A stretch of 64,000 bases of DNA from a virus. The position numbers and the translations under genes are program-made. Below the pieces are notes generated by a model. It searched no databases and was not told the origin of the DNA. It worked only from the letters and a program-made list of their open reading frames with translations. Each line of letters begins with the position of its first letter. Position 1 is the first letter of the stretch. The stretch covers positions 1 to 64,000 of the IMG/VR virus record IMGVR_UViG_3300009594_000003. One strand, written 5' to 3'. Positions 1 to 64,000 of this stretch are shown here, one piece after another.

Positions 1-30
1 CAGGTTCTAGAACCTGCGACAGACAGCTAA
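1..30 (+). CDS. C-terminal tail of an upstream gene (partial)
   Basis: The first thirty bases are open in frame 1 and end in TAA, giving nine codons, and the next gene starts 12 nt later on the same strand. This fits the tail of an upstream gene in the same operon but is too short to identify. Bases 2-15 form a perfect 14-bp palindrome (AGGTTCTAGAACCT) inside it. Confidence 0.3.
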   Translation, partial: QVLEPATDS

Positions 31-42
31 CCGGGATAAACA

Positions 43-1107
43 ATGAAAATCGAGGAAGATGTCAAGCTCGACTTCTGTGATGTGCTTATCAAGCCTAAGC
101 GATCCCAGGCCCCCAGCCGATCTAAAATACTGCTCGAACGAACCTACAAATTCAAGCGTTCGAGTTTTTCTTGGACGGGAATCCCGATCATTGCCTCGAA
201 CATGGATACGGTGGGAACCATCCCGATGGCGAACGCCCTCTCTAAATTCGGCCTGATGACGTGTCTCCACAAGTTCATCCCGGTCGATGATCTATATAGG
301 TTTTTCGCCGAAACCGAAAAAGACGAAGAAAGAATAGCGGCGGCGTACCATACCTTCTACACGATGGGGATTACGGACGAGGATGTAGCTAAGCTCAAGA
401 AATTGCTGGAACTCGGTTGCCCTCCGGTGAAGGTGTGCATCGACGTTGCCAATGGCTACACAGAGTATTTCCAAGACAAGGTGAAGGAAATACGGGAGAG
501 GTATCTGCCGCATGCCATTATCATGGCTGGCAATGTCGCAACGCCTGAGATGGTACAAGAACTCATCATCTCTGGAACCGTTGATATCGTAAAGGTAGGA
601 ATCGGGCCTGGGTCCGTGTGTACTACCCGGAAAGCAACTGGCGTCGGCTATCCACAGCTTAGTGCCGTGATCGAGTGTGCGGATGCTGCCCACGGTCTCG
701 GCGGCTATATCTGTGCGGATGGTGGATGTGTGACGACCGGCGATATCTGCAAGGCATTCGGTGCCGGGGCAGATTTCGTTATGATCGGAGGGATGTTAGC
801 GGGCCATGAAGAATGTTTAGACCGTTGGCATTACACCAAGGAAGGCAAGAAGTACATGCGGTTCTATGGTATGTCCTCCCAAGAGGCTATGGAAAAGTAC
901 ATGAACGGCAAGGCTGCGTACCGGGCGGCAGAAGGCAAAACGGTCGAGATAGATTACCGTGGCCCTGTGTTGCCAGCAGTCGAGGAAATTTTGGGAGGGT
1001 TGAGGAGTGCCTGTGCCTACATTGGGGCTATGCGTCTGAAGGATTTCAGCAAATGTTGCACGTTTGTGAAGGTCAACCGGACCCACAACGTATCTTTTGG
1101 GGATTAG
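43..1107 (+). CDS. guaC: GMP reductase
   Basis: Converts GMP to IMP with NADPH and release of ammonia, returning guanine nucleotides to the IMP pool. The 354-aa product matches E. coli GuaC (347 aa) along its whole length: N-terminal KIEEDVKLDF and DVLIKPKRS, NMDTVGT near residue 53, the family signature KVGIGPGSVCTTR with catalytic Cys193, GYPQLSAV, the DGG phosphate-binding stretch, and the MLAGHEE and FYGMSS flap motifs. There is no CBS insert, which separates it from IMP dehydrogenase. The Shine-Dalgarno site is weak (GGGATAAAC). A small membrane ORF follows 1 nt after the stop. An intact GuaC is unusual for a phage; together with the other metabolic genes here it suggests nucleotide-pool steering during infection. 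Confidence 0.96.
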   Translation: MKIEEDVKLDFCDVLIKPKRSQAPSRSKILLERTYKFKRSSFSWTGIPIIASNMDTVGTIPMANALSKFGLMTCLHKFIPVDDLYRFFAETEKDEERIAAAYHTFYTMGITDEDVAKLKKLLELGCPPVKVCIDVANGYTEYFQDKVKEIRERYLPHAIIMAGNVATPEMVQELIISGTVDIVKVGIGPGSVCTTRKATGVGYPQLSAVIECADAAHGLGGYICADGGCVTTGDICKAFGAGADFVMIGGMLAGHEECLDRWHYTKEGKKYMRFYGMSSQEAMEKYMNGKAAYRAAEGKTVEIDYRGPVLPAVEEILGGLRSACAYIGAMRLKDFSKCCTFVKVNRTHNVSFGD

Positions 1108-1108
1108 G

Positions 1109-1228
1109 ATGCAGTGGCTAGTTTTGCTTCTAGCAGCAGTGCTTTACACCGGCTCGGTCTACTTCACGTTTAGCGATAAACACAAAAACACCACCCTAAA
1201 GGGTCGGGGCTTGCCATTCCAACTCTAA
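1109..1228 (+). CDS. Small membrane protein, 3' end rewritten by an IS end
   Basis: A 39-aa ORF whose ATG lies 1 nt after the guaC stop, so it would be translationally coupled. Residues 2-21 are one hydrophobic segment (MQWLVLLLAAVLYTG...), followed by a short polar tail. The last 12 or so codons run through the 12-bp palindrome ACCCTAAAGGGT (1193-1204) that looks like the right end of the TnpB relic downstream, so the original C-terminus has probably been replaced. No family recognised. Confidence 0.4.
   Translation: MQWLVLLLAAVLYTGSVYFTFSDKHKNTTLKGRGLPFQL
1193..1204. repeat. Palindrome at the right end of TnpB relic 1
   Basis: ACCCTAAAGGGT is a perfect 12-bp palindrome about 20 nt beyond the TnpB stop codon. 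IS200/IS605-type elements carry a subterminal hairpin here, overlapping the 3' end of their omega RNA. The assignment rests only on position and shape. Confidence 0.4.
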
Positions 1229-1562
1229 GCAACCTTTAACAGTTGTTTAGCGGACGACAATAGGCTGGTTGACAACAGCCCTTTATTCCTAATGTTCTTC
1301 GCACCGTTGAAATCAGCATGGTCAGTATGTCCACACAATTTACAGCAAAACTTGGCTTGCTTACGGCGATTATCTTTCTCGGTATGACCACAAGCATTGC
1401 ATCTCTGCGACGTATATGCAGGGTCAACTAAGATGACTGGCACACCAGCCAGTGCTGCCTTGTAAATAATGAAACTACGCAGTTGGTAGAACGCTCAACT
1501 TAATCTTTCTGCTCGTTGAGACTTCCGTACTGTTGTCCTTTCGTTGATATGCGTCAGGACTC
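1225..1562 (-). pseudogene. tnpB: TnpB (IS200/IS605 family) C-terminal remnant
   Basis: TnpB is the RNA-guided nuclease of IS200/IS605 and IS607 elements. Reading leftward from about 1562, the frame gives the stretch ending in RAERLS, then a stop, then AFYQLRSF, YKAALAGVPV, the motif DPAYTSQRCNACGH, a second CxxC and HADFNGAKN with the last RuvC aspartate. Intact relatives have SWAFYQL, so the TGA at 1495-1497 replaces the TGG of that tryptophan. The N-terminal two thirds are absent; the sequence joins directly to a truncated glycosyltransferase. It is non-functional in cis. Confidence is high for the family and moderate for the left boundary. Confidence 0.85.
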
Positions 1563-1884
1563 GAAGTCGGTAATAAAGAAATCGGGGTGATTCCTAGTTA
1601 CGTCGATTACAATGGAATTGAAGCTGCGTCGATAATGTCGCATGAACGAGACTAGGTTGAAAAACTACCAAGCAAGTCAATACCATGCTTGCTGTTGGCA
1701 AGCAGGCACCTTCTATCTCGTGTAATTTGTCCGAAGGAAAGTCTGAAAGCCTGAACGATTCGTGAGCTTGCCCAAAAGTATAAACATCTACTTTATGTCC
1801 ATCTTTCAACAATCTCTCGATTAACGCATAAGCTCTTCCGGCGTGGCCCATGCTTTCGTCGCATATTTCATAAAACACTTTCAT
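1554..1884 (-). pseudogene. Glycosyltransferase N-terminal fragment
   Basis: Starts at an ATG preceded by GAGGACAAAG and reads MKVFYEICDESMGHAGRA..., with the G-H-A-x-R loop and a GHKVDVYTFGQA strand typical of GT-B enzymes of the MurG/MJ1255-like type. The first frame fails after about 70 codons, but the next frame continues sensibly (FMRHYRRS..., IVIDVTRNHPDFFITDFES) to a TGA at 1554, so there is at least one frameshift. The fragment ends where TnpB sequence begins. Probably a real GT gene destroyed by the insertion. Confidence 0.6.
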
Positions 1885-1953
1885 CTTTGTCCTCTATCTA
1901 GCGAACTAAGACTACATGTTATATGAAACATGCGTAAAGAACAAGTATAAACA

Positions 1954-1979
1954 AAAAGCCCGGCTTTCGCCGGGCTTTT
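1954..1979. terminator. Bidirectional hairpin terminator
   Basis: AAAAGCCCGGC, loop TTTC, GCCGGGCTTTT. It lies directly beyond the stop of the leftward Cys-rich gene and is flanked by A and T runs on both sides, so it can stop transcription in both directions. Confidence 0.85.
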
Positions 1980-1984
1980 CTATA

Positions 1985-2305
1985 TCACTTACCGCATGTA
2001 CATTTAGGATCGCCGCATGGCTTTTGATCCTTCACGCCGCAAACGCAGCCGTTCTTACATGCCTCACAAGAGCACTCGCACACCTTCGGCATAACCAGAG
2101 GCGTTTTGCAGCAGCCCTGGGCATCGCAGCATCCCTTCTTATCGTGAGGGTTGCAGCAGGAATCACAGCATCTACAGCAGTCGCAAGGATTGCACTTCTC
2201 ACAGTTGCAGCAGCACTCCTTGCCTGTGGTTGAGACCAAGTAGCTCAAAAGAAACGAGCCGACCATCAAGCCAATAACCAGTACGAACTTTCCAAATCTA
2301 CCCAT
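1985..2305 (-). CDS. Membrane-anchored cysteine-rich protein
   Basis: A 106-aa protein with an N-terminal hydrophobic helix (about residues 5-27, KFVLVIGLMVGSFLLSYLV) and a tail holding 25 cysteines in about 77 residues, including CCC, CC and CxC clusters. The arrangement resembles metallothioneins, so binding of zinc, copper or iron at the membrane surface is plausible, but this is inference from composition. The Shine-Dalgarno site is good (GAGGTAA). An AT-rich GATATATAC box lies upstream. The gene ends at a bidirectional terminator. No named family recognised. Confidence 0.75.
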   Translation of the reverse strand: MGRFGKFVLVIGLMVGSFLLSYLVSTTGKECCCNCEKCNPCDCCRCCDSCCNPHDKKGCCDAQGCCKTPLVMPKVCECSCEACKNGCVCGVKDQKPCGDPKCTCGK

Positions 2306-2347
2306 AGTATGTTACCTCAACTTTCGAGTGTGTATGTATATATCCAT

Positions 2348-2473
2348 CTAGTTGATGGTATTGACGCACCCGGCTGCGTTTTCAATCAACTCGATGTAAT
2401 AATCATCTAGGTTGCCCACACCTAGTTCTTGTTCGCCGTAACCATTAGAGCAGAGTAGATTCCTCATCCTCAT
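2348..2473 (-). CDS. Small hypothetical protein
   Basis: A 41-aa ORF starting at tandem ATGs (M-R-M-R) 6 nt after the stop of the preceding small gene on the same strand. The C-terminal half, GVGNLDDYYIELIENA, looks like an acidic helix. No family or function is recognised; support comes from tight spacing and protein-like composition. Confidence 0.45.
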   Translation of the reverse strand: MRMRNLLCSNGYGEQELGVGNLDDYYIELIENAAGCVNTIN

Positions 2474-2479
2474 ACCCCA

Positions 2480-2650
2480 TCAGAAATGATGGCCGCCCCA
2501 CCACTTGTCAGGACTTTTCTTGTGTTCGTGGCGAATGACTTCGACGAGGGACTTCCCCACCAGTTCTTTATCGTCCGCTTCGTCCACTTTGGTTTTCGCC
2601 ATATAGTGACCGAGCCAGCGGACACACGATTTTGCTACTTCATAGTTCAT
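2480..2650 (-). CDS. Small hypothetical protein
   Basis: A 56-aa ORF, MNYEVAKSCVRWLGHY..., ending in WWGGHHF. Upstream on its strand are GAATAGAG, a T4-late-like box, and AGAGAG as a possible ribosome site. Charged helical middle, no membrane segment, no recognised family. Likely the first gene of a leftward run with the two following genes. Confidence 0.5.
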   Translation of the reverse strand: MNYEVAKSCVRWLGHYMAKTKVDEADDKELVGKSLVEVIRHEHKKSPDKWWGGHHF

Positions 2651-2756
2651 ATAGAAACTCTCTATTCACTAGCTAGTAGTTAGTGTACCAAAAAAGAAAT
2701 CCCGGCTGCAATAAACAAGCTGTTTTGGGTTTGAGCTTCCCATCTGCACTGGCCTG

Positions 2757-2765
2757 TGCTATGAT
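2757..2765 (+). promoter_or_regulatory. Extended -10 promoter
   Basis: TGC followed by TATGAT (2760-2765), an extended -10 element, 27 nt before the ATG at 2792. No good -35 is present at 16-17 nt, as expected for extended -10 promoters. It would serve the gene with the strong GGAGG ribosome site. Confidence 0.45.
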
Positions 2766-2791
2766 CTGAACTCCTAAAAAGGAGGAAAAAT

Positions 2792-3118
2792 ATGCATCTT
2801 CCAGACGAACCTCTCCCCGCCCAGAGTGTCAAAGATACGGCGACTGAGGCTCAGTTGAGCTTCCTCAAGAGCCTGGGATACACTGGGCCAGCGAACATCA
2901 CGAAAGAGGCGGCGTCGAAGGAAATCGACCGCCTGAAGAAACTGCCTCGTGACAACCACCCGGCCACGGAAAAGCAAATCAACTTTTTGCGGACGCTGGG
3001 CTACACAGGGCCAGCGAACATTAGCAAGGGCGAAGCCTCGAAGAAAATCGAGGAATTGAAGGGCAAGGCGAAAGACAAGTCATCAGGCCCCGACGAGCAT
3101 GTACCGGATTGGCTATGA
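2792..3118 (+). CDS. Two-repeat helical protein
   Basis: A 108-aa protein built from two copies of a roughly 33-residue unit: T-x-x-Q-x-x-F-L-x-x-LGYTGPANI(T/S)K-x-EAS-K-x-I-x-x-L (about residues 16-52 and 62-95). The helix-LGYxG-helix shape resembles small SAP-like or DUF3072-type modules often used for nucleic-acid or protein contact, but no function can be assigned. The Shine-Dalgarno site AAAGGAGG is very strong. The stop overlaps the next start as ATGA, so the two are coupled. Confidence 0.75.
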   Translation: MHLPDEPLPAQSVKDTATEAQLSFLKSLGYTGPANITKEAASKEIDRLKKLPRDNHPATEKQINFLRTLGYTGPANISKGEASKKIEELKGKAKDKSSGPDEHVPDWL

Positions 3119-3636
3119 CCGAGACTCGGAACATCATCGACTACTACCATTACTGGACCACCGAGGCAATCAAGGCAGACCTCGACCAGAAGCGAAATAA
3201 TTTTTCCATTCTGGTTTCCAACCAGTTCAACGACTTCAACCTGGGAACAGTGATCCGTTGCTCCAATGCGTTCTTGGCGAAGGAAGTCATCATCTACGGG
3301 CGGAAGTCCTACGACCGCCGAGGTACAGTCGGTACACATCTGTATGAAAATTTGCGACATGTTAGGTGGATTGACGAACTTGTTATTCCAGAAAATTCCT
3401 TGATCGTCGGTATTGACAACCTGCCTGGGGCGGTGCCCCTGGAGACGTTCGACTGGCCCGCTGATCGCCATGTGGTGATGACTTTAGGCCAGGAGCAACT
3501 TGGCCTCCCAGAAGAGGTTGCATCGATTTGCGAACATCTGGTTTATATCAAGCAGTACGGCAGTGTGCGAAGTTTGAATGTCGGAGTGGCGGCAGGAATC
3601 GCCATGTACGACTACTGCCGGAAGGTTTTAGGTTGA
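3115..3636 (+). CDS. SpoU/TrmH-family RNA 2'-O-ribose methyltransferase
   Basis: A 173-aa single-domain SPOUT enzyme that would methylate a ribose 2'-OH in tRNA or rRNA using SAM. All three family motifs are present: NLGTVIRCSNAF (motif 1, around residue 45), TLGQEQLGLPEE (motif 2) and YGSVRSLNVGVAAGIAMYDY (motif 3, the SAM knot). There is no N-terminal RNA-binding extension, so it is a minimal form. The start at 3115 is chosen over a TTG 6 nt earlier because it overlaps the upstream stop as ATGA. The specific RNA target cannot be told from sequence. Confidence 0.9.
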   Translation: MTETRNIIDYYHYWTTEAIKADLDQKRNNFSILVSNQFNDFNLGTVIRCSNAFLAKEVIIYGRKSYDRRGTVGTHLYENLRHVRWIDELVIPENSLIVGIDNLPGAVPLETFDWPADRHVVMTLGQEQLGLPEEVASICEHLVYIKQYGSVRSLNVGVAAGIAMYDYCRKVLG

Positions 3637-3660
3637 CTGTTGCTAGCGACGGTTTACAAT
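3633..3660 (+). promoter_or_regulatory. Sigma70-like promoter
   Basis: TTGACT, 16-nt spacer, TACAAT. It lies just after the methyltransferase stop and 50 nt before the ATG at 3710. Confidence 0.75.
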
Positions 3661-3709
3661 TCAAGGATGAATACATTACCGAGTCCTACCTTCAGAAAGG
3701 AACGATCAA

Positions 3710-4705
3710 ATGGCCGGATCGAAAAACGAAGCCTTTACGTTCGACTCCAGCGATATGCCCAAGATGAGGGGCACTCCGGAGATCGTGCGGCTGGTCCCAG
3801 AGAAGCCGACTAGCGAGCAAAAGCATCCGGTCATGGAAGCCGAGAGTTTGTTGGAGATCAACTTCTTCAACAAGCAACGGAACATCATGCCGAAGCGACT
3901 TGAAGAACTGGCAAGGAAAATCGAGGACGGCAGGTTCCACGTCAACACCATCTGCATCGCCCACCTGAAGTTCGACTACGAAGGCTACAAGAAACTGCTC
4001 ATGAATGGGCAGCACACCGCCCATGCCGTGATTTCCACGAAAAAGCCTGTCTGGTCGGTCCTGATCGAGTTCAACGTCGAGAACATCAGGCAACTCTGCT
4101 GTCTCTGGGCACAATTCGACCCGCCCGGTGGTGACCGTACCCCGCAACAGATCGCCAACGCCTTCGTGGAAGTTCTTGGAGACCGCAAGTGGACGAAGCA
4201 ATCCATCAATAAATGCTCGTCCGCCGTAGCCGTGGTCCACAAGGGATCGTTCAGCTACGGTGCCAACACCACCGTAGACGAACGAATCGAACTGCTGATG
4301 TCCAAGAACTACATCTCTCACGCCAACTTCGCCAGAAACATCGTCTTCGACAAGGGCGAGGCTGACGATGTTCGTTTCCTCAGCCGAATCGCTACCCTGG
4401 CTGCCATCGTGAAAACACACCAAGTCAATCAGAAAGACGCCCAATTCTTCTGGACTCGTGTACGTGACGGCGGCGAGGTCTCGGCCAGCCATCCAGCCCT
4501 GGTCCTGCGAGACCTTCTGCAAACCGCAGCCTTCGGCAACACCAAGGCTACAGGCAAGAAGCGGCTTACCAGCCATGAAGCCTACATCCGTTGTGCCCAG
4601 GCATGGGTCGCCTACCGCAGCGGTGTCAAGAATGGCTTTAAGTTCTCGAAGTCTGCTCCTGAAAGTATTCCAGACTTCGACTCAGAGAACGCCGAGGCAG
4701 CGTAA
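3710..4705 (+). CDS. DGQHR-type (ParB/DndB-like) domain protein
   Basis: A 331-aa protein. Around residue 70-110 it has R-L-E-E-L-A-x-K-I-E-x-G-R-F followed by LLMNGQHTAHAVI, which matches the (D/N)GQHR loop of ParB-like and DndB-like proteins that bind or hydrolyse nucleotides; here the usual Arg is Thr, so catalysis is doubtful. The rest is helical with no motif I know. Its own sigma70-like promoter and AAAGGAA ribosome site suggest early expression, and a strong terminator follows at once, making it a single-gene unit. Possible roles are partition, transcription control or host takeover; none is demonstrated. Confidence 0.65.
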   Translation: MAGSKNEAFTFDSSDMPKMRGTPEIVRLVPEKPTSEQKHPVMEAESLLEINFFNKQRNIMPKRLEELARKIEDGRFHVNTICIAHLKFDYEGYKKLLMNGQHTAHAVISTKKPVWSVLIEFNVENIRQLCCLWAQFDPPGGDRTPQQIANAFVEVLGDRKWTKQSINKCSSAVAVVHKGSFSYGANTTVDERIELLMSKNYISHANFARNIVFDKGEADDVRFLSRIATLAAIVKTHQVNQKDAQFFWTRVRDGGEVSASHPALVLRDLLQTAAFGNTKATGKKRLTSHEAYIRCAQAWVAYRSGVKNGFKFSKSAPESIPDFDSENAEAA

Positions 4706-4727
4706 ACCTTACCAAAAGTTGAAACAA

Positions 4728-4761
4728 AAAAGGCCCCGGTGGGCAACCACCGGGGCCTTTT
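4728..4761. terminator. Hairpin terminator
   Basis: AAAAGGCCCCGGTGG, loop GCAA, and the exact complement ending in TTTT. The 15-bp stem is perfect; A and T flanks allow use in both directions. Confidence 0.9.
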
Positions 4762-4799
4762 CTATTGATTCAGCCAGGGACTAATGCGAAAATAGATTC

Positions 4800-5171
4800 A
4801 TGCTAGATGAAAGAATACAGAAACTCATCGAGGACCAAAAGAACTCTAATGGCATAGACATCAGGCGGCTCCCCATCGGCACGAGGATCAGGGTGAGGAC
4901 TAGAAACACCGTCTATCACATGATTATCCGAGGGGATAGAGAAGTAACCGTGCGGGGCGGTAGGTATTTCCCCTTCCCTACCAGGACTTATCTTCCAGGC
5001 TCGACTTGGGGCGGCTCAATGTTGATGGTGGGCTGGATCGGGCACTCCATGAACATAGAGCTTCACCATCCATTGACCGATAAGATCGTTACGACCACTA
5101 GCGTTCAGGAGGCCGAGGTTATTGGCCAGAACTGGAAGTACCAGATGGATTGGCAAGTCGATGAACCATGA
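4800..5171 (+). CDS. Conserved hypothetical protein
   Basis: A 123-aa protein. The block RLPIGTRIRVRTRNTVY, then GSTWGGSMLMVGWIGHSMNI and ITTTSV-like strands, recalls a family of small beta-rich proteins I associate with planctomycetes and cyanobacteria, of unknown role. It is probably soluble. Its 3' end overlaps the convergent homing-endonuclease gene by 53 nt. Function unknown. Confidence 0.65.
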   Translation: MLDERIQKLIEDQKNSNGIDIRRLPIGTRIRVRTRNTVYHMIIRGDREVTVRGGRYFPFPTRTYLPGSTWGGSMLMVGWIGHSMNIELHHPLTDKIVTTTSVQEAEVIGQNWKYQMDWQVDEP

Positions 5172-5709
5172 ACGGAGGCAGGTGCGGCATAACCAGTGCC
5201 AGGAACTGTTTTGAATATAGGTCTTCTAGTCTGATTCTGAAGTTGCCCCTCTCCTTAATTACTTCGCACTCGAAGCCACATTCCCTGAAATAGTTTGCGA
5301 TCAAGTTGGAATCTTCTTTCCAGATGTGGGTGTTAAGAACTACTCGTCCCTTGTCCATCTTCCCGCAGTCGCCGAACCAGACCGCCCAGGCGACATCCTT
5401 CAGCGGGTCGAGGTTCTCCTTGCGGAGCTTCCTCTTCTTGCCTTTGTAGAACTTGGTTCTGAAGTCGTTGAAAATAGGGTAACACAGGGAATGCCATCTA
5501 TTCGTCTTCTCTATAGTCACAGGCTCAGAGGAGGCCAACGACGACAATTCCGCAGCCTTGTGGTCTAACCACAGGCCATCCTTGCTTCTCATCGACAGGT
5601 AGCAGTTCTTGCCCCTCGTAGGCTTTATGATAGACGAGCCGCCGAGTATTGTGCCCGCAATCACCTGCATCTGCCGTGAATCTATGGTTGGGTTGATTAA
5701 GTGAGTCAC
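5119..5709 (-). CDS. LAGLIDADG homing endonuclease
   Basis: A 196-aa protein with two LAGLIDADG-like helices: VIAGTILGGSSI near residue 17 and VAWAVWFGDCGKM near residue 108, the latter carrying the catalytic acid at the helix end. Spacing and the block TNRWHSLCYPIF match the free-standing LAGLIDADG DNA endonuclease family. It would make a double-strand cut at an intron- or gene-less allele and spread by repair. The start is GTG (5709), directly behind a TAGATAAA box, with no ribosome site. It stands alone, not inside a recognisable intron. Confidence 0.8.
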   Translation of the reverse strand: MTHLINPTIDSRQMQVIAGTILGGSSIIKPTRGKNCYLSMRSKDGLWLDHKAAELSSLASSEPVTIEKTNRWHSLCYPIFNDFRTKFYKGKKRKLRKENLDPLKDVAWAVWFGDCGKMDKGRVVLNTHIWKEDSNLIANYFRECGFECEVIKERGNFRIRLEDLYSKQFLALVMPHLPPFMVHRLANPSGTSSSGQ

Positions 5710-5711
5710 GC

Positions 5712-5720
5712 TTTATCTAT
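5712..5720 (-). promoter_or_regulatory. T4-late-like box, start-proximal
   Basis: Read on the minus strand: ATAGATAAA, then GC, then the GTG start. The 2-nt gap puts the expected transcription start at or just inside the start codon. Confidence 0.4.
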
Positions 5721-5821
5721 GCCTCGAATGGTGAATAATTTTTCCGATTGCATCTATAAAAAGAACCCAAGGGTCTAGATACTTGTGAAATTTGGAACTC
5801 TTTTACATGAGGTAATCAAAT

Positions 5822-6178
5822 ATGGGTGCAACATCTGTTACAGGTAAGGGCCGTGGAATGGCTAAGAACCTGAAGGGTCCAGGTAATGAGCGTAACTACT
5901 TCGTTCCGCAAGTTACCCCACACATCGTAATAGCTGGTTCTGTGGCTATTTCTGGTGGTCAGGGTACAGTGACCTTCCCGAACCCTTTGGCTGGTCCTGC
6001 TGCTGATTACGTAGTTATGTTGAACGTAGTTAGCACCGTGGCTGCTGCTCACGGCGTCACCACCCACACCAAGACTGACGTAAACGGCAAGTTCTCTTCG
6101 TTCATCATCAAGACTGAGAATGCAACCGACACAGTTGAGTGGATGGTCGTCAAGGCAGGTTACGGCCTAGAAGCCTAA
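5822..6178 (+). CDS. Putative capsid decoration or small virion protein
   Basis: A 118-aa, Gly/Val/Thr-rich protein with no charged clusters: GATSVTGKGRG at the start, then NERNYFVPQVTPH and alternating beta strands (VTFPNPLAGPAADYVVMLNVV, KFSSFIIK). This resembles small immunoglobulin- or jelly-like decoration proteins of tailed phages. It has a strong ribosome site (ATGAGGTAATCAAAT), a TATAAAAA box at 5755-5762 and two terminators behind it, the layout of a highly expressed single gene. Precise role is inferred. Confidence 0.6.
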   Translation: MGATSVTGKGRGMAKNLKGPGNERNYFVPQVTPHIVIAGSVAISGGQGTVTFPNPLAGPAADYVVMLNVVSTVAAAHGVTTHTKTDVNGKFSSFIIKTENATDTVEWMVVKAGYGLEA

Positions 6179-6189
6179 CCTAAATGAAC

Positions 6190-6213
6190 AAGGCCCGCCT
6201 TGCGGCGGGCCTT
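6190..6213. terminator. Hairpin terminator
   Basis: AAGGCCCGCC, loop TTGC, GGCGGGCCTT, 12 nt after the stop of the virion-type gene. Confidence 0.85.
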
Positions 6214-6243
6214 AAATTCCGTAACTGACCTTTCTAATTGCTA

Positions 6244-6295
6244 AGCACTTATGTGCTGTTACGGGAGGGGCCGGTAGTGGGACGCTACCGGCCCC
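6244..6295 (+). ncRNA. Possible two-hairpin small RNA or tandem terminator
   Basis: A small stem AGCAC-TTAT-GTGCT (6244-6257) is followed by a G-run and a perfect 11-bp stem GGGGCCGGTAG / CTACCGGCCCC (6267-6295) ending in TTGCTTTT. It may be a second terminator for the gene upstream, or an independent small RNA; no promoter was identified. Confidence 0.35.
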
Positions 6296-6361
6296 TTGCT
6301 TTTAACAACGAGTTAATAATATATATCTGAAGTTGAACTTTTTTTCAGCATATGAACTAAG

Positions 6362-6786
6362 CTATTTGAAGTGTTTTTCAATTACAGCCACACCGCATGG
6401 TCGTATTTCACCTAGTTTTACAACCCCAGCGTGAACATGCCTATGGCATATAGCACAAAGGACCACACACTTGTTAATTTCTGCTGCTATGTGTGACAAA
6501 CTCATCCGTACCATCTTAGCCACGCTATTCGATTTGCTGCCTATGTGATGCAAATCTAAATCGACGCCAACGAATTTGCCATCTGGGGTTCATACAGCCG
6601 TAGTAGACCTTGATCGAATTTATAACAGTCAGATTCCGCTTCTTTTCGATGGCCGGGACATGCCTCGATCTCATCTTCGAGATATACCCTCTACCGGGCC
6701 AGCAGTCGCCTTTTGTTCTTCCTGTAGTATTCTTTTGAGTATTCCTTATCTCTTCGTCTTCTCTCTTCGATAGACTTATATGGCAT
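6362..6786 (-). pseudogene. HNH endonuclease, degraded
   Basis: The start MPYKSIEERRRRDKEYSKEY and the end LDLHHIGSKSNS..., VLCAICHRHVH are clear HNH homing-endonuclease sequence, but they lie in different frames. Reading the ancestral path needs one in-frame TAG after about 31 codons and at least two frame changes. The ATG at 6786 overlaps the upstream stop (TAATG), so it was once coupled to the gene before it. No promoter of its own. Confidence 0.75.
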
Positions 6787-7286
6787 TAGTTAATAACTCC
6801 AGAATCTACCAGTGCTTGGACGAGCTTCATTAGATGCTTACACATACCTTCTAACTGCAAAGGATTTGCAGGCGGGCCTCCTTTAGACTCGTATTTTTTC
6901 GGCTTTCTGCCAAAAAGACTACGATCTAGGTGGTTGTAGTAAGAAAACCTCCACCTGAAATCAGAGCAGTTACATCTAATCAGGACTTCGTTCTTGGTCA
7001 ATGATGGCTTCTTGAACTCGTACAAAAGTCCATCACTCGCCACTAATTTAACATCAGGGTTGCTATTATACACCACGTTCTTGATGAGAATCAATGATGT
7101 ATATTCTCGGCCTTCGTTTTGGGCCAGCCCCTTTACAAACAACGTCTTCAAACCTAAATATGGAGTCCAATCTATTCTGACGATTTTGATGGGCTGGGTG
7201 GCGTGTTGCCTGAACCTCGTGTTAGGGAAGGCAGCCACGGCACTATTGTAGAGACTCACCAATGTGCTTTCAGCTATCTCGCTCAT
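6786..7286 (-). CDS. SWIM-like zinc-binding phage protein
   Basis: A 166-aa protein. Near residue 105-150 it has RCNCSDFRWRF...NPLQLEGMCKHLMKLV, a C-x-C...C-x-H arrangement as in SWIM zinc modules, which bind DNA or protein. The block DFRWRF...NPxxxxGxCKHLM is one I associate with phage proteins of unknown role. Transcription appears to start at the ATAAATAG box 5 nt before the ATG, so it is probably a late gene. Exact function unknown. Confidence 0.65.
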   Translation of the reverse strand: MSEIAESTLVSLYNSAVAAFPNTRFRQHATQPIKIVRIDWTPYLGLKTLFVKGLAQNEGREYTSLILIKNVVYNSNPDVKLVASDGLLYEFKKPSLTKNEVLIRCNCSDFRWRFSYYNHLDRSLFGRKPKKYESKGGPPANPLQLEGMCKHLMKLVQALVDSGVIN

Positions 7287-7290
7287 ACGG

Positions 7291-7298
7291 CTATTTAT
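7291..7298 (-). promoter_or_regulatory. T4-late-like box, start-proximal
   Basis: ATAAATAG on the minus strand, then CCGT and the ATG at 7286. It matches the T4 late consensus TATAAATA closely, with no room for a ribosome site. Confidence 0.55.
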
Positions 7299-7315
7299 GA
7301 TCTGTGGGGAAAGAT

Positions 7316-7636
7316 ATGACTATCATTATTCCTGGCGAACCAACTCCTGAAGAAAATACCCCGCTTCACCCCGATGGGAAACCGATGTTGCGTTTCGAGG
7401 TAAAAATGCGGAGACACAAGGGCGGTATCCAGAAGGCTATCTTCATAGGTGGCGAGATGCTCGACTGGTCCGTAGATGTGTCGCAAATGATGGACGCTAT
7501 GAACATGGGTCTGGCGTTCTACAGGGCCGTGCAACGTGATATAGAAAAACATTTCGTAGAAAGCGTGAGTGAATTCATTGGTAGGAAAGTGACTCCAGAG
7601 GACATCAAGAAAGCTATCAAAGAAGGGTGGATTTAA
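7316..7636 (+). CDS. Hypothetical protein upstream of lat
   Basis: A 106-aa protein starting MTIIIPGEPTPEENTP. It is charged and helical in the C-terminal half, with no recognised domain. ATG 7316 is preferred to GTG 7304 because GGGGA lies 5 nt upstream. Its TAA overlaps the next ATG (TAATG), so it is translated together with the aminotransferase and may assist it. Confidence 0.6.
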   Translation: MTIIIPGEPTPEENTPLHPDGKPMLRFEVKMRRHKGGIQKAIFIGGEMLDWSVDVSQMMDAMNMGLAFYRAVQRDIEKHFVESVSEFIGRKVTPEDIKKAIKEGWI

Positions 7637-8898
7637 TGGACGCAAATCGAGTACATGATATCCTGTCGAAGAAAATCTGTTACCATCCAGAAGCGATAGT
7701 GATTGACCAAGACCTCAGTATAGGTTCTTGGCTCTTCGATCTAAGAGATGGTACGGAGTACCTCGATCTGTTTTCTCAATTTGCCAGTCAGCCATTGGGC
7801 TGGAACCACCCAAAACTACTCGCACAACAGGACCGTCTGGGCAGGGCAGCACTCTACAAAATCGCCAACCCCGACATGTACTCTGTAGAACTAGCACAGT
7901 TTGTCGAGGCGTGGTCCTCGATCACACCAGACTTTGACCATCATTTTTTCATCGACACTGGCACCTTGGCGGTCGAGAATGCCCTGAAAGCAGCATTCGA
8001 TTGGAAAGCTCAATTGATGGGACTTAAGCAAGATTCTGCGGCTGACGAACTTCAAGTTATTCACTTCACCCAGGCTTTTCACGGCAGGAGTGGTTATACA
8101 CTATCTCTTACGAACAACATACACAACCCCCTCAAAACTAAGTTCTTTCCCAAGTGGCAAACATGGCCGAGAATCGGGGCACCCAGAGTAATCGAACACA
8201 ATTTACGAGAAACCGAGCGACTAGAAGGCATCGCACTAGATGATATCCGCTGGCATCTGGCTGGTGGTAAAATGGCAGCTATCATCATAGAGACCATTCA
8301 AGGCGAAGGCGGCGACAACCATTTCAGAGGCGAATTCTTACGAGAACTTCGGACCCTAGCAAGCGACAACGAGGCTATGCTGATCTTTGACGAAGTACAA
8401 TGTGGCATCGGGCTAACCGGCAAGATGTGGGCATACGAGCATTTCGATGTAGTACCAGACATCATTGCTTTTGGAAAGAAATCTCAGGTTTGCGGTATAT
8501 CTTCCACAAGTAGAATTGATCTAGTAATTGACAACGTATTCGAGAATCCGTCTAGAATCAATTCTACCTGGGGAGGTAATACGGTAGACATGGTTAGGGC
8601 AACCATCCTGATAGAAATCATCAAGGAGGAAAATCTAGTTCAGAATGCGGCCTTGGTGGGATCGTACTTCCTAGAAAAGCTCAAAACGTTAGGATTCGAG
8701 AATACTAGAGGCCGAGGTTTAATGATAGCTTTCGATGTGAAAGACAAACCAGAACGAGATGCCTTGATCCATAGGATGAAACAAAATAGAATACTTGCAT
8801 TAGCTTGTGGTGGTAGATCAATCCGGTTTAGACCACATCTAACATTCTCGCAACAAGATGCTGATGAAGCCGTAGAGAGGATCAGGAAGTCTATATGA
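7636..8898 (+). CDS. lat: L-lysine 6-aminotransferase (class III, PLP)
   Basis: Transfers the epsilon-amino group of lysine to 2-oxoglutarate, giving 2-aminoadipate semialdehyde and glutamate. The 420-aa product follows the Lat subfamily closely: DLFSQFASQPLGWNHP, FFIDTGTLAVENALKAAFDW, HFTQAFHGRSGYTLSLTN, IIIETIQGEGGDNHFR, the cofactor aspartate in LIFDEVQCGIGLTG, the PLP lysine in AFGKKSQVCG (about residue 280), SRINSTWGGN, and SIRFRPHL near the end. The start is taken at ATG 7636 (coupled, AAGAAGG ribosome site). Glutamate made here could feed or drain the dehydrogenase coded 3 kb away. Very unusual in a phage. Confidence 0.92.
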   Translation: MDANRVHDILSKKICYHPEAIVIDQDLSIGSWLFDLRDGTEYLDLFSQFASQPLGWNHPKLLAQQDRLGRAALYKIANPDMYSVELAQFVEAWSSITPDFDHHFFIDTGTLAVENALKAAFDWKAQLMGLKQDSAADELQVIHFTQAFHGRSGYTLSLTNNIHNPLKTKFFPKWQTWPRIGAPRVIEHNLRETERLEGIALDDIRWHLAGGKMAAIIIETIQGEGGDNHFRGEFLRELRTLASDNEAMLIFDEVQCGIGLTGKMWAYEHFDVVPDIIAFGKKSQVCGISSTSRIDLVIDNVFENPSRINSTWGGNTVDMVRATILIEIIKEENLVQNAALVGSYFLEKLKTLGFENTRGRGLMIAFDVKDKPERDALIHRMKQNRILALACGGRSIRFRPHLTFSQQDADEAVERIRKSI

Positions 8899-9148
8899 AC
8901 AGAAGGTCGTTTCTAAAAAGTGTTGCTGGTCTACGGCGGCTGTCGCCGTACCTGTGGCTACTGTATCGGCATTAGCCAATCCAGTAGTGGTTGAGAACCG
9001 CAGACTGAAAGCAAGATGGTCGATGGAAGCTGCTCAGGACTTGCGTGCCATGCACAATCTAGCCGCCGAGGGAGAACTTTGCGAAATCATGTCCAAAGCA
9101 ATCAACGAAGAAATAGATCGAGAGATCATGCGGTCCCTAGCTGCCTAA
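8895..9148 (+). pseudogene. Tat-signal mini-protein with a capsid-protein-like segment (frameshifted)
   Basis: The ATG overlaps the lat stop (ATGA). The first frame gives MNRRSFLKSVAG, a twin-arginine-like start; the frame one base back continues STAAVAVPVATVSALANP and then about 50 residues (RRLKARWSMEAAQDLRAMH..., EIDREIMRSL) that resemble the T4 gp23 stretch ALKARYTxELAQDLRAVHG...EIxREV. A missing base near 8932 separates the two. If the shift is a sequencing error this is an 83-84-aa protein; otherwise only an internal GTG (8954) could rescue the second half. A signal peptide fused to a capsid fragment is odd. Confidence 0.5.
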
Positions 9149-9151
9149 AAC

Positions 9152-9177
9152 AAAAGCCCGCCTTACGGCGGGCTTTT
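9152..9177. terminator. Bidirectional hairpin terminator
   Basis: AAAAGCCCGCC, loop TTAC, GGCGGGCTTTT, between two convergent genes. Confidence 0.9.
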
Positions 9178-9180
9178 TCA

Positions 9181-10191
9181 TTACTTGCCAAATACCTTTT
9201 CATATCCATCGAGCCATCCTGTAAACTGCTCGAAGAAGTCTTCGCCCTCGTATTCTGTGTGGGCATTTACTGGGATATTAACGGCTGCTGGGTCTATTGC
9301 AAGCGGTGTTTGCTGACTTTTCGGAGTTTCCTTTTTGAGTCCGAGTTTGACTAGATCAACACCGTTCTTCTCCAGTTTTGCCGATAACTTGGCTATGTCG
9401 CCTTGGAGTTTAGGATCGTTGGCGGCGACCATCTGCTTCAACTCTTCGATCTTGCCTTTGAACTTCTCGGCGGAGGCCGCAGCAGCAAGGGCGGCAGAAC
9501 CACCAAAGTCCTCACCATGCTTGCCAGCCGCAATGGAATCCATCATCTTCTGCAAGGCAGCACCGTAACTGTTGTGGAACTGAGCGGCTTTCATGGCCTG
9601 CATAGCTTGCGTCAGGAAGCCCACAACCGCCTTAATGGGGTCGTCACCGCCGCCTGCATTAGCACCAGCGTTGCCTGGAGTCTGGTCTGGAGGGGTTTGT
9701 GGAGAACCCGGAGGCGTAGCTGCACTTGGATCAGTAGGGGCACCCTCAGCACCACCGTCCCAGCCTTGAGCCAATTCCTTGCCGAATGGTCTGAAGAAGT
9801 TGGCTATGCCGCCTAGTGCATCGCCGAGTTTCTTACGCCCGTATCCGAGCAAACCAGCACCAGCACCAACGGCCTTCCTAGCTCCTCTACCGAACAAGCG
9901 ACCTAACCCACGACGTAGTGACCAGCCCTTTCCGGCGTTGTAGTCATCTCCGACCGTGGCTTCTAGATACAGATCGCCGAGAATTTCTTCTTTCTCAGAC
10001 AAAATCTGTAGAATGGCCTTGTGGGTGTCTGAATCTAGATCGCTACATTCGAGAAGTTCGTATAGTTGGCCCTCGAAAAAATTCCAAGTGAAAATAACTG
10101 GATTGATGTCATTTTCAACGAATACTCTGGCACTTTCCCAGAGCAGAGTATCGTTTTTCCTAAACTCACGATATTCCTTGAATGACTTCAT
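9181..10191 (-). CDS. Internal virion protein with capsid-targeting-like N-terminus
   Basis: A 336-aa protein beginning MKSFKEYREF, followed by L-W-E at residues 17-19, a T4 gp21-type cleavage site. Next comes a basic Arg/Gly-rich stretch (LRRGLGRLFGRGARK), a Pro/Thr/Gly/Ala linker, and a helical C-terminal part. The pattern (targeting peptide, basic DNA-contact region, flexible linker) fits a protein packed into the head. The ATG overlaps the stop of the protease gene as TGATG, so the two are made together. Location is inference; no enzymatic motif is seen. Confidence 0.6.
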   Translation of the reverse strand: MKSFKEYREFRKNDTLLWESARVFVENDINPVIFTWNFFEGQLYELLECSDLDSDTHKAILQILSEKEEILGDLYLEATVGDDYNAGKGWSLRRGLGRLFGRGARKAVGAGAGLLGYGRKKLGDALGGIANFFRPFGKELAQGWDGGAEGAPTDPSAATPPGSPQTPPDQTPGNAGANAGGGDDPIKAVVGFLTQAMQAMKAAQFHNSYGAALQKMMDSIAAGKHGEDFGGSAALAAAASAEKFKGKIEELKQMVAANDPKLQGDIAKLSAKLEKNGVDLVKLGLKKETPKSQQTPLAIDPAAVNIPVNAHTEYEGEDFFEQFTGWLDGYEKVFGK

Positions 10192-10991
10192 CACGGTCCC
10201 TTCTTTGGTTTCATTGCCTCTAGCCTTGAGAATACGAATGGTATCACAGGCAATGTTTCACTAGAATCGAATGCATATGATACAGTGTTATTTACACTTT
10301 CATCTAATTTTTTCAGGTCGCTAATAGGAACTGCATAGGACACACCAAAGACCGGGTACATATGACCGTTGACCTTGGCCCCACGAATGCAAAACATAAC
10401 TCCGACCAGTTTATTGTTGTGAAATAAAGGCCCTCCCGAATCCCCTGGAACCGTGTAAACGGAAGTCCGCAGGCAACTCTTGCTTTTGTCGCTTGGCAGC
10501 TTCACTAAAACTCCTGTAACCTTTCCGAAGTCCACACGTAGGTCGTCACCCAAGCCGCCGCCGACTCGAACTACCTCATTACCAATGAACAGCTTCTCCT
10601 CGAAACCCAAATCTACCGTATGCAGCTTCTGATCTGATTCAAAGGCAATAAGTGCCAAATCGATTTTCGGATCAGAAGCAATAACACGGAACTTGAACTT
10701 ATCTTGACCATCGGGCTGCGACCAATTTTTGTACTTGATGACATAAATTGTCGGGCATTCCATGCCTCTTACTACATGGGCACACGTCAAAGCGATGTTG
10801 CGATAGGTATCTTCTGATTTCTCTGATCTCAGCACTACAGCCGTACCACTGCACTCGCTCCCTGGACAATACACCTGGAGGGTCGGGTATAGGCATTTCT
10901 CATGAAGGGTTTTATCGAGTTCCCCACTAGATACCGGAAGTGTAAAGAAAAGAACAAAAGACACAGTAAATAAAGGGATTGAATATTTCAT
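10191..10991 (-). CDS. Secreted trypsin-like serine protease (S1)
   Basis: A 266-aa chymotrypsin-fold protease. Residues 1-23 form a signal peptide (MKYSIPLFTVSFVLFFTLPVSSG). The triad is visible: His in ALTCAHVV, Asp in KIDLALIAF, Ser in VPGDSGGPLFHNN. Several cysteines suggest disulfides outside the cytoplasm. It is coupled to the downstream head-type protein, and an AT-rich ATATATCTA box sits 3-11 nt before the ATG, so it is likely late. Roles could be envelope degradation at lysis or virion maturation outside the cell; the signal peptide argues against action inside the capsid. Confidence 0.88.
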   Translation of the reverse strand: MKYSIPLFTVSFVLFFTLPVSSGELDKTLHEKCLYPTLQVYCPGSECSGTAVVLRSEKSEDTYRNIALTCAHVVRGMECPTIYVIKYKNWSQPDGQDKFKFRVIASDPKIDLALIAFESDQKLHTVDLGFEEKLFIGNEVVRVGGGLGDDLRVDFGKVTGVLVKLPSDKSKSCLRTSVYTVPGDSGGPLFHNNKLVGVMFCIRGAKVNGHMYPVFGVSYAVPISDLKKLDESVNNTVSYAFDSSETLPVIPFVFSRLEAMKPKKGP

Positions 10992-11008
10992 ATTAGATAT
11001 ATATGAAA
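10986..11008. promoter_or_regulatory. Divergent promoter with inverted repeat
   Basis: TTTCATAT and ATATGAAA form an 8-bp inverted repeat around 7 nt, between the divergent protease (-) and thioredoxin-like (+) genes. On each strand an AT-rich late-type box faces the gene. The symmetry could also serve as an operator. Confidence 0.4.
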
Positions 11009-11021
11009 CATGGAGGTCAAA

Positions 11022-11660
11022 ATGTCTTCTAACAACAACGTGCTACTTGCTGTGATAGTAGCTTTGGCTGTCGGTATCTTTGGGGTCTATAAATGGAAGT
11101 CAGCGAAGAATGCCGACCCACAAGACAACTGGCAGCAGTGGAACCCGCAAGATCAAGAATGGCAACAGTGGACCCCACTAGCCATGCCACCAGGGACTCC
11201 ACCCACCGACCCGCCGACCACCCCTCCGGGGAACCCTCTTGGCACTCCCCGCAATTATACCGAAGCTATAAATTTTGCCAAACGCAATAATAAGCAAGTC
11301 TTGCTCGTTTTCGGTGCGGAATGGTGCCAGTGGTGCAAAAAGTTGAAAACCGAAACCTTGGCTAGTGCAGACGTGCAGAGCAAAGTATCGGGCTACGTGT
11401 ACTACTATGTCGATACCGACAAGGAAAAGGAGTTAGCCAGAAAATACAAAGTATCTGGCGTGCCGTACTATGCTATAGTGAATCCTAGCAACGAGTCGGT
11501 AGTTAGGCAGGGAAACGGATTCAAGTCTAATGTAGAATTCATAGCTTGGCTGGAAGGGAGAGACAACCAGCCGAGAAACCAACCTAGGCCGTTGAGGAGA
11601 GATCGGAGTCAGCCTCCGAGCCAACCTCCGAGGACTCAACCGCCTTTGGGTCCAGGCTGA
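11022..11660 (+). CDS. Membrane-anchored thioredoxin-like protein
   Basis: A 212-aa protein with an N-terminal membrane helix (about residues 6-23, NVLLAVIVALAVGIFGVYKW), a Gln/Trp/Pro linker, a thioredoxin-like domain with VFGAEWCQWCKKL (C-x-x-C) and the cis-proline region SGVPYYAIV, and a Pro/Arg-rich tail. It would reduce or make disulfides outside the membrane, like the Thioredoxin_7 group. Start ATG 11022 is chosen because GGAGG is 6 nt upstream. It faces the S1 protease gene across a shared promoter region, so it may help fold that disulfide-bearing enzyme. Confidence 0.85.
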   Translation: MSSNNNVLLAVIVALAVGIFGVYKWKSAKNADPQDNWQQWNPQDQEWQQWTPLAMPPGTPPTDPPTTPPGNPLGTPRNYTEAINFAKRNNKQVLLVFGAEWCQWCKKLKTETLASADVQSKVSGYVYYYVDTDKEKELARKYKVSGVPYYAIVNPSNESVVRQGNGFKSNVEFIAWLEGRDNQPRNQPRPLRRDRSQPPSQPPRTQPPLGPG

Positions 11661-11704
11661 AGAGTCTTCATTGAGTAACCCGCAGTTACGGGGGGGGTCA
11701 CAAA

Positions 11705-12955
11705 ATGCTGGAAGATGCGAAGAAGCAGCTATACGCTGCTTTGCCTTATGCGAATATCGATCCAGAAAGTGTGTTGAGACTTGAAAGCCCGGAGAAGACG
11801 TTAGAAGTAAGCATCCCAATGCGACACGACGACGGGACGCTGAAAATGTACAGTGCATATCGTTGTCATTACGACAGTACCCTTGGCCCGGCAAAAGGCG
11901 GAATTCGCTACCACCCTCACGTCGATAAAGATCATGTCCAAGCTCTAGCCTTCTGGATGACGTTCAAGTGTGCCGCCGTGAAGGTGCCTTTCGGCGGGGC
12001 CAAAGGGGGCGTCTCTATAGACCCTAAGAAATTATCCAACCGAGAACTAGAGAGAATCAGTAAAGCATACATCAGTGCCTTTGCCGACTTCATTGGCACG
12101 GACGTAGACATACCTGCTCCCGATCTAGGAACCAACGAACGAGTCATGGGGTGGATGTACTCGGAATATCGCAGAATCAAAGGCGGCAATCCGAGAGCCA
12201 TCATCACAGGGAAACCTGTTCCCTTGGGAGGGATTATTGGCAGGAGTTCGGCGACAGGTTACGGGGGCTACTACGTACTAGAAACACTGCTCAACAAGTA
12301 CCTCGATAAAGTCAAGATAGCTGGCAAAGAGAACCTGAGAGTGGCAATCCAAGGCTTCGGAAATGTAGGCTATTGGTTTGCAGAGAAGTGTTACAAGAAC
12401 CATATCAAAGTGGTTGCGGTAACGAACCAATACGGCGGGGTCTATGATCCCAAGGGCCTCGATATACCGAAATGCAAGTTCAACATCGACAACTCCCAGG
12501 AGAAAGAATTCGGGCTGGGCACTAAAATCACCAACGAAGAGTTATTTGAACTAGATACCGATGTATTGGTTCCAGCCGCTATAGAAAACGTCATTACCAA
12601 AGACAACGCCAGAAAGATCAAAACTCCCCTCATATTTGAATTGGCAAACGGGCCTACTACCCCGGATGCCGATGAGATGCTCCAAAATAAAATAATCGTT
12701 CCAGATATCCTCGCCAACGCCGGTGGTGTTGTTGTATCTTACTTCGAGTGGCTGCAAAACAGGCACGCCGAGGAATGGGATGCCGAGAGAGTCAATCTAG
12801 AACTGAACAAGAAGATGAAGTATGCCACAGAGAAGATGATGGATATGTATATGACACATCAGACTTCTATGCGTACAGCTACCTACATTCTAGCCTTGAA
12901 ACGGATCGCAGCCGCCAACGAGTGTTTGGGTAATCGAGGCTTTTTCCAGAGATAA
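11705..12955 (+). CDS. gdhA: Glutamate dehydrogenase
   Basis: Interconverts glutamate and 2-oxoglutarate plus ammonia with NAD(P). The 416-aa product has GPAKGGIRYHP, the catalytic-lysine block KVPFGGAKGG (Lys about residue 100), DIPAPDLGTNERVMGWM, the GRSSATGYGG hinge, and the Rossmann loop IQGFGNVGYW (G-x-G-x-x-G). Length is that of the bacterial hexameric NAD-type enzymes (about 415-430 aa). Upstream is a run of eight G at 11690-11697 that probably acts as the ribosome site. In the same window lat produces glutamate, so both may tune the 2-oxoglutarate/glutamate pool and NAD redox state. Very rare in phages. Confidence 0.95.
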   Translation: MLEDAKKQLYAALPYANIDPESVLRLESPEKTLEVSIPMRHDDGTLKMYSAYRCHYDSTLGPAKGGIRYHPHVDKDHVQALAFWMTFKCAAVKVPFGGAKGGVSIDPKKLSNRELERISKAYISAFADFIGTDVDIPAPDLGTNERVMGWMYSEYRRIKGGNPRAIITGKPVPLGGIIGRSSATGYGGYYVLETLLNKYLDKVKIAGKENLRVAIQGFGNVGYWFAEKCYKNHIKVVAVTNQYGGVYDPKGLDIPKCKFNIDNSQEKEFGLGTKITNEELFELDTDVLVPAAIENVITKDNARKIKTPLIFELANGPTTPDADEMLQNKIIVPDILANAGGVVVSYFEWLQNRHAEEWDAERVNLELNKKMKYATEKMMDMYMTHQTSMRTATYILALKRIAAANECLGNRGFFQR

Positions 12956-13192
12956 CTAGAGTTGCGATAGGCTCACGACAGGGATCGTCACCCCCAGGTA
13001 GCGATCTCCAGAGGGGGTTATCAACTTTATGCAAACCTGCCGTGTTGGAGGATCGAAACTAATGATCTGCCATTTGGCTGGGTCTAAGTTCTCGAAAAAC
13101 TCCTTCATCTTCGTCTCGGTGGGCAGCGTGGCTATAAGAGCCGTTTGGCTAAGACGTTGAGAGTTAAAACAAGCTGTCCTGTAAAACTGCAT
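12956..13192 (-). CDS. Small hypothetical protein
   Basis: A 78-aa protein starting MQFYRTACFN, with the C-terminal half PPTRQVCIKLITPSGDRYLGVTIP looking like a small beta sheet. ATG 13192 is preferred to GTG 13198 because AAAGGAG is 7 nt upstream. A CATATGATAAAG AT-rich stretch lies ahead of it, shared with the divergent gene at 13232. No family recognised. Confidence 0.55.
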   Translation of the reverse strand: MQFYRTACFNSQRLSQTALIATLPTETKMKEFFENLDPAKWQIISFDPPTRQVCIKLITPSGDRYLGVTIPVVSLSQL

Positions 13193-13231
13193 AGTCACAC
13201 TCCTTTATCATATGTAGTGGAGAAGAAAGAA

Positions 13232-13486
13232 ATGCCGAAGGAAGATTGTTATTGGTACGTTGATAGAACAGTACCGGAGGACAAACAAACTATACAGGTA
13301 ATGTGTACGGACTGCTATAAGAAGGAAAACTTCGAGGAGTACGCCCTGCACGAGCGACCGTGGTTTTGGAATGGATCGAAATTAGGCTATGGCGACTACG
13401 ATCTGAATTGTTCTCTATGCGGACATGTCATCTACTTGAGAGAAAAACCAGATGGTAAAAAAGCTGAGACCTCCATTCAAGGTTAA
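13232..13486 (+). CDS. Small zinc-ribbon-like protein
   Basis: An 84-aa protein with CTDCYKK and, 45 residues on, CSLCGHVIYL, a two-CxxC zinc ribbon. Trp- and Tyr-rich middle (RPWFWNGSKLGYGDYD). Start ATG 13232 is taken for its upstream GGAGAAG; a TTG at 13145 is open but overlaps the opposite gene. It overlaps the methylase start by 35 nt, so they are likely one operon. Family unknown. Confidence 0.6.
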   Translation: MPKEDCYWYVDRTVPEDKQTIQVMCTDCYKKENFEEYALHERPWFWNGSKLGYGDYDLNCSLCGHVIYLREKPDGKKAETSIQG

Positions 13487-14210
13487 TGGGTACAAGCATT
13501 ACTTGGCAGGCTGGATAGTAAAGAACTTTCCGAAAAACTACCAAGAACTAGATTATATAGAACCCTATGCTGGGGCCGCTAGTGTGCTTTTGACTAAGGA
13601 TCGTTCGACGGCGGACAAAATCGAAGCACTCAACGATTCAGACTTGGGTATTATCCAGATACTCCGTGCATTGCGAGACGATCCCGATTGTTTCGTCAAA
13701 AGGTTGAAGCACACAACCTATTCTGAGAAGGTCTTTCAAAGGGAACTAGCTAGGACCGAGTTTGAAGACTACATAGACCATGCACTGAGAGAGTTCATCA
13801 TCCGCCGAATGAGCAGGGGTGGAGAGATGACAGTATTCGCTTGGTCTGAAAGGAAGCGAGGAGGCCAACCAAGCGAAATCAATGCTTGGAAAACCATTCT
13901 AGAAGAAATCCCCACTATAGCATCCCGCCTAAAAAACGTCAGACTTCTAAACAAGGACGGGCATGAAGTCATCCGCTCCTTCAACGACGAAAACACCCTC
14001 TGCTACTGCGATCCTCCAGCTTTCGAGAACAACGAAGCGAGTATACGCACTCACCACGAGTTATGGCAGGTTTTGAACGGTTTTGGCGGCAAAGTCATAT
14101 TGAGCGGAACGCAGAACAGTTTCTACAACCGACTCTACAAAGGATGGAACAAGATCAGCAACAAAGATGGCAGGAAGGCCAAGCCAGATATACTCTGGCT
14201 GAACTACTAG
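13452..14210 (+). CDS. D12-class (Dam-like) DNA adenine methyltransferase
   Basis: A 252-aa protein that would methylate adenine N6 in DNA. N-terminal PPFKVNGYKHYLAGWIV matches the Dam opening PFxKWxGGK, motif I is DYIEPYAGAASVLL, and motif IV is LCYCDPPAF near residue 190. The usual DPPY is DPPA here, which may lower activity or change the target. It could protect phage DNA or alter replication timing. A terminator follows immediately. Confidence 0.85.
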   Translation: MVKKLRPPFKVNGYKHYLAGWIVKNFPKNYQELDYIEPYAGAASVLLTKDRSTADKIEALNDSDLGIIQILRALRDDPDCFVKRLKHTTYSEKVFQRELARTEFEDYIDHALREFIIRRMSRGGEMTVFAWSERKRGGQPSEINAWKTILEEIPTIASRLKNVRLLNKDGHEVIRSFNDENTLCYCDPPAFENNEASIRTHHELWQVLNGFGGKVILSGTQNSFYNRLYKGWNKISNKDGRKAKPDILWLNY

Positions 14211-14233
14211 GCCACGCCCAGGCGTGGCTTTTT
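14211..14233 (+). terminator. Hairpin terminator
   Basis: GCCACGCC, loop CA, GGCGTGGC, then TTTTTG, directly after the methylase stop. Confidence 0.85.
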
Positions 14234-14256
14234 GTTTGATCCTTGATACATACTGA

Positions 14257-14481
14257 GTGGAACTCAACTTCAAGAGATGGTTGGAAGATGCTGGCGAGAC
14301 CTTCCACGTTAGTATATCCAACCAAGCTGCCGAGGACGGCTTCAACCAGTTACCGGGCAACGTCACCGGACGGAAGACAATGCCCTCGAAATTCGACCCA
14401 AATAAGAAGTTCGGTTTCCAGAGGAAAACAGACAAGACACGCCTAAATAGAGATAGTTCAAGCAAGGAGAATTATGGCTAA
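14257..14481 (+). CDS. Small protein with targeting-like N-terminus
   Basis: A 74-aa protein from GTG 14257, starting M-E-L-N-F-K-R-W-L-E-D. This is the same F-K-x-W-L pattern as other putative head-targeted proteins here, without a clear L-x-E site. The rest is polar, basic and likely unfolded. Its stop lies inside the next start region (ATGGCTAA), the same overlap seen at 56615-56622. Probably a small virion or scaffold component. Confidence 0.5.
   Translation: MELNFKRWLEDAGETFHVSISNQAAEDGFNQLPGNVTGRKTMPSKFDPNKKFGFQRKTDKTRLNRDSSSKENYG
14444..14450 (+). promoter_or_regulatory. T4-late-like box
   Basis: TAAATAG preceded by CC, 24 nt before the ATG at 14474, within the end of the preceding gene. 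Here a proper ribosome site (AAGGAG) follows, unlike the start-proximal boxes. Confidence 0.45.
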
Positions 14482-14896
14482 TCTAACACCAGCTATTACG
14501 TTCTGCTCACCAAGCGGTTCTAGAAGTCGTGAGCGTGGCCTAATGACCCTGAGCTTCCAACGTCTATGCGAGATCATGGACCGGAGAAAAGCCCTGCGTG
14601 AACAAGAGGAAGGCGAGGCGATGCAGGGCGGTGGAGAGAGTGCGGCCATGACGGTCGTTCGCTCCGGTCTCGATCTCCGCAGCGAGGATTGCGGGAGCTT
14701 TTGGGATGACTTTATGAATATCTGCAACAACGCCGAGGGCATGTCTCAACTGCTAGATGTGCCTGCGGAGCAAGTGGCGAATTGGGCGACGAAAGTAAGA
14801 GAGATGGTACAGAAAATAGAACAGGCCGACGATCAGGAGGCGGGTTCTTCGGATAAGAAGGCTTCGGTCATCACAACTGGAACCGAGATGGAGTAA
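14474..14896 (+). CDS. Conserved hypothetical phage protein
   Basis: A 140-aa protein, MANLTPAITFCSPSGSRSRERG..., with a central Ser/Gly linker and a C-terminal helical part (QVANWATKVREMVQKIEQA). The ribosome site is strong (AAGGAG). First of a head-type operon (14474-17482). Function unknown; the partner genes suggest a virion or assembly role. Confidence 0.55.
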   Translation: MANLTPAITFCSPSGSRSRERGLMTLSFQRLCEIMDRRKALREQEEGEAMQGGGESAAMTVVRSGLDLRSEDCGSFWDDFMNICNNAEGMSQLLDVPAEQVANWATKVREMVQKIEQADDQEAGSSDKKASVITTGTEME

Positions 14897-14898
14897 AC

Positions 14899-15312
14899 AT
14901 GAAATCATATCAAGATTGGGAACTAGAACAGGCACGCAAGGTCATCTCTGAATTCATGGCTAGCGATAAACCACTCGATGCCAAGGAGGTTCCTGTCCTT
15001 CAGCGTACCTTTAACCGAGTGGCTATAGACAAATTCGGCAAGATGCTAAGCGGCGACAATACCAAAGATGATCCAATGAACATGCAGCATCTAGCCGGTA
15101 CAAGGGGCCTTATGGGAACAGGAACCCACTCTGTAGAAGGCAGCGTTTCTGGTGCTATGATGCCCATCGTGAAGAGACTGCTTGCCAAGTACGACAAGGG
15201 CGACAAAAGGCAGGCTGTTATGGCTGCATTGAACGAGATCATGGAAGCGTCGTACTTCGCAATGAGTCAAGTCTTAAGCAAAACCGGAATTGGAAATGCT
15301 GATGAAAACTAG
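14899..15312 (+). CDS. Putative internal virion protein
   Basis: A 137-aa protein starting MKSYQDWELEQARKVISEFM: the targeting-like motif with I-S-E at residues 16-18 as a possible protease site. The remainder is helical with a flexible Gly/Thr/Ser middle. It begins 2 nt after the previous stop and overlaps the next gene, so it belongs to the operon. No catalytic motif. Confidence 0.55.
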   Translation: MKSYQDWELEQARKVISEFMASDKPLDAKEVPVLQRTFNRVAIDKFGKMLSGDNTKDDPMNMQHLAGTRGLMGTGTHSVEGSVSGAMMPIVKRLLAKYDKGDKRQAVMAALNEIMEASYFAMSQVLSKTGIGNADEN

Positions 15313-15751
15313 TGTGAAGACTTTTCTAGAGTGGTCTAAATTGCGTAGCGAGATGGTGGGTGCCACAGAACCCAACATGGCTATCAGCACGGACGGCAGT
15401 GCAAATCAAATGGCTACTGGAGCTAAGAGGTTCCTTGGTACTCAGACCACAAGGGCCATTGGCGGTACTACTAATTTCGTGAACGCCCTGGCTATGATAT
15501 CTCAAAATAATCCGGCCTTACTCACTAAAGTTGTCGGTACTATAACCTCAGCCATCCGATCTCTCAAGGATGATGAAGTAGACCCAGAAACCAAAGAACA
15601 ACTCGTAAACTCGCTTCGAGCATCCGTTCCAGGTTTGAAACAGTTAGAAGGCCCCCCTGGGGCTAAGCCGTCAGCCGCCCCAACCGATCAACCAACGGTA
15701 GGCGGAACAGAGGCTAAACCTCTCGGTAACATAAGAGGCACCCCGGCATAA
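15302..15751 (+). CDS. Putative internal virion protein
   Basis: A 149-aa protein starting MKTSVKTFLEWSKLRSEMV, another member of the targeting-like family, overlapping the previous stop by 11 nt. ATG 15302 is preferred over a TTG 12 nt earlier. The C-terminal 40 residues are Pro/Ala/Gly-rich. No enzymatic motif; helical middle (NFVNALAMISQNNPALL). Confidence 0.55.
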   Translation: MKTSVKTFLEWSKLRSEMVGATEPNMAISTDGSANQMATGAKRFLGTQTTRAIGGTTNFVNALAMISQNNPALLTKVVGTITSAIRSLKDDEVDPETKEQLVNSLRASVPGLKQLEGPPGAKPSAAPTDQPTVGGTEAKPLGNIRGTPA

Positions 15752-15761
15752 GAGGGGTAGC

Positions 15762-16829
15762 ATGAACCAAATTGTTACTAATCGTGAACGAGAAAAAATT
15801 CAAAGGATACAAAAGATACTGATGGCGAAGAGGATTGCTTCTCCAGTAAAGCAACCCTCTACTCTGAAGCAGATATCCGCCGTGCCATCGCAACCTCCTG
15901 CACCAAACACACAGCAGCGAATCATATCGGGTCGCAGTGGCGTAATCAAAAAGACTATCAACCAGAATCAACGCATCACTGAGCAGGCCAGGAACGCCCG
16001 CCCTGCGACAGTCGGTCGCTCTACGCCCATCAATGAAAAAGTTATATTCCTGTCTGGTGGTATCGGGGATGTGTTGACCGTAGAGAGCTTCATGCCGGAA
16101 ATGAGGAAGAAGTACCTGGAAACCATACTCTACGGAACTCGCAAACACCTAGTTATTCAAGAACTCTTCCAAGCATTGCCAAACTACCCAAACCTGAAAG
16201 AACATCGGGTAGTTTGGAGTGATTTCACCAACTTCTGGTGCTTCTTATACAAAACTGAGTGCGAAAACAGGTATGTCAAACAAGGAGCAATTCCACCCGC
16301 CATCCTTGCCGCCGCCGAAGATTACGGCATAGCAATCAAATTCCCCGTCATCAAGAGCGGACAATGGCCCTTCGTAGGGTCCAGCTTCATTAAACATCAG
16401 GTAGCCAATATAGATCGTCTTAACTTGCCACAAAACTACATAGTGATTGCTCCATATAGCTCAGACAAGGCTAATTCCAGGCGGGATTTCACGTCCGCCG
16501 ATTGGGAGGCAACAATAACTATGTTGCGCAGACGTGGAGCCAAAGGAGTGGTAGTAAACAATGGCACGGACTTTGTGCCGAACTCTGACCAGCTTATAAA
16601 CCTGTCCAATAAGACAACCATCCTAGAAAGCATTGAGGCTACGAAAAAGGCCAGTGCCTACATCGGGATAGATACTTGCTTCTCGGTTCTAGCCGCACAA
16701 CTTTTCCAATCGTCAAACTTGATAATCAAGTGCGTAAATAACCACGGCCTCAACAACAAGGCCGTATACTTTGCCCCTCATAACACATTTGAGTTCATTG
16801 TAGACGCAGTAAGCGGAAGGACCATTTAA
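15762..16829 (+). CDS. GT9-like (heptosyltransferase-fold) glycosyltransferase
   Basis: A 355-aa protein with a basic, unstructured N-terminal 90 residues and then a GT-B fold: IFLSGGIGDVLTVESFMPE (N-terminal G-x-G-D loop), VIAPYSSDKANSRRDFTSADWE (donor side), and KKASAYIGIDTCFSVLAAQL, the ADP-heptose:LPS heptosyltransferase-type GVDT-H-like motif with Cys in place of the usual Gly-x-x-H. Start codon ATG overlaps nothing but lies 10 nt after the previous stop. It is followed by a coupled methyltransferase, so the pair may decorate a glycan or virion protein. Confidence 0.75.
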   Translation: MNQIVTNREREKIQRIQKILMAKRIASPVKQPSTLKQISAVPSQPPAPNTQQRIISGRSGVIKKTINQNQRITEQARNARPATVGRSTPINEKVIFLSGGIGDVLTVESFMPEMRKKYLETILYGTRKHLVIQELFQALPNYPNLKEHRVVWSDFTNFWCFLYKTECENRYVKQGAIPPAILAAAEDYGIAIKFPVIKSGQWPFVGSSFIKHQVANIDRLNLPQNYIVIAPYSSDKANSRRDFTSADWEATITMLRRRGAKGVVVNNGTDFVPNSDQLINLSNKTTILESIEATKKASAYIGIDTCFSVLAAQLFQSSNLIIKCVNNHGLNNKAVYFAPHNTFEFIVDAVSGRTI

Positions 16830-17482
16830 TGGATAGAACCATTGGATCGTATCCTGCGGTAGAAGACGGAGACCTGATCTTTTGCACCAATGTTGACATA
16901 GCCTACCAAAAGGACATGTCCAAGAGTGTATCCTACGATAAAGAATACTACGAAAATTACGTCAAGCGGGAAGGCACCGACATAGCAGTTGCACTCAACA
17001 AAGCCAGAGTTGGTATCGTTGAGAAATACTGCTACAACCGTGATATACTAGATATCGGCATTGGTTCAGGCGAGTTCATTAGAAGCTGCCGTCACAATAA
17101 GGCATACGGCTTTGACATCAATCCATACGGCGTCGTCTGGTTGAAAGACAGATACTTGTACATCGATCCCTGGCATCATGTTCCTTACCACATTTCCGGT
17201 GTGACGCTCTGGGACACCCTTGAACACATGCCAAAACCAACCGACTTCCTTGATCTGATGCCAGAAGGCATGTTTGTATTCCTCTCGATGCCCATGTTCA
17301 CAGACATCAAGAACATCAGATCAAGTAAACATTACAAGCCAAATGAACACTATTACTACTACTCGGTTGATGGATTTGCTCACTATGCAAAAGACGCTGA
17401 CTTCGAGGTCTTGGAACATAACAACCAAGAAACGCTAGCCGGACGTACTGGTATAGAGACATTCGTTCTCAGAAAGCAATGA
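16829..17482 (+). CDS. SAM-dependent methyltransferase
   Basis: A 217-aa class I methyltransferase. Motif I is DILDIGIGSGEFIRSC, followed by YGFDINPYG (acidic residue binding the ribose) and VTLWDTLEHMPKP (motif IV-like). It resembles type 11/23 methyltransferases of sugar and lipid pathways. The ATG overlaps the glycosyltransferase stop (TTTAATGG), so the two are coupled and a glycan substrate is likely. A terminator ends the operon. Confidence 0.8.
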   Translation: MDRTIGSYPAVEDGDLIFCTNVDIAYQKDMSKSVSYDKEYYENYVKREGTDIAVALNKARVGIVEKYCYNRDILDIGIGSGEFIRSCRHNKAYGFDINPYGVVWLKDRYLYIDPWHHVPYHISGVTLWDTLEHMPKPTDFLDLMPEGMFVFLSMPMFTDIKNIRSSKHYKPNEHYYYYSVDGFAHYAKDADFEVLEHNNQETLAGRTGIETFVLRKQ

Positions 17483-17483
17483 A

Positions 17484-17510
17484 AAAAAGGCCCGCATAGC
17501 GGGCCTTTTT
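17484..17510. terminator. Bidirectional hairpin terminator
   Basis: AAAAAGGCCCGC, loop ATA, GCGGGCCTTTTT, between two convergent operons. Confidence 0.92.
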
Positions 17511-17511
17511 G

Positions 17512-18501
17512 TTAGTTGATACCATTTTCTGCTTGATATGCTTTGACAGCTTCAACTAGTTTGCGTGGATCAATGATCCCAAATCCCTGGTAGAATGTCG
17601 GGTCTCCTAGAAGTCCGTTCTGAATGTTTGATGTGTTCTTCTTGAAAATCGTCCTGTAGTCTTCTGCCATGTCGAGTTTAATCCTCAGTCCCTTGCTCCT
17701 CTTGTATGACAACACGAGTGCCGCTACACCTACAGCAAACGGACAGGCCATACTGGTTCCCGAAAGGATAGCGTACCAGTTATCAGGAACGGTTGAGAAT
17801 ATCTTGTCTCCCGGTGCCATGAAGTCCAGGTCTTTACCTGTGTTGGAAAACGTGGCCCTCTTCAGTTCCTCGGTGATCGCCCCAATAGCTATGGTTTCCG
17901 GGTACAGAGCCGGATAAAACACGTTCTGTGTTAGTCCTGCGTTACCCGCAGCACAAAATGTAACGACGTTCTTAGATGCGGCGTATTGCAGAGCCTTCTT
18001 GACCTCCTGTGTCGGGCGAGGCGAACCCAGAGACATAGCCAGGATGTCCGCCCCATTATCCACAGCCCAACGTATGCCTTTAGCCACATTTAGCAAGCTG
18101 CCATTGCCATGACGATCTAGCACCTTTACTGGAAGGACTTTGGCCTTTGGTGCTACACCAACCATGCCTATGTCGTTATTGCTTGCTACAATAATACCAG
18201 TGACATGCGTACCATGCTGGTTATCGTCGTCTGGTAGTTTAGCTTCGTTGACGAAATTCTTCCCAGGTAACAGGTTCTCGGCTAGGTCTGGGTGATCCAG
18301 GTCGCAACCGGTGTCTAACACTGCGATGGTTACACCTTCGCCCTGGGTTAGATTCCAGGCGTCGGGCAAGCTGAATGCGGTTATATTCCATCCAACTTTC
18401 TGGCGGGCGTCTTGCAGCGATAGTACCTCCTCGACCTCAAATGGAGGTAATTTGCATTTCTTATCCGTTCGTTGGTTGCTGGTTTTCTTCTTCCGTGCCA
18501 T
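17512..18501 (-). CDS. Subtilisin-like serine protease (S8)
   Basis: A 329-aa protease with the full subtilase triad: Asp in TIAVLDTGCDLDHPDL, His in QHGTHVTGII, Ser in LSGTSMACPFAVG, and the oxyanion Asn in CAAGNAG. There is no signal peptide; the N-terminus is basic (MARKKKTSNQ), and no long propeptide is visible, so it acts inside the cell or virion. The start follows AAAGGAGG and overlaps the upstream gene by 41 nt. It may mature virion proteins or cut host targets. Rare in phages. Confidence 0.92.
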   Translation of the reverse strand: MARKKKTSNQRTDKKCKLPPFEVEEVLSLQDARQKVGWNITAFSLPDAWNLTQGEGVTIAVLDTGCDLDHPDLAENLLPGKNFVNEAKLPDDDNQHGTHVTGIIVASNNDIGMVGVAPKAKVLPVKVLDRHGNGSLLNVAKGIRWAVDNGADILAMSLGSPRPTQEVKKALQYAASKNVVTFCAAGNAGLTQNVFYPALYPETIAIGAITEELKRATFSNTGKDLDFMAPGDKIFSTVPDNWYAILSGTSMACPFAVGVAALVLSYKRSKGLRIKLDMAEDYRTIFKKNTSNIQNGLLGDPTFYQGFGIIDPRKLVEAVKAYQAENGIN

Positions 18502-18913
18502 TTTCCTCCTTTGGAACCATAGCCCCCTCGTTGTACTTGCTAACCAGGAAGTCGATGGCGTTTCCTACAACTACGTTGATGACGAAGGCTTTGATGGCTG
18601 GTACAAATGGCCGCAACCAAAAGGGCATGATTTCTTTGACAGTGAAATCAAATAGTTTGGTCACAGCCATCATAACGACCGCCTTTTTGTCAGCACCGGC
18701 AGGGATGATCGGTTCTACGTACTGGATCAATCCATCTAGCGACTTCAACAGAAATTTAACTACTTGATGTATCTTGCTGCTTGGAATTTTCTTCCAAAAC
18801 TCCCACCAACGTGGTCCTTTTTCTTTCTGCTCGGCAGCATACTCCTCGGCGAGTGCATTGACGTAATCTTCTACTGCATTGATCTGTTCTTGCGTTAGCA
18901 TATGAAGTGACAT
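18461..18913 (-). CDS. Putative membrane-active helical protein
   Basis: A 150-aa protein. The centre (ADKKAVVMMAVTKLFDF...MPFWLRPFVPAIKAFVINVVVGNAIDFLV) contains two or three amphipathic or hydrophobic helices; both ends are charged, with WWEFWKK near residue 37. It could be a holin-like or membrane-associated protein. It has an excellent ribosome site (AAGGAGG) and a TAGATAG box 10-20 nt further up. Coupled by overlap to the subtilase. Function not proven. Confidence 0.5.
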   Translation of the reverse strand: MSLHMLTQEQINAVEDYVNALAEEYAAEQKEKGPRWWEFWKKIPSSKIHQVVKFLLKSLDGLIQYVEPIIPAGADKKAVVMMAVTKLFDFTVKEIMPFWLRPFVPAIKAFVINVVVGNAIDFLVSKYNEGAMVPKEENGTEEENQQPTNG

Positions 18914-18958
18914 ATTGCCTCCTTAACACTATCTAGCCTTCTGACAGGAGGATTTAGG

Positions 18959-19288
18959 TTAGGTTACACAAGGCTCATCTTGAAGCCTGCTGATCTGATC
19001 TTCTAGGTAAGCTGTTGCCAGAGCGGAAGCCTCGGCTGCGGTGCAAAGTTCGCTTTCTAGCCAGACACGATTTGTGGTGTCTTTGTAGACTATTGTGTAG
19101 TAGCTACCCTGCACATCATTGACGAGGATGGACTTGATGTATACTCGTTCGATTTTACCTTCGTCTGCGGCTTTGGCACACACGTAGGCAACTTCATTGA
19201 CAAGGAACTTGACTGCGTAGATGTATTTAACGACGACGCCAGCACACCCCTTAACCCTCAACCCTCCAGTGGCAACGTAAATCGGCAT
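18959..19288 (-). CDS. Conserved phage hypothetical protein
   Basis: A 109-aa protein starting MPIYVATGGLRVKGCAGVVVKY and rich in beta strands and Tyr/Val (YIKSILVNDVQGSYYTIVYKD). I recall similar short proteins in large phages but no function. A TATATAG box stands 5 nt before the ATG, so it is likely late and leaderless. It is separated from the next upstream gene by a terminator. Confidence 0.6.
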   Translation of the reverse strand: MPIYVATGGLRVKGCAGVVVKYIYAVKFLVNEVAYVCAKAADEGKIERVYIKSILVNDVQGSYYTIVYKDTTNRVWLESELCTAAEASALATAYLEDQISRLQDEPCVT

Positions 19289-19291
19289 GTT

Positions 19292-19299
19292 CTATATAT
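19292..19299 (-). promoter_or_regulatory. T4-late-like box, start-proximal
   Basis: On the minus strand ATATATAG, then AAC and the ATG at 19288. It lies between that start and the terminator at 19301-19329. Confidence 0.5.
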
Positions 19300-19300
19300 G

Positions 19301-19329
19301 AAAACGGCCCGCTGAAAGCGGGCCGTTTT
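19301..19329. terminator. Bidirectional hairpin terminator
   Basis: AAAACGGCCCGCT, loop GAA, AGCGGGCCGTTTT. It isolates the late box of the gene at 19288 from the upstream leftward genes. Confidence 0.92.
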
Positions 19330-19333
19330 TGAT

Positions 19334-19507
19334 TTATGCTACCTTCCTAATCGACCAGTCTACGGCTTGGTCTGTACCGCTGATCTTTTTCAGCGTCATG
19401 TCCCAACCGTGCATTAGGATGAGTGTGGGACTTACCCAAATAAGCTGGGCCTGGACTCCAGCAAAATGAGCAATATAAATGGCTCGCTGAGTGCTACTGG
19501 ATAACAC
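19334..19507 (-). CDS. Small hypothetical protein
   Basis: A 57-aa ORF from a GTG, with a hydrophobic centre (IYIAHFAGVQAQLIWVSPTLILMHGW) and a polar C-terminus. No convincing ribosome site or promoter; part of a hairpin arm (GGCGGGCTTTT) lies upstream. It fills an otherwise empty 200-nt gap and ends 5 nt before a terminator. Possible but uncertain gene. Confidence 0.35.
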   Translation of the reverse strand: MLSSSTQRAIYIAHFAGVQAQLIWVSPTLILMHGWDMTLKKISGTDQAVDWSIRKVA

Positions 19508-19531
19508 CTTCTCATATGGCGGGCTTTTCTA

Positions 19532-20308
19532 TTACATCACTAGGGCGGCGAACTCTTTTGAGAGGTCGGCTATAGCTGCTGACAGCTTTTGAACCATCTC
19601 GTGGTCCTCGTTTTCTGCCGCCGTTTGTAGTTCGACAAGTACAGCAGCCTTCTTCTGCCTGATGTGCTTGAGTGCTTTGACGACATCACGGAGCTTGGTG
19701 CAGTCCTCAAACCGCTCTTCACGGATCGCACTCGCCAACTTTTGTTCAAACGTGTCGATAGCCTCGTCTATCTTAGATCGAGGTCCACGGACCAGTCCTG
19801 CAACTGGTTGTTCTTCATCAACCGTGAGTTTCTCTAGCTCCAATTTCGGCTTCTTGCCGACATGTTGCGTGGTGCCGTGAATTTGCTGAATTGCTATATC
19901 CATTTGGTCCTTAAAATGGACATAGCAATGCGAGCAACCCATACGGCCTGTCTTCTGTATCTCTGCAAATGAGATACCGCAGGCCGGGCAGACATTTGCT
20001 AGTTGTTGGACTTGCTCATGATGCACCACAACAGGCTTGCCTTGGCTCTGGAAGTATGCCAGCAACTCAGATAGAAGCTGCCCCGGTGTGGCTGGCTGGT
20101 CGGATTTCGGTCCCTGATATTGTGAATGTTGCGGATTGTGAGGATGCAAGACCGGCAGTTGCGGCGGCACACTCAGTTTCTCGCTATTCAAGTAGACGGA
20201 GGCACACTGGTGACACAGACGTATCACCTTGGCGTTGCCATCAACAATCTCATTGATGACCACATTCTTCGGCAGTGTGCAAGGCTTGCCTGTTACGGGG
20301 CAGATCAT
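19532..20308 (-). CDS. McsA-like zinc-finger / UVR protein
   Basis: McsA activates the protein-arginine kinase McsB in bacterial protein quality control. This 258-aa protein has CPVTGKPC and CHQC in the N-terminal 40 residues, then the McsA core CPACGISFAEIQKTGRMGCSHCYVHF, then HGTTQHVGKKP, and a C-terminal UVR coiled coil (ASAIREERFEDCTKLRDVVKAL). No McsB-like kinase is in this window, so it could hijack the host one or act alone as a zinc chaperone. Coupled to the upstream secreted protein (ATGA). Confidence 0.85.
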   Translation of the reverse strand: MICPVTGKPCTLPKNVVINEIVDGNAKVIRLCHQCASVYLNSEKLSVPPQLPVLHPHNPQHSQYQGPKSDQPATPGQLLSELLAYFQSQGKPVVVHHEQVQQLANVCPACGISFAEIQKTGRMGCSHCYVHFKDQMDIAIQQIHGTTQHVGKKPKLELEKLTVDEEQPVAGLVRGPRSKIDEAIDTFEQKLASAIREERFEDCTKLRDVVKALKHIRQKKAAVLVELQTAAENEDHEMVQKLSAAIADLSKEFAALVM

Positions 20309-20892
20309 TTATTGTCCTTCTTTCTCTCGATCAGTTTGTGGTGGTCGTGGAAATCCTTGACCTGTTGCTGGTACAACTTGGCATCCTTTTCAGGAATTTC
20401 CTTTGTGTACTTGCTCAGCGTGTCCTCCATGATCTTCTCGAACTTGACGGCATGATCCTTCCGAATCTGAGTTAGCTTCTTGATCGATTCTTCTATATCC
20501 GTCTTGTCGGGATTGCGGTCGGTCTTTTCCAGGTCTTCCTTGGTAGTCGCCTTATATCGTTCGGGAGCAGTCGTAGCTTCCTTCGCCCAGGCTTGATTCA
20601 ATCCGGCGAGTTGTTTGCTGAGATTCTCGGCCTGGAGCAAGTAGAAAAGGTCTCTCTCGAAATCAGTCAGGTCTTTCAGTTTGGCTGTTTTCTTGGTTTT
20701 GGTATTTTCCAACTCGTAGTCCTTGTAGAACTCCGGGCTGTTGATGTTTTTACTCCAGTTCTCGGCGTTCTTCAGTGCTTCAAGATAATCCTTGACTTTC
20801 GGGCCGTCATCCTTCTGGGTGTAGGCAGAGCCGGTCACAAACAAAAGGCTGGTGAAGGCTAGAGCTAGGCTTAGCGGGACAATGCATTTCAT
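20305..20892 (-). CDS. Secreted coiled-coil protein
   Basis: A 195-aa protein with a signal peptide (MKCIVPLSLALAFTSLLFVTGSA, residues 1-23) and a highly charged, Lys/Glu-rich helical remainder likely to form coiled coils. No domain is recognised. It begins with an AAGGGAG ribosome site and has its own sigma70-like promoter; its stop overlaps the McsA-like start. Probably acts in the periplasm. Confidence 0.65.
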   Translation of the reverse strand: MKCIVPLSLALAFTSLLFVTGSAYTQKDDGPKVKDYLEALKNAENWSKNINSPEFYKDYELENTKTKKTAKLKDLTDFERDLFYLLQAENLSKQLAGLNQAWAKEATTAPERYKATTKEDLEKTDRNPDKTDIEESIKKLTQIRKDHAVKFEKIMEDTLSKYTKEIPEKDAKLYQQQVKDFHDHHKLIERKKDNK

Positions 20893-20928
20893 GATTGGCT
20901 CCCTTGTAAGGGTGAAGTTTGATAACCT

Positions 20929-20956
20929 ATTCTAGTAGTTTGGCGAAAAAGATCAA
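20929..20956 (-). promoter_or_regulatory. Sigma70-like promoter
   Basis: On the minus strand TTGATC, 16-nt spacer, TAGAAT, 37 nt before the ATG at 20892. Confidence 0.65.
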
Positions 20957-20962
20957 ATCCAA

Positions 20963-21784
20963 TTATATCTGAATCGGAGAGCCAGTAATCCTTAGATCGA
21001 AACCATCTAGAAACAGAGCGGCTGTATTTGGAGTTACAGTACGCTCAATCCAAACAGGGACACTCTCGCCCGCACGTAGTATACCTATGTTGATGGGGTT
21101 TATTTTTTTGGCATTGAGGAAATCTACGCCGAATGGCTTCTGGTTGTCAAAGTCTATAGACGGTGCTATCTGGTTAATCGGGGCACCGTCTACTAGTTTG
21201 GCGGCACTAACGGTAAACGAACCGACCAAGTTAGTGGTGTTCACAACGGTAAGCAAGTCGTGGAACTTCTTGTCATCGTCGCCAGCAAAATGTATCTCGA
21301 AGAATCTAGTGCCTCCAGCGGTCGAGACGTTGACAAACACGCCGGATAGCAGGCTCAGATTATTCAGTTCGTCCTCTAGATTCTGGCCCCAGACGTTCAA
21401 ATCGCTGTCATAGTTCCAGTTGAAAGTTTGATTTTCGTACTGCATCACCAGAAACCCGCCAGAAACGGGGCCGCTGATTGCAACTCGCTGGATGTCTCTG
21501 GAGGTTTCTACGCCAATTTTCAACGTGGCACCACCAAGGATATCGTTAGCCATGTAGAGCGAAACATCGAACAGCGAATCTGTGCTATGATTATTGAAAA
21601 TGTAGATGCAGCGGTAATCTACCTTGCCAGTGCCAGCACTCTCCTTTTGGGTGTCGGGAAAAAGGTTGTTTAACAAATTACCAATTACAATTGCAGAGGG
21701 ATCACCGCCAAGGGATTCGGCGGGATCATTGTTTGCCGTACCCCCAGAGTAAACGAAAACTATGTCATTCGCACCTATAGCCAT
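20963..21784 (-). CDS. Putative virion structural protein
   Basis: A 273-aa protein rich in beta structure, Gly, Asn and Val, with no cysteines clusters and no catalytic motif: MAIGANDIVFVYSGGTANNDP..., VWIERTVTPNTAALFLDGF near the end. Composition suggests a tail or baseplate component. It overlaps the stop of the upstream HTH protein (TAATG), so both are made together. Specific role unknown. Confidence 0.55.
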   Translation of the reverse strand: MAIGANDIVFVYSGGTANNDPAESLGGDPSAIVIGNLLNNLFPDTQKESAGTGKVDYRCIYIFNNHSTDSLFDVSLYMANDILGGATLKIGVETSRDIQRVAISGPVSGGFLVMQYENQTFNWNYDSDLNVWGQNLEDELNNLSLLSGVFVNVSTAGGTRFFEIHFAGDDDKKFHDLLTVVNTTNLVGSFTVSAAKLVDGAPINQIAPSIDFDNQKPFGVDFLNAKKINPINIGILRAGESVPVWIERTVTPNTAALFLDGFDLRITGSPIQI

Positions 21785-22083
21785 TATTTCCCTCGTTTCA
21801 AAATGTACCGGACATTTCTAGGTGTGTAGCCCGTCATCTGTGCTATAGTAGAGACGTTAAAAAATGGATTTTCCGCCAGAGCTAAGACATTGTGGTGGTT
21901 TGTCACCTGCCGGTTCGGTCTTCCGTGTTTGTGCAGGATTCGATAGACTTCCGCAACGGATTTCCCTGTCTTTAGTGCGATGTCTCGCACCTTCATCCCT
22001 GGGTCGCCAAAATACATGTTGGCAACCTCGAACTCCGAATATTGCTTTAGTTCTGTCAAGAAGTCCTTAAAAGAGAAGTCCAT
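21784..22083 (-). CDS. HTH protein with targeting-like N-terminus
   Basis: A 99-aa protein starting MDFSFKDFLTELKQYSEF: targeting-like motif with L-T-E at residues 9-11. Then follow two helix-turn-helix units, MKVRDIALKTGKSVAEVYRIL and NVSTIAQMTGYTPRNVRYIL, like those in resolvases and sigma factors. If cut at L-T-E and packaged, it would be a DNA-binding protein delivered with the genome. A late box (CTATCTAAATAG) lies 2 nt before GGT-ATG. Function beyond DNA binding is unknown. Confidence 0.65.
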   Translation of the reverse strand: MDFSFKDFLTELKQYSEFEVANMYFGDPGMKVRDIALKTGKSVAEVYRILHKHGRPNRQVTNHHNVLALAENPFFNVSTIAQMTGYTPRNVRYILKRGK

Positions 22084-22086
22084 ACC

Positions 22087-22098
22087 CTATTTAGATAG
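22087..22098 (-). promoter_or_regulatory. T4-late-like box, start-proximal
   Basis: On the minus strand CTATCTAAATAG, then GGT and the ATG at 22083. Confidence 0.55.
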
Positions 22099-22118
22099 AC
22101 GGAACGTAATTCCTGTTA

Positions 22119-22147
22119 TTGACGCTTTGTTCCATAGCAGGTAGAAT
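22119..22147 (+). promoter_or_regulatory. Sigma70-like promoter
   Basis: TTGACG, 17-nt spacer, TAGAAT, 28 nt before the ATG at 22176. Divergent from the late box at 22087. Confidence 0.7.
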
Positions 22148-22175
22148 CTAGCTGGTTCAGAGGAGGAATTTCTAT

Positions 22176-23126
22176 ATGGCGGTCTTCAGCTTCGGGAGCG
22201 ATCCCGAATTCATGCTTTGGAAAAATGGCATTTTCTACAGTGCCATTAACATCGTGCCGGGCAGCAAAAAGGCCTGTTACGTTATAGACGGCTGCAACTT
22301 TTACTACGACAATGTGTTGGCAGAATGCACGATTCAGCCAGCGAAAACCAAAAAAGAAACAGTCAAGAATATCCGCAAGTCTCTCACGTTGTACGCCAAC
22401 TTGGTCAGGCCCTATTACCTCGTTCCCAGGGCTTCACACCGCTACGATTGGAACCAGTTGAAGAGCAAAGAAGCACTAGAAGCCGGGTGCGATCCAGAAT
22501 GGTGTGCCTATAGTCTGGAAGTAAAAAAGCCTGACAAGGTGTTTTTCCGCAAGAACAACCTGCGGAGTGGCGGCGGACATATTCACCTTGGCTCAAAGAC
22601 AATTATCAAAAAGCAGCGTGGGCTGATCTTCACCACTAGGATGCTCGATCTCTTCCTGGGCATTCCTAGCATCCTCCTAGACCACGATACCTCCTCACCA
22701 GAGCGTCGGAAACTCTACGGCCTTGCCGGTAGATTCCGCAAGCCAGACTACGGTGTAGAGTATCGATCTATCGGTAACTTCTGGCTCGCTAGCCCAAAGT
22801 TGGTTGAGTTGGTCTATGACATCTGCGATTTCACCCTGGGGTTCATAGACGCCGACAAGCATCTAGAATTCTGGACTATTGACGAAGAGCGTCTGGCTTC
22901 AGATGACGCTTGGAATGATGAGAGCTTCAACCCGGCAGACTGCCACAAATGCCACGGTTATGATGTGGCAGCGTTGAGAGACGCCATCGATAATTCCAAT
23001 AAAGCCAAAGCCAGGAAATTCATGGACTTCCTGAAACAACAGATGCCTTCCAAGCTCTATGAAGACATTTGCAGCCTTGCAGATCATCCTGATTTCGAGA
23101 TGTACAAAGAATGGAGACTCAAATGA
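22176..23126 (+). CDS. Phage COOH.NH2 ligase (type 2)
   Basis: A 316-aa protein of the glutamine-synthetase/GCS-like COOH.NH2 ligase superfamily, which joins a carboxylate to an amine using ATP. Visible motifs: FGSDPEFML at the start, LAECTIQPA near residue 50, SGGGHIHLGSK near residue 130, and GLAGRFRKPDYGVEYRSIGNFWL near residue 195, the usual metal and phosphate ligands. A GAGGAGG ribosome site and a sigma70-like promoter precede it. It is coupled to an alpha/beta hydrolase. In other phages these ligases sit with peptide- or amine-modifying enzymes; the substrate here is unknown. Confidence 0.8.
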   Translation: MAVFSFGSDPEFMLWKNGIFYSAINIVPGSKKACYVIDGCNFYYDNVLAECTIQPAKTKKETVKNIRKSLTLYANLVRPYYLVPRASHRYDWNQLKSKEALEAGCDPEWCAYSLEVKKPDKVFFRKNNLRSGGGHIHLGSKTIIKKQRGLIFTTRMLDLFLGIPSILLDHDTSSPERRKLYGLAGRFRKPDYGVEYRSIGNFWLASPKLVELVYDICDFTLGFIDADKHLEFWTIDEERLASDDAWNDESFNPADCHKCHGYDVAALRDAIDNSNKAKARKFMDFLKQQMPSKLYEDICSLADHPDFEMYKEWRLK

Positions 23127-23755
23127 TTGAAATCTACCCGACCCTCATCAATCCCACTCTCGCCAAGAAATGTATCATCTTCATGGCTGGCCGAGGCGGT
23201 ACGACAAGAGGGCGGCATTTTGAACTCTACAAAGAGCAGCTAGAGAAAATGAAGGCGGAGAATGTGTTACTTGTCGGGGCTGCTGCGATCAAGGAATACT
23301 ACCAACAGCCCAGGGGTCCACACGACCAAGCTGAAGCTATTCGTGGTCAAGGCAAAGCAGTAGGCCAGATTATGAATCTGGTTCTATCTATGGAACATGA
23401 TTACGAAGTGAAAAGAGAGAACATCTGGTTGGCTGGCTTTTCAGCCGGGGCTGTAATGGCTGTGATGACGGCGGTTCAGGCGACAAAACACTTTGGCGGC
23501 GTCATCGCACACAACGGTGCCATACTAGAACCGAACAACATTCCCGAAGCCAATGGCATGAAGACACCGTTTGCATTGTTCCACACAAAGGACGACAGTG
23601 TATTCAAGTGGGACGAACGATATCTGCCAATGAAGAAGGCACTAATCGACAAGAAGTACAATGTGACTTGTTTCGAGACTAAAGAAGGCGGGCACACTAT
23701 TTCCCAAGAACAAATAGAACAAGCTTGTTCGTTTATCTCCCGGCTACACGCATAA
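23123..23755 (+). CDS. Alpha/beta hydrolase (carboxylesterase/phospholipase type)
   Basis: A 210-aa hydrolase. FMAGRGGTTRG forms the oxyanion loop, Ser is in LAGFSAGAVMA (G-x-S-x-G), Asp in FHTKDDSVFKW and His in KEGGHTISQ. Size and motifs fit the small phospholipase/carboxylesterase family. The start at ATG 23123 overlaps the ligase stop (ATGA) with GGAG upstream. It may hydrolyse the ester or thioester that the ligase makes, or recycle its substrate. Its 3' end overlaps the convergent gene by 23 nt. Confidence 0.85.
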   Translation: MIEIYPTLINPTLAKKCIIFMAGRGGTTRGRHFELYKEQLEKMKAENVLLVGAAAIKEYYQQPRGPHDQAEAIRGQGKAVGQIMNLVLSMEHDYEVKRENIWLAGFSAGAVMAVMTAVQATKHFGGVIAHNGAILEPNNIPEANGMKTPFALFHTKDDSVFKWDERYLPMKKALIDKKYNVTCFETKEGGHTISQEQIEQACSFISRLHA

Positions 23756-24608
23756 CAGTCATTCTGCCTGGAGGAACTTGAGCCTTCAATCCAGTCAAAG
23801 CTACTTCTTCGGGCGTAATAGGCTGGAGATGTACCTTCAACCCGGTTTGCTGCTTAGAAAGTTCCAAAGCAAGAACCGGGAATTCCTTTTTGAACTCCTC
23901 CCAATCGAAACCTGGGGCTAGTTTCAATTCCTTGCCAAGAAGTACAAAGTATTTGTTGAGAGGCGAATCTGCGGCTAGTCTGCCAACATAGGCGTGATCG
24001 AAGTCGCTAAGAATGATCATCTTTTGGGGAGGGTAATCACCGTAGACGTAGTAGCAACTAGTTTGAGCCACTACTTCGGTGAACATGGCCTGGGCTGCCA
24101 AACATTTTCCAGCCTTAACCTGATCTGGGTTACAAAGGGTCTTCAAATGCCGGTTGTAGGCCCCATACTCGCCTCTGGCAGAGAAGGGGTGCTGTCCGGC
24201 GTAGTGTGAAATGATGTCATGAACGCCTCTGCCACGAACATTGGTCTCGTTATCCCAAGCTGGATGATCCCTCTTATTTGAATCGGCGTCAGGGCCGGGT
24301 TTCTCGGCGTAGACATTTACCACTGGTTTTTTAATTCCGGCTGCTTTTTGGGTGTTGATGGCCTGAGTCATCTGCCTCATGCTCTTGTAAGGATCATCCA
24401 TCGTCGGATTCATGACCCACCTACTCTTCAAAAAGTTATATTGCCTGCCGATCTTCCTTTGCAGGTCTTCGTAAGCGGCCCTGGCCCCAGGCTCTTCTGA
24501 AGAGGCGATCATGTAAGATGCAGCCACAAGCCGCTGGAAAATGGAGCCTTTGTAGCTTCCCTTTAGAGCGAGTGCTTCTTGAAGTGATAACCAATTGACG
24601 AAATCCAT
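23733..24608 (-). CDS. Putative virion protein with targeting-like N-terminus
   Basis: A 291-aa protein starting MDFVNWLSLQEALALKG with L-Q-E at residues 9-11. The centre holds RGRGVHDIISHYAGQHPFSARGEYGAYNRH, with clustered His, Asp and Arg that may bind metal, and two cysteines (KTLCNPDQVKAGKC). The rest is alpha/beta. It is transcribed from a TAGATAA box 3-10 nt before the ATG. Possibly a packaged enzyme; I do not recognise the family. Confidence 0.5.
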   Translation of the reverse strand: MDFVNWLSLQEALALKGSYKGSIFQRLVAASYMIASSEEPGARAAYEDLQRKIGRQYNFLKSRWVMNPTMDDPYKSMRQMTQAINTQKAAGIKKPVVNVYAEKPGPDADSNKRDHPAWDNETNVRGRGVHDIISHYAGQHPFSARGEYGAYNRHLKTLCNPDQVKAGKCLAAQAMFTEVVAQTSCYYVYGDYPPQKMIILSDFDHAYVGRLAADSPLNKYFVLLGKELKLAPGFDWEEFKKEFPVLALELSKQQTGLKVHLQPITPEEVALTGLKAQVPPGRMTVMRVAGR

Positions 24609-24610
24609 GT

Positions 24611-24618
24611 CTTATCTA
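24611..24618 (-). promoter_or_regulatory. T4-late-like box, start-proximal
   Basis: TAGATAAG on the minus strand, then AC and the ATG at 24608. It lies in the last codons of the upstream prim-pol gene. Confidence 0.45.
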
Positions 24619-25412
24619 CTATGTCTGCGAAGTTTTCTGCATTCCTCCTTCATCCACTCCTTGAACTCCGATGAACGGCACTCGTTGCACGTCCATTTCA
24701 TGCCAATGTAGCGAAAAATGTCCAACTCAAGATACAAACGCTTCTTGTGAATGAAACATATTTCGCCACACTGCCCGCACCATAACTTTTTACGCCCCGG
24801 CTTGGCATCCTCGTTAAAGCGATAATGTTTGGCAAGATAGGCTTCAACGGGGTCCACAGATGAACGGTGGTTCACCGAGAACTTCGGTACAACGGCTTCC
24901 CGTTTGGCTTTCTTTCGCTTTTTGGGGAGGTTGTCGTAGTAATCACGAAGAGGCCCTGGCATAGCAGGCACAGGAAACTTGGTGCCACGCAACCACTGAT
25001 ATGTTGCTCCTGTTTCGCAAACAAAGCTGGGAGGGACTACGGATTGGTGCCCATTGCCACGAAATTCTATGTTTTGATAGACAATTCTGGTTAGATCGGG
25101 GTCTGGAGAAAGAAAAAGATGGTGCTGGGACTTGGAACTACGCCACGTAGGATGTGGGTAATCTCCGATGAGCTTCTGTAGCGTGGCATTTGCTTCCTCG
25201 TCGTCGCCCTCAACATCTACGACATCTCCCAGCAAAATGCCTATATTGGCACCGGGATAGACGTAGAAACCCTCTCTACATCGCTCGACGGACCAGTCCT
25301 TATTCCAGCCCATACCAATCGGTCTTTTTGACGAGCGGTGTAATGGAATAGGCTTGAGTCCCTGACCAATGTATGCTTCGACAAAATCAGCAATGAAAGC
25401 TTCCTTTGGCAT
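24612..25412 (-). CDS. Primase-polymerase (prim-pol) N-terminal domain protein
   Basis: A 266-aa protein with the AEP/prim-pol catalytic elements: GANIGILLGDVVDVEGDDE (acidic metal site), SSKSQHHLF, and RGNGHQSVVPPSF (nucleotide-binding His and following loop). A C-terminal zinc-like part has CGQCGE and CNECRSS. There is no helicase domain, so this is a short form. It would prime or fill DNA during replication or repair. A good sigma70-like promoter lies 10 nt up; the RNA would start almost at the ATG. Confidence 0.8.
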   Translation of the reverse strand: MPKEAFIADFVEAYIGQGLKPIPLHRSSKRPIGMGWNKDWSVERCREGFYVYPGANIGILLGDVVDVEGDDEEANATLQKLIGDYPHPTWRSSKSQHHLFLSPDPDLTRIVYQNIEFRGNGHQSVVPPSFVCETGATYQWLRGTKFPVPAMPGPLRDYYDNLPKKRKKAKREAVVPKFSVNHRSSVDPVEAYLAKHYRFNEDAKPGRKKLWCGQCGEICFIHKKRLYLELDIFRYIGMKWTCNECRSSEFKEWMKEECRKLRRHSR

Positions 25413-25421
25413 AATCAAAGT

Positions 25422-25449
25422 ATTATACCAGACTGTCGAAAACCATCAA
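25422..25449 (-). promoter_or_regulatory. Sigma70-like promoter, leaderless
   Basis: On the minus strand TTGATG, 16-nt spacer, TATAAT. Position +1 would fall near 25415, 2-3 nt before the ATG, so the message has no leader. Confidence 0.7.
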
Positions 25450-25586
25450 GCCTTGTATTTCACGGCCTCGATTATCTGCGATCTAGTCAGCGTCTCTACC
25501 TTGATACTGTGTTTGTGTGCCCAATCAGCAATTTTGGCGTATATAGCTAACCGATCCCTTCTCAGCCAATAGTTGGTAAGTGCCAT
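25446..25586 (-). CDS. Small hypothetical protein
   Basis: A 46-aa ORF, MALTNYWLRRDRLAIY..., ending HSIKVETLTRSQIIEAVKYKA, with GGGGAGA as ribosome site. It looks like a single helix-turn-helix-sized peptide. The -35 element of the prim-pol promoter covers its stop. Function unknown. Confidence 0.5.
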   Translation of the reverse strand: MALTNYWLRRDRLAIYAKIADWAHKHSIKVETLTRSQIIEAVKYKA

Positions 25587-25712
25587 TGATCTCCCCGTTC
25601 TTATTAACGGTGGAGTTAGATATACCAGATTCTATAGATAACGCAATAGCTACTCTAGACATTTTTGCCAAAATAGAATAAATTGTACCACGACCTAGAA
25701 AGGGAAACCTAC

Positions 25713-26633
25713 ATGAAAGTTTTCGTTACTGGCGGGACCGGCTTCATCGGCTCAAATCTAGTCAAAGAACTAGTAAAGAGAGGGCATAGAGTAGTGGCGA
25801 CTGGTTGCAAAACCGAGGTCAAATTACATGGCGACGTGCAATTTCTCGGTCTGCATTTAATGGGCATCAACTGGCACGCCCTGGACGGTATAGATGCCGT
25901 GGTGCATCTTGCGGCCAATAACGACACGATGGACCGGGATAGGCAAGAGATGTTCTTGGCTAATGTAGACTCTTCGGTAAAGTTGATGTATGAGGCAGGG
26001 TGCCGTGGTGCTAAGAGCTTTGTATACGCCTCTAGTTGTGCCGTGTACGGTTCCGCTCCTGCTCCTTATGTCGAAGATGAAACAGTTCCAGTTCCACTCA
26101 ATGTATATGGTGAATCCAAGCTATACATAGAAAAGGAAGCCGAGGTCTATTGGAACAGGGTGGGCACAACTTCGCTTCAAAAGATGCCGATGATTGGGCT
26201 GAGATTCTCGAACGTGTACGGCCCAGGAGAGGATCACAAGGGAAAACGAGCCAGCATGGTGCATCAGATCATACAGAAAATGCTACGAGGGCAGTCGCCA
26301 CGGCTATTCGAGTTCGGCGAACAACAAAGGGATTGGGTCTATGTAGACGACGTGGTGCAGGCAATTGTACTCGCATTAGAGTACACAGGTCCACACGTAG
26401 TTCTCAATTGCGGCAGCGGTAAAGCTGAGTCTTTCAACAAAATCGTACAGATAGCCAACAAGCTAATTCGTACAAACAACGGGCTAATTCCGCTCGACAT
26501 CCTGTATGTGGCTAACCCTAGCCCAGAGACCTACCAGGATTTTACTCTCTGCGATATGAGCAAAGCCGAAAGAGTGCTTGGTCACAAACCTAAATACGAC
26601 CTGGAGGCGGGCATAGCCGCCCTCTTGAAATAA
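25713..26633 (+). CDS. NAD-dependent epimerase/dehydratase
   Basis: A 306-aa extended short-chain dehydrogenase. The NAD loop is GGTGFIGSNL, the active-site pair is in YGESKLYIEKEAE (Y-x-x-x-K), and the substrate side has RFSNVYGPGED. This fits UDP-glucose 4-epimerase or dTDP-sugar dehydratase relatives. ATG 25713 is used because AAAGGG lies upstream. With rmlA and three glycosyltransferases in the window it suggests synthesis of a nucleotide sugar for glycan decoration. A terminator follows. Confidence 0.88.
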   Translation: MKVFVTGGTGFIGSNLVKELVKRGHRVVATGCKTEVKLHGDVQFLGLHLMGINWHALDGIDAVVHLAANNDTMDRDRQEMFLANVDSSVKLMYEAGCRGAKSFVYASSCAVYGSAPAPYVEDETVPVPLNVYGESKLYIEKEAEVYWNRVGTTSLQKMPMIGLRFSNVYGPGEDHKGKRASMVHQIIQKMLRGQSPRLFEFGEQQRDWVYVDDVVQAIVLALEYTGPHVVLNCGSGKAESFNKIVQIANKLIRTNNGLIPLDILYVANPSPETYQDFTLCDMSKAERVLGHKPKYDLEAGIAALLK

Positions 26634-26634
26634 A

Positions 26635-26670
26635 AAAATCAATGGGCCGGAAAACCGGCCCATTGATTTT
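26635..26670. terminator. Hairpin terminator
   Basis: A perfect 16-bp stem (AAAATCAATGGGCCGG and complement), loop AAAA, with T run, behind the epimerase and before the convergent acidic protein. Confidence 0.95.
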
Positions 26671-26688
26671 GGAGGTTATTGGAGTTAC

Positions 26689-27480
26689 TTATAGCTGACC
26701 GATTCTGGTTGCAGGCGAAAATCCAGGTTCTCCTGGTTTTGGCTGAGTCTCGCCTTGCGGCACTTGAGCCAAAGCTAAAGCGTTAGGGTCTATCTCTGGA
26801 AAAAGTGCATCCTCTCGCACGCTGATGCCATCCCAATTCTTCTGATTTGGGTCTGGACCAATCATGCCCATGACGGAGTTCCACCAATCGGTTTCCTCCT
26901 TCGTCATTTGCTTCTTGGCACCCTTCTTCATTGTCTTGCAGGAACATTTGGACATCATCTTGTTGCAGCCCTTACACTTGCCGTCGTCCTTCTTCATGCC
27001 CTTCTTCATTATCTCACCCTTGGCAAACGGCGGCTTCTTACCCTTGCCCTTCTTCGGCGGTGGAGGCATATCCATGTCTTCTTCGTCACCCATGCCTTCT
27101 TCGTCACTCATGCCTTCTTCGTCGCCCAGGTCTAGTTCCTCATCGCCCAGGCCCTCTTCGTCGCCTAGTTCTTCGTCGCCCAGACCTTCCTCATCATCCA
27201 AACTGACTTTTTCCTCGTCGTCCAGGCCCTCTTCATCACCTAGTTCAAGGTCGGCATCGTCTAGCTTTGGATCAAGTTCTTCTTCGTCTTCAGGAACATC
27301 CTTGCCGAACATCTTTTTCTTCATCTTCTTGGCTTCTAATAGCTTCCACTTTGCAAGCCAATCAGAAGCTCCAGTTGACCCGACAATACCGCCAACAGTA
27401 GCGGGCCGAGCAACACCTAGAGTGAACGATGTTCCGGTTACGGACTCGTTTAAGTCTCTCCATTCCTTAAATGTCAGCAT
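26689..27480 (-). CDS. Acidic repeat virion protein with targeting-like N-terminus
   Basis: A 263-aa protein starting MLTFKEWRDLNESVTG, with L-N-E at residues 10-12. The middle (about residues 70-140) is a run of acidic repeats (LGDEEGLGDEE and variants), followed by a Lys/Pro-rich stretch, a CxxC...CxC group and a folded C-terminal part. Such acidic, scaffold-like proteins may counter DNA or basic proteins inside the head. The repeats are coded by near-identical GTCGCCCAG-type units. Ribosome site GGAG; late box TTAGATAC upstream. Confidence 0.6.
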   Translation of the reverse strand: MLTFKEWRDLNESVTGTSFTLGVARPATVGGIVGSTGASDWLAKWKLLEAKKMKKKMFGKDVPEDEEELDPKLDDADLELGDEEGLDDEEKVSLDDEEGLGDEELGDEEGLGDEELDLGDEEGMSDEEGMGDEEDMDMPPPPKKGKGKKPPFAKGEIMKKGMKKDDGKCKGCNKMMSKCSCKTMKKGAKKQMTKEETDWWNSVMGMIGPDPNQKNWDGISVREDALFPEIDPNALALAQVPQGETQPKPGEPGFSPATRIGQL

Positions 27481-27595
27481 GTGTTGTCTCCAAAAATCTT
27501 GTATCTAATACCAATTGCTGGTAAACTATATATGTAGGAGTGCCCGAATTCAACCAGGCACCGTCCATTTCTTATTATCTTATCTAGGAGGCAAT

Positions 27596-27889
27596 ATGAA
27601 GAAATTCATAGCTACAATCGGTCTGTTGGCCTTGGGACTTTTTGCATTTGGATCAACGGCTCAAGCACAGCAAAGGCACAATCACCCAAACAACAACCAT
27701 CACTACAACCAGTACAACAACCACAACAACTGTAACCCGTACCCGTATCCGCACCATCATCACTATCCAAGGCCGTACCCATATCCTTATCCATACGTGA
27801 ACCCCTACTACCCGTATTACCCGTACCCGTATTACCCGTACCCGTATTATCCACACAGCTACTTCCAGTTTCAGCTTAGGATTCGTTAA
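27596..27889 (+). CDS. Secreted His/Asn/Tyr/Pro-rich protein
   Basis: A 97-aa protein with a signal peptide (MKKFIATIGLLALGLFAFGSTAQA) and a low-complexity tail: NHPNNNHHYN, then YPYP and YPYYP repeats coded by TACCCGTAT units at about 27770-27850. Such tails can bind metal or form adhesive, cross-linkable sheets. The ribosome site AGGAGG is strong. Its stop overlaps the next start (TAATG), so it is made with the LolA-like protein and may be carried by it. Confidence 0.6.
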   Translation: MKKFIATIGLLALGLFAFGSTAQAQQRHNHPNNNHHYNQYNNHNNCNPYPYPHHHHYPRPYPYPYPYVNPYYPYYPYPYYPYPYYPHSYFQFQLRIR

Positions 27890-28743
27890 TGAAAAATCAC
27901 CTACTCAGGGCGGCAGTCATCATCGTTGGCCTAGTTCTAGGTTGGAACGGGTTTAAGTGGTGGTACAGTCGCCAGTTTGCATTGGAGTACATCCAAGAAG
28001 ACTTCCTACAAAACAGGAAGAATGAGATGACTCCTATAATTCCGCAGCAACAAACCGAAGAAATGAAAATAATCGAGGCGATAAACACTAGAAACGCCTC
28101 GATCAATTCGGTAAGCTGTAATGTGGATATCCGGGCTACCCACCAATTCACGGTGAAGCTCACCGCAGTCATTCGCCATGAAAAGAAGCTCCGGTTCCGA
28201 ATGCAGACAAATTCAGTTCTAGGTAGGGAATCAGACATCGGTTCTAACGATACGCACTTCTGGTTCTGGTCTAAAAGGATGGACCCGCCCTACCTGTTTT
28301 TTGGGCGGCACGAGAACCTGATGAAGAGCAGATTGCGGACACCCTTTAACCCTGAGTGGCTTGTAGAACTGTTGGGCGTTGGGGATATAAACTACCAGAA
28401 TGCTTTCGTCGTAAGAAACGGCAAGCTCGTAGCCATCCTGCAACCGAAAACAAGTACGAACGGTGAACAAATCACCAAAGTCACATTGATCGATCCAGAG
28501 AGAATGGTGGTGGTGGGCCACTATCTCTATGATTCGGCGGATAAACTGATCGCCAGTGCTGAGGTAGAAAGTTTGTTGACTACCAACACCGGCCATATCG
28601 TTCCACGCAAGTTGAAAATGATCTGGCACGAAGAAGGTGTATTAGTAGAATGGACTCTGCGGGACATCAGAATCAACGCCCCACAGAGTCCATCTAGCTG
28701 GCAAATGCCAGACGTAAGACAAAAAATGGAGTTAGGCAACTAA
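27889..28743 (+). CDS. LolA-like lipoprotein-carrier family protein (inner-membrane anchored)
   Basis: A 284-aa protein with an N-terminal membrane segment (LLRAAVIIVGLVLGWNGFKWW). The body resembles a planctomycete group of LolA-like proteins as I recall it: SINSVSCNVDIRAT, KKLRFRMQTNSVLGRESDIGSNDTHFWFWSKRM, and LRTPFNPEWLVELLGV. LolA-type proteins bind acyl chains of lipoproteins in an open beta barrel. It would help place envelope proteins and is the clearest host-type gene here. The ATG overlaps the previous stop. Confidence 0.75.
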   Translation: MKNHLLRAAVIIVGLVLGWNGFKWWYSRQFALEYIQEDFLQNRKNEMTPIIPQQQTEEMKIIEAINTRNASINSVSCNVDIRATHQFTVKLTAVIRHEKKLRFRMQTNSVLGRESDIGSNDTHFWFWSKRMDPPYLFFGRHENLMKSRLRTPFNPEWLVELLGVGDINYQNAFVVRNGKLVAILQPKTSTNGEQITKVTLIDPERMVVVGHYLYDSADKLIASAEVESLLTTNTGHIVPRKLKMIWHEEGVLVEWTLRDIRINAPQSPSSWQMPDVRQKMELGN

Positions 28744-28745
28744 CA

Positions 28746-28976
28746 TTACTTGCCGAACTTCTTGAGAATAGTTTCTCTCCTCTTCTTTTCAATGGCTAGC
28801 CGTTCCTTGTTCATGCCAGCGGGACTTTTTTGTTGTTGCACTGCCAAAGCCCTCAACTCGGTTGGAGACTTTGCGGCAGCCAAACCCCCCTGGATCGATC
28901 TTTGAGCAGGCGTGACCACCGGCCTTGCTCCCGCCACGTTTCTGATTGGCCTTCCACCACCGCAGCCACATCCCAT
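28746..28976 (-). CDS. Small glycine/cysteine-headed protein
   Basis: A 76-aa protein starting MGCGCGGGRPIRN, then a helical, charged body ending in EKKRRETILKKFGK. The start is taken at ATG 28976 because GGAGG lies 7 nt upstream; a longer frame runs through the preceding small gene. The N-terminal GCGCG echoes the gene just upstream. Metal or membrane binding is possible. Confidence 0.6.
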   Translation of the reverse strand: MGCGCGGGRPIRNVAGARPVVTPAQRSIQGGLAAAKSPTELRALAVQQQKSPAGMNKERLAIEKKRRETILKKFGK

Positions 28977-28989
28977 AGTGTACCTCCAA

Positions 28990-29130
28990 CTAAGCAAATA
29001 TCTTTCTTCTGGGCTTCTGAACCTTGTCCACGGCTTCCTTTTTCTGTGTAGAGACAATGTTCGCACTCTTGTGACCGCACCCGCAGCCATTCTGTCTCGG
29101 TTGAACTTGTCGTCGCTGTGCTGGGTTCAT
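28990..29130 (-). CDS. Small basic protein with GCGCG motif
   Basis: A 46-aa protein starting MNPAQRRQVQ, with NGCGCGHK in the middle and a basic end (KPRRKIFA). It begins 4-11 nt after a TATATAC late-type box and ends 13 nt before the next gene, which also carries a GCGCG motif, so both are probably a late pair. No family recognised. Confidence 0.55.
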   Translation of the reverse strand: MNPAQRRQVQPRQNGCGCGHKSANIVSTQKKEAVDKVQKPRRKIFA

Positions 29131-29133
29131 GCT

Positions 29134-29141
29134 GTATATAT
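29134..29141 (-). promoter_or_regulatory. T4-late-like box, start-proximal
   Basis: On the minus strand ATATATAC, then AGC and the ATG at 29130, with GG before the box. Confidence 0.5.
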
Positions 29142-29155
29142 CCTAGTAAGAAAAC

Positions 29156-29188
29156 AATAAGGCTGGCAGTTGAACTGCCAGCCTTATT
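29156..29188. terminator. Bidirectional hairpin terminator
   Basis: AATAAGGCTGGCAG, loop TTGAA, CTGCCAGCCTTATT. It separates the lysine-rich gene from the GCGCG gene pair. Confidence 0.88.
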
Positions 29189-29209
29189 CGGAATCACCCA
29201 AGATGGACG

Positions 29210-29323
29210 TTAGCTTCTCTTGCTAGAGTTGCTCTTCTTGGCCTTCTTGCCCTTCGTTTCCTTCTTGATGGTCTTCTTTGCCTTCTTCGGAGTCTCCTTA
29301 GAGGCGGTAGTCTTCTTACTCAT
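29210..29323 (-). CDS. Lysine-rich histone-H1-like mini-protein
   Basis: A 37-aa protein with about 45% lysine (MSKKTTASKETPKKAKKTIK...), plus Ala, Thr, Ser and Pro, no hydrophobic core. It resembles histone H1 tails or the alanine/lysine-rich histone-like proteins of some bacteria, so it is a good candidate for DNA condensation in the head or nucleoid. The ribosome site AAAGGAG is strong. A terminator follows. Too short for most gene finders. Confidence 0.65.
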   Translation of the reverse strand: MSKKTTASKETPKKAKKTIKKETKGKKAKKSNSSKRS

Positions 29324-29365
29324 TACGATTATCTCCTTTGTTGAGGTAAGTGAACTAGTAGAGAA

Positions 29366-30049
29366 TCATTGTATCAAAAAATCACAGCACGAGAAAACTT
29401 TTGTATCCTCCATGTCAAAATTCTTATCGTGTTGTAGATTACCGACACATCCTCCTAACGTCGGTATCAACAACCTCTTGCCAGGAGGGCGGTATCTCTT
29501 GGTGTAGAACTTGATTATAGCCTCCTCGTATTTTTTGTAGAGCTTGTGCATACGCACCCCTGGAATGTGTTTTGAGAGATTGAAGCAAGCAAGGATGTTT
29601 GAGACGGTCTTGAGGGCGTAATGTATCTTGACCTTCTTCCGGCCACGACCAACCTTGTTGAAGTCGATGAACCAAGTCAATGAATCTGGATCGTAACTGA
29701 AAACGGGATTGAGGAGGCCGACCTTCTCATGTGCGTCTATGTAGTCCTCGATCTCCGAGAGGAACATAGACCTGCGGTGTCCAAGGTAGAAGACGTTGTA
29801 GAAGTAACCAGGGATGGTGCGGAAAGTCAGGGCCAAGATATTCTTGTTGACCTTGGTGTTGAAGTTGTGACGCAAGCAAAAGGGGCAGAAGAACTCGCTA
29901 CCGGAGAGTTTTTCGCAGATGCCCCTGATTTCCGGGTAGAGACCTACGGTTTTTTCGCAAAAGCTGCATGTGAAATGTATCTTCTCAGATAATTCGTTCT
30001 TAACTGCCTTCTTTGGCAACAGTCGCACATTTTTGACGCTTACGCTCAT
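29366..30049 (-). CDS. Conserved phage protein with zinc-ribbon motifs
   Basis: A 227-aa protein. Near residues 28-60 it has CSFCEK and, 28 residues on, FFCPFCLRH, a two-CxxC ribbon. The block LRHNFNTKVNKNILALTFRTIPGYFYN and NPVFSYDPDSLTWFIDFNKVGRG suggest a folded C-terminal domain, and VRMHKLYKKYEEAIIKFY a helix. I recall related proteins of unknown function in large phages. A GATAG box adjoins the ATG. Likely late. Confidence 0.65.
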   Translation of the reverse strand: MSVSVKNVRLLPKKAVKNELSEKIHFTCSFCEKTVGLYPEIRGICEKLSGSEFFCPFCLRHNFNTKVNKNILALTFRTIPGYFYNVFYLGHRRSMFLSEIEDYIDAHEKVGLLNPVFSYDPDSLTWFIDFNKVGRGRKKVKIHYALKTVSNILACFNLSKHIPGVRMHKLYKKYEEAIIKFYTKRYRPPGKRLLIPTLGGCVGNLQHDKNFDMEDTKVFSCCDFLIQ

Positions 30050-30163
30050 CTATCCTACACCCAAGGGCCTAGATTCAGGAATGCTATCAGAACTTCCGAA
30101 AAAAATCAATTTTCGCCCTATATACCAAAGGAATTCCAACTCGAAATAAGCGAGGTATACCTT

Positions 30164-30385
30164 ATGAAGACATTCATGCAATGGGCTGAGACAAACAAGC
30201 ACGACCTGAGTTTTCTAGTTACAGATGCCCCAGAGGGCAAGGATACTGTGGACGAGAAGACCAAGCGTGCCGGTATCAGCGATAACTATCCTGATGCCTA
30301 CGTGAAGAAGCAATATCCTCACAAGTATTTCAACCCGATTTCCGCCACGGCTGACAGCCAGCTAGGTGGGAAGATTGGCAGCTAA
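30164..30385 (+). CDS. Small virion protein with targeting-like N-terminus
   Basis: A 73-aa protein starting MKTFMQWAETNKHDL, the same opening as other putative head proteins but with no L/I-x-E site within 25 residues. The rest is polar (PEGKDTVDEKTKRAGISDNY). GAGGTATACC serves as ribosome site and CCTATATACC, 35-45 nt up, as late-type box. A terminator follows, so it is a single-gene unit. Confidence 0.55.
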   Translation: MKTFMQWAETNKHDLSFLVTDAPEGKDTVDEKTKRAGISDNYPDAYVKKQYPHKYFNPISATADSQLGGKIGS

Positions 30386-30387
30386 AC

Positions 30388-30415
30388 AAAAAGCCCGGCG
30401 TAAGCCGGGCTTTTT
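30388..30415. terminator. Bidirectional hairpin terminator
   Basis: AAAAAGCCCGGC, loop GTAA, GCCGGGCTTTTT, between convergent genes. Confidence 0.92.
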
Positions 30416-30417
30416 GT

Positions 30418-31053
30418 TTATAGATTGTGATTCCAAGCTCGCTCGTCCTCAGAATAAAGTTCATTCTGTTCTCTCAGACTCAGCACGTAGTCCAATGCAC
30501 GCTCTACATCCATAGAGTCATGGATGTAGTTTTCCATGTTCCTAAGCCGTTCGTACTTAGCATATCGGTTCGGCGGATTCTTAGCCGTAGATAGGTCTAC
30601 AAAATCGACCTTGGAAGGTACTGCCTTGGAACTGGACTTGCCGGATTTATTTGCAGTGGGTGCCGACTTGCTGCCGCAATTGCTAGCACCACCTGGGCCG
30701 CAGCAAGACCCACTAGTGGAAGGATTCAACACCTTCTGGATTCGTTTCTCGTGATCTTTCTGAACGACTGTCTTATCGTCATCGTCATCTGGCACATCTA
30801 GTCGCTCCCAATAACCCCACTGATCTTCATTCTGCGGGTTCTGAACGACCATGCCCGACTTGTAATACTTTTGGATGATCTGTTCGACACGTTCTTTGGT
30901 CAGGTTGGCTTCTTTTGATATAGCAGACGTACTTCGCCACTTGTACTTCGGATGACGTGCTAGTGCTATAAAGAAACGCTGTTCCTCATCACCTTCTTTG
31001 GTGCCTTGAGGATATACCTGCGTCCACTTCTTCAACTTCTTTTTATTCGCCAT
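30418..31053 (-). CDS. Winged-helix phage protein
   Basis: A 211-aa protein, MANKKKLKKWTQVYPQGTKEG. Residues 25-75 form a winged helix (FIALARHPKYKWRSTSAISKEANLTKERVEQIIQKYYKSGMVVQNP), like DNA-binding domains of MarR or DnaB-loader type. Then an acidic linker and a Cys/Ser/Gly-rich part (CCGPGGASNC). ATG 31053 is used; GGAG lies upstream. It could control late genes or contact packaged DNA. Confidence 0.65.
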   Translation of the reverse strand: MANKKKLKKWTQVYPQGTKEGDEEQRFFIALARHPKYKWRSTSAISKEANLTKERVEQIIQKYYKSGMVVQNPQNEDQWGYWERLDVPDDDDDKTVVQKDHEKRIQKVLNPSTSGSCCGPGGASNCGSKSAPTANKSGKSSSKAVPSKVDFVDLSTAKNPPNRYAKYERLRNMENYIHDSMDVERALDYVLSLREQNELYSEDERAWNHNL

Positions 31054-31148
31054 AGTATTTTTCTCCAAACTACTATAGATAGAGTGTAGCTAATTAGATC
31101 GGCTGGCACAATATCTAAGTAACAGCCGAAGAAAAAAGAAAGGTCAGT

Positions 31149-31628
31149 ATGGGCAAAATCAACCGTCTCAGTAAGAGAGTAACCAAGTACGAAGCTCTCG
31201 CACAACAGCGTGAGCGACTGGAGTATAAGACGAAAGGCGAAGGACTCTATCTATATAGAAACAAGTCCAAGGATGCAACATTAGAGTTGCCAAAGCCAAC
31301 CACATCAGGCCAACGTGTCGTTCAACCGCTGGGAGAGTGGCAAGGCGACAACTACTACATGCAGTTGGTGAGGACCAATCTAGCAACTCTCGTCCGTGAA
31401 ATTATATCTCCAACAGAGGAAAAAGCCATGAACGAAAAGAAACTCATTCTAGATCAACCCGACCGTGTGACCGTCAAAGGCACTGTCGAGCAGGTTTTGG
31501 TCGAGCCAAACGACGCAGAAGCAACCCCGCCGACGTCAACCAGAAGGACCAAGAGAGAGCATTCCAAGAAGAAAGAAACGCTCTTGAACGAGGCCCCGGT
31601 AGATGGGGTTGAGATCGTTTTGAGCTAA
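31149..31628 (+). CDS. Hypothetical protein
   Basis: A 159-aa, charged protein with strands in the first half (KGEGLYLYRNK, RVVQPLGEWQGDNYYMQLVR) and a basic, disordered C-terminus. I recall similar short proteins in planctomycetes with unknown role. The ribosome site is AAAGGTCAG. It is followed by a strong terminator, so it stands alone. Confidence 0.55.
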   Translation: MGKINRLSKRVTKYEALAQQRERLEYKTKGEGLYLYRNKSKDATLELPKPTTSGQRVVQPLGEWQGDNYYMQLVRTNLATLVREIISPTEEKAMNEKKLILDQPDRVTVKGTVEQVLVEPNDAEATPPTSTRRTKREHSKKKETLLNEAPVDGVEIVLS

Positions 31629-31651
31629 CCCGAAAAAGACAATTTTATTCT

Positions 31652-31681
31652 AGAGCCGTCGTGCTTCCGCACGACGGCTCT
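31652..31681. terminator. Hairpin terminator
   Basis: AGAGCCGTCGTGC, loop TTCC, GCACGACGGCTCT, then TTTCT. It marks the left edge of the + strand island. Confidence 0.92.
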
Positions 31682-31719
31682 TTCTACATCAGGCTTCTAG
31701 ATTCCCCGAATTAGGCCAC

Positions 31720-31747
31720 TTGACATCGGCTTCCCGGTGACTATAAT
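31720..31747 (+). promoter_or_regulatory. Consensus sigma70 promoter
   Basis: TTGACA, 16-nt spacer, TATAAT: a perfect match at both boxes, 47 nt before the AAA+ gene. Confidence 0.9.
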
Positions 31748-31793
31748 GCTCGTAGCGGTTTGTGGCAACAGTGTTCTCTGAGGAGACCAAGAA

Positions 31794-33032
31794 ATGGCGA
31801 ACAGCATTCGTAGGCAAGTGATGCTGAAGCGAAAGTGCAGTCAGAAGACCAACGACAAGACCACGAAGAAACAGGTTGAGTACATCGCCAAGCGTTCCAC
31901 CACCGGCTCTCGTGGCAAAGGCTGGGAGTACAAGGTCAAGAAAGCCGCTGCCCCAGTGAAGGTCGGCGAGTCGTGGATTTTCACGTATCGCATCGAGTAC
32001 CAGAAGTCGGGCGGGCGAGGCGAGGCGTGGAAGGGTCAGTGGGCCGAAATCCTGAAGTACGTCATCGAGGTCGGCAACGGCACCAAGTACGGCAAATTTC
32101 CGTGGCGGGTCACGCACCCCGATGAGAAGGAGATCAAGGCAATTCTGGCCGAGGAAGGCTACCTGGAGGAGTTGGATCATGTCTTCATGCCGGACAACGA
32201 GCGTCCGACCGTGCATGACGACAAGTTACTGCCGATGGACGAGGACCACCAGAAGAAGTACGCCGACATCAGCTTCGACCGCAAGGACCACTTCACGCAC
32301 ATCTACGACCGTGATGCTCAGATCGAGCGGGTCATCTCGGCGATCAAGGCGGCTCAGGCTTCCTTGATGGAGAACCGCTTCCACTGCGTTCTCTACGGTC
32401 CTCCTGGCTGCGGAAAAACCGAAATTCTGCTCGCCGTCTGTACGATGCTCGGTCGTGAGGGCGAAGCCTACATCAAGCTAGATGCGACTAGCACCACCAA
32501 GGCCGGTATCGAGTCGCATCTACTCGACCCCAACACACTCATTCCTCCGGTTATCATGATCGAGGAAATCGAGAAGACGAACGAGATGGACCTGCGGTGG
32601 ATGCTGGGCGTTCTAGACAAGCGTGGTGAGATTCGCAAGCTGAACTACCGCATCAACGCACGCCGCAACGTGCCGATGCTTTGCCTCGCCACGGTGAACA
32701 ACATGGAGTTATTCAAGAACGTGCTGGCAGGTGCCCTTGCCAGCCGGTTCCCAAATAAGCTATACTGTCCTCGCCCTGGTCGGGAGATCATGAAGCGTAT
32801 CCTCGAACGTGAGGTTGCCAAGTCCAAGGGCAAGACTGAGTGGATCGAACCCGCTCTCCAGTTTGCCGTGGACGACCTGGGTATCAACGACCCACGAGAG
32901 GTCACGCCAATCTGTCTCTGCGGTGGAGACGATCTCCTGAAGAAGACGTACCAGCGGTGGTACATTCACACGATGGAGCCGGGCGACCAGGAGAAGGCCA
33001 AGGAAAAGGCTCCGCACTGGTTCAAGGACTAG
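31794..33032 (+). CDS. AAA+ ATPase
   Basis: A 412-aa protein. The N-terminal 170 residues are basic and mixed alpha/beta (QVEYIAKRSTTGSRGKGWEYKVKKA), then an AAA+ module: Walker A YGPPGCGKTEIL, Walker B VIMIEEIEKT, sensor region CLATVNN and the arginine finger area SRFPNKL. The layout is close to small clamp-loader or MoxR-like ATPases with a single AAA+ domain. GAGGAG serves as ribosome site. It could remodel DNA- or protein complexes; the partner is unknown, the next gene being a candidate. Confidence 0.85.
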   Translation: MANSIRRQVMLKRKCSQKTNDKTTKKQVEYIAKRSTTGSRGKGWEYKVKKAAAPVKVGESWIFTYRIEYQKSGGRGEAWKGQWAEILKYVIEVGNGTKYGKFPWRVTHPDEKEIKAILAEEGYLEELDHVFMPDNERPTVHDDKLLPMDEDHQKKYADISFDRKDHFTHIYDRDAQIERVISAIKAAQASLMENRFHCVLYGPPGCGKTEILLAVCTMLGREGEAYIKLDATSTTKAGIESHLLDPNTLIPPVIMIEEIEKTNEMDLRWMLGVLDKRGEIRKLNYRINARRNVPMLCLATVNNMELFKNVLAGALASRFPNKLYCPRPGREIMKRILEREVAKSKGKTEWIEPALQFAVDDLGINDPREVTPICLCGGDDLLKKTYQRWYIHTMEPGDQEKAKEKAPHWFKD

Positions 33033-33062
33033 CGATCTAGCTGGTCCTAGAAAGGACTAGCA

Positions 33063-33485
33063 ATGTTCGCACTACTCAAAAATGGGCGTCTTGTGAACCT
33101 CACGGCTTGCAGCACAGAGGTCACGAACGCCCTGGCCGATGGAACGGCTGACACAGTGAAGAAGGTCGAAACGCTTGACGAAGTGGCGGTACTGGTGAAC
33201 AACCGGTGCAGCCACTTCGCCGTTGACCAAGACACGTCGGAAGACGCAGACGGCGTTCTCTCCGCTCTCGGACAATTCTTCGACAACATGCGAACCTCCA
33301 TCGAGGATGGAGCCTCAAGTCTATATGAACAGGCCCGGTCTCTGTCCGGCAAGGACATCCTTACCAGGGCCGAGGCTGCATTCAAACAAGCGAGGGACGC
33401 AGGTGCCCAGAAGCTCGATGAGCTTCGGAAAGTCGTACACAAGGCCACCGAAAAAGTCGTACACAAGGCCACCGAAAAGAAGTAA
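33063..33485 (+). CDS. Hypothetical helical protein with C-terminal repeat
   Basis: A 140-aa protein, MFALLKNGRLVNLTACSTEV..., mostly alpha-helical with an acidic centre, ending in two copies of VVHKATEK (24-bp DNA repeat at 33430-33477). It lies 30 nt after the ATPase and probably shares its transcript. No recognised domain; may be an accessory subunit of the ATPase. Confidence 0.55.
   Translation: MFALLKNGRLVNLTACSTEVTNALADGTADTVKKVETLDEVAVLVNNRCSHFAVDQDTSEDADGVLSALGQFFDNMRTSIEDGASSLYEQARSLSGKDILTRAEAAFKQARDAGAQKLDELRKVVHKATEKVVHKATEKK
33430..33477 (+). repeat. 24-bp tandem repeat inside a gene
   Basis: Two copies of the unit starting GTCGTACACAAGGCC give the doubled VVHKATEK. Replication slippage is the simplest explanation. 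Confidence 0.8.
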
Positions 33486-33498
33486 CGGGACAGTTGAA

Positions 33499-33748
33499 AG
33501 AAAATCGAAGACGCATGGAGCCAGTTCCAGAACCAAAACGGCAGATGTGCTATTAGTGGGGTCGAAATCAAGTTGGTCAGAAACTATAGCACTGCTCCTA
33601 GAAGGAAGCACCAAACAGCATCACTAGACAGGATTGACAGCACTAAAGGCTATGTCAAAGAAATGTGGCCTGGGTGCATAAAGCGGTACAACAAATAAAG
33701 TGGAACTTCACGCTCTCAGAACTCGTAGACTGGTGTGGTTTGATTTAG
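33499..33748 (+). pseudogene. HNH homing endonuclease remnant
   Basis: The frame reads AWSQFQNQNGRCAISGVEIKL, the spaced TASLDRIDSTKGYV of HNH nucleases, and then fails; one base earlier the ending NVAWVHKAVQQIKWNF..., WCGLI continues to a TAG at 33748. A missing base near 33660 (AAAGAAATG, expected AAAGGAAATG) explains the break. No start codon with a ribosome site is visible, so the N-terminus may also be lost. Confidence 0.75.
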
Positions 33749-33758
33749 AGACATCAAA

Positions 33759-35132
33759 ATGAGTAAGCTGGTTGTAGAAGTGTGTCGTGTTGAAAAGATC
33801 GAAGATCACCCAAACGCCAATCGTATGAAGTTGGCGACAATCAAGGGTTGGAAGACCTGTGTACGGCATGACCCAGAAACAGGCTGGACGCAATTCAAAC
33901 CGGGTGATTTCTGTGTGTATTTTCCGCCCGACGCCATTCTGCCGCCTGCACTCGCCAACGACAGACTTGGGATCATGAAGTATCTCAAGGAACTGCCGAA
34001 AAACGAGCTAGGTGAACGCACGCCTGGAGGCAGAGTTGCAGCCACGAACTTGCGGGGATACCCCAGCTACGGTGTCATCATGAAGATTGATCCCAAGTGG
34101 GGCGATGACCCGAACTGGCCGGTCGGCACCGATCTAGCTGAACACTTCGGTGTCACCAAGTACGAACCGCCGTTGGACTGCACCGATGGAGACGCTGAAA
34201 AGCAATGCCCTCGCTTCTACGATTACACTTCCATCGAACACTACGGCAACTTCCCCGCTGCGTTCGATGCCGGTGAAGAAATTATTCTGACCGAAAAGGT
34301 CCACGGCAAGAACTGCCGAATGGGTCTGTGTCTGGACACAGATGAGAACTGCGTTCCGGGCTGGGTCTACATGTGTGGGTCGCACGACGTTCGCCGAAAG
34401 GAATGGTCTCCACAGAACCGCCGCTTCCAGGCTGCGGAGTTGATGGAGAGCATGATCGTCAGCGAAAAGGCACCGCCACTCGGCACCATCTTCCTATACA
34501 ACGGAAGCTGGTGGAAAGTAGAAGAATGCTACGAGCGTCCCGTCAAGTCGATTCTGCTCGACGCCGAGGGCAAGCGGTACTTTGGGCCTGAAGAGATTCG
34601 GGCATACATCAAGACCGCTCGCTGCACGCAGGAAGGTGAGACGATCCTGCGGAAATCTGAATTCTGGGAGTTTCTAAACGACGGCGTAAAGGGCCTGCTG
34701 GAGTACATGCGGGACGAATATCCCTGGGATGGGAACAAGTTCAGCATCATCCTCTACGGCGAACTATACGGCAGTGGCGTTCAGGATATGACCTACGGTA
34801 TGAGGACCAAGGGTTTCAGGGCCTTCGACCTTGCCTTGAACAACCTCTATCTGGATTTCGCCGTCAAGGTAGACCTGTTCAAGCGGTTCGGCATCGAGAT
34901 GGTGCCGATTCTGTACCAAGGACCGTTTTCCCAGGAAGTGGTCGAAAAGCACACCAGCGGCCCGACTACCCTCTGTGAACCATCAGCGATCAAGAGTGGT
35001 TTCAAGGGGCGGGAAGGCGTGGTGATCTTGCCGACCAAGGAACGGCTCAGTCCTGTGATCGGAAAACGCTGCTGCCTGAAATCAGTGTCTACCGATTACC
35101 TCGCCCGGTCTGGCGGTACTGATTTCCACTAG
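33759..35132 (+). CDS. RNA ligase, DRB0094 (Rnl5) family
   Basis: A 457-aa protein. The N-terminal OB-type domain has VCRVEKIEDHPNANRMKLATIKGW and FKPGDFCVYFPPDAILP, as in the Deinococcus ligase. The nucleotidyltransferase domain has the AMP-bound lysine in ILTEKVHGKNCRM (motif I, K-x-H-G), YGELYGSGVQDMTYG (motif IIIa/IV region) and KGREGVVILP (motif IV/V). It would seal 3'-OH/5'-phosphate RNA ends, probably to repair tRNAs cut by host defences. It sits in the + strand island; its own promoter is unclear. Confidence 0.9.
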   Translation: MSKLVVEVCRVEKIEDHPNANRMKLATIKGWKTCVRHDPETGWTQFKPGDFCVYFPPDAILPPALANDRLGIMKYLKELPKNELGERTPGGRVAATNLRGYPSYGVIMKIDPKWGDDPNWPVGTDLAEHFGVTKYEPPLDCTDGDAEKQCPRFYDYTSIEHYGNFPAAFDAGEEIILTEKVHGKNCRMGLCLDTDENCVPGWVYMCGSHDVRRKEWSPQNRRFQAAELMESMIVSEKAPPLGTIFLYNGSWWKVEECYERPVKSILLDAEGKRYFGPEEIRAYIKTARCTQEGETILRKSEFWEFLNDGVKGLLEYMRDEYPWDGNKFSIILYGELYGSGVQDMTYGMRTKGFRAFDLALNNLYLDFAVKVDLFKRFGIEMVPILYQGPFSQEVVEKHTSGPTTLCEPSAIKSGFKGREGVVILPTKERLSPVIGKRCCLKSVSTDYLARSGGTDFH

Positions 35133-35180
35133 GATTTTCCCTGGTTTCGAGCGGGCCTGCCTCACGGCAGGCCCGCTCTC

Positions 35181-35209
35181 TTGACACCTGAATTCAGGAT
35201 GTCTAGAAT
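35181..35209 (+). promoter_or_regulatory. Sigma70-like promoter
   Basis: TTGACA, 17-nt spacer, TAGAAT. It overlaps the chosen start codon of coaD (35199), so the start or the promoter call must be wrong. Confidence 0.55.
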
Positions 35210-35861
35210 TGCGACGGAGGTTGGGCGAGGCGTTTATGCCGGGTCTTTCGACCCTCCGACTCTGGGACACATATACGTCATCGACCAGACCGCACGGCTC
35301 TTTGACGAGTTGATCGTTGCCGTTGGCGACAACCCTGAAAAAAAGTTTTCTGAACGCAGCAGGATAGATATGCTGAAAGAGAGCATCCTGCTTTTGCAGC
35401 AACGTCTTCAAGGCGACCATCCCATCGAGAACATCCGAGTCGATCATTTCCGTAATCGGTTTCTCATTGACTACGCCAAAGAACAAAACGCAAAGTATAT
35501 CATTCGAGGAATCCGCAACTCCCAGGATTTCGAGTTTGAGAAAGCAATGCGGTATCTCAATGCCGACCTCACGCCAGGGATAACAACCCTGTTCATTGTC
35601 CCTCCACGAGAGTTGGCTGAAATCAGTTCCAGTGTTGTGAAGGGGGTGTGTGGACCGGAGGGCTGGCAGCGTGTTGTCCAGTCTATGGTCCCACCCCCGG
35701 TCTGCTCAGCAAGTGCACCGTCAAAGACGTGGATGAGGAAGGCTAGCTCACTTGTGAGCCGAAGCCCGATAACGAAGTTCTCGCCGTTCAGATCGGCGAG
35801 GACCACGCCGGGCCGGACGGTTTCACCCTCATCGGTCAGTGGGGTGATGAACGAATCGTAG
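35199..35861 (+). CDS. coaD: Phosphopantetheine adenylyltransferase (abnormal C-terminus)
   Basis: CoaD adds AMP to 4'-phosphopantetheine in coenzyme A synthesis. The first 160 residues match the family: VYAGSFDPPTLGHIYVI (T-x-G-H motif), IRGIRNSQDFEFEKAM, and EISSSVVKG (ISSTxxR motif). Normal CoaD ends near here; instead the frame stays open for about 55 odd Ser/Arg-rich residues to 35861. The run CCCCC near 35692-35697 may hide an indel that lost the true stop. ATG 35199 is used; a strong sigma70-like promoter overlaps it, so a start further inside, after GGAGG at 35217, is also possible. Confidence 0.75.
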   Translation: MSRIATEVGRGVYAGSFDPPTLGHIYVIDQTARLFDELIVAVGDNPEKKFSERSRIDMLKESILLLQQRLQGDHPIENIRVDHFRNRFLIDYAKEQNAKYIIRGIRNSQDFEFEKAMRYLNADLTPGITTLFIVPPRELAEISSSVVKGVCGPEGWQRVVQSMVPPPVCSASAPSKTWMRKASSLVSRSPITKFSPFRSARTTPGRTVSPSSVSGVMNES

Positions 35862-36033
35862 ATGGAAAGCAGTGCTTCCTGCAATACGGTATTGCGGGGA
35901 CTACGTACTGCAAAGCGTTACTAACCCCAACGACCGATGGATCGTGAAGCGTGGCCTCTACTTCTCCGACTATCTTCTTGGCAGAAACACTCAGAAAATC
36001 TGCTGCCTAGAAATACAACCTCCGCTACTCTAA
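35702..36033 (+). pseudogene. Unknown gene, degraded
   Basis: In the frame one base after coaD the sequence is protein-like: KCTVKDVDEEG, a stop (TAG 35744-35746), LTCEPKPDNEVLAVQIGED..., and after a frame change near 35895, DYVLQSVTNPNDRWIVKRGLYF..., ending at TAA 36031-36033. No family is recognised. The stop replaces what may be a tryptophan codon. It is followed by a strong terminator. Confidence 0.5.
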
Positions 36034-36067
36034 TAAATGACGGCGTGGTTTCCACGCCGTCATTTAT
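36033..36067. terminator. Hairpin terminator
   Basis: ATAAATGACGGCGTGG, loop TTT, and the exact 16-bp complement, then GTTTTT. Confidence 0.95.
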
Positions 36068-36082
36068 GTTTTTGGAGGTTGA

Positions 36083-36820
36083 ATGAAAGGTATTATTCTT
36101 GCAGGAGGTCTCGGCACACGCCTGCACCCTTTGACAAGGGTTACGAACAAGTGTTTGTTGCCGATCTACAACAAGCCCATGATATACTACCCGATTCAGA
36201 ATCTAATCGATTCGGGTATCAACGACATTCTGCTCGTGTGTGGCGGTAATGCTGCCGGTGAATTCCTGAGAATCCTTGGGAATGGCGAAGAATTCGGCAT
36301 CAAGCATCTACACTACACATATCAGAAGGAAGCGAGCGGCATTGCCCACGCTCTGGGATTGGCGAGAGAATTCTGTAACGGTCAGCCAATGACCGTAATG
36401 CTAGCAGACAACATTCTAGAGAACCCCGTTCGGGAACAAGTGCAGGAATTTTCGGCCAACCCTGTCGGAGCGAAAATCTTCCTCACCAAAGTTGCAAACC
36501 CATCTGCCTACGGCGTAGTTGAAGCTGATACCGAGGGGAATATCCTCAGTATAGAAGAAAAACCGAAGTATCCAAAGTCGGACGAGATTGCAATTGGACT
36601 CTACATGTACGATAATACCGTCTGGGAGTTCATTGACCAGCTAAAGCCATCTGCTCGTGGCGAGCTAGAGATCACCGACTTGAACAACCACTTCCTCCGA
36701 AATGGCAGACTCAAGGCACATCGAATCAACGGATGGTGGGCTGATTGCGGAGAGAACTTCGACATGTATTTAGACGCTTCTAACAAAGCGAGGGAATTAT
36801 GGCATAAGAAGCGACGGTAA
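36083..36820 (+). CDS. rmlA: Glucose-1-phosphate thymidylyltransferase
   Basis: Makes dTDP-glucose from dTTP and glucose 1-phosphate. The 245-aa product begins MKGIILAGGLGTRLHPLT (nucleotide loop), followed by NKCLLPIYNKPMIYYPI, VMLADNILE (metal-binding Asp), SAYGVVEAD and EEKPKYPKSDEIAIGLYMYD. It is shorter than most RmlA (about 290 aa), lacking the last helices, as in some phage and archaeal forms. GGAGGTT is the ribosome site. It pairs logically with the epimerase at 25713 and the glycosyltransferases. Confidence 0.93.
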   Translation: MKGIILAGGLGTRLHPLTRVTNKCLLPIYNKPMIYYPIQNLIDSGINDILLVCGGNAAGEFLRILGNGEEFGIKHLHYTYQKEASGIAHALGLAREFCNGQPMTVMLADNILENPVREQVQEFSANPVGAKIFLTKVANPSAYGVVEADTEGNILSIEEKPKYPKSDEIAIGLYMYDNTVWEFIDQLKPSARGELEITDLNNHFLRNGRLKAHRINGWWADCGENFDMYLDASNKARELWHKKRR

Positions 36821-36846
36821 AACCCAAAAAGGACTGGTAGGATTTA

Positions 36847-36906
36847 ATGTTTCTAGGCATAATAGGCGTGCAAGTAGTTGTACTAGCCTATTTGCTATGG
36901 GTGTGA
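36847..36906 (+). CDS. Membrane micro-peptide
   Basis: A 19-aa ORF, MFLGIIGVQVVVLAYLLWV, almost wholly hydrophobic, preceded by AGGA and lying 26 nt after rmlA. Too short to prove, but the composition is striking for a chance ORF. Might insert in the inner membrane. Confidence 0.3.
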   Translation: MFLGIIGVQVVVLAYLLWV

Positions 36907-36907
36907 T

Positions 36908-37003
36908 ATGTTGAAATCCGAAGCCTTGCAGATGTTGAATGAAAAAGTGTGTTCTTGTACGAAGTGCAATGAGCTAGCTCGTACAAGAACAAACCGTTTT
37001 TAG
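36908..37003 (+). pseudogene. Uracil-DNA glycosylase, 5' fragment
   Basis: A 31-codon frame, MLKSEALQMLNEKVCSCTKC, then NELARTRTNRF and TAG, is the N-terminus of a family 4/5 UDG: two of its four iron-sulfur cysteines are visible (C-S-C-T-K-C). The match to the consensus V-x-x-C-x-x-C-x-L-A-x-x-R-x-N breaks at 37001. The remaining parts lie 1.4 kb away (38376-38469), separated by a recombinase gene. Confidence 0.75.
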
Positions 37004-37029
37004 GGAAGGCAACCCTCGCTTCTCTAATT

Positions 37030-37050
37030 AACCGTCCTTCTTGGACGGTT
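37030..37050 (+). terminator. Hairpin terminator
   Basis: AACCGTCC, loop TTCTT, GGACGGTT, then TCTTCTTTT, just after the truncated UDG. Confidence 0.75.
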
Positions 37051-37178
37051 TCTTCTTTTCTGGCTATACAACTCCCGCATTAGGCACTTCAAGCCATACC
37101 TCTCCCTCTCCGCACATCTTTTTCTCGGTCAAATAATGTAAGCAGTGTCGTTTACTAGAAGAAGGAAAACCGGAGAAT

Positions 37179-38389
37179 ATGACAACATGCGTTAAAATAA
37201 TCAGGAAATCCAATGTTTCCGACCCGCTAGAACTGGTTAATCAAAACATGGTGATAGAAGATGGGTTGGAACATGGTAGGAGAAATAACCTTGAACGGCG
37301 TGCCTCGCTGGGATATGCTCGATGAGGCAAATAACCTGATTTCCAAATTAAAAACTACCAAGCCAAAATATGTTATTTACCGTGACCATGATAGAATAGG
37401 CTTCAAGAATCCCGCCGAAATCGGTTTCTTCATTACCTCCCTGAAACAACTGGATATGAAGATTATCACCGCCAACGACGAGCAGGTGGTCGATATGACC
37501 AACCTCGCTTCGACCATGCGGACGGTGCAAAACCAGTTAGCTTCATCAGCCGAGATTGAGAAGAAGGGATATAGGACACAAATTGCTCGCCGGAAGACTA
37601 TCGAGAAGAAGTCTAGTCCTGGCAAGATGTGTGTCTATGACTATGACTGGATAGTATATAACCGTGAAGGCACTTTCAAATATAAGGTCATCTACGAAGG
37701 TTACAAAAAATGCGAAGGACGGCACTGGACTGACCCACCGAAGAATACCAGAAGTCATGCCAATGCGGTGGAAAGAATATCCAGACGGCAAACGAGAAGC
37801 ATATCACGACCAGTGGGTTCAAAATAGTCACAACTGGATATTGCTCACGTCCGTTCCCATGATGGAAAAGGGCGACCGGAAGACTGAGATTGTTAATGTT
37901 GAGCGTGCCAAAGTTGTGAAAGATATATTTGACTTGGCTGACACTCCTAGTTACAAAACTCCTCACGAAATTGCCTGCATCTTCAACAATAAGGGCATCA
38001 AGAGCATGAGTAGGAAGTGGGATGCCAAGACAATAAAGTGCATCTTGTCAAACCCCATATACAAAGGGTATCCAGTCGATAATCAAACTTCAAAAGCAAA
38101 GACCGCTCGGTTGAATACTAATATAGTTACCGTGCCACCGACCAAGGAAGAACGAGCAGCAATACGCATTGTAGATATTGCACAATGGGACCGAGTGAAT
38201 AAATATCTGCGAGATAATCAGACAGGATATAAACATTTTCGCCGTGCTAATCTCGGTGACTTTTGGGCAAAGTGCTTTTTGTTCTGCGGTAACTGCCAAG
38301 ATATTTTTTACGTCGCCAATAGCACTAAATGGAAACCTTCCAAGAACTATCGCTGCGAGAAGTGTGGTGCCATAAAATCCCAATGCTAA
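37179..38389 (+). pseudogene. Large serine recombinase, frameshifted, inserted in a UDG gene
   Basis: ATG 37179 follows GGAG. The sequence reads VKIIRKSNVSDP (catalytic Ser in R-x-S), then, after a frame change near 37258, NMVGEITLNGVPRWDML and VIYRDHDRIG, typical of the resolvase domain. After a second change near 37750 it continues with the recombinase domain (EIACIFNNKGIKSMSRKWDAKTIKCILSNPIYKG) and a zinc ribbon (CFLFCGNC..., [11 protein letters not shown]). It ends there, without the usual coiled coil. Together this is one broken gene of about 400 codons. Its ends coincide with the split in the UDG gene, so it was the inserted agent. Confidence 0.8.
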
Positions 38390-38469
38390 CGTCCTTTTTC
38401 TAGGTGAGGCTCCCGGTCAAAATGAAGACGGAACCGGAAGGCCCTTCGTCGGTAGGGCAGGTAGTTACT
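38376..38469 (+). pseudogene. Uracil-DNA glycosylase, middle fragment
   Basis: In frame: [18 protein letters not shown], then [11 protein letters not shown], the active-site signature of family 4/5 UDG (GEAPGxxEDxxGxPFVGxAG). It stops at a TAG near 38470, next to the TnpB relic. The C-terminal half is not found in the window. Confidence 0.85.
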
Positions 38470-38479
38470 AGACGACATC

Positions 38480-39245
38480 ATTTAATCATCTGCTGGGGCG
38501 ACCGAATCGAGGATGTAACCATACGCTGAAAACTCGTAGTGGATTGACCCGTACTGGCCTTGTGGCAAGGCTCTTATCAAGTCGGAGAATTATGTCCTCG
38601 TTCCTGATTACTTTTCTCCCGATGTTCGCTGACCCATTACAATCAGCATTGATTACACGACCGTCACTGGAACGATAACGCCCACGACCCATGCGAGTAC
38701 CAAAAAAACTCATGCTTCACACCAGCAACGTACTCTGGGAGCGGATTACGGTCAAAGAAACTGGCTTTGCTGGTGTAGAACTCCTCCGTGAAAATAACCT
38801 CAAGTTGCACGATAAACTTGGAAACATGGTGGAAGTAGTTTTCCAGTCGGAAGTACCATTTCTTACTTTCACGCTTGGTCTTGTGCCTGTTGAAATGCTT
38901 GTTGATGCTCTTGCAAATGCGACCGTATGGGAGAAGTCTGATCGGAAGTTATCATAGCAAGGTTATTCAACCCAATGTCAATACAGTTGTTCGGGACAGC
39001 TTGTTCGTATTGTACGTCCACGATGAAGCCAAATCGCTTGGGTGTAATGACCACTTATTTGTAGGCTCTGGTACTTTGGATACTGAAGCAGTCGTTGGTC
39101 GGCGTTATGGTGTTCGGTTTTTGCTTAACCTTGTTCTGTCCTCCTTTGATGGTTTCATTATAGAAGATGACCTGAGCCAGTTTGTCCTTGTAGTAGGGTG
39201 GCATGGGCATCTTGACGAACTTACTCTTGTCCTTTGACCACTTAA
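38480..39245 (-). pseudogene. tnpB: TnpB remnant, internally deleted
   Basis: Leftward from about 39245: YYKDKLAQVIFYNETIKG, VVITPKRFGFIVDVQYEQ, CIDIGLNNLAMIT (first RuvC Asp), then the C-terminal VIFTEEFYTSKASFFDR and VINADCNGSANIGRKVI (last Asp). The path needs a TAA (K-TAA-VVITPK, probably an old CAA), several frame changes and a deletion between the first RuvC block and the helices before TEESYTSK. The gene is dead. It lies across the broken end of the UDG gene and the promoter of pncA. Confidence 0.8.
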
Positions 39246-39264
39246 AGAAAGTGGCAGAGCGAGC

Positions 39265-39292
39265 TTTACAACAGGTCGAGCGTGACTACAAT
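39265..39292 (+). promoter_or_regulatory. Sigma70-like promoter of pncA
   Basis: TTTACA, 16-nt spacer, TACAAT, 45 nt before the ATG at 39337. Confidence 0.75.
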
Positions 39293-39336
39293 ACGGGTGT
39301 GGTCAGGACAACTCAACAAATAGGAGAGAATGAACC

Positions 39337-40212
39337 ATGCGAAAGGTCCATCTGGTCATCATCGACCCGCAGAATAGTTTTTGCAAAGTCGTTCCCCAAA
39401 CCGACCAGCAGAAACTCCACGACGGCGAACTGTGCGTCACCGGGGCCTGGGAGGATATGGAACGGGTCGGCGACATGATCCGACGCCTGGGCAAGAAGCT
39501 GACGCAGATTCACATCACCCTCGATTCCCACCACCAGTGGCACATCGCTCACCCCTGCTGGTTCAAAGACAGCAAGGGTCAGCCTCCGGCCCCCTTCACC
39601 ACCATGCGAGTAGAAAACGGGGTGATCATCGGTGCCCAATTCGATGCCAAGGGCGGTCTCCATGACGTGGGCGAGTATACGCCGACTCTCTTCGGCGAAA
39701 CCTACAAGTGGACCTACAAGTATCTCACCGAACTGGCTTTGGGCGGTCGCTACCCGCACGTCATCTGGCCGTATCACTGTTTAATCGGCACGCCCGGTCA
39801 CAACATCGTCGCCCCGCTGGAAGACGCCATCCTCGAATGGGAGCGTGTCGCTCGGCAGACCTGCGACAAGATCACCAAGGGGTCATGTCGTTTCGTGGAA
39901 CACTTCTCGGCAGTTCGTGCCGAAGTAACCTACGACCAAGACCCCAACACCCAACTCAACACCGACTTCGTACAAATGCTCGGCCACGAGGCCGACGAGG
40001 TTCTGATCTCCGGTGAGGCCCTATCTCACTGTGTCGCCAACACTTTCCGAGACGTTGCCAACGAACTCGGCGACGACTTCGTGAAGAAGTGTGTGCTGCT
40101 CGAAGACGCCTCCAGCAACGTCGGCAACTTCGAGAGCTACGGCAAGAAATTCGTCACCGAGATGAAGGCTCGTGGAATGCGAGTCTCTACCACCAAGAAA
40201 TACCTCAAGTAA
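39337..40212 (+). CDS. pncA: Nicotinamidase
   Basis: Hydrolyses nicotinamide to nicotinate and ammonia, the first step of the Preiss-Handler route. The 291-aa cysteine hydrolase shows the triad Asp10 in LVIIDPQNSF and Cys232 in EALSHCVANTF (with the usual small-residue turn before it), plus metal ligands in ITLDSHHQWHIAHPCW and WPYHCLIGTPGHNIV. It is longer than bacterial PncA (about 210 aa) by a C-terminal part. GGAGAG is the ribosome site; it has its own promoter. First gene of the NAD block. Confidence 0.9.
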   Translation: MRKVHLVIIDPQNSFCKVVPQTDQQKLHDGELCVTGAWEDMERVGDMIRRLGKKLTQIHITLDSHHQWHIAHPCWFKDSKGQPPAPFTTMRVENGVIIGAQFDAKGGLHDVGEYTPTLFGETYKWTYKYLTELALGGRYPHVIWPYHCLIGTPGHNIVAPLEDAILEWERVARQTCDKITKGSCRFVEHFSAVRAEVTYDQDPNTQLNTDFVQMLGHEADEVLISGEALSHCVANTFRDVANELGDDFVKKCVLLEDASSNVGNFESYGKKFVTEMKARGMRVSTTKKYLK

Positions 40213-40266
40213 CCGGACTGACTATTCGCCCCATAGTCTTTCCCATATACCAGAAAGGAACTAGTC

Positions 40267-40998
40267 ATGTCTGATGAACAGGCCCTTGAACAGCACAAGA
40301 TCGGGCACTTCGGTTTCAGTGCCGTCCACATTGGCAATCTCGGTGCGGCGGAATACACGCTCGTCACCATCGTCTGCGATCGCAGCGGCAGTACCAACGG
40401 CTTCCAAGCCGATATGGAAGCTGCTCTGAAGGAAGTCATCAAGGCGTGTCAGTTCTCGCCACGAGCCAACAACCTTCTGATCCGTGTCCTAACGTTCGAG
40501 GACTCGCACAGCGAATTCCACGGCTTCAAGCTGCTGGAGCAGATCAACCTCGATGACTACAACGGGGCATTGGCACCGGACGGCTACACCGCCTGTTACG
40601 ACGCCATGCTCGACGGCATCGAGGCAACCGACAACTTCGGCCAGCAGTTGGATGCCCAGGATTTCAACGTCAACGCTATCCTGTTCTTCATTACAGATGG
40701 CGATGACAACCGTTCCACGAACGGTACGACACAAATCAAGCAGGCACTCAGTAAGGCGGTGAAATCCGAGGCCCTGGAGAGCATCGTCACCATCCTGATC
40801 GGCGTGAACGTCATCGATCCGCACTTCAAGGAGCGGCTGGAGCAGGCTCACCAGCAGTGTGGTTTCACACAATTTATCGCTTTGGGCGATGCGAACAAGA
40901 AGACACTGGCAAAACTCGCTCAGTTCGTCAGCCAGTCGATCTCCTCGCAGTCTCAGGCGTTGGGAACAGGCGGTCCTTCCAAGAGCATCAACTTCTGA
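40267..40998 (+). CDS. vWA-domain protein (TerY-like)
   Basis: A 243-aa protein with a von Willebrand A fold and an intact metal-ion-dependent adhesion site: VCDRSGSTNG (D-x-S-x-S), a Thr in DGYTACYD and FFITDGDDN. No membrane segment. TerY-type vWA proteins occur with a PP2C phosphatase and a protein kinase; both partners are coded in this island (44328 and 46606). Metal-dependent binding of a phospho-regulated partner is likely. Confidence 0.85.
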   Translation: MSDEQALEQHKIGHFGFSAVHIGNLGAAEYTLVTIVCDRSGSTNGFQADMEAALKEVIKACQFSPRANNLLIRVLTFEDSHSEFHGFKLLEQINLDDYNGALAPDGYTACYDAMLDGIEATDNFGQQLDAQDFNVNAILFFITDGDDNRSTNGTTQIKQALSKAVKSEALESIVTILIGVNVIDPHFKERLEQAHQQCGFTQFIALGDANKKTLAKLAQFVSQSISSQSQALGTGGPSKSINF

Positions 40999-41045
40999 AC
41001 TCTGTCCGTTTCGGAGTTGATTCTGACCACGCTGTTCGGAGCAAG

Positions 41046-41075
41046 ACGCCCGGCCCGACATGTCGGGCCGGGCGT
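41046..41075. terminator. Perfect palindrome terminator
   Basis: A perfect 30-bp palindrome (ACGCCCGGCCCGACA and its complement) after the vWA gene and before the pncB promoter. Confidence 0.85.
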
Positions 41076-41082
41076 TCTTGTA

Positions 41083-41110
41083 TTTACAGGCCAAAAACCA
41101 ACACTACAAT
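41083..41110 (+). promoter_or_regulatory. Sigma70-like promoter of pncB
   Basis: TTTACA, 16-nt spacer, TACAAT, 22 nt before the ATG at 41132. Same boxes and spacing as the pncA promoter. Confidence 0.8.
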
Positions 41111-41131
41111 GGTCGTGAAAGAAGGACCGCA

Positions 41132-42316
41132 ATGCTCAAATCGATTCTAGATACCGACCTGTATAAGCTGACGATGCAGCAGGCGGTATTGGAAAAATAT
41201 CCTGATGCCCACGCCGTCTATACTTTCACGAACCGAAGGAAGTCCGACAAGTTCCCTGATAAGTTCGAGGACTACTTGGTTTCCGGCCTCATGGCCTTAA
41301 CTAAGGTGGCGTTGTCGCCCGGTGAGGCAACATGGCTCGCCACGGCTTGCCCCTGGCTCAAGTCCTCCTACATCGAGTACCTCCGCAACTACCGTTTCAA
41401 CTCTTCGGAACTGTTTTTGAAAGTCAGGAATGACGATCTCACTATCACCATCAACGGACCTTGGCACCGAACTATTCTGTGGGAAGTGCCGATGATGGCG
41501 ATCATCAGTGAACTCTATTTTCAGCATGTAGTCACGGATTGGACGCACGAAGGGCAAGAAGAGAAGATCGCAAAGAAGGGTGAACTTTTTAAGGCAGAGC
41601 AGATACGTTGGTCGGACTTCGGTACTCGTCGCCGTCGCTCCTACAAATCACAAGATCGTGTCGTCAACATCTTCAAAGGCAACCCATTCTTCAGCGGCAC
41701 AAGCAACGTCCATCTAGCCCACAAGTACACTGTCCGGCCAATCGGAACTATGGCCCACGAATGGATTATGGGCCACGCCGCTCTCTGCGGTCTGCGGTAC
41801 GCCAACCGCTACGCCCTGCGTGCGTGGAACGATGTGTATCACGGCAACCTGGGGATTGCTCTTACCGACACCTACGGCACACCAGCTTTCTACAAGGACT
41901 TCGATGGCGTGTTAGCTCGTCTTTATGACGGCGTTCGGCATGACAGCGGTAGTCCCTTCGAGTTTGCCGATGCTGCGGTCGCTCATTACAAATCACTCAA
42001 CATCAACCCAGCCCACAAGACCATCGTGTTCAGTGATAGTCTGGACCCTCCATTGGCAGTTCAGCTTGCTCAGCGGTGCCGTCAACTAGGAATCAACGCT
42101 GTTTTTGGTATTGGCACGAACCTCACGAATGATTATGATAGTGGCAAGCCGCTGAATATAGTCATCAAACTGCGTTCACTGAACGGTGTCGAGGTCGTTA
42201 AACTGAGTGACGATCTCAACAAGGCGACCGGCGATAATGACGCCGTGCGTGTCGCCAAGTGGACGTTCTGCAATACACCGCTCGATAAGCCAGGAGTTCA
42301 GAGCTACAAGAGGTAA
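41132..42316 (+). CDS. pncB: Nicotinate phosphoribosyltransferase
   Basis: Makes nicotinate mononucleotide from nicotinate, PRPP and ATP. The 394-aa product aligns with E. coli PncB: SILDTDLYKLTMQQAV, ILWEVPMMAIISE, DFGTRRRRS, FSGTSNVHLA, GTMAHEWIMGH (autophosphorylated His region), LTDTYGT, GVRHDSGSPFEF, TIVFSDSLD and FGIGTNLTND. ATG 41132 is chosen for its AAGGA site; upstream codons are noise. nadE starts 6 nt after its stop, so they share a transcript. Confidence 0.95.
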   Translation: MLKSILDTDLYKLTMQQAVLEKYPDAHAVYTFTNRRKSDKFPDKFEDYLVSGLMALTKVALSPGEATWLATACPWLKSSYIEYLRNYRFNSSELFLKVRNDDLTITINGPWHRTILWEVPMMAIISELYFQHVVTDWTHEGQEEKIAKKGELFKAEQIRWSDFGTRRRRSYKSQDRVVNIFKGNPFFSGTSNVHLAHKYTVRPIGTMAHEWIMGHAALCGLRYANRYALRAWNDVYHGNLGIALTDTYGTPAFYKDFDGVLARLYDGVRHDSGSPFEFADAAVAHYKSLNINPAHKTIVFSDSLDPPLAVQLAQRCRQLGINAVFGIGTNLTNDYDSGKPLNIVIKLRSLNGVEVVKLSDDLNKATGDNDAVRVAKWTFCNTPLDKPGVQSYKR

Positions 42317-42321
42317 CTGAT

Positions 42322-44331
42322 ATGAACGACTTTGGCCTCGCACGCATCACCGTTGTCAGCCCGGAAGTCAAGGTTGGCAACCCAACATTCAATGCTTTCC
42401 AGGTTGCCGATGCGGTCAAGAAAAACCCTGGATCGCAAATTTATCTTTTCCCTGAGTTGGGGATTACCGGCTATACATGTGCCGATCTCTTCAACTCGGC
42501 TACACTTCTCGAACGGACTGTGGATAGTCTAGTCTGGCTCAGCGAGCAGACGTATATGAATGACGCCTTCGTTGTGGTCGGTTTACCTGTCAAAGCAGAC
42601 GGCAGCCTCTACAACTGTGCCGCCGTTATTCACGCCGGGAAAATCCAGGGTCTCATCCCCAAGCAACATCTCCCGACGTACAAAGAATTCTATGAACGTC
42701 GTTGGTTTGCCCCAGCTACCGGCATGGAATCCAGGGCCATCAAGTTCGGGAATCTCTACATTCCTTTTGGTATCGATCTACTTTTCGAGGATGAAAACCA
42801 CCCCAACATCCTCATTGGAATCGAGATTTGCGAGGATGTGTGGACTGTCATCCCGCCCAGCAGCTATCAAGCCTTAGCCGGGGCAACGATCCTCCTCAAC
42901 CTCTCTGCCAGCAATGAAACAGTCGGCAAGGCCTCATATCGCCGTGATCTGGTTCTTAACCAATCTGGCCGCTGCATCGCTGCATATGCTTATGCCAGTT
43001 CTGGCTGGACAGAATCTACCACCGATCTAGTTTTTGGTGGTCACTGCATGATTGCCGAGAACGGTTTGATGCTTACGGAAACCCCCAAGTTTGAGCGGTC
43101 GGCAATGATTACTGCGGATGTTGATGTCGAAAAGCTGGTGCTGGAACGTGAACGCACTTCGAGCTTTGCTGACAACAAACGTCGGCAGGCTGTTCCGTTC
43201 CGCATCTTCCGAATAGCTCTGGAACAGCGGGGCGACGATAGGCTTATGCGGAGCGTGAATCCTCACCCCTTCGTTCCGCATAACACCAAAGAACTAGACG
43301 AACGCTGCAAGGAGATTTTTGGCATCCAGACTCGTGGCCTTGCAAAGCGAATCGAAACAGCCAATGTCAACCGCATGGTAATTGGTGTCTCCGGTGGTTT
43401 AGACTCTACGCTCGCTCTCTTGGTTGCAGCCAAAGCGTGTGATCTAGTTGGCAAGCCGCACAGTACCATCCTGGGGATTACCATGCCGGGTTTCGGCACA
43501 ACAAGCCGGACCAAGAACAACGCCATCAAGTTGATGGAAGCATTGGGCGTCGAGCAGAAAACCATCGACATTCGCCCGGCTACCCTTCATGCCCTGTGTG
43601 ATATACAACACAGGCCATTCGGGATTAAACTTGAAGCTCACTACCCGTATCCAGGCAGTGCGGTTGAAGCGTTGCAGGCACAACTTGCCAACCTGCCACA
43701 CGACAATCGCCACGATCTGGTGTTCGAGAACGTCCAGGCTAGACTCAGGACGTTCCTGTTGATGTCGCATGGTTTCGTCGTCGGCACAGGCGATCTATCG
43801 GAGCTTGCCCTGGGCTGGTGTACGTACAACGGCGATCACATGTCGATGTACAATCCCAACTGTAGCATCCCAAAAACACTGGTGAAGTTCCTTGTGGAAT
43901 ATGTTGCAGAAAACGAAGTGAGAAACTTTGTTAACAGCGACAACACTCTGGTGGACATCTGCAAGACAACAATTTCTCCCGAACTGTTGCCAGCGGGTGC
44001 GGATGGCAACATTCTACAGTCCACCGAGGATGTTGTCGGCCCCTACGAACTGATTGACTTCTTCATGTTCTGTATGATCCGGTGCGGATACGGGCCGAAG
44101 AAGACTTTGTACCTCGCCGAACACGCTGAGTTCAATACAAAGTACACACGAGACCAACTGAAAAATTGGTTGAAGGCTTTCTATTTCCGGTTCTTCTCCT
44201 CGCAATTCAAGCGGTCTTGTGTGCCTGACGGCCCGAAGGTCGGGTCGGTTTCTCTGTCGCCGAGAGGCGACTGGCGTATGCCCAGCGATGCTGATGTATC
44301 AATTTGGGTCAGCGAGGTTGACGAAGCATGA
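42322..44331 (+). CDS. nadE: Glutamine-dependent NAD synthetase
   Basis: Amidates NaAD to NAD using glutamine as ammonia donor. The 669-aa protein has an N-terminal nitrilase-type glutaminase (Glu in FPELGITGY, Lys in PKQHLPTYKEFYE, Cys in GIEICEDVW) and a C-terminal synthetase with the ATP loop GVSGGLDSTLALLV, TMPGFGTTSRTKNN, TGDLSELALGW and YNPNCSIPKTLV. Both halves are intact, so no ammonia supply is needed. The TGA overlaps the next ATG (ATGA), coupling it to the PP2C gene. Confidence 0.96.
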   Translation: MNDFGLARITVVSPEVKVGNPTFNAFQVADAVKKNPGSQIYLFPELGITGYTCADLFNSATLLERTVDSLVWLSEQTYMNDAFVVVGLPVKADGSLYNCAAVIHAGKIQGLIPKQHLPTYKEFYERRWFAPATGMESRAIKFGNLYIPFGIDLLFEDENHPNILIGIEICEDVWTVIPPSSYQALAGATILLNLSASNETVGKASYRRDLVLNQSGRCIAAYAYASSGWTESTTDLVFGGHCMIAENGLMLTETPKFERSAMITADVDVEKLVLERERTSSFADNKRRQAVPFRIFRIALEQRGDDRLMRSVNPHPFVPHNTKELDERCKEIFGIQTRGLAKRIETANVNRMVIGVSGGLDSTLALLVAAKACDLVGKPHSTILGITMPGFGTTSRTKNNAIKLMEALGVEQKTIDIRPATLHALCDIQHRPFGIKLEAHYPYPGSAVEALQAQLANLPHDNRHDLVFENVQARLRTFLLMSHGFVVGTGDLSELALGWCTYNGDHMSMYNPNCSIPKTLVKFLVEYVAENEVRNFVNSDNTLVDICKTTISPELLPAGADGNILQSTEDVVGPYELIDFFMFCMIRCGYGPKKTLYLAEHAEFNTKYTRDQLKNWLKAFYFRFFSSQFKRSCVPDGPKVGSVSLSPRGDWRMPSDADVSIWVSEVDEA

Positions 44332-45179
44332 ACACCGACTCATTCTATGCCAAAGGTTCTACCCACCGTGAGAACCAGGACTACGCCACTCACGGCGAGA
44401 GAGAGGGGCAACCATTCGCTATCATTTCAGATGGATGTTCGTCTGCTCCACGCACTGATTTCGGGGCACGGATTCTGGTGCAAGCCGCCGTGCAATATCT
44501 CGGCGTGGCTGGATACAATGATGATTCATTTAGCCATAGTACGATCAATACGGCCCGTATTTGGTCACATGCCCTGGGCCTGCCTGATGATTGCCTCTGT
44601 GCTACGCTGCTCATGGCTATAGTTGCAAACGTAGATGTAGGAATGCCGCACGTTGACCAGCATATGTACAAGGTCTTCATCAGTGGCGATGGCTTTGTGG
44701 TTGCTCGGCACAAGGACCGCATGGAAATCCACGAATATAAATTTGCTCGTGGTGCCCCATGCTACCTTCGCTACAGCCTGGACCCCAAGATGTCCAAGGA
44801 CTATTGGGCAAAGTTCGGCGATGAGGTCACACATCGCATCTACATGATCGACAACAACGGAAAATCCGACTACCAAAAGGAGACGAAGAAATATCCTGCC
44901 GCTCCGTTCTTCTTTAAGTTGGAGTTTCCCGTCTCCGACTACCTTTGGGTCGCAGTGGTCAGCGACGGCGGCGACTCTTTCTTGGAAACGGTGGACCACG
45001 GCACCGGCCTAGAACCAACCGATGTTCCGGCCAGTACCGTACTATTTGAGCTATTCAACTTCAAGAATTATCAAGGCGAGTTCGTCCAGCAACGGTGCAG
45101 TAAGGCTTTCAAGGAGTTCGGCAAGAAACGCTGGCAGAACGCCGACGACATTGCTGTTGGGGTGATTGCGAGGGACTGA
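44328..45179 (+). CDS. PP2C-type serine/threonine phosphatase
   Basis: A 283-aa protein of the metal-dependent phosphatase family: THRENQDYAT at residue 12 (first metal Asp), ISDGCSSAPRTDFGARIL (second metal site, DGxG variant DGCS), VAVVSDGGDSF and QNADDIAVGVI near the C-terminus (last Asp). Coupled to nadE by ATGA and to the former nadD by 1 nt. It would remove phosphates added by the kinase coded at 46606; the vWA protein at 40267 completes the trio. Confidence 0.85.
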   Translation: MNTDSFYAKGSTHRENQDYATHGEREGQPFAIISDGCSSAPRTDFGARILVQAAVQYLGVAGYNDDSFSHSTINTARIWSHALGLPDDCLCATLLMAIVANVDVGMPHVDQHMYKVFISGDGFVVARHKDRMEIHEYKFARGAPCYLRYSLDPKMSKDYWAKFGDEVTHRIYMIDNNGKSDYQKETKKYPAAPFFFKLEFPVSDYLWVAVVSDGGDSFLETVDHGTGLEPTDVPASTVLFELFNFKNYQGEFVQQRCSKAFKEFGKKRWQNADDIAVGVIARD

Positions 45180-45180
45180 T

Positions 45181-45798
45181 ATAAGAATCGGACTTCTAGG
45201 CGAGGCCTTTGACCCAATTACCTGTGCCCACATGGACATGGCTAGAGTTGGACTAGAAGTGTTCGATGAAGTCTAGCTCATGCCATGTAATACACATCCT
45301 TGGGACAAAGAAATGGCCCACGGCTCAGACCGTCTTCATATGATTGAGTTGGCGACTCAACACACCCCCAAAATAAAACCGTGCCCCTACGAACTAGAAA
45401 TGGCACCAAGTTCGTACACCTACGATGTGGTGTGGAGCATGAGACATAAGGTGCGGTTCATGCCGATTGAATTCAGCATCATCGTTGGCATGGACAATGC
45501 CAACAAAATCAAGGAGTGGCATCGCTGGCAAGAACTGATCGAAATGATCCCTTTCCTTGTAGTAAAGAGAAGGGGCATCGAACAACAAACTGATTAGTTC
45601 CTGAAAGCTCCTCATATGTTCAAGGACATCGGGACGGTGACGGGCACACTGCAAACCAACTGCCTAGCCGTACCAATTAGTTCAACACTGGTACGGCGAA
45701 CCATCAGAGAGGGCGGCGATGCCCGCCCATTTCTGCACTTGGACGTGTGGAACTACATCGACAAGAAGGGACTCTACAAGAAAGGTCCAGATGAATAA
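45181..45798 (+). pseudogene. nadD: Nicotinate-nucleotide adenylyltransferase, broken or recoded
   Basis: NadD turns NaMN into NaAD, the step between pncB and nadE. The 206-codon frame reads IRIGLLGEAFDP, then ITCAHMDMARVGLEVFDEV, TAG (45274-45276), LMPCNTHPWDKEM..., EFSIIVGMDNANKI, IEQQTD, TAG (45595-45597), FLKAPHMFKDI and finally VPISSTLVRR. The ends carry the nucleotidyltransferase motifs (T/H-x-G-H, here TCAH, and ISSTxxR). Both TAGs lie where relatives have Trp (VWLMPC, WFLKAPH), the first codon is ATA where ATG is expected, and GLLGG is GLLGE. These changes are G to A. Length equals normal NadD, with no frameshift. Either dead, misread, or read through. Confidence 0.85.
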
Positions 45799-46609
45799 AT
45801 GTTGCGTCTACATGGTGAATCAACATCCGCTGTACATGAACATGGCTTGTAACAGCATAGCCATGTTAAGGAAACATTCGGCCATTCCAGTTCGTGTACT
45901 GCTGATTACCGATTTCGCACGCACCACCTTCTCTAATACACGGAACTACCCCGGCTTGGAACTTGATGTGTCCGATGATGCTGTGAAACGGATGTCGGAC
46001 AGGTTGGTTGTTAAGTGCGAGGAAATGGGAGCGGAAGTAAAGGTACTGAGTCCACACGCCGCCGAAACAGACTACATTCATTGCAACCAATCCTACATGG
46101 CTACGGAATGCCCAGAGGAACTGGTCATGAAAATGGATGCCGACACCTTCCTCTTCGGCGACATCGAGCCTGTTTTCAACGCATACGATGGATACGATGT
46201 AGTCGCCCTGGAAGCGGACTGGTTCAAGAAAGAAAAAGAATGGAAGCCTGAATGGTTCGGGAATCAGACGCCACTCTCTACAGCGGTGATTCTGTTCCGA
46301 AACGAAACGGCCAAACGCTGGGGAGAATTCTTGCCAGGGATGTGTCGGGCGTATGCCGAGGGCGACTCTGACGCCGCTATCTGGGCACGAAACAGAAAAA
46401 TCTTGTATTTGCGGGACGAACTTTCCTTAACACCATTCGTCATCTGCAATACACTGAAATGGAGGCTGTTCAGGGAAGAACACTGTTGCCAGATCAGTGC
46501 CCCGGAGTTTTGGAAAAACATCATTGCACACGCCTTCGGCTACAATTGGCTGAAGGCTTATCAGATGCTCACAGGGAGCAAAGACTTGCCGTTGAGGGCC
46601 GCTCAATGA
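45791..46609 (+). CDS. Glycosyltransferase (DxD type)
   Basis: A 272-aa protein whose ATG overlaps the nadD stop. VYMVNQHPLYMNMACNSIAML is the GT-A start, and VMKMDADTFLFGD carries a D-x-D metal/nucleotide site, as in GT8-like enzymes; HCNQSYMATECPEE and GNQTPLSTAVILFRNE follow. It stands between nadD and the kinase in one coupled operon, unrelated in obvious function, perhaps modifying a protein or cell-surface sugar. The stop overlaps the next start (ATGA). Confidence 0.75.
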   Translation: MNKCCVYMVNQHPLYMNMACNSIAMLRKHSAIPVRVLLITDFARTTFSNTRNYPGLELDVSDDAVKRMSDRLVVKCEEMGAEVKVLSPHAAETDYIHCNQSYMATECPEELVMKMDADTFLFGDIEPVFNAYDGYDVVALEADWFKKEKEWKPEWFGNQTPLSTAVILFRNETAKRWGEFLPGMCRAYAEGDSDAAIWARNRKILYLRDELSLTPFVICNTLKWRLFREEHCCQISAPEFWKNIIAHAFGYNWLKAYQMLTGSKDLPLRAAQ

Positions 46610-48345
46610 AGCTCTACTTGAAGGGAAGTGGCACCGAAATCAACCTGGATCAGCGGGACTTCATTGCCAAAGGCGGCGAGGGCAGCATCTTCGGCAAGGG
46701 GGCGATTGCCTACAAAGTCTATGACGACCCGCACAAGATGATCCCCGTTGCCAAGATCGGCGAACTAGCCGTCCTCGATCATCCGAACATCATCAAGCCA
46801 GACGTTGTGTTGCTAGACGGCAAGAACAAGCCCATCGGCTACACAATGCGATTGCTGAACAACACTCACGTCCTCGTCTCTTTGTTTACCAAAGCCTTCC
46901 GCTTGCGTAATGGTATTGACGACGCCATGATGCTCCATCTGGTCAGGGAACTTCAAAAACTCGTGGCGTTCGTTCACAGCAAACGTATCCTCATCGTTGA
47001 CCTGAACGAGATGAACTTCCTCACGGATGCCGGGTTCAAGGACATCTACGGCATAGATGTCAATTCATACCAAACGCCCGGCTTTCCAGCGACAGCAATT
47101 ATGGATACGATTCGTGACCGCCACATGACGGGCCACAATTTCAACCAGAACACCGACTGGTTTAGCTGGGCCGTTGTTGCCTTTCAAATGCTGATTGGCA
47201 TTCATCCGTATAAGGGATCGCATCCCGACTTTGAGACGATGCCCAAGGACGAGCGACTGAATGCTCGTATGACTAGAAACGTCTCGGTCTTTCACAAGAA
47301 TGCTACATGGCCCAAGGTGTGTCAGCCATTCGATGTCATCCCGCCAACGCTCAAGGGCTGGTTCGTTGACGTGTTTGAGCGTGGACATCGTGGCAACCCG
47401 CCTCCCAATTACGCCGCCGTGGTTGTGGCGGTCGCTACTGCGATTCAAGATATTGTCGGCACCGACCTGTTCGACATTCAGGAACTACAAACCTTCGCCG
47501 AGGAAATCGTGCGGGTATGCTCTACGGCCAACACCACGGTAGTTTTCACCAAAGATAATTTAGTCATTGGCAAGAAGCTCTACCCGCTGCCGTCGCCAAC
47601 GTGCAAGATCGCTTTTGCCCCGAAGACCGAGAACCCCATCGCCTTCTGGATTGACAACGGCCTCAAGGCGTTAGATGTAGTTTCCAACAAGCCGTTGTCC
47701 GTCCCAGCAACCGGCACCGCCCTCCTAGAATGCGACGGTCGTGTGTATGTCCAGAATGGGACATACCTCATGGAGTTTATGATCGGCGAGTTCCCGACCG
47801 GCGTGAAGATTCTGCCAAAACAGGTCGGCAAAGTTATGGATGTGCTGGGTGCCACGCAAATCTACGACGGCGTGATCTTGCAAAACGTCCTGGGAACTTT
47901 CTACGCCACGATCTTCCCGGTGAGCGGCCAGAGCCATCAGGTCAAGCTCACCGAGTTGTCCAAGTACCAGATCATCGACGTCAAGTACGAGAATGGTGTC
48001 CTGGTGGTAGTTGGCACAAAGCTAGTCTCGAAGCGGTCAATGGCAACCAAGAGCAAGTACGACCGTTTCGTGTTCCGCATGTCGCCGGACTACAAGAATT
48101 ACGACTTCTGGACCGCCGAGGACGTAACCTATACCGGAATCAACTTCACCGTCGCCGATCACGGCGTAGCGGTACTGATGAACGAGGAGGAAAAACTGGA
48201 AGCCTTCTCGGAGACGAAAGGATCATCGACTACGCCCAAGAGATTCGATGATGATGCCCTTGACACCGACATGAAGTTGTGTCACCGTGGCAGCAAGATT
48301 CTGTTCGCCAAGGGGAAGAAACTGTATTCCATTTCCATGAAGTAG
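46606..48345 (+). CDS. Protein kinase of the vWA/PP2C-associated type
   Basis: A 579-aa protein. Residues 15-300 form a kinase domain: FIAKGGEGSIFGKGAIAYKVY (Gly loop and Lys), LAVLDHPNIIKP, LIVDLNEMNFLTDAG (catalytic D...N) and IYGIDVNSYQTPGF in place of DFG. The C-terminal 280 residues are repetitive beta strands resembling a propeller. Kinases of this kind appear with vWA and PP2C proteins in Ter systems. ATG 46606 is coupled to the glycosyltransferase; the upstream codons in frame are read-through. Confidence 0.85.
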   Translation: MKLYLKGSGTEINLDQRDFIAKGGEGSIFGKGAIAYKVYDDPHKMIPVAKIGELAVLDHPNIIKPDVVLLDGKNKPIGYTMRLLNNTHVLVSLFTKAFRLRNGIDDAMMLHLVRELQKLVAFVHSKRILIVDLNEMNFLTDAGFKDIYGIDVNSYQTPGFPATAIMDTIRDRHMTGHNFNQNTDWFSWAVVAFQMLIGIHPYKGSHPDFETMPKDERLNARMTRNVSVFHKNATWPKVCQPFDVIPPTLKGWFVDVFERGHRGNPPPNYAAVVVAVATAIQDIVGTDLFDIQELQTFAEEIVRVCSTANTTVVFTKDNLVIGKKLYPLPSPTCKIAFAPKTENPIAFWIDNGLKALDVVSNKPLSVPATGTALLECDGRVYVQNGTYLMEFMIGEFPTGVKILPKQVGKVMDVLGATQIYDGVILQNVLGTFYATIFPVSGQSHQVKLTELSKYQIIDVKYENGVLVVVGTKLVSKRSMATKSKYDRFVFRMSPDYKNYDFWTAEDVTYTGINFTVADHGVAVLMNEEEKLEAFSETKGSSTTPKRFDDDALDTDMKLCHRGSKILFAKGKKLYSISMK

Positions 48346-48354
48346 GAGACTCAC

Positions 48355-48841
48355 ATGCACCCATCAGAGTACATCGAATTTCTCAAAACCGGCAATGGTG
48401 CCAAGGTTGACGGTCTGTGTGGCCGGATTATCCGGGGCAAGACGCCGTAGTGCTTCTCTCGCCTCTCCGATGATCCGAACCGCAAGGTAGTCATGCTCAC
48501 CGATGCGGAGGACTTGCAATCGTTGCTGGGAAAGAATAGCTATCAGATGCTCATTACCATCGGTCATCATCCCGACCACATCAACCAGTGTCTCAGCGAA
48601 GGCAAGAGCTACAAGATCGTGGTGTTCCCGGCCAGCAGTGCCCTCGAAGGCACTTGGGATAGTCGTGAAGCTCGGCTCCCAGGTTTACCCCGACGTGGCC
48701 CCAGAATTCGGACGGCTCCCATTCTCGGTCATCGAACAACTGGCCGGTTATCACTTCAAGGATGTCGATGATCCGACACATCCGAAGTTCATGTCGCACG
48801 AGCGGTTCCAAGCCCTGATCGTTCAGCCTTCACACCCCTAA
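48355..48841 (+). pseudogene. Unknown gene after the kinase, broken
   Basis: ATG 48355 with AGGAG gives 31 codons (MHPSEYIEFLKTGNGAKV..., RGKTP), a TAG (48448-48450), then CFSRLSDDPNRKVVML..., SYQMLITIGHHPDHINQ and, after a +1 change near 48660, VKLGSQVYPDVAPEFGRL..., ending at TAA 48841. Combined it is a 160-aa alpha/beta protein. No family recognised. Position suggests it belonged to the kinase operon. Confidence 0.55.
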
Positions 48842-48865
48842 CGCCCCGGCCAAGGGCCGGGGCGT
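48841..48865. terminator. Hairpin terminator
   Basis: ACGCCCCGGCC, loop AAG, GGCCGGGGCGT, then TTCCGTTT; end of the kinase operon. Confidence 0.88.
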
Positions 48866-48870
48866 TTCCG

Positions 48871-48906
48871 TTTACATAAGCTGTTTCTGTACTAGAATGA
48901 TAAATA
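48871..48906 (+). promoter_or_regulatory. Composite early/late promoter
   Basis: TTTACA, 16-nt spacer, TAGAAT (48871-48898), overlapping ATAAATAG (48900-48907) a few bases before the ATG at 48911. The same start could be read by the host sigma70 and by the late system. Confidence 0.65.
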
Positions 48907-48910
48907 GAGC

Positions 48911-49597
48911 ATGATCGATTTCGGCTTCAAGGAGTACCTTCAACTACAAGAGATGGCGGCGAGAAAAAGCCTCGCTAGAAGTCTTGAGAAGTGGATGGAC
49001 AACATCGACAAGCCGGTTGCTGTTTTAACTGCGTTCCGAAGCGAACATGACCTGGAAACGAATCGAAAGAGAAACGAGGAACTGGTCAAGGACTTGACGG
49101 CTGCCGGTTTGAGCCATTACCCTGTAACAGGACAAGGCCAGGAGATCAAGCGATGGGCATTCCTTTTCCGAGTAATCGAACCAACGAAAGAAGAGTCCTT
49201 TGTGGTCCAGCCACGAGGCGAAATGAGCGATACGGTATTCGTTAGCACTATCCAGGGGTTGATGAACACCTACAACCAGGATTTCGTGGCAATGAAATTA
49301 CCAAGCAGTCCTGATGCTTTTCTACTTGGGAGAAATGGGAATAGAGAACCATTGGGTCGAAGTGCCCATCCAAGAAGAGAAGAAAACCCGTTTTACTCAG
49401 AATTGCTCAAAGGAGTAAGAACGCCGCCCGAACAAATGAGCGGATGGGAAAGAACGGGAGAAAGAAGTCTGGTACGTCGATTCATCAACTGGCTGAGGGG
49501 CAGGTCTCATATGAACCACCCAGTCCCAGCCGATGAAAGAGGCGGCAGAAGATTCGTAGTGGGCGATGCACCCAAACACCCACAGGGAAATGCGTAA
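48911..49597 (+). CDS. DUF3293-like protein with targeting-like N-terminus
   Basis: A 228-aa protein starting MIDFGFKEYLQLQEMAARKS with L-Q-E at residues 12-14. Residues 37-75, AVLTAFRSEHDLETNRKRNEELVKDL plus GLSHYPVTGQGQE, match the DUF3293-type core (T-A-x-R...N-x-x-R-N). The C-terminus is basic and disordered. Its start follows the composite promoter closely. Possibly a packaged, early-acting protein. Confidence 0.6.
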   Translation: MIDFGFKEYLQLQEMAARKSLARSLEKWMDNIDKPVAVLTAFRSEHDLETNRKRNEELVKDLTAAGLSHYPVTGQGQEIKRWAFLFRVIEPTKEESFVVQPRGEMSDTVFVSTIQGLMNTYNQDFVAMKLPSSPDAFLLGRNGNREPLGRSAHPRREENPFYSELLKGVRTPPEQMSGWERTGERSLVRRFINWLRGRSHMNHPVPADERGGRRFVVGDAPKHPQGNA

Positions 49598-49827
49598 TGT
49601 TGAACCTCCTGAAGATGCCCTACCTTTGGTTGTTGGAAGTCCGCCTCATGCACTACGTAGGTCGCTGGAATCATTATCGCAATCGAGTCCTTGACGAACA
49701 AGCTGCGTCGGTGAATAACAAGATCAAGATCGCCAAAAAGGTTCTCAATGGTCCTCCGCTGGAATTGAGCCGACGCCACTACGAATACGCCCGCTTAAAA
49801 AACCGTGGCGAGGAACCAAAGCCATGA
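49597..49827 (+). CDS. Small basic protein
   Basis: A 76-aa helical, Arg/Lys/Tyr-rich protein (MLNLLKMPYLWLLEVRLMH...), starting at TAATG with the previous gene and ending in ATGA with the next. No known domain. A component of the 48.9-51.2 kb operon. Confidence 0.55.
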   Translation: MLNLLKMPYLWLLEVRLMHYVGRWNHYRNRVLDEQAASVNNKIKIAKKVLNGPPLELSRRHYEYARLKNRGEEPKP

Positions 49828-50165
49828 ACTGGAGCGAAGTTCTAGAACTGGAACCGAAGCTCGCCGAGGTCGAAAAGTGGGCCAGAACCATTGACGATCC
49901 AGCCGATGAGTTCTTCGAGAAACACTATCTCGAACTCAAGCGGCGTCTTAATCCCATCGTCGGGTGGAACCGAGAAATCCCAGATTTTGAACGAGTACCA
50001 TATGCCAAGAACCCGGCCAACCTGGGAGAGATGCACCAGCACGACATCGACACCGGAAACACTCACAGAAAGCGTGTCTTCTTGCGAGTGCCCATTCACC
50101 TGCGGGTATTGTACACATCCGAAGCATGGGATGCAGCACTGCAACATCTACTAGAGATTATATGA
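49824..50165 (+). CDS. Hypothetical protein
   Basis: A 113-aa protein, MNWSEVLELEPKLAEVEKW..., mostly helical with an RVPIHLRVLYTSEAW strand region. It couples to both neighbours by ATGA overlaps. No recognised family. Confidence 0.55.
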   Translation: MNWSEVLELEPKLAEVEKWARTIDDPADEFFEKHYLELKRRLNPIVGWNREIPDFERVPYAKNPANLGEMHQHDIDTGNTHRKRVFLRVPIHLRVLYTSEAWDAALQHLLEII

Positions 50166-50516
50166 CAAGCTTCGCACTGTCAACCGTGGCGGTGCCATTC
50201 TGTTCAAACCCGATCATAGCTCAGAAGGCCAGCAAGGTTGTCTATGAGGGCGATTGGGTCACGACCAATCGCAAACTCGACGGCACGATGAAGTGCGAGG
50301 TCTCGGACTTGGGAAACGGAAACTGGAAGGGCAAATTCTGGGGCGAGTGGCAGAGAGTTAAGTTCTCCTACGACGTGAAGTAGTCTGGCCCGCCCGATAA
50401 GCTGAAGGGTACGGCTAGGTGCCGACTATGAGTGGACCGGCTCGATCACTGACAAGCGGTTCAAGGGCAAATTCGGAGGCACTCGCTACAAGGGCTACTT
50501 TGATTTGAAGCGATAG
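50162..50516 (+). pseudogene. Secreted small beta protein, broken
   Basis: The first frame gives a hydrophobic start (FALSTVAVPFCSNPIIAQ), then VVYEGDWVTTNRKLDGTMKC, SDLGNGNWKGKFWGEW and FSYDVK before a TAG (50381-50383). After it, SGPPDKLKGTA follows in frame, and one frame over GADYEWTGSITDKRFKGKF... completes it. The expected join around T-A-x-x-D-G-A-D shows several bases missing. I associate the intact family with planctomycetes; role unknown. Confidence 0.65.
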
Positions 50517-50531
50517 GTACTCTGTTAGGGT

Positions 50532-51203
50532 ATGAAAGTTCTCACCAAAGACCCTGGCAGATTCCTTGTTGTTGACGAAATTCTAGACAAGGAAACCTTC
50601 GAGATGTTCTGGAAGTGGTACGAGCAACAAGACTTCTCTTGCCCCCATATGGGCGGCTGGCAGAAAGTCTGGCGGCTCGCTGATGGCACACCTTACGGTA
50701 GCCATCCATACTACCACACCAAAGCCCCCTTCAACAACCCGCTGGATGCCGTCTACAAAAGCATCCTGTTTCTCGCCAAGGAGAACCCGGATGTCTGCGG
50801 AGTAGAAGGGACGGACTGGATCGAGATCATAGTCCGTCCCTACATCTATACTGCTGGGTGCCGCCTCTCTTGGCACAACGACCCCGGCTATTCCGCCGCC
50901 TGCATCTTCTATCCGCACAAGCTCTGGCACGCTCATTGGGGCGGGGAACTATTCATTGCCCTCACTCCCCCATCGATTACTCAAGGACAGGTCAAAAGTG
51001 ATATAAACGAGATCACCAGGGAATGGTACTCCGACTTTCTCAACCTCTACGGAATTGGGACTTACGTTGCCCCGGTCCCGAACCGGGCAGTTTTCACCAA
51101 AGGCGACGTATGGCACGCCATCAACCGTGTGGATCAAACGGCTGGAGATAACATTCGCTGTTCGGTTGTGGCGTTTTTTACAAAGAAGGAAGGTAACAAA
51201 TGA
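50532..51203 (+). CDS. 2-oxoglutarate/Fe(II) oxygenase-like protein
   Basis: A 223-aa protein with RLSWHNDPGYSAACIFYPHKLW (H-x-D metal pair), WGGELFI and KGDVWHAINRVD (second His), followed by RCSVVAFF (Arg for 2-oxoglutarate). This is the double-stranded beta-helix of Fe(II)/2OG oxygenases such as prolyl hydroxylases. It might hydroxylate a virion or host protein. The start lacks a clear ribosome site. The ATG of the next, broken gene overlaps its stop. Confidence 0.8.
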   Translation: MKVLTKDPGRFLVVDEILDKETFEMFWKWYEQQDFSCPHMGGWQKVWRLADGTPYGSHPYYHTKAPFNNPLDAVYKSILFLAKENPDVCGVEGTDWIEIIVRPYIYTAGCRLSWHNDPGYSAACIFYPHKLWHAHWGGELFIALTPPSITQGQVKSDINEITREWYSDFLNLYGIGTYVAPVPNRAVFTKGDVWHAINRVDQTAGDNIRCSVVAFFTKKEGNK

Positions 51204-51429
51204 ATGCAGAACTAGAAGCCCTAGCGAGCAGATTGGTAGAACTGTACGACGAGGGGTTATAACCCATTACGAGATATTTGCACGAGCGAGAGAGAAAGGT
51301 TGCTGGACCTACCTGCCGGACGCCCACAAAAGTGAATTTGACAGGTGGGACAGGTCGGCAGCCATCCGATGTAGGTTCTCTATCGAGTACGGCAGGCAAA
51401 TCAAGTGCCTTGCATCGTCGCAGAGATAG
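51200..51429 (+). pseudogene. Small gene broken in a G run
   Basis: ATG 51200 overlaps the oxygenase stop. MNAELEALASRLVELYDEG is followed by a TAA at 51260, but with one more G in the GGGG run near 51252 the frame continues VITHYEIFARAREKG..., SAAIRCRFSIEYGRQ to TAG 51429. A 76-aa helical protein is implied. Function unknown. Confidence 0.55.
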
Positions 51430-51430
51430 A

Positions 51431-51958
51431 TCATTTCTTCTTCGGGCCTCTCTTGAGTGGGACTGGTTTCATCTTCTCAACGTGTCGGTCCTTGGTGTGT
51501 TTCACTTGATGCATCATGTTACGAAGGTCTGCCACGATGTCTCCAGCGTTGTCGCCGGTCTTGTGGTTGGCCTGGATGCTGACCGTCTTGCGATCTTTGT
51601 TGTAGAATCCCTTCGACATAACGAACGATCCATGATCATGATTCGGATTATAGCTTACTATACCGACCCATTCGCCGTCATCCCAATTTCTGGTAGAAAC
51701 AAGAATTCGGATTGGTTTGTCATCGAACACCTGTTTGATATGGTAGCCATCTTGCTTTAAGGCAGCACTGACATAACCAAGGCAGATTTTGGCAAACGCT
51801 TCTTTGACTTCATCGATTTTGCTACGGAAGTTTACCTCGACACTATATCTGGTGGTCGTTACTGCCTCGTTCAGAGATGCAATATCTCCCAGCCACTCGT
51901 TTAGAGAGGTAGATTCCTTGATCGTTCTCTTCGCAAAATAGTCTATAAATGAAATCAT
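51431..51958 (-). CDS. Virion protein with targeting-like N-terminus
   Basis: A 175-aa protein starting MISFIDYFAKRTIKES with two candidate processing sites, L-N-E at residues 19-21 and again at 29-31 (SLNEA), the best match to T4 gp21 sites in the window. The C-terminal part is alpha/beta (RILVSTRNWDDGEWVGIVSYNP) and ends in a basic KRGPKKK. It lies 1 nt from the stop of the neck-type gene, so they are made together. Confidence 0.6.
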   Translation of the reverse strand: MISFIDYFAKRTIKESTSLNEWLGDIASLNEAVTTTRYSVEVNFRSKIDEVKEAFAKICLGYVSAALKQDGYHIKQVFDDKPIRILVSTRNWDDGEWVGIVSYNPNHDHGSFVMSKGFYNKDRKTVSIQANHKTGDNAGDIVADLRNMMHQVKHTKDRHVEKMKPVPLKRGPKKK

Positions 51959-51959
51959 C

Positions 51960-52844
51960 TTAATCCATAGTTATTGGTAGTATATCGCCGAACTTATAAA
52001 TCAAGTCCTCGAACCACTTCTGCCTGTCCTCTCTCGCCTCTTGGATCAACTGATCCCCGTCTAGCTGCACCCCGCCGTTTGGACCGGGCGGATTCTTGAT
52101 TCTGCCTCTAATCCTTCCAAGTATCTCCTTAGCATAGGTCAAAGCTCCCTCGTTCATGGCCTGAGTAACCTCTGCCCAATCTTTGCATTTCTGTAGGTAG
52201 TGTACGATGACCTTCTGGGCTTTAGATGGCACAGGATAAAGTTTGATGTGCTTTAGACCACCAACCCACTCCCAACCGCCCAAGTTGGACGATATTCTAG
52301 AGAACATCTGCTCATACTGTTTGTATAGTACCCACTCGCCCATCCTTCCCCAAATCGGCTGTACCGGGTCTATCAGGCCCCCTTGAATCGAAGCGTAACT
52401 ACCGCCTGGATAGAAATACTCGATAGGAATAGCTCCGTCTAAATCTGAAGCCTGGAAAGCAAAGTTGCCAGTTTCCTTGTAGTAGACGTTCCTAATCAAC
52501 CCCACGTCTGGCGGCATTTCATAGATGCTTTTCCCCGGAGTGGTAATGAACGTGTAGTAGGAATAGTATTCTTTCCCGGCGTAGTCTTCAAACACACGCA
52601 GAACTTCGTCTATGCAAAAGTCGAGGTTCTGTTCATCTAGTTCTAGTTTTAGGGTGGGGGCACCCAGCATATGAAGAATGTATTCTCTGATTTCCTGACG
52701 TACTTTTTCACGATTAGGGCGTGGGCCAACACCCTTGTATCTGGTGTTGCCACTAGGAGAACAGGACGAAGCACAGGCACCAGAGGCCATTGCCTGAGCG
52801 GAAGGACGACCAATGACCAAAGTATTGTTGCCGCAATTACTCAT
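51960..52844 (-). CDS. Neck protein, T4 gp13-like
   Basis: A 294-aa protein. After a Cys-rich opening it has VRQEIREYILHMLGAPTLKLELDEQ and FCIDEVLRVFEDYAGKEYYSYY, the pattern of the T4 gp13 neck protein that joins head and tail. TTPGKSIYEMPPDVGLIRNVYYKE and WEWVGGLKHIKLYPVPSKA follow. ATG 52844 is used: a TATATA box is 8-14 nt upstream and no ribosome site is seen. The match is from memory of the family, so the exact gp number is uncertain; a structural role is likely. Confidence 0.55.
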   Translation of the reverse strand: MSNCGNNTLVIGRPSAQAMASGACASSCSPSGNTRYKGVGPRPNREKVRQEIREYILHMLGAPTLKLELDEQNLDFCIDEVLRVFEDYAGKEYYSYYTFITTPGKSIYEMPPDVGLIRNVYYKETGNFAFQASDLDGAIPIEYFYPGGSYASIQGGLIDPVQPIWGRMGEWVLYKQYEQMFSRISSNLGGWEWVGGLKHIKLYPVPSKAQKVIVHYLQKCKDWAEVTQAMNEGALTYAKEILGRIRGRIKNPPGPNGGVQLDGDQLIQEAREDRQKWFEDLIYKFGDILPITMD

Positions 52845-52850
52845 AGTGAA

Positions 52851-52858
52851 ATATATAG
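52851..52858 (-). promoter_or_regulatory. T4-late-like box, start-proximal
   Basis: On the minus strand TCTATATATTTCACT precedes the ATG at 52844; the TATATA core is 7 nt from it. Confidence 0.45.
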
Positions 52859-52860
52859 AA

Positions 52861-53376
52861 TCAAGACTTGTGATATTCGCCAAGCCTCGGAACGATATAC
52901 CTGTTTGCTATGTCAAGCCATTGCGATTCGGTAAAAAAGTTACTCTTGAGGTTGTTACACCTGTGACATGCTAAGCAAATGTTGTCCATAGTATAACCAC
53001 TGGCGTTATCTTTCCGGTCCACTGTCATTAGTGATTTTTTACGCTTCGTCGCTTTTAGAATCGCCTCAGATACACCACAGTAATAACAGACCTTGCTCTG
53101 CCCGTTGTACCAACTAGCAAACTCGTCTCTAGACATGTCTACCAACAAACCACGCTGTTTTGCAGTCGTTTTAATAGACGAGTACCTAAGTTTCCCTTGA
53201 TCGTATGCTTCTCGGTGTTGCTTATACCTCATCTTACGCCATCTGTCACGGTTTTTATTCAAGCATTTGTTGCATAGAACAGTTGACCGTGGGCTAATGG
53301 AATTTGGGCACTGCTTGCAAAGTCCTGCCAATCTTCTCTTCTTGGTTCTTTCTATTTGGCGTTCTTTATTTGCCAT
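52861..53376 (-). CDS. HNH homing endonuclease
   Basis: A 171-aa protein. CKQCPNS and LCNKCLNK form an N-terminal zinc finger, then the HNH core: CYYCGVSEAIL, LMTVDRKDNASGYTMDNICLACHRCNNLKSNFF, with the His-Asn-His-type residues in a double-CxxC setting. AGGAGG is the ribosome site. It stands between the neck gene and the divergent 3-kb gene, a common place for free-standing homing genes. Intact. Confidence 0.85.
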   Translation of the reverse strand: MANKERQIERTKKRRLAGLCKQCPNSISPRSTVLCNKCLNKNRDRWRKMRYKQHREAYDQGKLRYSSIKTTAKQRGLLVDMSRDEFASWYNGQSKVCYYCGVSEAILKATKRKKSLMTVDRKDNASGYTMDNICLACHRCNNLKSNFFTESQWLDIANRYIVPRLGEYHKS

Positions 53377-53404
53377 GATAGCCTCCTATATATTGGTAGA
53401 ATAC

Positions 53405-53422
53405 AACTATGTTATCATAGTT
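53405..53422. promoter_or_regulatory. Inverted repeat in a divergent intergenic region
   Basis: AACTATG, loop TTAT, CATAGTT: a perfect 7-bp inverted repeat between the HNH gene and the large + strand gene, in a very AT-rich stretch. Could be an operator. Confidence 0.35.
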
Positions 53423-53461
53423 AAAAACTGAAAACACTATGGTAATTTTTGGAAGTGAGAT

Positions 53462-56452
53462 ATGGGCCTAACTAGATTTCTTGAATTTGCTGAAAACCAG
53501 GAGAGAAACCAGTCGCAGGGAGTTGTTGCGTTCGGAGCCTACTGGCCTGGAATCGAGAACGTTGGCTTGTTTCCACAGACGTTCACCGAGGCTGATAAAG
53601 TAGATGTTGTTACCACATCGAAGACACCGATCATGTTTGATATCGATGATGTCGAGTGGTTGTCGCAATTCCCTCCACAGTTCGCCACAGCAGCACTAGC
53701 AATGCGATACGGCTCGCTACTCGTATGGGCTGTAGAAAAAATGAAGAAAGGGGAACCGATCCCAGATCGTGCCCCCATTACATTCATTGACAGGAACACC
53801 AGTATAGAATTCAGCAAGAGTCTGGATGGGGAAGAGGACATCCCCCTTGGCATGGACAAACTAATCAAGAGATTGACCAAATCAAGAGACCTTGAGGCAT
53901 TCCACAGGATGAAGCCCGGCGAGCGTGACAAATACAAAGGCGGCACGCTCGGATATAACCTAGAGAACATCTTCACAAACCCGCAAACGGGAGAGAAGTT
54001 CGCCGACGCATATATCGCCATGACCCAGCTAACCGCACGACAGGTTATGGAGGCATGGAGACACGGTATGACTGCCGGGTTTTTGAAGAAGGGCGATCCT
54101 TTCTCTATGCACGCCCAATTCCAACAAGTGGGCTTTGGCGGTGGGGCACCAAAGGAAGAGCGAGCGGTCCTGCTAGATTGGGATGGTACACTGAGACAGC
54201 AATCTCCAGCGGGTTTGTGGCTACCAGTTAGAACCGGCGAGTTCCTTAGCGATAAGATCAAGTCTCCGATCACCGACCGTGGCGAGGTTCTTTATCGCTT
54301 CGAGCGAGATGGCACCCCACAGGAAGTTAGAGCTTTCGTACCGGCTTGGCAACCAGGACGCTTGGTAGACTTGGCCTCTGTTCACCAATACAACAACCTG
54401 ATTGATGAAGTAAACAGGCTGATGCAGTTACATGGCGATCCCAACCATAAGTCCATCAGGGCGGTTGTGAACGATGCTCGTTCGGTTATTCAAGGAAGCC
54501 GAACCTATGACGAGTTCGATTACAACGTCCACCGTTTCAACAAGGAAACGGATGAAAAAGGACACAGGCTCTATCCTCGTCTTTACACACACAATACGGC
54601 TGGCATAGGCATAGTTCAGCCACACGCCAATCAGCCAGAGACGATCCAGGGCACCAAAAAAGATGCAGACACAATCAGGAGCTTCTTCCATATCCACCAG
54701 GGTAGTTCCGCACAACCACTGACTATGGACCCAAGTGGCTCCTTGGCCCCAGCTAGTGCAGTTGGAAGTGGCATCAAAGACTTCATCTATGATCTACTAA
54801 AAAAGTACAACGACCCAGAGGGGGCTACTACGCTTAACTCAATGTACGATGACATCTTCCAGGTAGCCTCTAGTTACCTAGAACGGTTGGCTGGAGAGCC
54901 TCTATGGGCCGACGCTGCCCGAATTCTGCGTGACAAAGAGGCTGACCCCGATGACAAGGAGAGAATCTACAAGAAGACGGCCAAGGATATTCGCAGAACC
55001 ATAAAGCACTGGACTAGTGCCCTATGGCAATTGGATTGGGGCCAAGGCACTCGCCGACAAAGACAAGCACGAGCAAAGAAAACCGCAAATGCTGTGGCAA
55101 GGCAAACACTTGAACTGCGAGACGAGATAGCTCAGGGCGGCAAGAGTCATGGCTTGTCCGATGAGGATTTGGCTAGACTGCGAAGCGGACGGCTCCCTGG
55201 AGAACGTAATACCGAGGTAAGGCCAGAGTCTCCTCGCATCGGAAAAGGCAATTTGCCTGCAAGTATGTCGGAGATTGGAATCGGCCATCACATCGCAACT
55301 ATCAGAAGGCGTGCCGCAGATATTGCCGCTAGATCGGCTGCATTACAACAAGAGAGACAGTCTGGAATGGGTAAGATAGACCTGAAAACCATGATGGACT
55401 CTCTAGCAAAAGATGCTCAGAACAGAAACTCTATTTTCAACCAACTAGTGCAAGCATACATCTTCACACAGATTCAAAGTAGTAATCTAGATTTTGACAT
55501 GCGTGCTGCCTACGATTGGGCGGATATAGAGATGGATAAGATTCTCAAAGGTAGCGGCATCAAGGTAGAAAAGGGTATTGACCAACTAATAGCAGCAGAC
55601 GATAAGGAACTCGATGCCGAAATGTCGGCTCTCAAGCAAGAGATTATCAAGTTGGTAGATGAAGTCAAGGATATGGTGGGCGATGAAACTATGTCTCCTG
55701 CTGTACGTGAATTCTTCAAACAGTACCCGATCTCCGAACTTATCGAAAACCCGGAAATGATAAAGAGGGCATACGAGGAACTAAACGAACTTGAAAGAGG
55801 CGAAGTGCTTGATGACGACGACTTCGGCCTAATCAAAGATTTCCTAGCGGACGCCAAAAAGCACGCAGATGCCCTCAAGGGTAAGGATACCATGTCTATT
55901 GCTGACAAAGCTAGACACGCCAAACATCTCGGCGACGAAGGCAAGTCGGCAACATCGGAACTAGAAGATTTTCAGGTTAAACTACAAAGTACAGAGTACC
56001 TAGAAGCTATAGCCAAGTCTCAGGAGAAATACAAAAGACTGAAGAAAATAGCATTAGCTCATCCAGAACTGCCTCTGCTAATGACGGCGATTCACAAAAT
56101 AGAGGAGATGATGCAGGGCAAGGGTCAGACTGTGCCTACGGTACAGCCAAAGCTGGTGAGTCAACCTGCACCGTCTACGGCTTCTACAGAGAAGATCGAT
56201 CCTGATTACTTCCTCGCTGATCTGCAAAGAATAGGAGCAATTGCCAGGAACGAACAGTTCTTAGACAAAATCAGGAGACTAGCAATAACTTACCCAGAAG
56301 AACCTAGATGGCAACAGATCATCGATCAGGCCGAGCAGATGAAGAAAGGCACCACGCCTATATCTCAACAGAAACCGGTTCGTCCGAGGATCGCAAAAAA
56401 GAAACCGGCTGAAAAGCCAGGAGGAAACCTATCACAAGGAACGCTATTCTAA
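53462..56452 (+). CDS. Large virion protein with targeting-like N-terminus
   Basis: A 996-aa protein starting MGLTRFLEFAENQERN. About residues 190-540 are mixed alpha/beta (DYNVHRFNKETDEKG..., RTIKHWTSALWQLDWGQG), then long charged helices and coiled coils to the end (IGHHIATIRRRAADIAARSAALQQE..., LEDFQVKLQSTEYLEAI). No catalytic motif is recognised. It is the longest gene in the window, with no break in 3 kb. It may be a head-internal or tail-associated protein. GAAGTGAG serves as ribosome site. Confidence 0.6.
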   Translation: MGLTRFLEFAENQERNQSQGVVAFGAYWPGIENVGLFPQTFTEADKVDVVTTSKTPIMFDIDDVEWLSQFPPQFATAALAMRYGSLLVWAVEKMKKGEPIPDRAPITFIDRNTSIEFSKSLDGEEDIPLGMDKLIKRLTKSRDLEAFHRMKPGERDKYKGGTLGYNLENIFTNPQTGEKFADAYIAMTQLTARQVMEAWRHGMTAGFLKKGDPFSMHAQFQQVGFGGGAPKEERAVLLDWDGTLRQQSPAGLWLPVRTGEFLSDKIKSPITDRGEVLYRFERDGTPQEVRAFVPAWQPGRLVDLASVHQYNNLIDEVNRLMQLHGDPNHKSIRAVVNDARSVIQGSRTYDEFDYNVHRFNKETDEKGHRLYPRLYTHNTAGIGIVQPHANQPETIQGTKKDADTIRSFFHIHQGSSAQPLTMDPSGSLAPASAVGSGIKDFIYDLLKKYNDPEGATTLNSMYDDIFQVASSYLERLAGEPLWADAARILRDKEADPDDKERIYKKTAKDIRRTIKHWTSALWQLDWGQGTRRQRQARAKKTANAVARQTLELRDEIAQGGKSHGLSDEDLARLRSGRLPGERNTEVRPESPRIGKGNLPASMSEIGIGHHIATIRRRAADIAARSAALQQERQSGMGKIDLKTMMDSLAKDAQNRNSIFNQLVQAYIFTQIQSSNLDFDMRAAYDWADIEMDKILKGSGIKVEKGIDQLIAADDKELDAEMSALKQEIIKLVDEVKDMVGDETMSPAVREFFKQYPISELIENPEMIKRAYEELNELERGEVLDDDDFGLIKDFLADAKKHADALKGKDTMSIADKARHAKHLGDEGKSATSELEDFQVKLQSTEYLEAIAKSQEKYKRLKKIALAHPELPLLMTAIHKIEEMMQGKGQTVPTVQPKLVSQPAPSTASTEKIDPDYFLADLQRIGAIARNEQFLDKIRRLAITYPEEPRWQQIIDQAEQMKKGTTPISQQKPVRPRIAKKKPAEKPGGNLSQGTLF

Positions 56453-56622
56453 ACTTCAAAGACTGGCTGTTAAAACGTGAAATGGTTGGAACCGATACCA
56501 TCTATGATCCCAAGGTAAAGCCCAGAACCTTCAACTGGTGGGGTGCGGTCGGCAATACTGGTATTTCTATAGAGGGCGACCCTATCAAATCCAAGAAATC
56601 AAGGAAAAAGAAGAATGGCTAA
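56446..56622 (+). CDS. Small targeting-like protein with ATT start
   Basis: A 58-aa frame beginning at ATT 56446, 5 nt after AAGGA, overlapping the end of the large gene. It reads I-L-N-F-K-D-W-L-L-K-R-E..., matching the targeting-like motif of other head proteins and ending in a basic KKSRKKKNG tail. Its TAA lies within the next ATG (ATGGCTAA), just as at 14474-14481, where the same LNFK-x-W-L protein ends. The only usable initiator is the rare codon ATT. Unlikely to be found by gene callers. Confidence 0.5.
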   Translation: MLNFKDWLLKREMVGTDTIYDPKVKPRTFNWWGAVGNTGISIEGDPIKSKKSRKKKNG

Positions 56623-56953
56623 TATAGTAGACTTCTTCAACGCCCTGTCTAATCCCTATAAACTAGCTCTGAAAAAGAATGTGTACGAGATCATCAAAGA
56701 TCGGTATGATAAGGATATAGATGAGGTTATAGATAGAATCACTTTCACCATCAGTACAGAGGCGGATTACAAGAAACTAGGTAAGCTAATAGCCGCCATC
56801 TTTGAGAGTGGTTATTTTAGGTCTCTAGATCAGTACCAAGAACAGCTTAGAAAACTAGGCGTCAACATCACGGTCCAACCAGAACCACAAACGCAAGAAC
56901 ACAAATCCATATTTCCTAATCAGAAAAATCAGGCGTGTAGTCAGAAGGAATAG
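56615..56953 (+). CDS. Hypothetical helical protein
   Basis: A 112-aa protein, MANIVDFFNALSNPYKLAL..., with alternating helices (IIKDRYDKDIDEVIDRI, YKKLGKLIAAIFESGYF) and a polar C-terminus. Coupled to the small gene before it. Its 3' end overlaps the convergent gene by 38 nt. Function unknown. Confidence 0.5.
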   Translation: MANIVDFFNALSNPYKLALKKNVYEIIKDRYDKDIDEVIDRITFTISTEADYKKLGKLIAAIFESGYFRSLDQYQEQLRKLGVNITVQPEPQTQEHKSIFPNQKNQACSQKE

Positions 56954-57542
56954 TTTTGTAGAGTACGCCGTTCGCTTTGGGCTGACTATCTACAACTTTC
57001 CACCACCTGAATTCATTGTATTTCTTGCCAGTTCTATATCTGGCTGGGTATACCACAGAATCCTTTGGAATCTGAAGATTGGTCCAAAACGTCATGGCTA
57101 TGTCGATATTATCGACTATGATCCCTTCAAATGTGAATTTCTTGCCACGTTCAACTCTCTTGTACTTGTCGCCGTACAGGTCATCTTTCGTCTCACGCAA
57201 GACAACCGGCTGACAGTGGAAAATCACGATGTTTTGGGTATTAACCCTGTACTTTGGTTTCGGTTCTTCTGCCACAACAGGATTCGCCAATTCCGCCTCG
57301 ACAGGAGCGGGTTCCTGTTGAATAATCACCGGTTCCTCTTTTGGCTTGATGACCATCGGTTTTATCTTGATGGGCGTTTTGATAGGCACAACTGCCTCTT
57401 CTGGCTGAGTAGATTGTTCTACCCGCCAACGGCAATTGTGTAGAACCAGCTTGTCTTCAGGCCCCCAAACTACCTGATCTATGGTAAGTTTGTTCGGTCC
57501 TTTCAAGCGATAAGGTGTCCCGTCTTTATTGGTTATAGGCAT
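56916..57542 (-). CDS. Putative virion protein
   Basis: A 208-aa protein: MPITNKDGTPYRLKGPNKL opening (similar to LLNEDGTPYK at 62666), a Pro/Glu-rich linker with KIKPMVIKPKEEP repeats, and a beta-rich C-terminal half ending FRWWKVVDSQPKANGVLYK. No enzyme motif. A TAGATAG box is 4 nt from the ATG. Likely a tail or connector component; the shared N-terminal phrase may mark proteins of one assembly group. Confidence 0.55.
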   Translation of the reverse strand: MPITNKDGTPYRLKGPNKLTIDQVVWGPEDKLVLHNCRWRVEQSTQPEEAVVPIKTPIKIKPMVIKPKEEPVIIQQEPAPVEAELANPVVAEEPKPKYRVNTQNIVIFHCQPVVLRETKDDLYGDKYKRVERGKKFTFEGIIVDNIDIAMTFWTNLQIPKDSVVYPARYRTGKKYNEFRWWKVVDSQPKANGVLYKTIPSDYTPDFSD

Positions 57543-57545
57543 ACC

Positions 57546-57553
57546 ACTATCTA
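57546..57553 (-). promoter_or_regulatory. T4-late-like box, start-proximal
   Basis: On the minus strand GTAGATAG, then TGGT and the ATG at 57542. Confidence 0.5.
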
Positions 57554-57556
57554 CGC

Positions 57557-57585
57557 TTTACACAAGGTAAATGATTTCGTACAAT
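57557..57585 (+). promoter_or_regulatory. Sigma70-like promoter
   Basis: TTTACA, 17-nt spacer, TACAAT, 31 nt before the signal-peptide start of the repeat protein. Confidence 0.7.
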
Positions 57586-57615
57586 GCCTGAGCTTTTACT
57601 TTGGAAGAAGTAAGC

Positions 57616-59543
57616 ACGAAACGTATTTTTGCGATATTGCTGGCTGTTGGGATGGTAGCCTTTGCTGCCCACGGCCAAACCATCGATACACAATTCAAAG
57701 GCAGCGGAAGCTCGAAACCATCAGGTTCGAGTTCCTCGAAGCCATCTGGAAGTAGCTCAAAGCCCTCTACTAGAAGCAGTAGCTCGAAGCCTTCTACCGG
57801 CAGCAGCAGTTCCAAGTCCTCTACTGGAAGCAGTAGTTCAAAGCCCTCTACTGGAAACAGTAGCTCGAAGCCTTCTACCGGCAGCAGTTCCAAGTCCTCT
57901 ACCGGAAGTAACTCGAAGTCATCTACGCCTCCGGGTGGCAGTAGCTCGAAGCCATCTACTCCTCCAGGTAGTAGCAGTTCTAAGCCGTCTGTAACCCCGC
58001 CAAGCGGCAGTAGCACCAAACCTGGAAGTTCATCGCCTTCGGTGAAACCGGGCACCATGCCTCCGAGCAGCCCGTCTGTAAGGCCGGATGGCAAGACGCC
58101 GAGTGGCACGGTAAAGAAGGACGATACCAAGCCAGGGGCTTCCGTTCGTCCCAACACTGACGATGCGATTCCAACAGGCCCTTCGGGTAAGCCGGTAAAT
58201 CCGAAGAGCGTCGGAGGCAAAACCTACGACGACGCTGCGGCTGCCGCCGCTGCAAGAGCCAAGTCAAAAGAGAATTTCCAGAAAGCCCAAACTGCGAAGG
58301 CTGAATACACCGACCCGAAAGGCAAGGTCGTAAAGATCGACAGTGCTGCCCCCAAACTGCAACTGTACGAAATAAACTTGATGCCGACAGCTATCGAACC
58401 AGATCAACTCGTGTCGAGCATCACTACCATCATCACTACGGCCCCCGATACAGCTACTACTGTAGTCAACCCTACGTGTACATCGGCGGCGGCTACTTTC
58501 CCCTGTTCTGGTACGTCATGCTGGACTAGTCGCTCAAACGTCGAGCGGCGTGGTTCTACCACAATCAACATGTCATGGATCAGGCCCTATACCAAAAGTC
58601 TCTTGCCGAAAACACAACCCTGCGTCTTGAAATCGAGAAAATGAAAGCTCGCAATGTGGCAGTCAACGCTGCTTACATCGATCCTGAGTTTGCAGAAAAT
58701 CCCAATTTGATGTACACTCAGGAACACATCGACGTCGTGTATAACCCGGTTCACGACGATGACCCCGTTGTCCACGTCGTTTACCACGGAGACGGTAGCG
58801 GTGGATGGATCGTGCTGTGGGTGCTACTCGGCATCCTGGTAGTCGTACTCATCGTCTGCCTCATCTTCATCAAGAACTGGAAGGAGTACCAAATGCCGAC
58901 TCTATGGGAAATGCTGACCAAAAAGAAAGAGAAGGCCATCTCACAAGATGAGGTCTTCTACAATCCGCTTAAATTGCGGATCGGCAATCACATCAAGGTC
59001 AACAACCTCGATCTGGGCAAGCTGTCCTTCAGTTTGACCAACATGAGGGTGGTCGAGCGAAACATCGACGGCCAGAGTTTCCGCTTCGCCGACTACGATC
59101 TGACTGCCCGACCGCTCGATGGTGAACCGGTACACCAACGTATCCGGGTGACGCCTCATGACGACAGAACCTTCGGTGTATTGCTGCTCAAGCACTTCAC
59201 CGGTTTTGGGTACGATGAAGGCTACCATAAGGGCCTCGCCTTTGAGAATAACAAGGGTGAAGCTTACGAGCCGGAATGGGATGGCCGGTATTGGCGTGTC
59301 AACGACGTACAAACCGAGTGGAACGCCAAGACCGACACACTCACCGACGCCAACAGCGACGGTTTCATTTCCAAGAGCGAAGTCAAGCACGGCAAGCTCA
59401 CGTATTGGGACTTCTGGCGTGAGACCAACATCGAAGGTCTCAAGGTGCTGGAGTTCTACATCGTGGAAATGAACGGCGAAGACGGCTGGTTCGATATCTG
59501 GGTGGGCCAGGAGATCGATCCAAACCGTGTCGAGGTCATCTAG
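57616..59543 (+). pseudogene. Secreted Ser/Lys/Pro-repeat protein with TM helix and EF-hand, broken
   Basis: The best start is ACG 57616 (expected ATG), 6 nt after GGAAGAAG, giving KRIFAILLAVGMVAFAAHGQ, a signal peptide; TTG 57601 is an alternative. Then 110 residues of SSSKPSTG-type repeats, a conserved part and, after a frame change near 58360, VRNKLDADSYRTRST..., YVYIGGGYFPLFWYVMLD. A TAG (58527-58529) follows where SLKRRAAWFYHN continues, a typical W position. After 58575 come a coiled part, a TM helix (GGWIVLWVLLGILVVVLIVCL), a folded domain and an EF-hand loop DANSDGFISKSE. It resembles a planctomycete envelope protein family as I recall it. A second start at 58575 could express the C-terminal half. 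Confidence 0.7.
57700..57990 (+). repeat. Serine/lysine/proline codon repeats
   Basis: About ten imperfect units of 24-27 bp (AGTAGCTCGAAGCCTTCTAC and variants), coding SSSKPSTG. Expansion and loss by slippage are likely. Confidence 0.8.
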
Positions 59544-59563
59544 CAGCCCAAGGACGATATATT

Positions 59564-59753
59564 ATGATACCCAAAATGAACACGCAGACCCGAAAAGTGG
59601 TACGAGTTACGACCGAGGAGTTTGAGTTGGACGACGGGCAGATATTCCCGCATGTCGTTGAACTTGCCCCCCGACGAAGTTCCCACTATGGAGGAGTTTC
59701 AGGCTACCTACGACCACTGGAGGACCGTGATTGCGAATGAATTGAAAGAATAG
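59564..59753 (+). pseudogene. Small gene broken in a C run
   Basis: ATG 59564 opens RKVVRVTTEEFELDDGQIF and HVVELAP, then meets six C at 59669-59674. With one C fewer, the frame continues DEVPTMEEFQATYDHW..., ANELKE to TAG 59753. A 63-aa protein of unknown function is implied. Confidence 0.55.
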
Positions 59754-59758
59754 ACAAA

Positions 59759-59929
59759 ATGAACAAACTGGTGAACATCAGCCAGGCAGCCGAGATGCTT
59801 GGCGTCTCCACCAAAATACTATGCCTATGGGATGGTGAAGGTAAGGTAGAGGCAGTTAGAACGGCAGACTTCGGGGTATACGAGCAGTCACGGTGTTACA
59901 ATAGAATGAATGGACAGTGGGCAGAGTAA
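59759..59929 (+). CDS. MerR-like HTH, probable IS607 TnpA N-terminal fragment
   Basis: A 56-aa ORF: MNKLVNISQAAEMLGVST, then KILCLWDGEGKVEAVRTA. Winged-helix MerR domains at the start of IS607 transposases read A-A-x-x-L-G-V-S-x-x-T-L-R-R-W-x-x-x-G-K-L. The recombinase domain is missing. It lies 0.5 kb from a TnpB relic, so both may be from one IS607 element. Confidence 0.6.
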   Translation: MNKLVNISQAAEMLGVSTKILCLWDGEGKVEAVRTADFGVYEQSRCYNRMNGQWAE

Positions 59930-60420
59930 GACCTACGAGCAAGAGTTAGTTAATGACATGATTTCGCCTATGTCGTCCTTCTCCAGCAAGATTTACGGCA
60001 AGCATTCAGCCGAGAACCGCAAATGCCGTAAATTGGAAAAGTTAGCAGCGTTGAGACAGTTGCCGATGGGGGCGGCTGTGCCTGTAGATGTGGAAGAAAT
60101 ACATGAACCAACCGGCATACTGGAAACTGGACAGCAAGATCAAGGCGAGGCAGAAGAATGTGGCAACGTACCAGAAATTAACCAGGCGGAACTCATTACC
60201 TACTGACCGTGGCTACTGAACACTCTGCAACTACCAACCGCCCTACGAAAGCGGCACGAAGATTGTGCAACTTGAAGAACTTGGGCACTGGTTGGTGCTA
60301 TGTATGCTCACCCTGACAAGTTCACTCATATTCCAATCGTGGATGAGTGGGTAGTGATTGCCGAAGAACTTGCTGCTAAGAGCGGTGGCGTTCTCCCTTA
60401 CGCTCGCTGGTTGCAGGCAG
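59910..60420 (+). pseudogene. Unknown gene cut by the TnpB insertion
   Basis: Reading across two frames gives ENRKCRKLEKLAALRQLPMG, AAVPVDVEEIHEP, then YWKLDSKIKARQKNVATYQKL, TRRNSLPTDRGY, a TGA (60217-60219) where relatives have Trp as I recall them, and TLCNYQPPYESGTKIVQLEELG. Then frame breaks and a 40-residue stretch (YAHPDKFTHIPIVDEWVV...) up to the TnpB sequence. Family unknown. Confidence 0.45.
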
Positions 60421-60833
60421 AGAATGGATGAGGTTGCTAAAGAAGTAATACAGCAACCAGATGTGAAAATGGTCGTAATGGAAGACTTGAAAAAGTTAAA
60501 CCACAAGATCAAATTCAGACGCCGCCTGAGTAAAAATATGCGGCAGTCGCTCGGTACATGGGCGTATCGTTACTGGCTGAACCGGATACAAATGGCAACT
60601 GAGGATAACCGTGTTAGTCTTCGTCATGTTCCACCGGCATATACCAGTCAGCGATGCAGTGCATGTGGTCATATTGAGCGGAGAAACCGAAATGGTGAGA
60701 AGTTCTTGTGCAGGAAGTGTGCTACGCCTGCAATGCAGATGTGAATGCTGCCAAGAACATTGAGTTCCGGTGTACCAGCCGACCTTACGGTGCGGCTTCC
60801 AAACCGAGAAACAGGGATTTTTGTCTAAGGTAA
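60415..60833 (+). pseudogene. tnpB: TnpB remnant (C-terminal)
   Basis: DEVAKEVIQQPDVKMVVMEDL (RuvC Glu), KFRRRLSKNMRQSLGTWAYRYWL, VPPAYTSQRCSACGH, then a frame change in CRKCG..., ACNADVNAAKNIEF (last RuvC Asp). The missing G in TGTGCTACG accounts for the break. The N-terminal half is absent, as in the relic at 1.2 kb. Terminal sequences were not defined. Confidence 0.82.
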
Positions 60834-60870
60834 GATTTTCCAAGTTTTGAAGAACGATTGCGACGGTGTG

Positions 60871-60920
60871 ACTAGAAAACAAAAAGGCCCGGCTTTCGCC
60901 GGGCCTTTTTGTTTTCTAGT
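60871..60920. terminator. Long bidirectional terminator
   Basis: A perfect 23-bp stem with loop TTTC (60871-60920), core AAAAAGGCCCGGC / GCCGGGCCTTTTT. The outer arms CTAG include the stop of the leftward gene at 60916. Confidence 0.93.
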
Positions 60921-61314
60921 CTAGCGTAATCTTTGGCGTTATCTCAATCGTTCCGCCGCCAACCGGCAGCACGAATGGACCGCCTGCAAACTTCTCTGCC
61001 CATAGCAAACTTCCTGCTGGGCCGGTTATGTAGTAACCATAACACGTCACAGGATCAAGCATATTGAATTGCTGGGCTGCGTATTGTGCGGTCGTCACAT
61101 TTGACACGGTAGAAACGGTCCAGCTAGCACCCGTCAGGGTCAGCGGAGAATAACCAGAGATACCAGAAACTTCGGTGAAACTGCTGGAAATCGAGTTATC
61201 CGTTGGATCGTGGTTGTTCGTGTAAAGGTGAATGACCAAGTTGGCTGGAGCCATCTTGTTGACGATCATCTCCAACATTTTCGCTTCGCCGACATCAGGT
61301 GCAACTAGTGCCAT
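60916..61314 (-). CDS. Common phage virion-type protein
   Basis: A 132-aa protein, MALVAPDVGEAKMLEMIVNK, then APANLVIHLYTNNHDPTDNS..., YYITGPAGSLLWAEKF and IEITPKITLD. This pattern is widespread in metagenomic phages and is usually called structural; fine role unknown. A TAGATAATAG stretch lies further up. It ends inside the long terminator. Confidence 0.65.
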   Translation of the reverse strand: MALVAPDVGEAKMLEMIVNKMAPANLVIHLYTNNHDPTDNSISSSFTEVSGISGYSPLTLTGASWTVSTVSNVTTAQYAAQQFNMLDPVTCYGYYITGPAGSLLWAEKFAGGPFVLPVGGGTIEITPKITLD

Positions 61315-61363
61315 TTTCCCTCCGTTTGTGTCCTAGATAATAGTGAATGAAGCTTAACTATAA

Positions 61364-61774
61364 ATGCCGCTGAGAGAAAAATACCGTGGGAAAAAATACA
61401 TTGACATGAAACCATCTAGAGAAGAGTTGGAAAAGTACCAAAATAATCTGGCTGGAGGAGCCGGGGCGTTTGGGGTCAGTGAGCGGACCATCAGAAGATG
61501 GTTAGACGCCGAGGGTCTTTATCGACCTACGGAAGGGTATGGTCCTAACAAGCTGACTGAAAAACAGGTAGAAGAGATTAGACGCCTACATATACAGAAA
61601 AAGTACACGCAAGCTCAGCTAGGCAAGAGATTCGGCGTTACCCAAGCAACGATAGGCAGAATACTTAATAACATCTATCACAAGAAAACCGACCTGAAAC
61701 TTGGCGGGGCTGCCATCGTCAGTTTCCATGAAAAGTTTCCACCCACCGAACTGTGCCACTCTCAGACCGCATGA
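61364..61774 (+). CDS. Double helix-turn-helix protein
   Basis: A 136-aa basic protein: AFGVSERTIRRWLDAEGLY and YTQAQLGKRFGVTQATIGRIL are two HTH units. The ATG is the end of TATAAATG, so the promoter box merges with the start codon. Likely a DNA-binding regulator or packaged protein. The last 19 codons overlap the convergent glpX gene. Confidence 0.65.
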   Translation: MPLREKYRGKKYIDMKPSREELEKYQNNLAGGAGAFGVSERTIRRWLDAEGLYRPTEGYGPNKLTEKQVEEIRRLHIQKKYTQAQLGKRFGVTQATIGRILNNIYHKKTDLKLGGAAIVSFHEKFPPTELCHSQTA

Positions 61775-62645
61775 AGACGCTGTGCGTCACCGGCCCAACG
61801 CTGGTGTAGCGAACTCCCTTCAACATACTACCATCGGTGATCCCTGTGGCTGCAAAAACACATTCGCCTTTGACTAATCCGTTGGTGTCATAAACCGGAC
61901 CTTCTGGTTTCCAGGCATCGTCTTGCAAAGCTACTTGGGCCTGGAACTCACCACCGAGGCACTTGATAGCCGCTGCCGCCAAGACTGCTTCGGGTGCTCC
62001 GCCGATGCCAAAATATATATCAACTCCACTATTGGGCAAACAAGTAGCAATAGCTCCAGATACGTCACAGTCCTGAATCAGTTTGATGCGGACACCTAGC
62101 TGTCTCAGTTCCTTGATGAATTGCTCGTGACGTGGCCTATTCAAAACACACACCATCAGATCAACCAGCTTTTTATTGGCTGCTGTGGCTACGTGTTGCA
62201 CAATGTCTAGTAGTGCCCACCAGAGTTTCACATCAGTCTTGAGGTTGGTTTTTATCTTCTTTCCGAAAGCCAGCTTCTTCATGTAGAAATGCGGTGTAGT
62301 AAACATGGCGTCTACAGGAGCCATCGCCAGGGTAGCAATGGCCTCTGGACCAGAAGTAACTGTGGGCGTGGTGCCCTCGATGGGATCAACGGCAATCTCA
62401 TAATCAGCGGACATCCAAGATTGCTCTGTGCCCAACCGCTCTCCCTGGAACAACCCATAGCTTTTATCCTTCTCCCCTTCACCGATGCGAATGATACCAC
62501 TGAACTTTATCAAGTTCAGTCGGTTCCTCATTGCATCCGTTGCCGCTTTATCTGCAAGTTCCTTGTTGCCGCTGCCGACCCAATGTGAAGCTGCTATAGC
62601 AGCCGCTTCGGTCACTCTAACTAGATCAAGGCTGATATTCTTCAT
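61719..62645 (-). CDS. glpX: Fructose-1,6-bisphosphatase, class II
   Basis: Hydrolyses fructose 1,6-bisphosphate to fructose 6-phosphate, the step of gluconeogenesis or the Calvin cycle. The 308-aa protein has RVTEAAAIAASHW, RIGEGEKDKS, the metal-binding AVDPIEGTT, NRPRHEQFIKELRQLGVRI, YFGIGGAPEAVLAA and TGITDGSMLKGV, all class II (GlpX) marks. Complete. A TTTATATAG box lies ahead, suggesting late expression. With rmlA and the epimerase it could raise sugar phosphates. Unusual in phages apart from cyanophage relatives. Confidence 0.93.
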   Translation of the reverse strand: MKNISLDLVRVTEAAAIAASHWVGSGNKELADKAATDAMRNRLNLIKFSGIIRIGEGEKDKSYGLFQGERLGTEQSWMSADYEIAVDPIEGTTPTVTSGPEAIATLAMAPVDAMFTTPHFYMKKLAFGKKIKTNLKTDVKLWWALLDIVQHVATAANKKLVDLMVCVLNRPRHEQFIKELRQLGVRIKLIQDCDVSGAIATCLPNSGVDIYFGIGGAPEAVLAAAAIKCLGGEFQAQVALQDDAWKPEGPVYDTNGLVKGECVFAATGITDGSMLKGVRYTSVGPVTHSVFMRSESGTVRWVETFHGN

Positions 62646-62650
62646 TGTTC

Positions 62651-62663
62651 TCTTCTATATAAA
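62651..62663. promoter_or_regulatory. Bidirectional T4-late-like boxes
   Basis: TATATAAA on the + strand, 2 nt before ATG 62666 (AAAGC-ATG), and TTTATATAG on the minus strand, 13 nt before ATG 62645. One AT-rich block serves both starts. Confidence 0.5.
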
Positions 62664-62665
62664 GC

Positions 62666-63211
62666 ATGGGACTACTGAACGAGGATGGCACCCCGTACAA
62701 GGCCATAGGAAGCATCCAGCAATTCAACCCGGAAAACAAACAACACTGCTTGTTTAGTTTTTGGGACGAAGAGGCTATTCGTCAAGGAGGCTCTCCAATA
62801 TATTACTACGAAGTCTTCATCCAAATCAACAACACTTTCGATCCGATTTATAGAGAGGACCGTGGCAAGTTGTGGTCTAACTTCCCAGTGGAACTATGGG
62901 CTATGTACGAACCTATTCCTTCTCAGAACTACCAAAATGCTTATGGCATAGACTCCCCAGACGATATCATTTTCGAGATGAACTATGATGCCGTCATCAG
63001 AGATTTGGGGCATCTGCCGAAACCTGGGTCTAGAATCTTCACTCCCCACCTGCGGGAGAATTGGGAAGTAATATCTAATAAGACTGGAGAGTTTAAGACA
63101 TGGGGCATCATCAGAATACAAACGCTTTGTAGGAGATGGCAAGAAACTGTTACCACTGGTGAGGGTAAGGTATCTCAAGCCCAACCAGATTTCAAGATAG
63201 ATGCAGTATGA
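62666..63211 (+). CDS. Putative neck/tail completion protein
   Basis: A 181-aa protein: MGLLNEDGTPYKAIGSIQQF, FSFWDEEAIRQGGSPIYYYE, PSQNYQNAYGIDSPDDIIFE, GHLPKPGSRIFTPHLRENWE. I recall closely matching structural proteins in T4-like giant phages, near neck genes, but cannot fix the number. No ribosome site: the TATATAAA box is 2 nt from the start. Confidence 0.6.
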   Translation: MGLLNEDGTPYKAIGSIQQFNPENKQHCLFSFWDEEAIRQGGSPIYYYEVFIQINNTFDPIYREDRGKLWSNFPVELWAMYEPIPSQNYQNAYGIDSPDDIIFEMNYDAVIRDLGHLPKPGSRIFTPHLRENWEVISNKTGEFKTWGIIRIQTLCRRWQETVTTGEGKVSQAQPDFKIDAV

Positions 63212-63219
63212 GGTAGACC

Positions 63220-63783
63220 ATGACACTAGAACAAGTACAGAAATTGAAGGCAGAGCTTCTTAGCAGGCTCATCAACGCAGAAGAGCAACTAGAGGCCAAG
63301 GTCTCAGAACTTACCATCCATGAGGGCAAGAAGAAAGAGAAATCCAAGGAATGGAAGTTCGGTAAGGGGATCAAAGGCACGGTGCGTGCTGCTATAACCA
63401 AACACTCCGATAAGTTCGACAAGGACTGCAAAGACCCGGATCGTTTATGCCCATACGCCGTCTTCGCCGCCAAGAAGAAAAAGGGAATGACAGCCAAATA
63501 CAAAGACCAACCAAGTACACTAAAAGGCAAACCAAAGAAAAGGAAACGATTCCAAAACGAATGCTTCATGACTTTCGAGGAATGGTTGCCTCTACGTGAA
63601 GACTGTGGCAAACCACACCCGATCACAAAGATGCAGAAGATAGATCATGAAGAAAAAAAAAGGTCGCCGAAGGTAAGAGACCTCAGAGACGACCTGAGTA
63701 GTGACTACAAAGGACACATCAAGCACAACGGAACCGTGGAGCCATTCAAGGTTTTCGATAAACGAACTCTACGAAGAAGTTAG
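63220..63783 (+). CDS. Lysine-rich phage protein with internal targeting-like motif
   Basis: A 187-aa protein, very Lys-rich (GKKKEKSKEWKFGKG, KKKKGMTAKYKDQP), with LCPYAVFAAKKKKG. At residue 117 it holds M-T-F-E-E-W-L-P-L-R-E, the same motif as at the N-termini of head proteins, so a start at 63568 is possible. Function likely DNA-contact in the virion; not proven. Confidence 0.55.
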   Translation: MTLEQVQKLKAELLSRLINAEEQLEAKVSELTIHEGKKKEKSKEWKFGKGIKGTVRAAITKHSDKFDKDCKDPDRLCPYAVFAAKKKKGMTAKYKDQPSTLKGKPKKRKRFQNECFMTFEEWLPLREDCGKPHPITKMQKIDHEEKKRSPKVRDLRDDLSSDYKGHIKHNGTVEPFKVFDKRTLRRS

Positions 63784-64000
63784 GCTTGTGTATCTTCTTG
63801 AAGAACCACAGAGGGATTTTCGGTTTTCGCAGGGGCGTTCTGATGTCCAGTATCTTCACCCTCAATGGCATCTGGGTCTGAGTTTTGAAAATGCGGTAGG
63901 TCTTCACGTCTCACCTTGAAATAAGCTGGCTTGATCCTCTTCATTGTCTTTGGGCGGTCGGAGCGACTACCCTTGTTGCACTCATTGAATAGATTTCTTA
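63780..64000 (-). CDS. Partial gene leaving the window
   Basis: On the minus strand the open frame runs from the right edge to TAA at 63780: NLFNECNKGSRSDRPK, TMKRIKPAYFKVRREDLPHF..., PSVVLQEDTQA. About 73 codons, charged, C-terminal part only. Its stop overlaps the stop of the + strand gene. Not identified. Confidence 0.5.
   Translation of the reverse strand, partial: RNLFNECNKGSRSDRPKTMKRIKPAYFKVRREDLPHFQNSDPDAIEGEDTGHQNAPAKTENPSVVLQEDTQA

Follow-up and report, generated by a model that had tools for sequence, protein, structure and literature searches.

A nicotinamidase-centred operon for probable NAD salvage and its possible control in a large phage

The locus described here is, in the reading that we favour and hold to be somewhat probable, an operon of a large phage for NAD salvage and NAD control, in which salvage genes have been added to a core of four genes that would exert control by phosphorylation. 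The core would unite a nicotinamidase with a vWA protein, a PP2C phosphatase and a Ser/Thr kinase that ends in a predicted beta-propeller, and the biosynthetic genes joining it here would be those for PncB, a glutamine-dependent NadE and NadD. Preiss-Handler cassettes in large phages are real and recurrent, and are not wholly new.

The window, that is the whole stretch of DNA analysed, comprises 64,000 nucleotides and is part of a virus record of 85,651 bases (IMGVR_UViG_3300009594_000003). A second contig, IMGVR_UViG_3300017388_000002 (122,654 bases), belongs to the same phage and is identical to the first in all the overlapping stretches compared. Comparison with annotated phages at the DNA level gave a single match, confined to the recombinase region. 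An initial annotation had placed pncA, pncB, nadE and a broken nadD at 39337-45798, limits that coincide with the first base of the pncA-like gene and the last base of nadD, and family models and active-site residues bear these assignments out, the genes forming a tight, co-directional operon. All the operon genes lie on the + strand with -14 to +133 nt between neighbours; interleaved with the NAD genes, and trailing them, are genes for vWA, PP2C and Ser/Thr kinase proteins. These last three genes were absent from the initial annotation. The features are as follows:

39337..40212, + strand, PncA-like putative nicotinamidase, 291 aa (active-site residues, PDB profile search, predicted fold)
40267..40998, + strand, vWA-domain protein with MIDAS residues, 243 aa (weak Pfam match, MIDAS conservation)
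41132..42316, + strand, PncB nicotinate phosphoribosyltransferase (TIGR01514; frame open from 41060, start probably at 41132)
42322..44331, + strand, NadE glutamine-dependent NAD synthetase, 669 aa (NF002730)
44328..45179, + strand, PP2C-family protein phosphatase (PF13672, metal-binding Asp present)
45166..45798, + strand, nadD, nicotinate mononucleotide adenylyltransferase with two in-frame TAG (TIGR00482 on read-through; likely start TTG 45166)
45791..46609, + strand, GT-like ORF of uncertain function (ORF only)
46606..48345, + strand, Ser/Thr protein kinase with predicted C-terminal beta-propeller, 579 aa (Pkinase match, catalytic residues, AlphaFold2)

The GT-like ORF, which overlaps nadD by 8 nt and the kinase gene by 4 nt, had no matches in Pfam, PADLOC or NCBIfam, and the relatives of the locus lack it at the corresponding place. 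The window also encodes CoaD, a glutamate dehydrogenase and a class-III aminotransferase.

The PncA-like protein fell under the curated cut-offs (26.3 with Pfam Isochorismatase, where 27 is required) and was therefore assessed by its residues, by a profile search of the PDB and by structure. Residues D10, D63, H65, H147, K181 and C232 were invariant, first among 7 and then among 44 aligned homologues; D10, K181 and C232 correspond to the nicotinamidase catalytic triad and D63, H65 and H147 to the metal ligands, and the WPxHC motif is kept in the family. The family profile matched 9 PDB sequences, mostly nicotinamidases, with yeast Pnc1 at the top (5e-15), and the AlphaFold2 model (pLDDT 94.8) had yeast Pnc1p as its best Foldseek match (4.5e-14), ranks 1 to 11 being all nicotinamidases. 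In both the sequence and the structure searches nicotinamidases outranked other isochorismatase-fold enzymes, which together with the residues points to a probable nicotinamidase that would convert nicotinamide to nicotinate. Identity to the nicotinamidases atop the structure search is 14-19%, and this distance, with the scores below cut-off, means that the substrate could be another amide. It is nevertheless quite improbable that the protein is a cysteine hydrolase of a different amide with PncB, NadE and NadD nearby by coincidence, since all the nicotinamidase catalytic and metal residues are conserved along with WPxHC, nicotinamidases head both searches, and the combinations PncA-PncB, NadE-PncB-PncA and PncA-PncB-NadE-NadD occur without an intact vWA, PP2C and kinase triad (L156, L201 and L204, the last two holding PncA, PncB and NadE, with or without NadD).

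The family models leave the identities of PncB and of the glutamine-dependent NadE unambiguous at the sequence level. PncB scored 422.8 bits with TIGR01514 (cut-off 269.55) and is the sole PF04095 match across the 85.7 kb record, and NadE, which holds CN_hydrolase and NAD_synthase domains, scored 838.9 bits with NF002730 (cut-off 473).

The initial annotation had further claimed every step from nicotinamide to NAD. All four enzyme families are indeed present, but the third step is broken in the window, where nadD is interrupted by TAG at 45274-45276 and again at 45595-45597, both of which are also found in the second contig of the phage. Read through the stops, the gene scored 121.4 with TIGR00482, against a cut-off of 112.45. 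Relatives carry Trp at the TAG positions in all or most alignment rows, so that single G-to-A changes of TGG would be enough to produce them. Reassignment of TAG is the less likely explanation, because the kinase gene and further long ORFs here terminate in TAG, and because the window and the additional scanned stretches of both contigs of this partly assembled phage yielded no tRNA gene and so no suppressor; nadD is most likely a young pseudogene. A second nucleotidyltransferase, at 35133-35861, was considered as a substitute for NadD and rejected, as it is CoaD. Since NadD is essential in most bacteria, the host may supply the missing step. Intact nadD genes are found in other viral contigs (L006, L043, L061, L106 and L204), and complete nicotinamide-to-NAD sets with intact nadD are present in at least five viral contigs besides those of this phage.

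Of the three signalling-type proteins, the vWA protein has a weak Pfam vWA-TerF-like match (E 0.0016), and its MIDAS residues D38, S40, S42, T108 and D144 are invariant among 6 homologues. The PP2C protein matched PF13672 over the cut-off (36.7 bits), with D35, G36, D121, D213 and D274 invariant, again among 6 homologues. For the kinase, a Pkinase match (E 1.4e-4) is accompanied by conservation of K37, E53, D132, N137 and D151 in 47 homologues; its AlphaFold2 model (pLDDT 91.8) gave Foldseek matches to kinases and to WD40 domains, and the C-terminal half is predicted to be a beta-propeller.

A scan with the kinase family recovered 111 viral relatives, 80 of which were kept, and 42 loci in bacterial or archaeal genomes. 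Of the viral kinases, 72 were distinct and had long reading frames, and their loci also held PncA in 65 cases, vWA in 68 and PP2C in 70; for 28 kinases from bacterial and archaeal bins the corresponding counts were 18, 19 and 19. The conserved unit is the quartet PncA-vWA-PP2C-kinase, and not the salvage pathway. The closest relatives, L050 and L062 (kinase 71-72% and PncA 79-81% identical), keep the quartet and are without PncB, NadE and NadD there. In L006 and L043, two divergent viral contigs, the order is the same as in the window (PncA, vWA, PncB, NadE, PP2C, NadD, kinase) and nadD is intact, while PncB was not found in the L046 locus. Nicotinamidase and kinase are also present in separately deposited genomes of large uncultured phages, LR756511 (595 kb) and LR745208 (485 kb).

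Beyond viruses, the quartet was found in Acidobacteria, Patescibacteria and other MAGs, often near NrtR, a transcriptional regulator of NAD genes from the Nudix family. Misbinned phage contigs are possible among the bacterial and archaeal bins; some of the bacterial contigs with kinase loci reach considerable length, with 511 kb for Acidobacteriota and 1.36 Mb for Armatimonadota. A plasmid of a cultured Variovorax carries PP2C, the kinase and then pncB, with NADAR and NAD synthase farther along.

The triad of vWA, PP2C and kinase recalls TerY-P, which is composed of a TerY-like vWA protein, a PP2C-like phosphatase and a Ser/Thr kinase (PMC11090510), and the phage locus has all three in one cluster. 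TerY-P-like modules defend against phage (PMC11090510, citing Gao 2020). The locus might accordingly be a phage-borne conflict system akin to TerY-P, directed at competing phages or at host takeover, with the triad as effector and the NAD genes as passengers or antidote, and plasmid-borne copies of the bacterial module or its relatives would fit such a role. We regard this as unlikely. The C-terminus of the TerY-P kinase is a zinc ribbon, or an OB fold in the antiphage form, whereas a beta-propeller is predicted here, and PncA accompanies the triad almost always and NrtR frequently. In PADLOC, the vWA protein had no model match and the kinases gave weak matches to other kinase models only, the name TerY-P being absent from these results, although the library may not include TerY-P models.

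In related phages the NAD genes are not merely scattered, a pattern that would have counted against the initial annotation, since the set recurs in divergent viral contigs with intact nadD and the linkage is far above chance. Among 50 viral contigs, chosen by kinase similarity and contig size, PncB lay at most 10 kb from the kinase in 10 of the 19 contigs having PncB (expected 2.1) and NadE in 19 of the 29 having NadE (expected 3.5), neither value being reached in 5000 simulations under a null of uniform random placement, which takes no account of any tendency of metabolic genes to cluster; certain contigs had entered the set with NAD genes already in the neighbourhood. In Agrobacterium phage Atu_ph07, PncB and NadE are widely separated. 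Mapped on the kinase tree, PncB, NadE and NadD require at least 17, 24 and 14 changes, respectively, counts that are inflated by cut contig ends, indicating that the link to these genes was gained or lost many times. In about 60% of the module loci PncB, NadE and NadD are all missing from the reachable neighbourhood, so that the role of the quartet cannot be simply to complete a local pathway.

In 23 loci NrtR lay no farther than about 4 kb from the module, with Pfam confirming 23 of 23 candidate neighbours. Other neighbours were NAMPT (8 loci), PRPP synthetase (5), NADAR (5) and NadM-like NMNAT-Nudix proteins (5); Nudix proteins aside, the largest other neighbour family reached 11 loci. The near-constant company of kinase, phosphatase and partner protein around the first enzyme suggests that NAD supply is under phosphorylation control. 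This company is what general auxiliary metabolism, in which the genes would enlarge the NAD pool for phage replication, ligation and redox in hosts short of nutrients and would have no particular tie to defence, leaves unexplained, and we consider that account rather doubtful. In its favour, the NAD genes of huge phages are usually termed auxiliary metabolic genes (PMC13384950 and PMC10747093), and the genes for CoaD, glutamate dehydrogenase and aminotransferase in the window would suit such a role.

Counter-defence by a Preiss-Handler cassette, in the manner of NARP1, is a plausible candidate role, as the initial annotation proposed. As the main role, the operon would return to NAD the nicotinamide released by TIR, SIR2 and other NADase defences, with the kinase, phosphatase and vWA protein timing or boosting the process, a possibility that we rate as clearly less likely than not. 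It fits the full route from nicotinamide, with nadD intact in other viral contigs, and the proximity of other module copies to genes for NAMPT, PRPP synthetase and NADAR, which serve to replenish NAD or to handle ADP-ribose. On the other hand, each NAD made by the Preiss-Handler route from nicotinamide costs PRPP, glutamine and several ATP equivalents, the copy in the window is broken at nadD, and the closest relatives lack the later steps. Bacteria carry the module as well, beside NrtR, which indicates NAD homeostasis as much as counter-defence. A precedent exists in NARP1, an established counter-defence that uses nicotinamide and ADP-ribose (PMC12774641).

The phage locus shares with NARP1 the ability, here predicted, to replenish NAD from nicotinamide. 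NARP1 consists of Adps and Namat, neither of which was found among the operon proteins in family scans, and the phage locus has other enzymes, which would act in four steps via nicotinate and PRPP. NARP2 consists of NAMPT and NMNAT; in the operon the phosphoribosyltransferase is of the PncB type and the adenylyltransferase is of the NadD type and broken. Salvage of the NARP2 type or as in KVP40 (NAMPT/NadV with NadM/NadR) likewise uses nicotinamide and PRPP, whereas the route encoded here would deamidate first and continue with PncB, NadD and NadE. The same four enzyme families, PncA, PncB, NadD and NadE, make up bacterial Preiss-Handler or PncA-dependent salvage, from which the locus differs in being a phage operon with interleaved kinase, PP2C and vWA genes and a broken nadD.

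A survey from 2022, covering 21,191 viral proteomes, describes only NadV, NadM and NadR for phage NAD synthesis (PMC9503650). A nicotinamide-to-NAD gene set, of the kind that the initial annotation had put forward as a candidate third type of phage NAD-replenishing system, was already reported in 2023 in the wastewater huge phage 5-SewaE, where four genes leading from nicotinamide to NAD+ are described as auxiliary metabolic genes only; the available part of that report makes no mention of a linked kinase, PP2C, vWA or NrtR, or of a conserved operon (PMC10747093). A 2026 paper describes a Xanthomonas phage with pncB, nadM, nadD and nadE (PMC13384950). A bacterial parallel in setting is offered by ADP-ribosylglycohydrolase systems, which combine an NrtR-like (Nudix) or WYL regulator, a phosphatase and vWA in an NAD/ADP-ribose context; these centre on the ADP-ribosylglycohydrolase, and neither a kinase nor a nicotinamidase is given for them in the section concerned (PMC9503650, section 3.8). 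Our literature search, which left subscription papers largely outside, found no paper linking a nicotinamidase with a kinase-PP2C-vWA set, and the quartet is apparently undescribed.

In the operon for NAD salvage and control that we favour, PncA would deamidate nicotinamide, including that released by NAD-cleaving enzymes, to nicotinate, which PncB would couple with PRPP. Adenylylation by NadD would follow, in this phage probably with the host enzyme, its own copy being broken, and NadE would amidate the product to NAD. The kinase and the phosphatase would most likely toggle the salvage enzymes, in activity or assembly, or else a host target, by adding and removing phosphate, while the vWA protein would hold the peptide concerned. 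More tentatively, and with considerable doubt, the quartet may be an NAD-sensing phosphorylation switch common to large phages and bacteria, which would govern modular salvage and restore NAD from the nicotinamide that NADases release, as a regulated third kind of phage NAD replenishment.

Replenishment of NAD by phages is a recently recognised reply to NAD-depleting immunity, described for NARP1 and for NAMPT-type routes, and to these a nicotinate route recurring among large phages would add a third chemistry, starting from the other NADase product. The constant tie of the nicotinamidase to kinase, phosphatase and vWA genes, seen also in bacteria beside NrtR, suggests phosphorylation-controlled NAD salvage, which is not described in the literature searched, and the quartet bearing the nicotinamidase is the part of the locus most worth following.

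Upstream of the NAD-salvage operon the window carries coaD, a phage-borne coenzyme A gene, preceded by an RNA ligase gene and followed by recombinase-like and transposase-like ORFs:

33744-35132, + strand, RNA ligase (phrog_968, PF09414)
35133-35861, + strand, pantetheine-phosphate adenylyltransferase, CoaD (TIGR01510, 143.9 bits)
37261-38389, + strand, serine-recombinase-like ORFs, split between two frames
38486-38713, - strand, short transposase-remnant-like ORF, next after the recombinase-like ORFs

The serine-recombinase-like stretch shares 83% DNA identity with the huge phage LR756511.1. Elsewhere in the window, a class-III aminotransferase (7585-8898, + strand) and a glutamate dehydrogenase (11675-12955, + strand) are encoded, cargo that is unusual in a phage.

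Directly downstream of the operon is a gene of the S-adenosylmethionine lyase family, with a possible anti-restriction function, and a head-tail adaptor gene lies beyond it:

48911-49597, + strand, member of the S-adenosylmethionine lyase family (31.3 bits against PF23780, exceeding the cut-off)
51960-52907, - strand, head-tail adaptor Ad2 (phrog_211)

In other contigs, the conserved module of PncA-like nicotinamidase, vWA protein, PP2C phosphatase and Ser/Thr kinase has recurrent neighbours. Methyltransferase-domain proteins adjoin the kinase in several copies, both bacterial and viral (among them L210, 10737-12959, and L124, 10762-11541), and genes for Thg1-like tRNA-His guanylyltransferases recur as neighbours in 11 loci, lying near PncA in L056 and others. 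Four loci (L049, L052, L056 and L083) have a minus-strand relative of the Ad2 gene downstream of the module, linking it to a common phage backbone.
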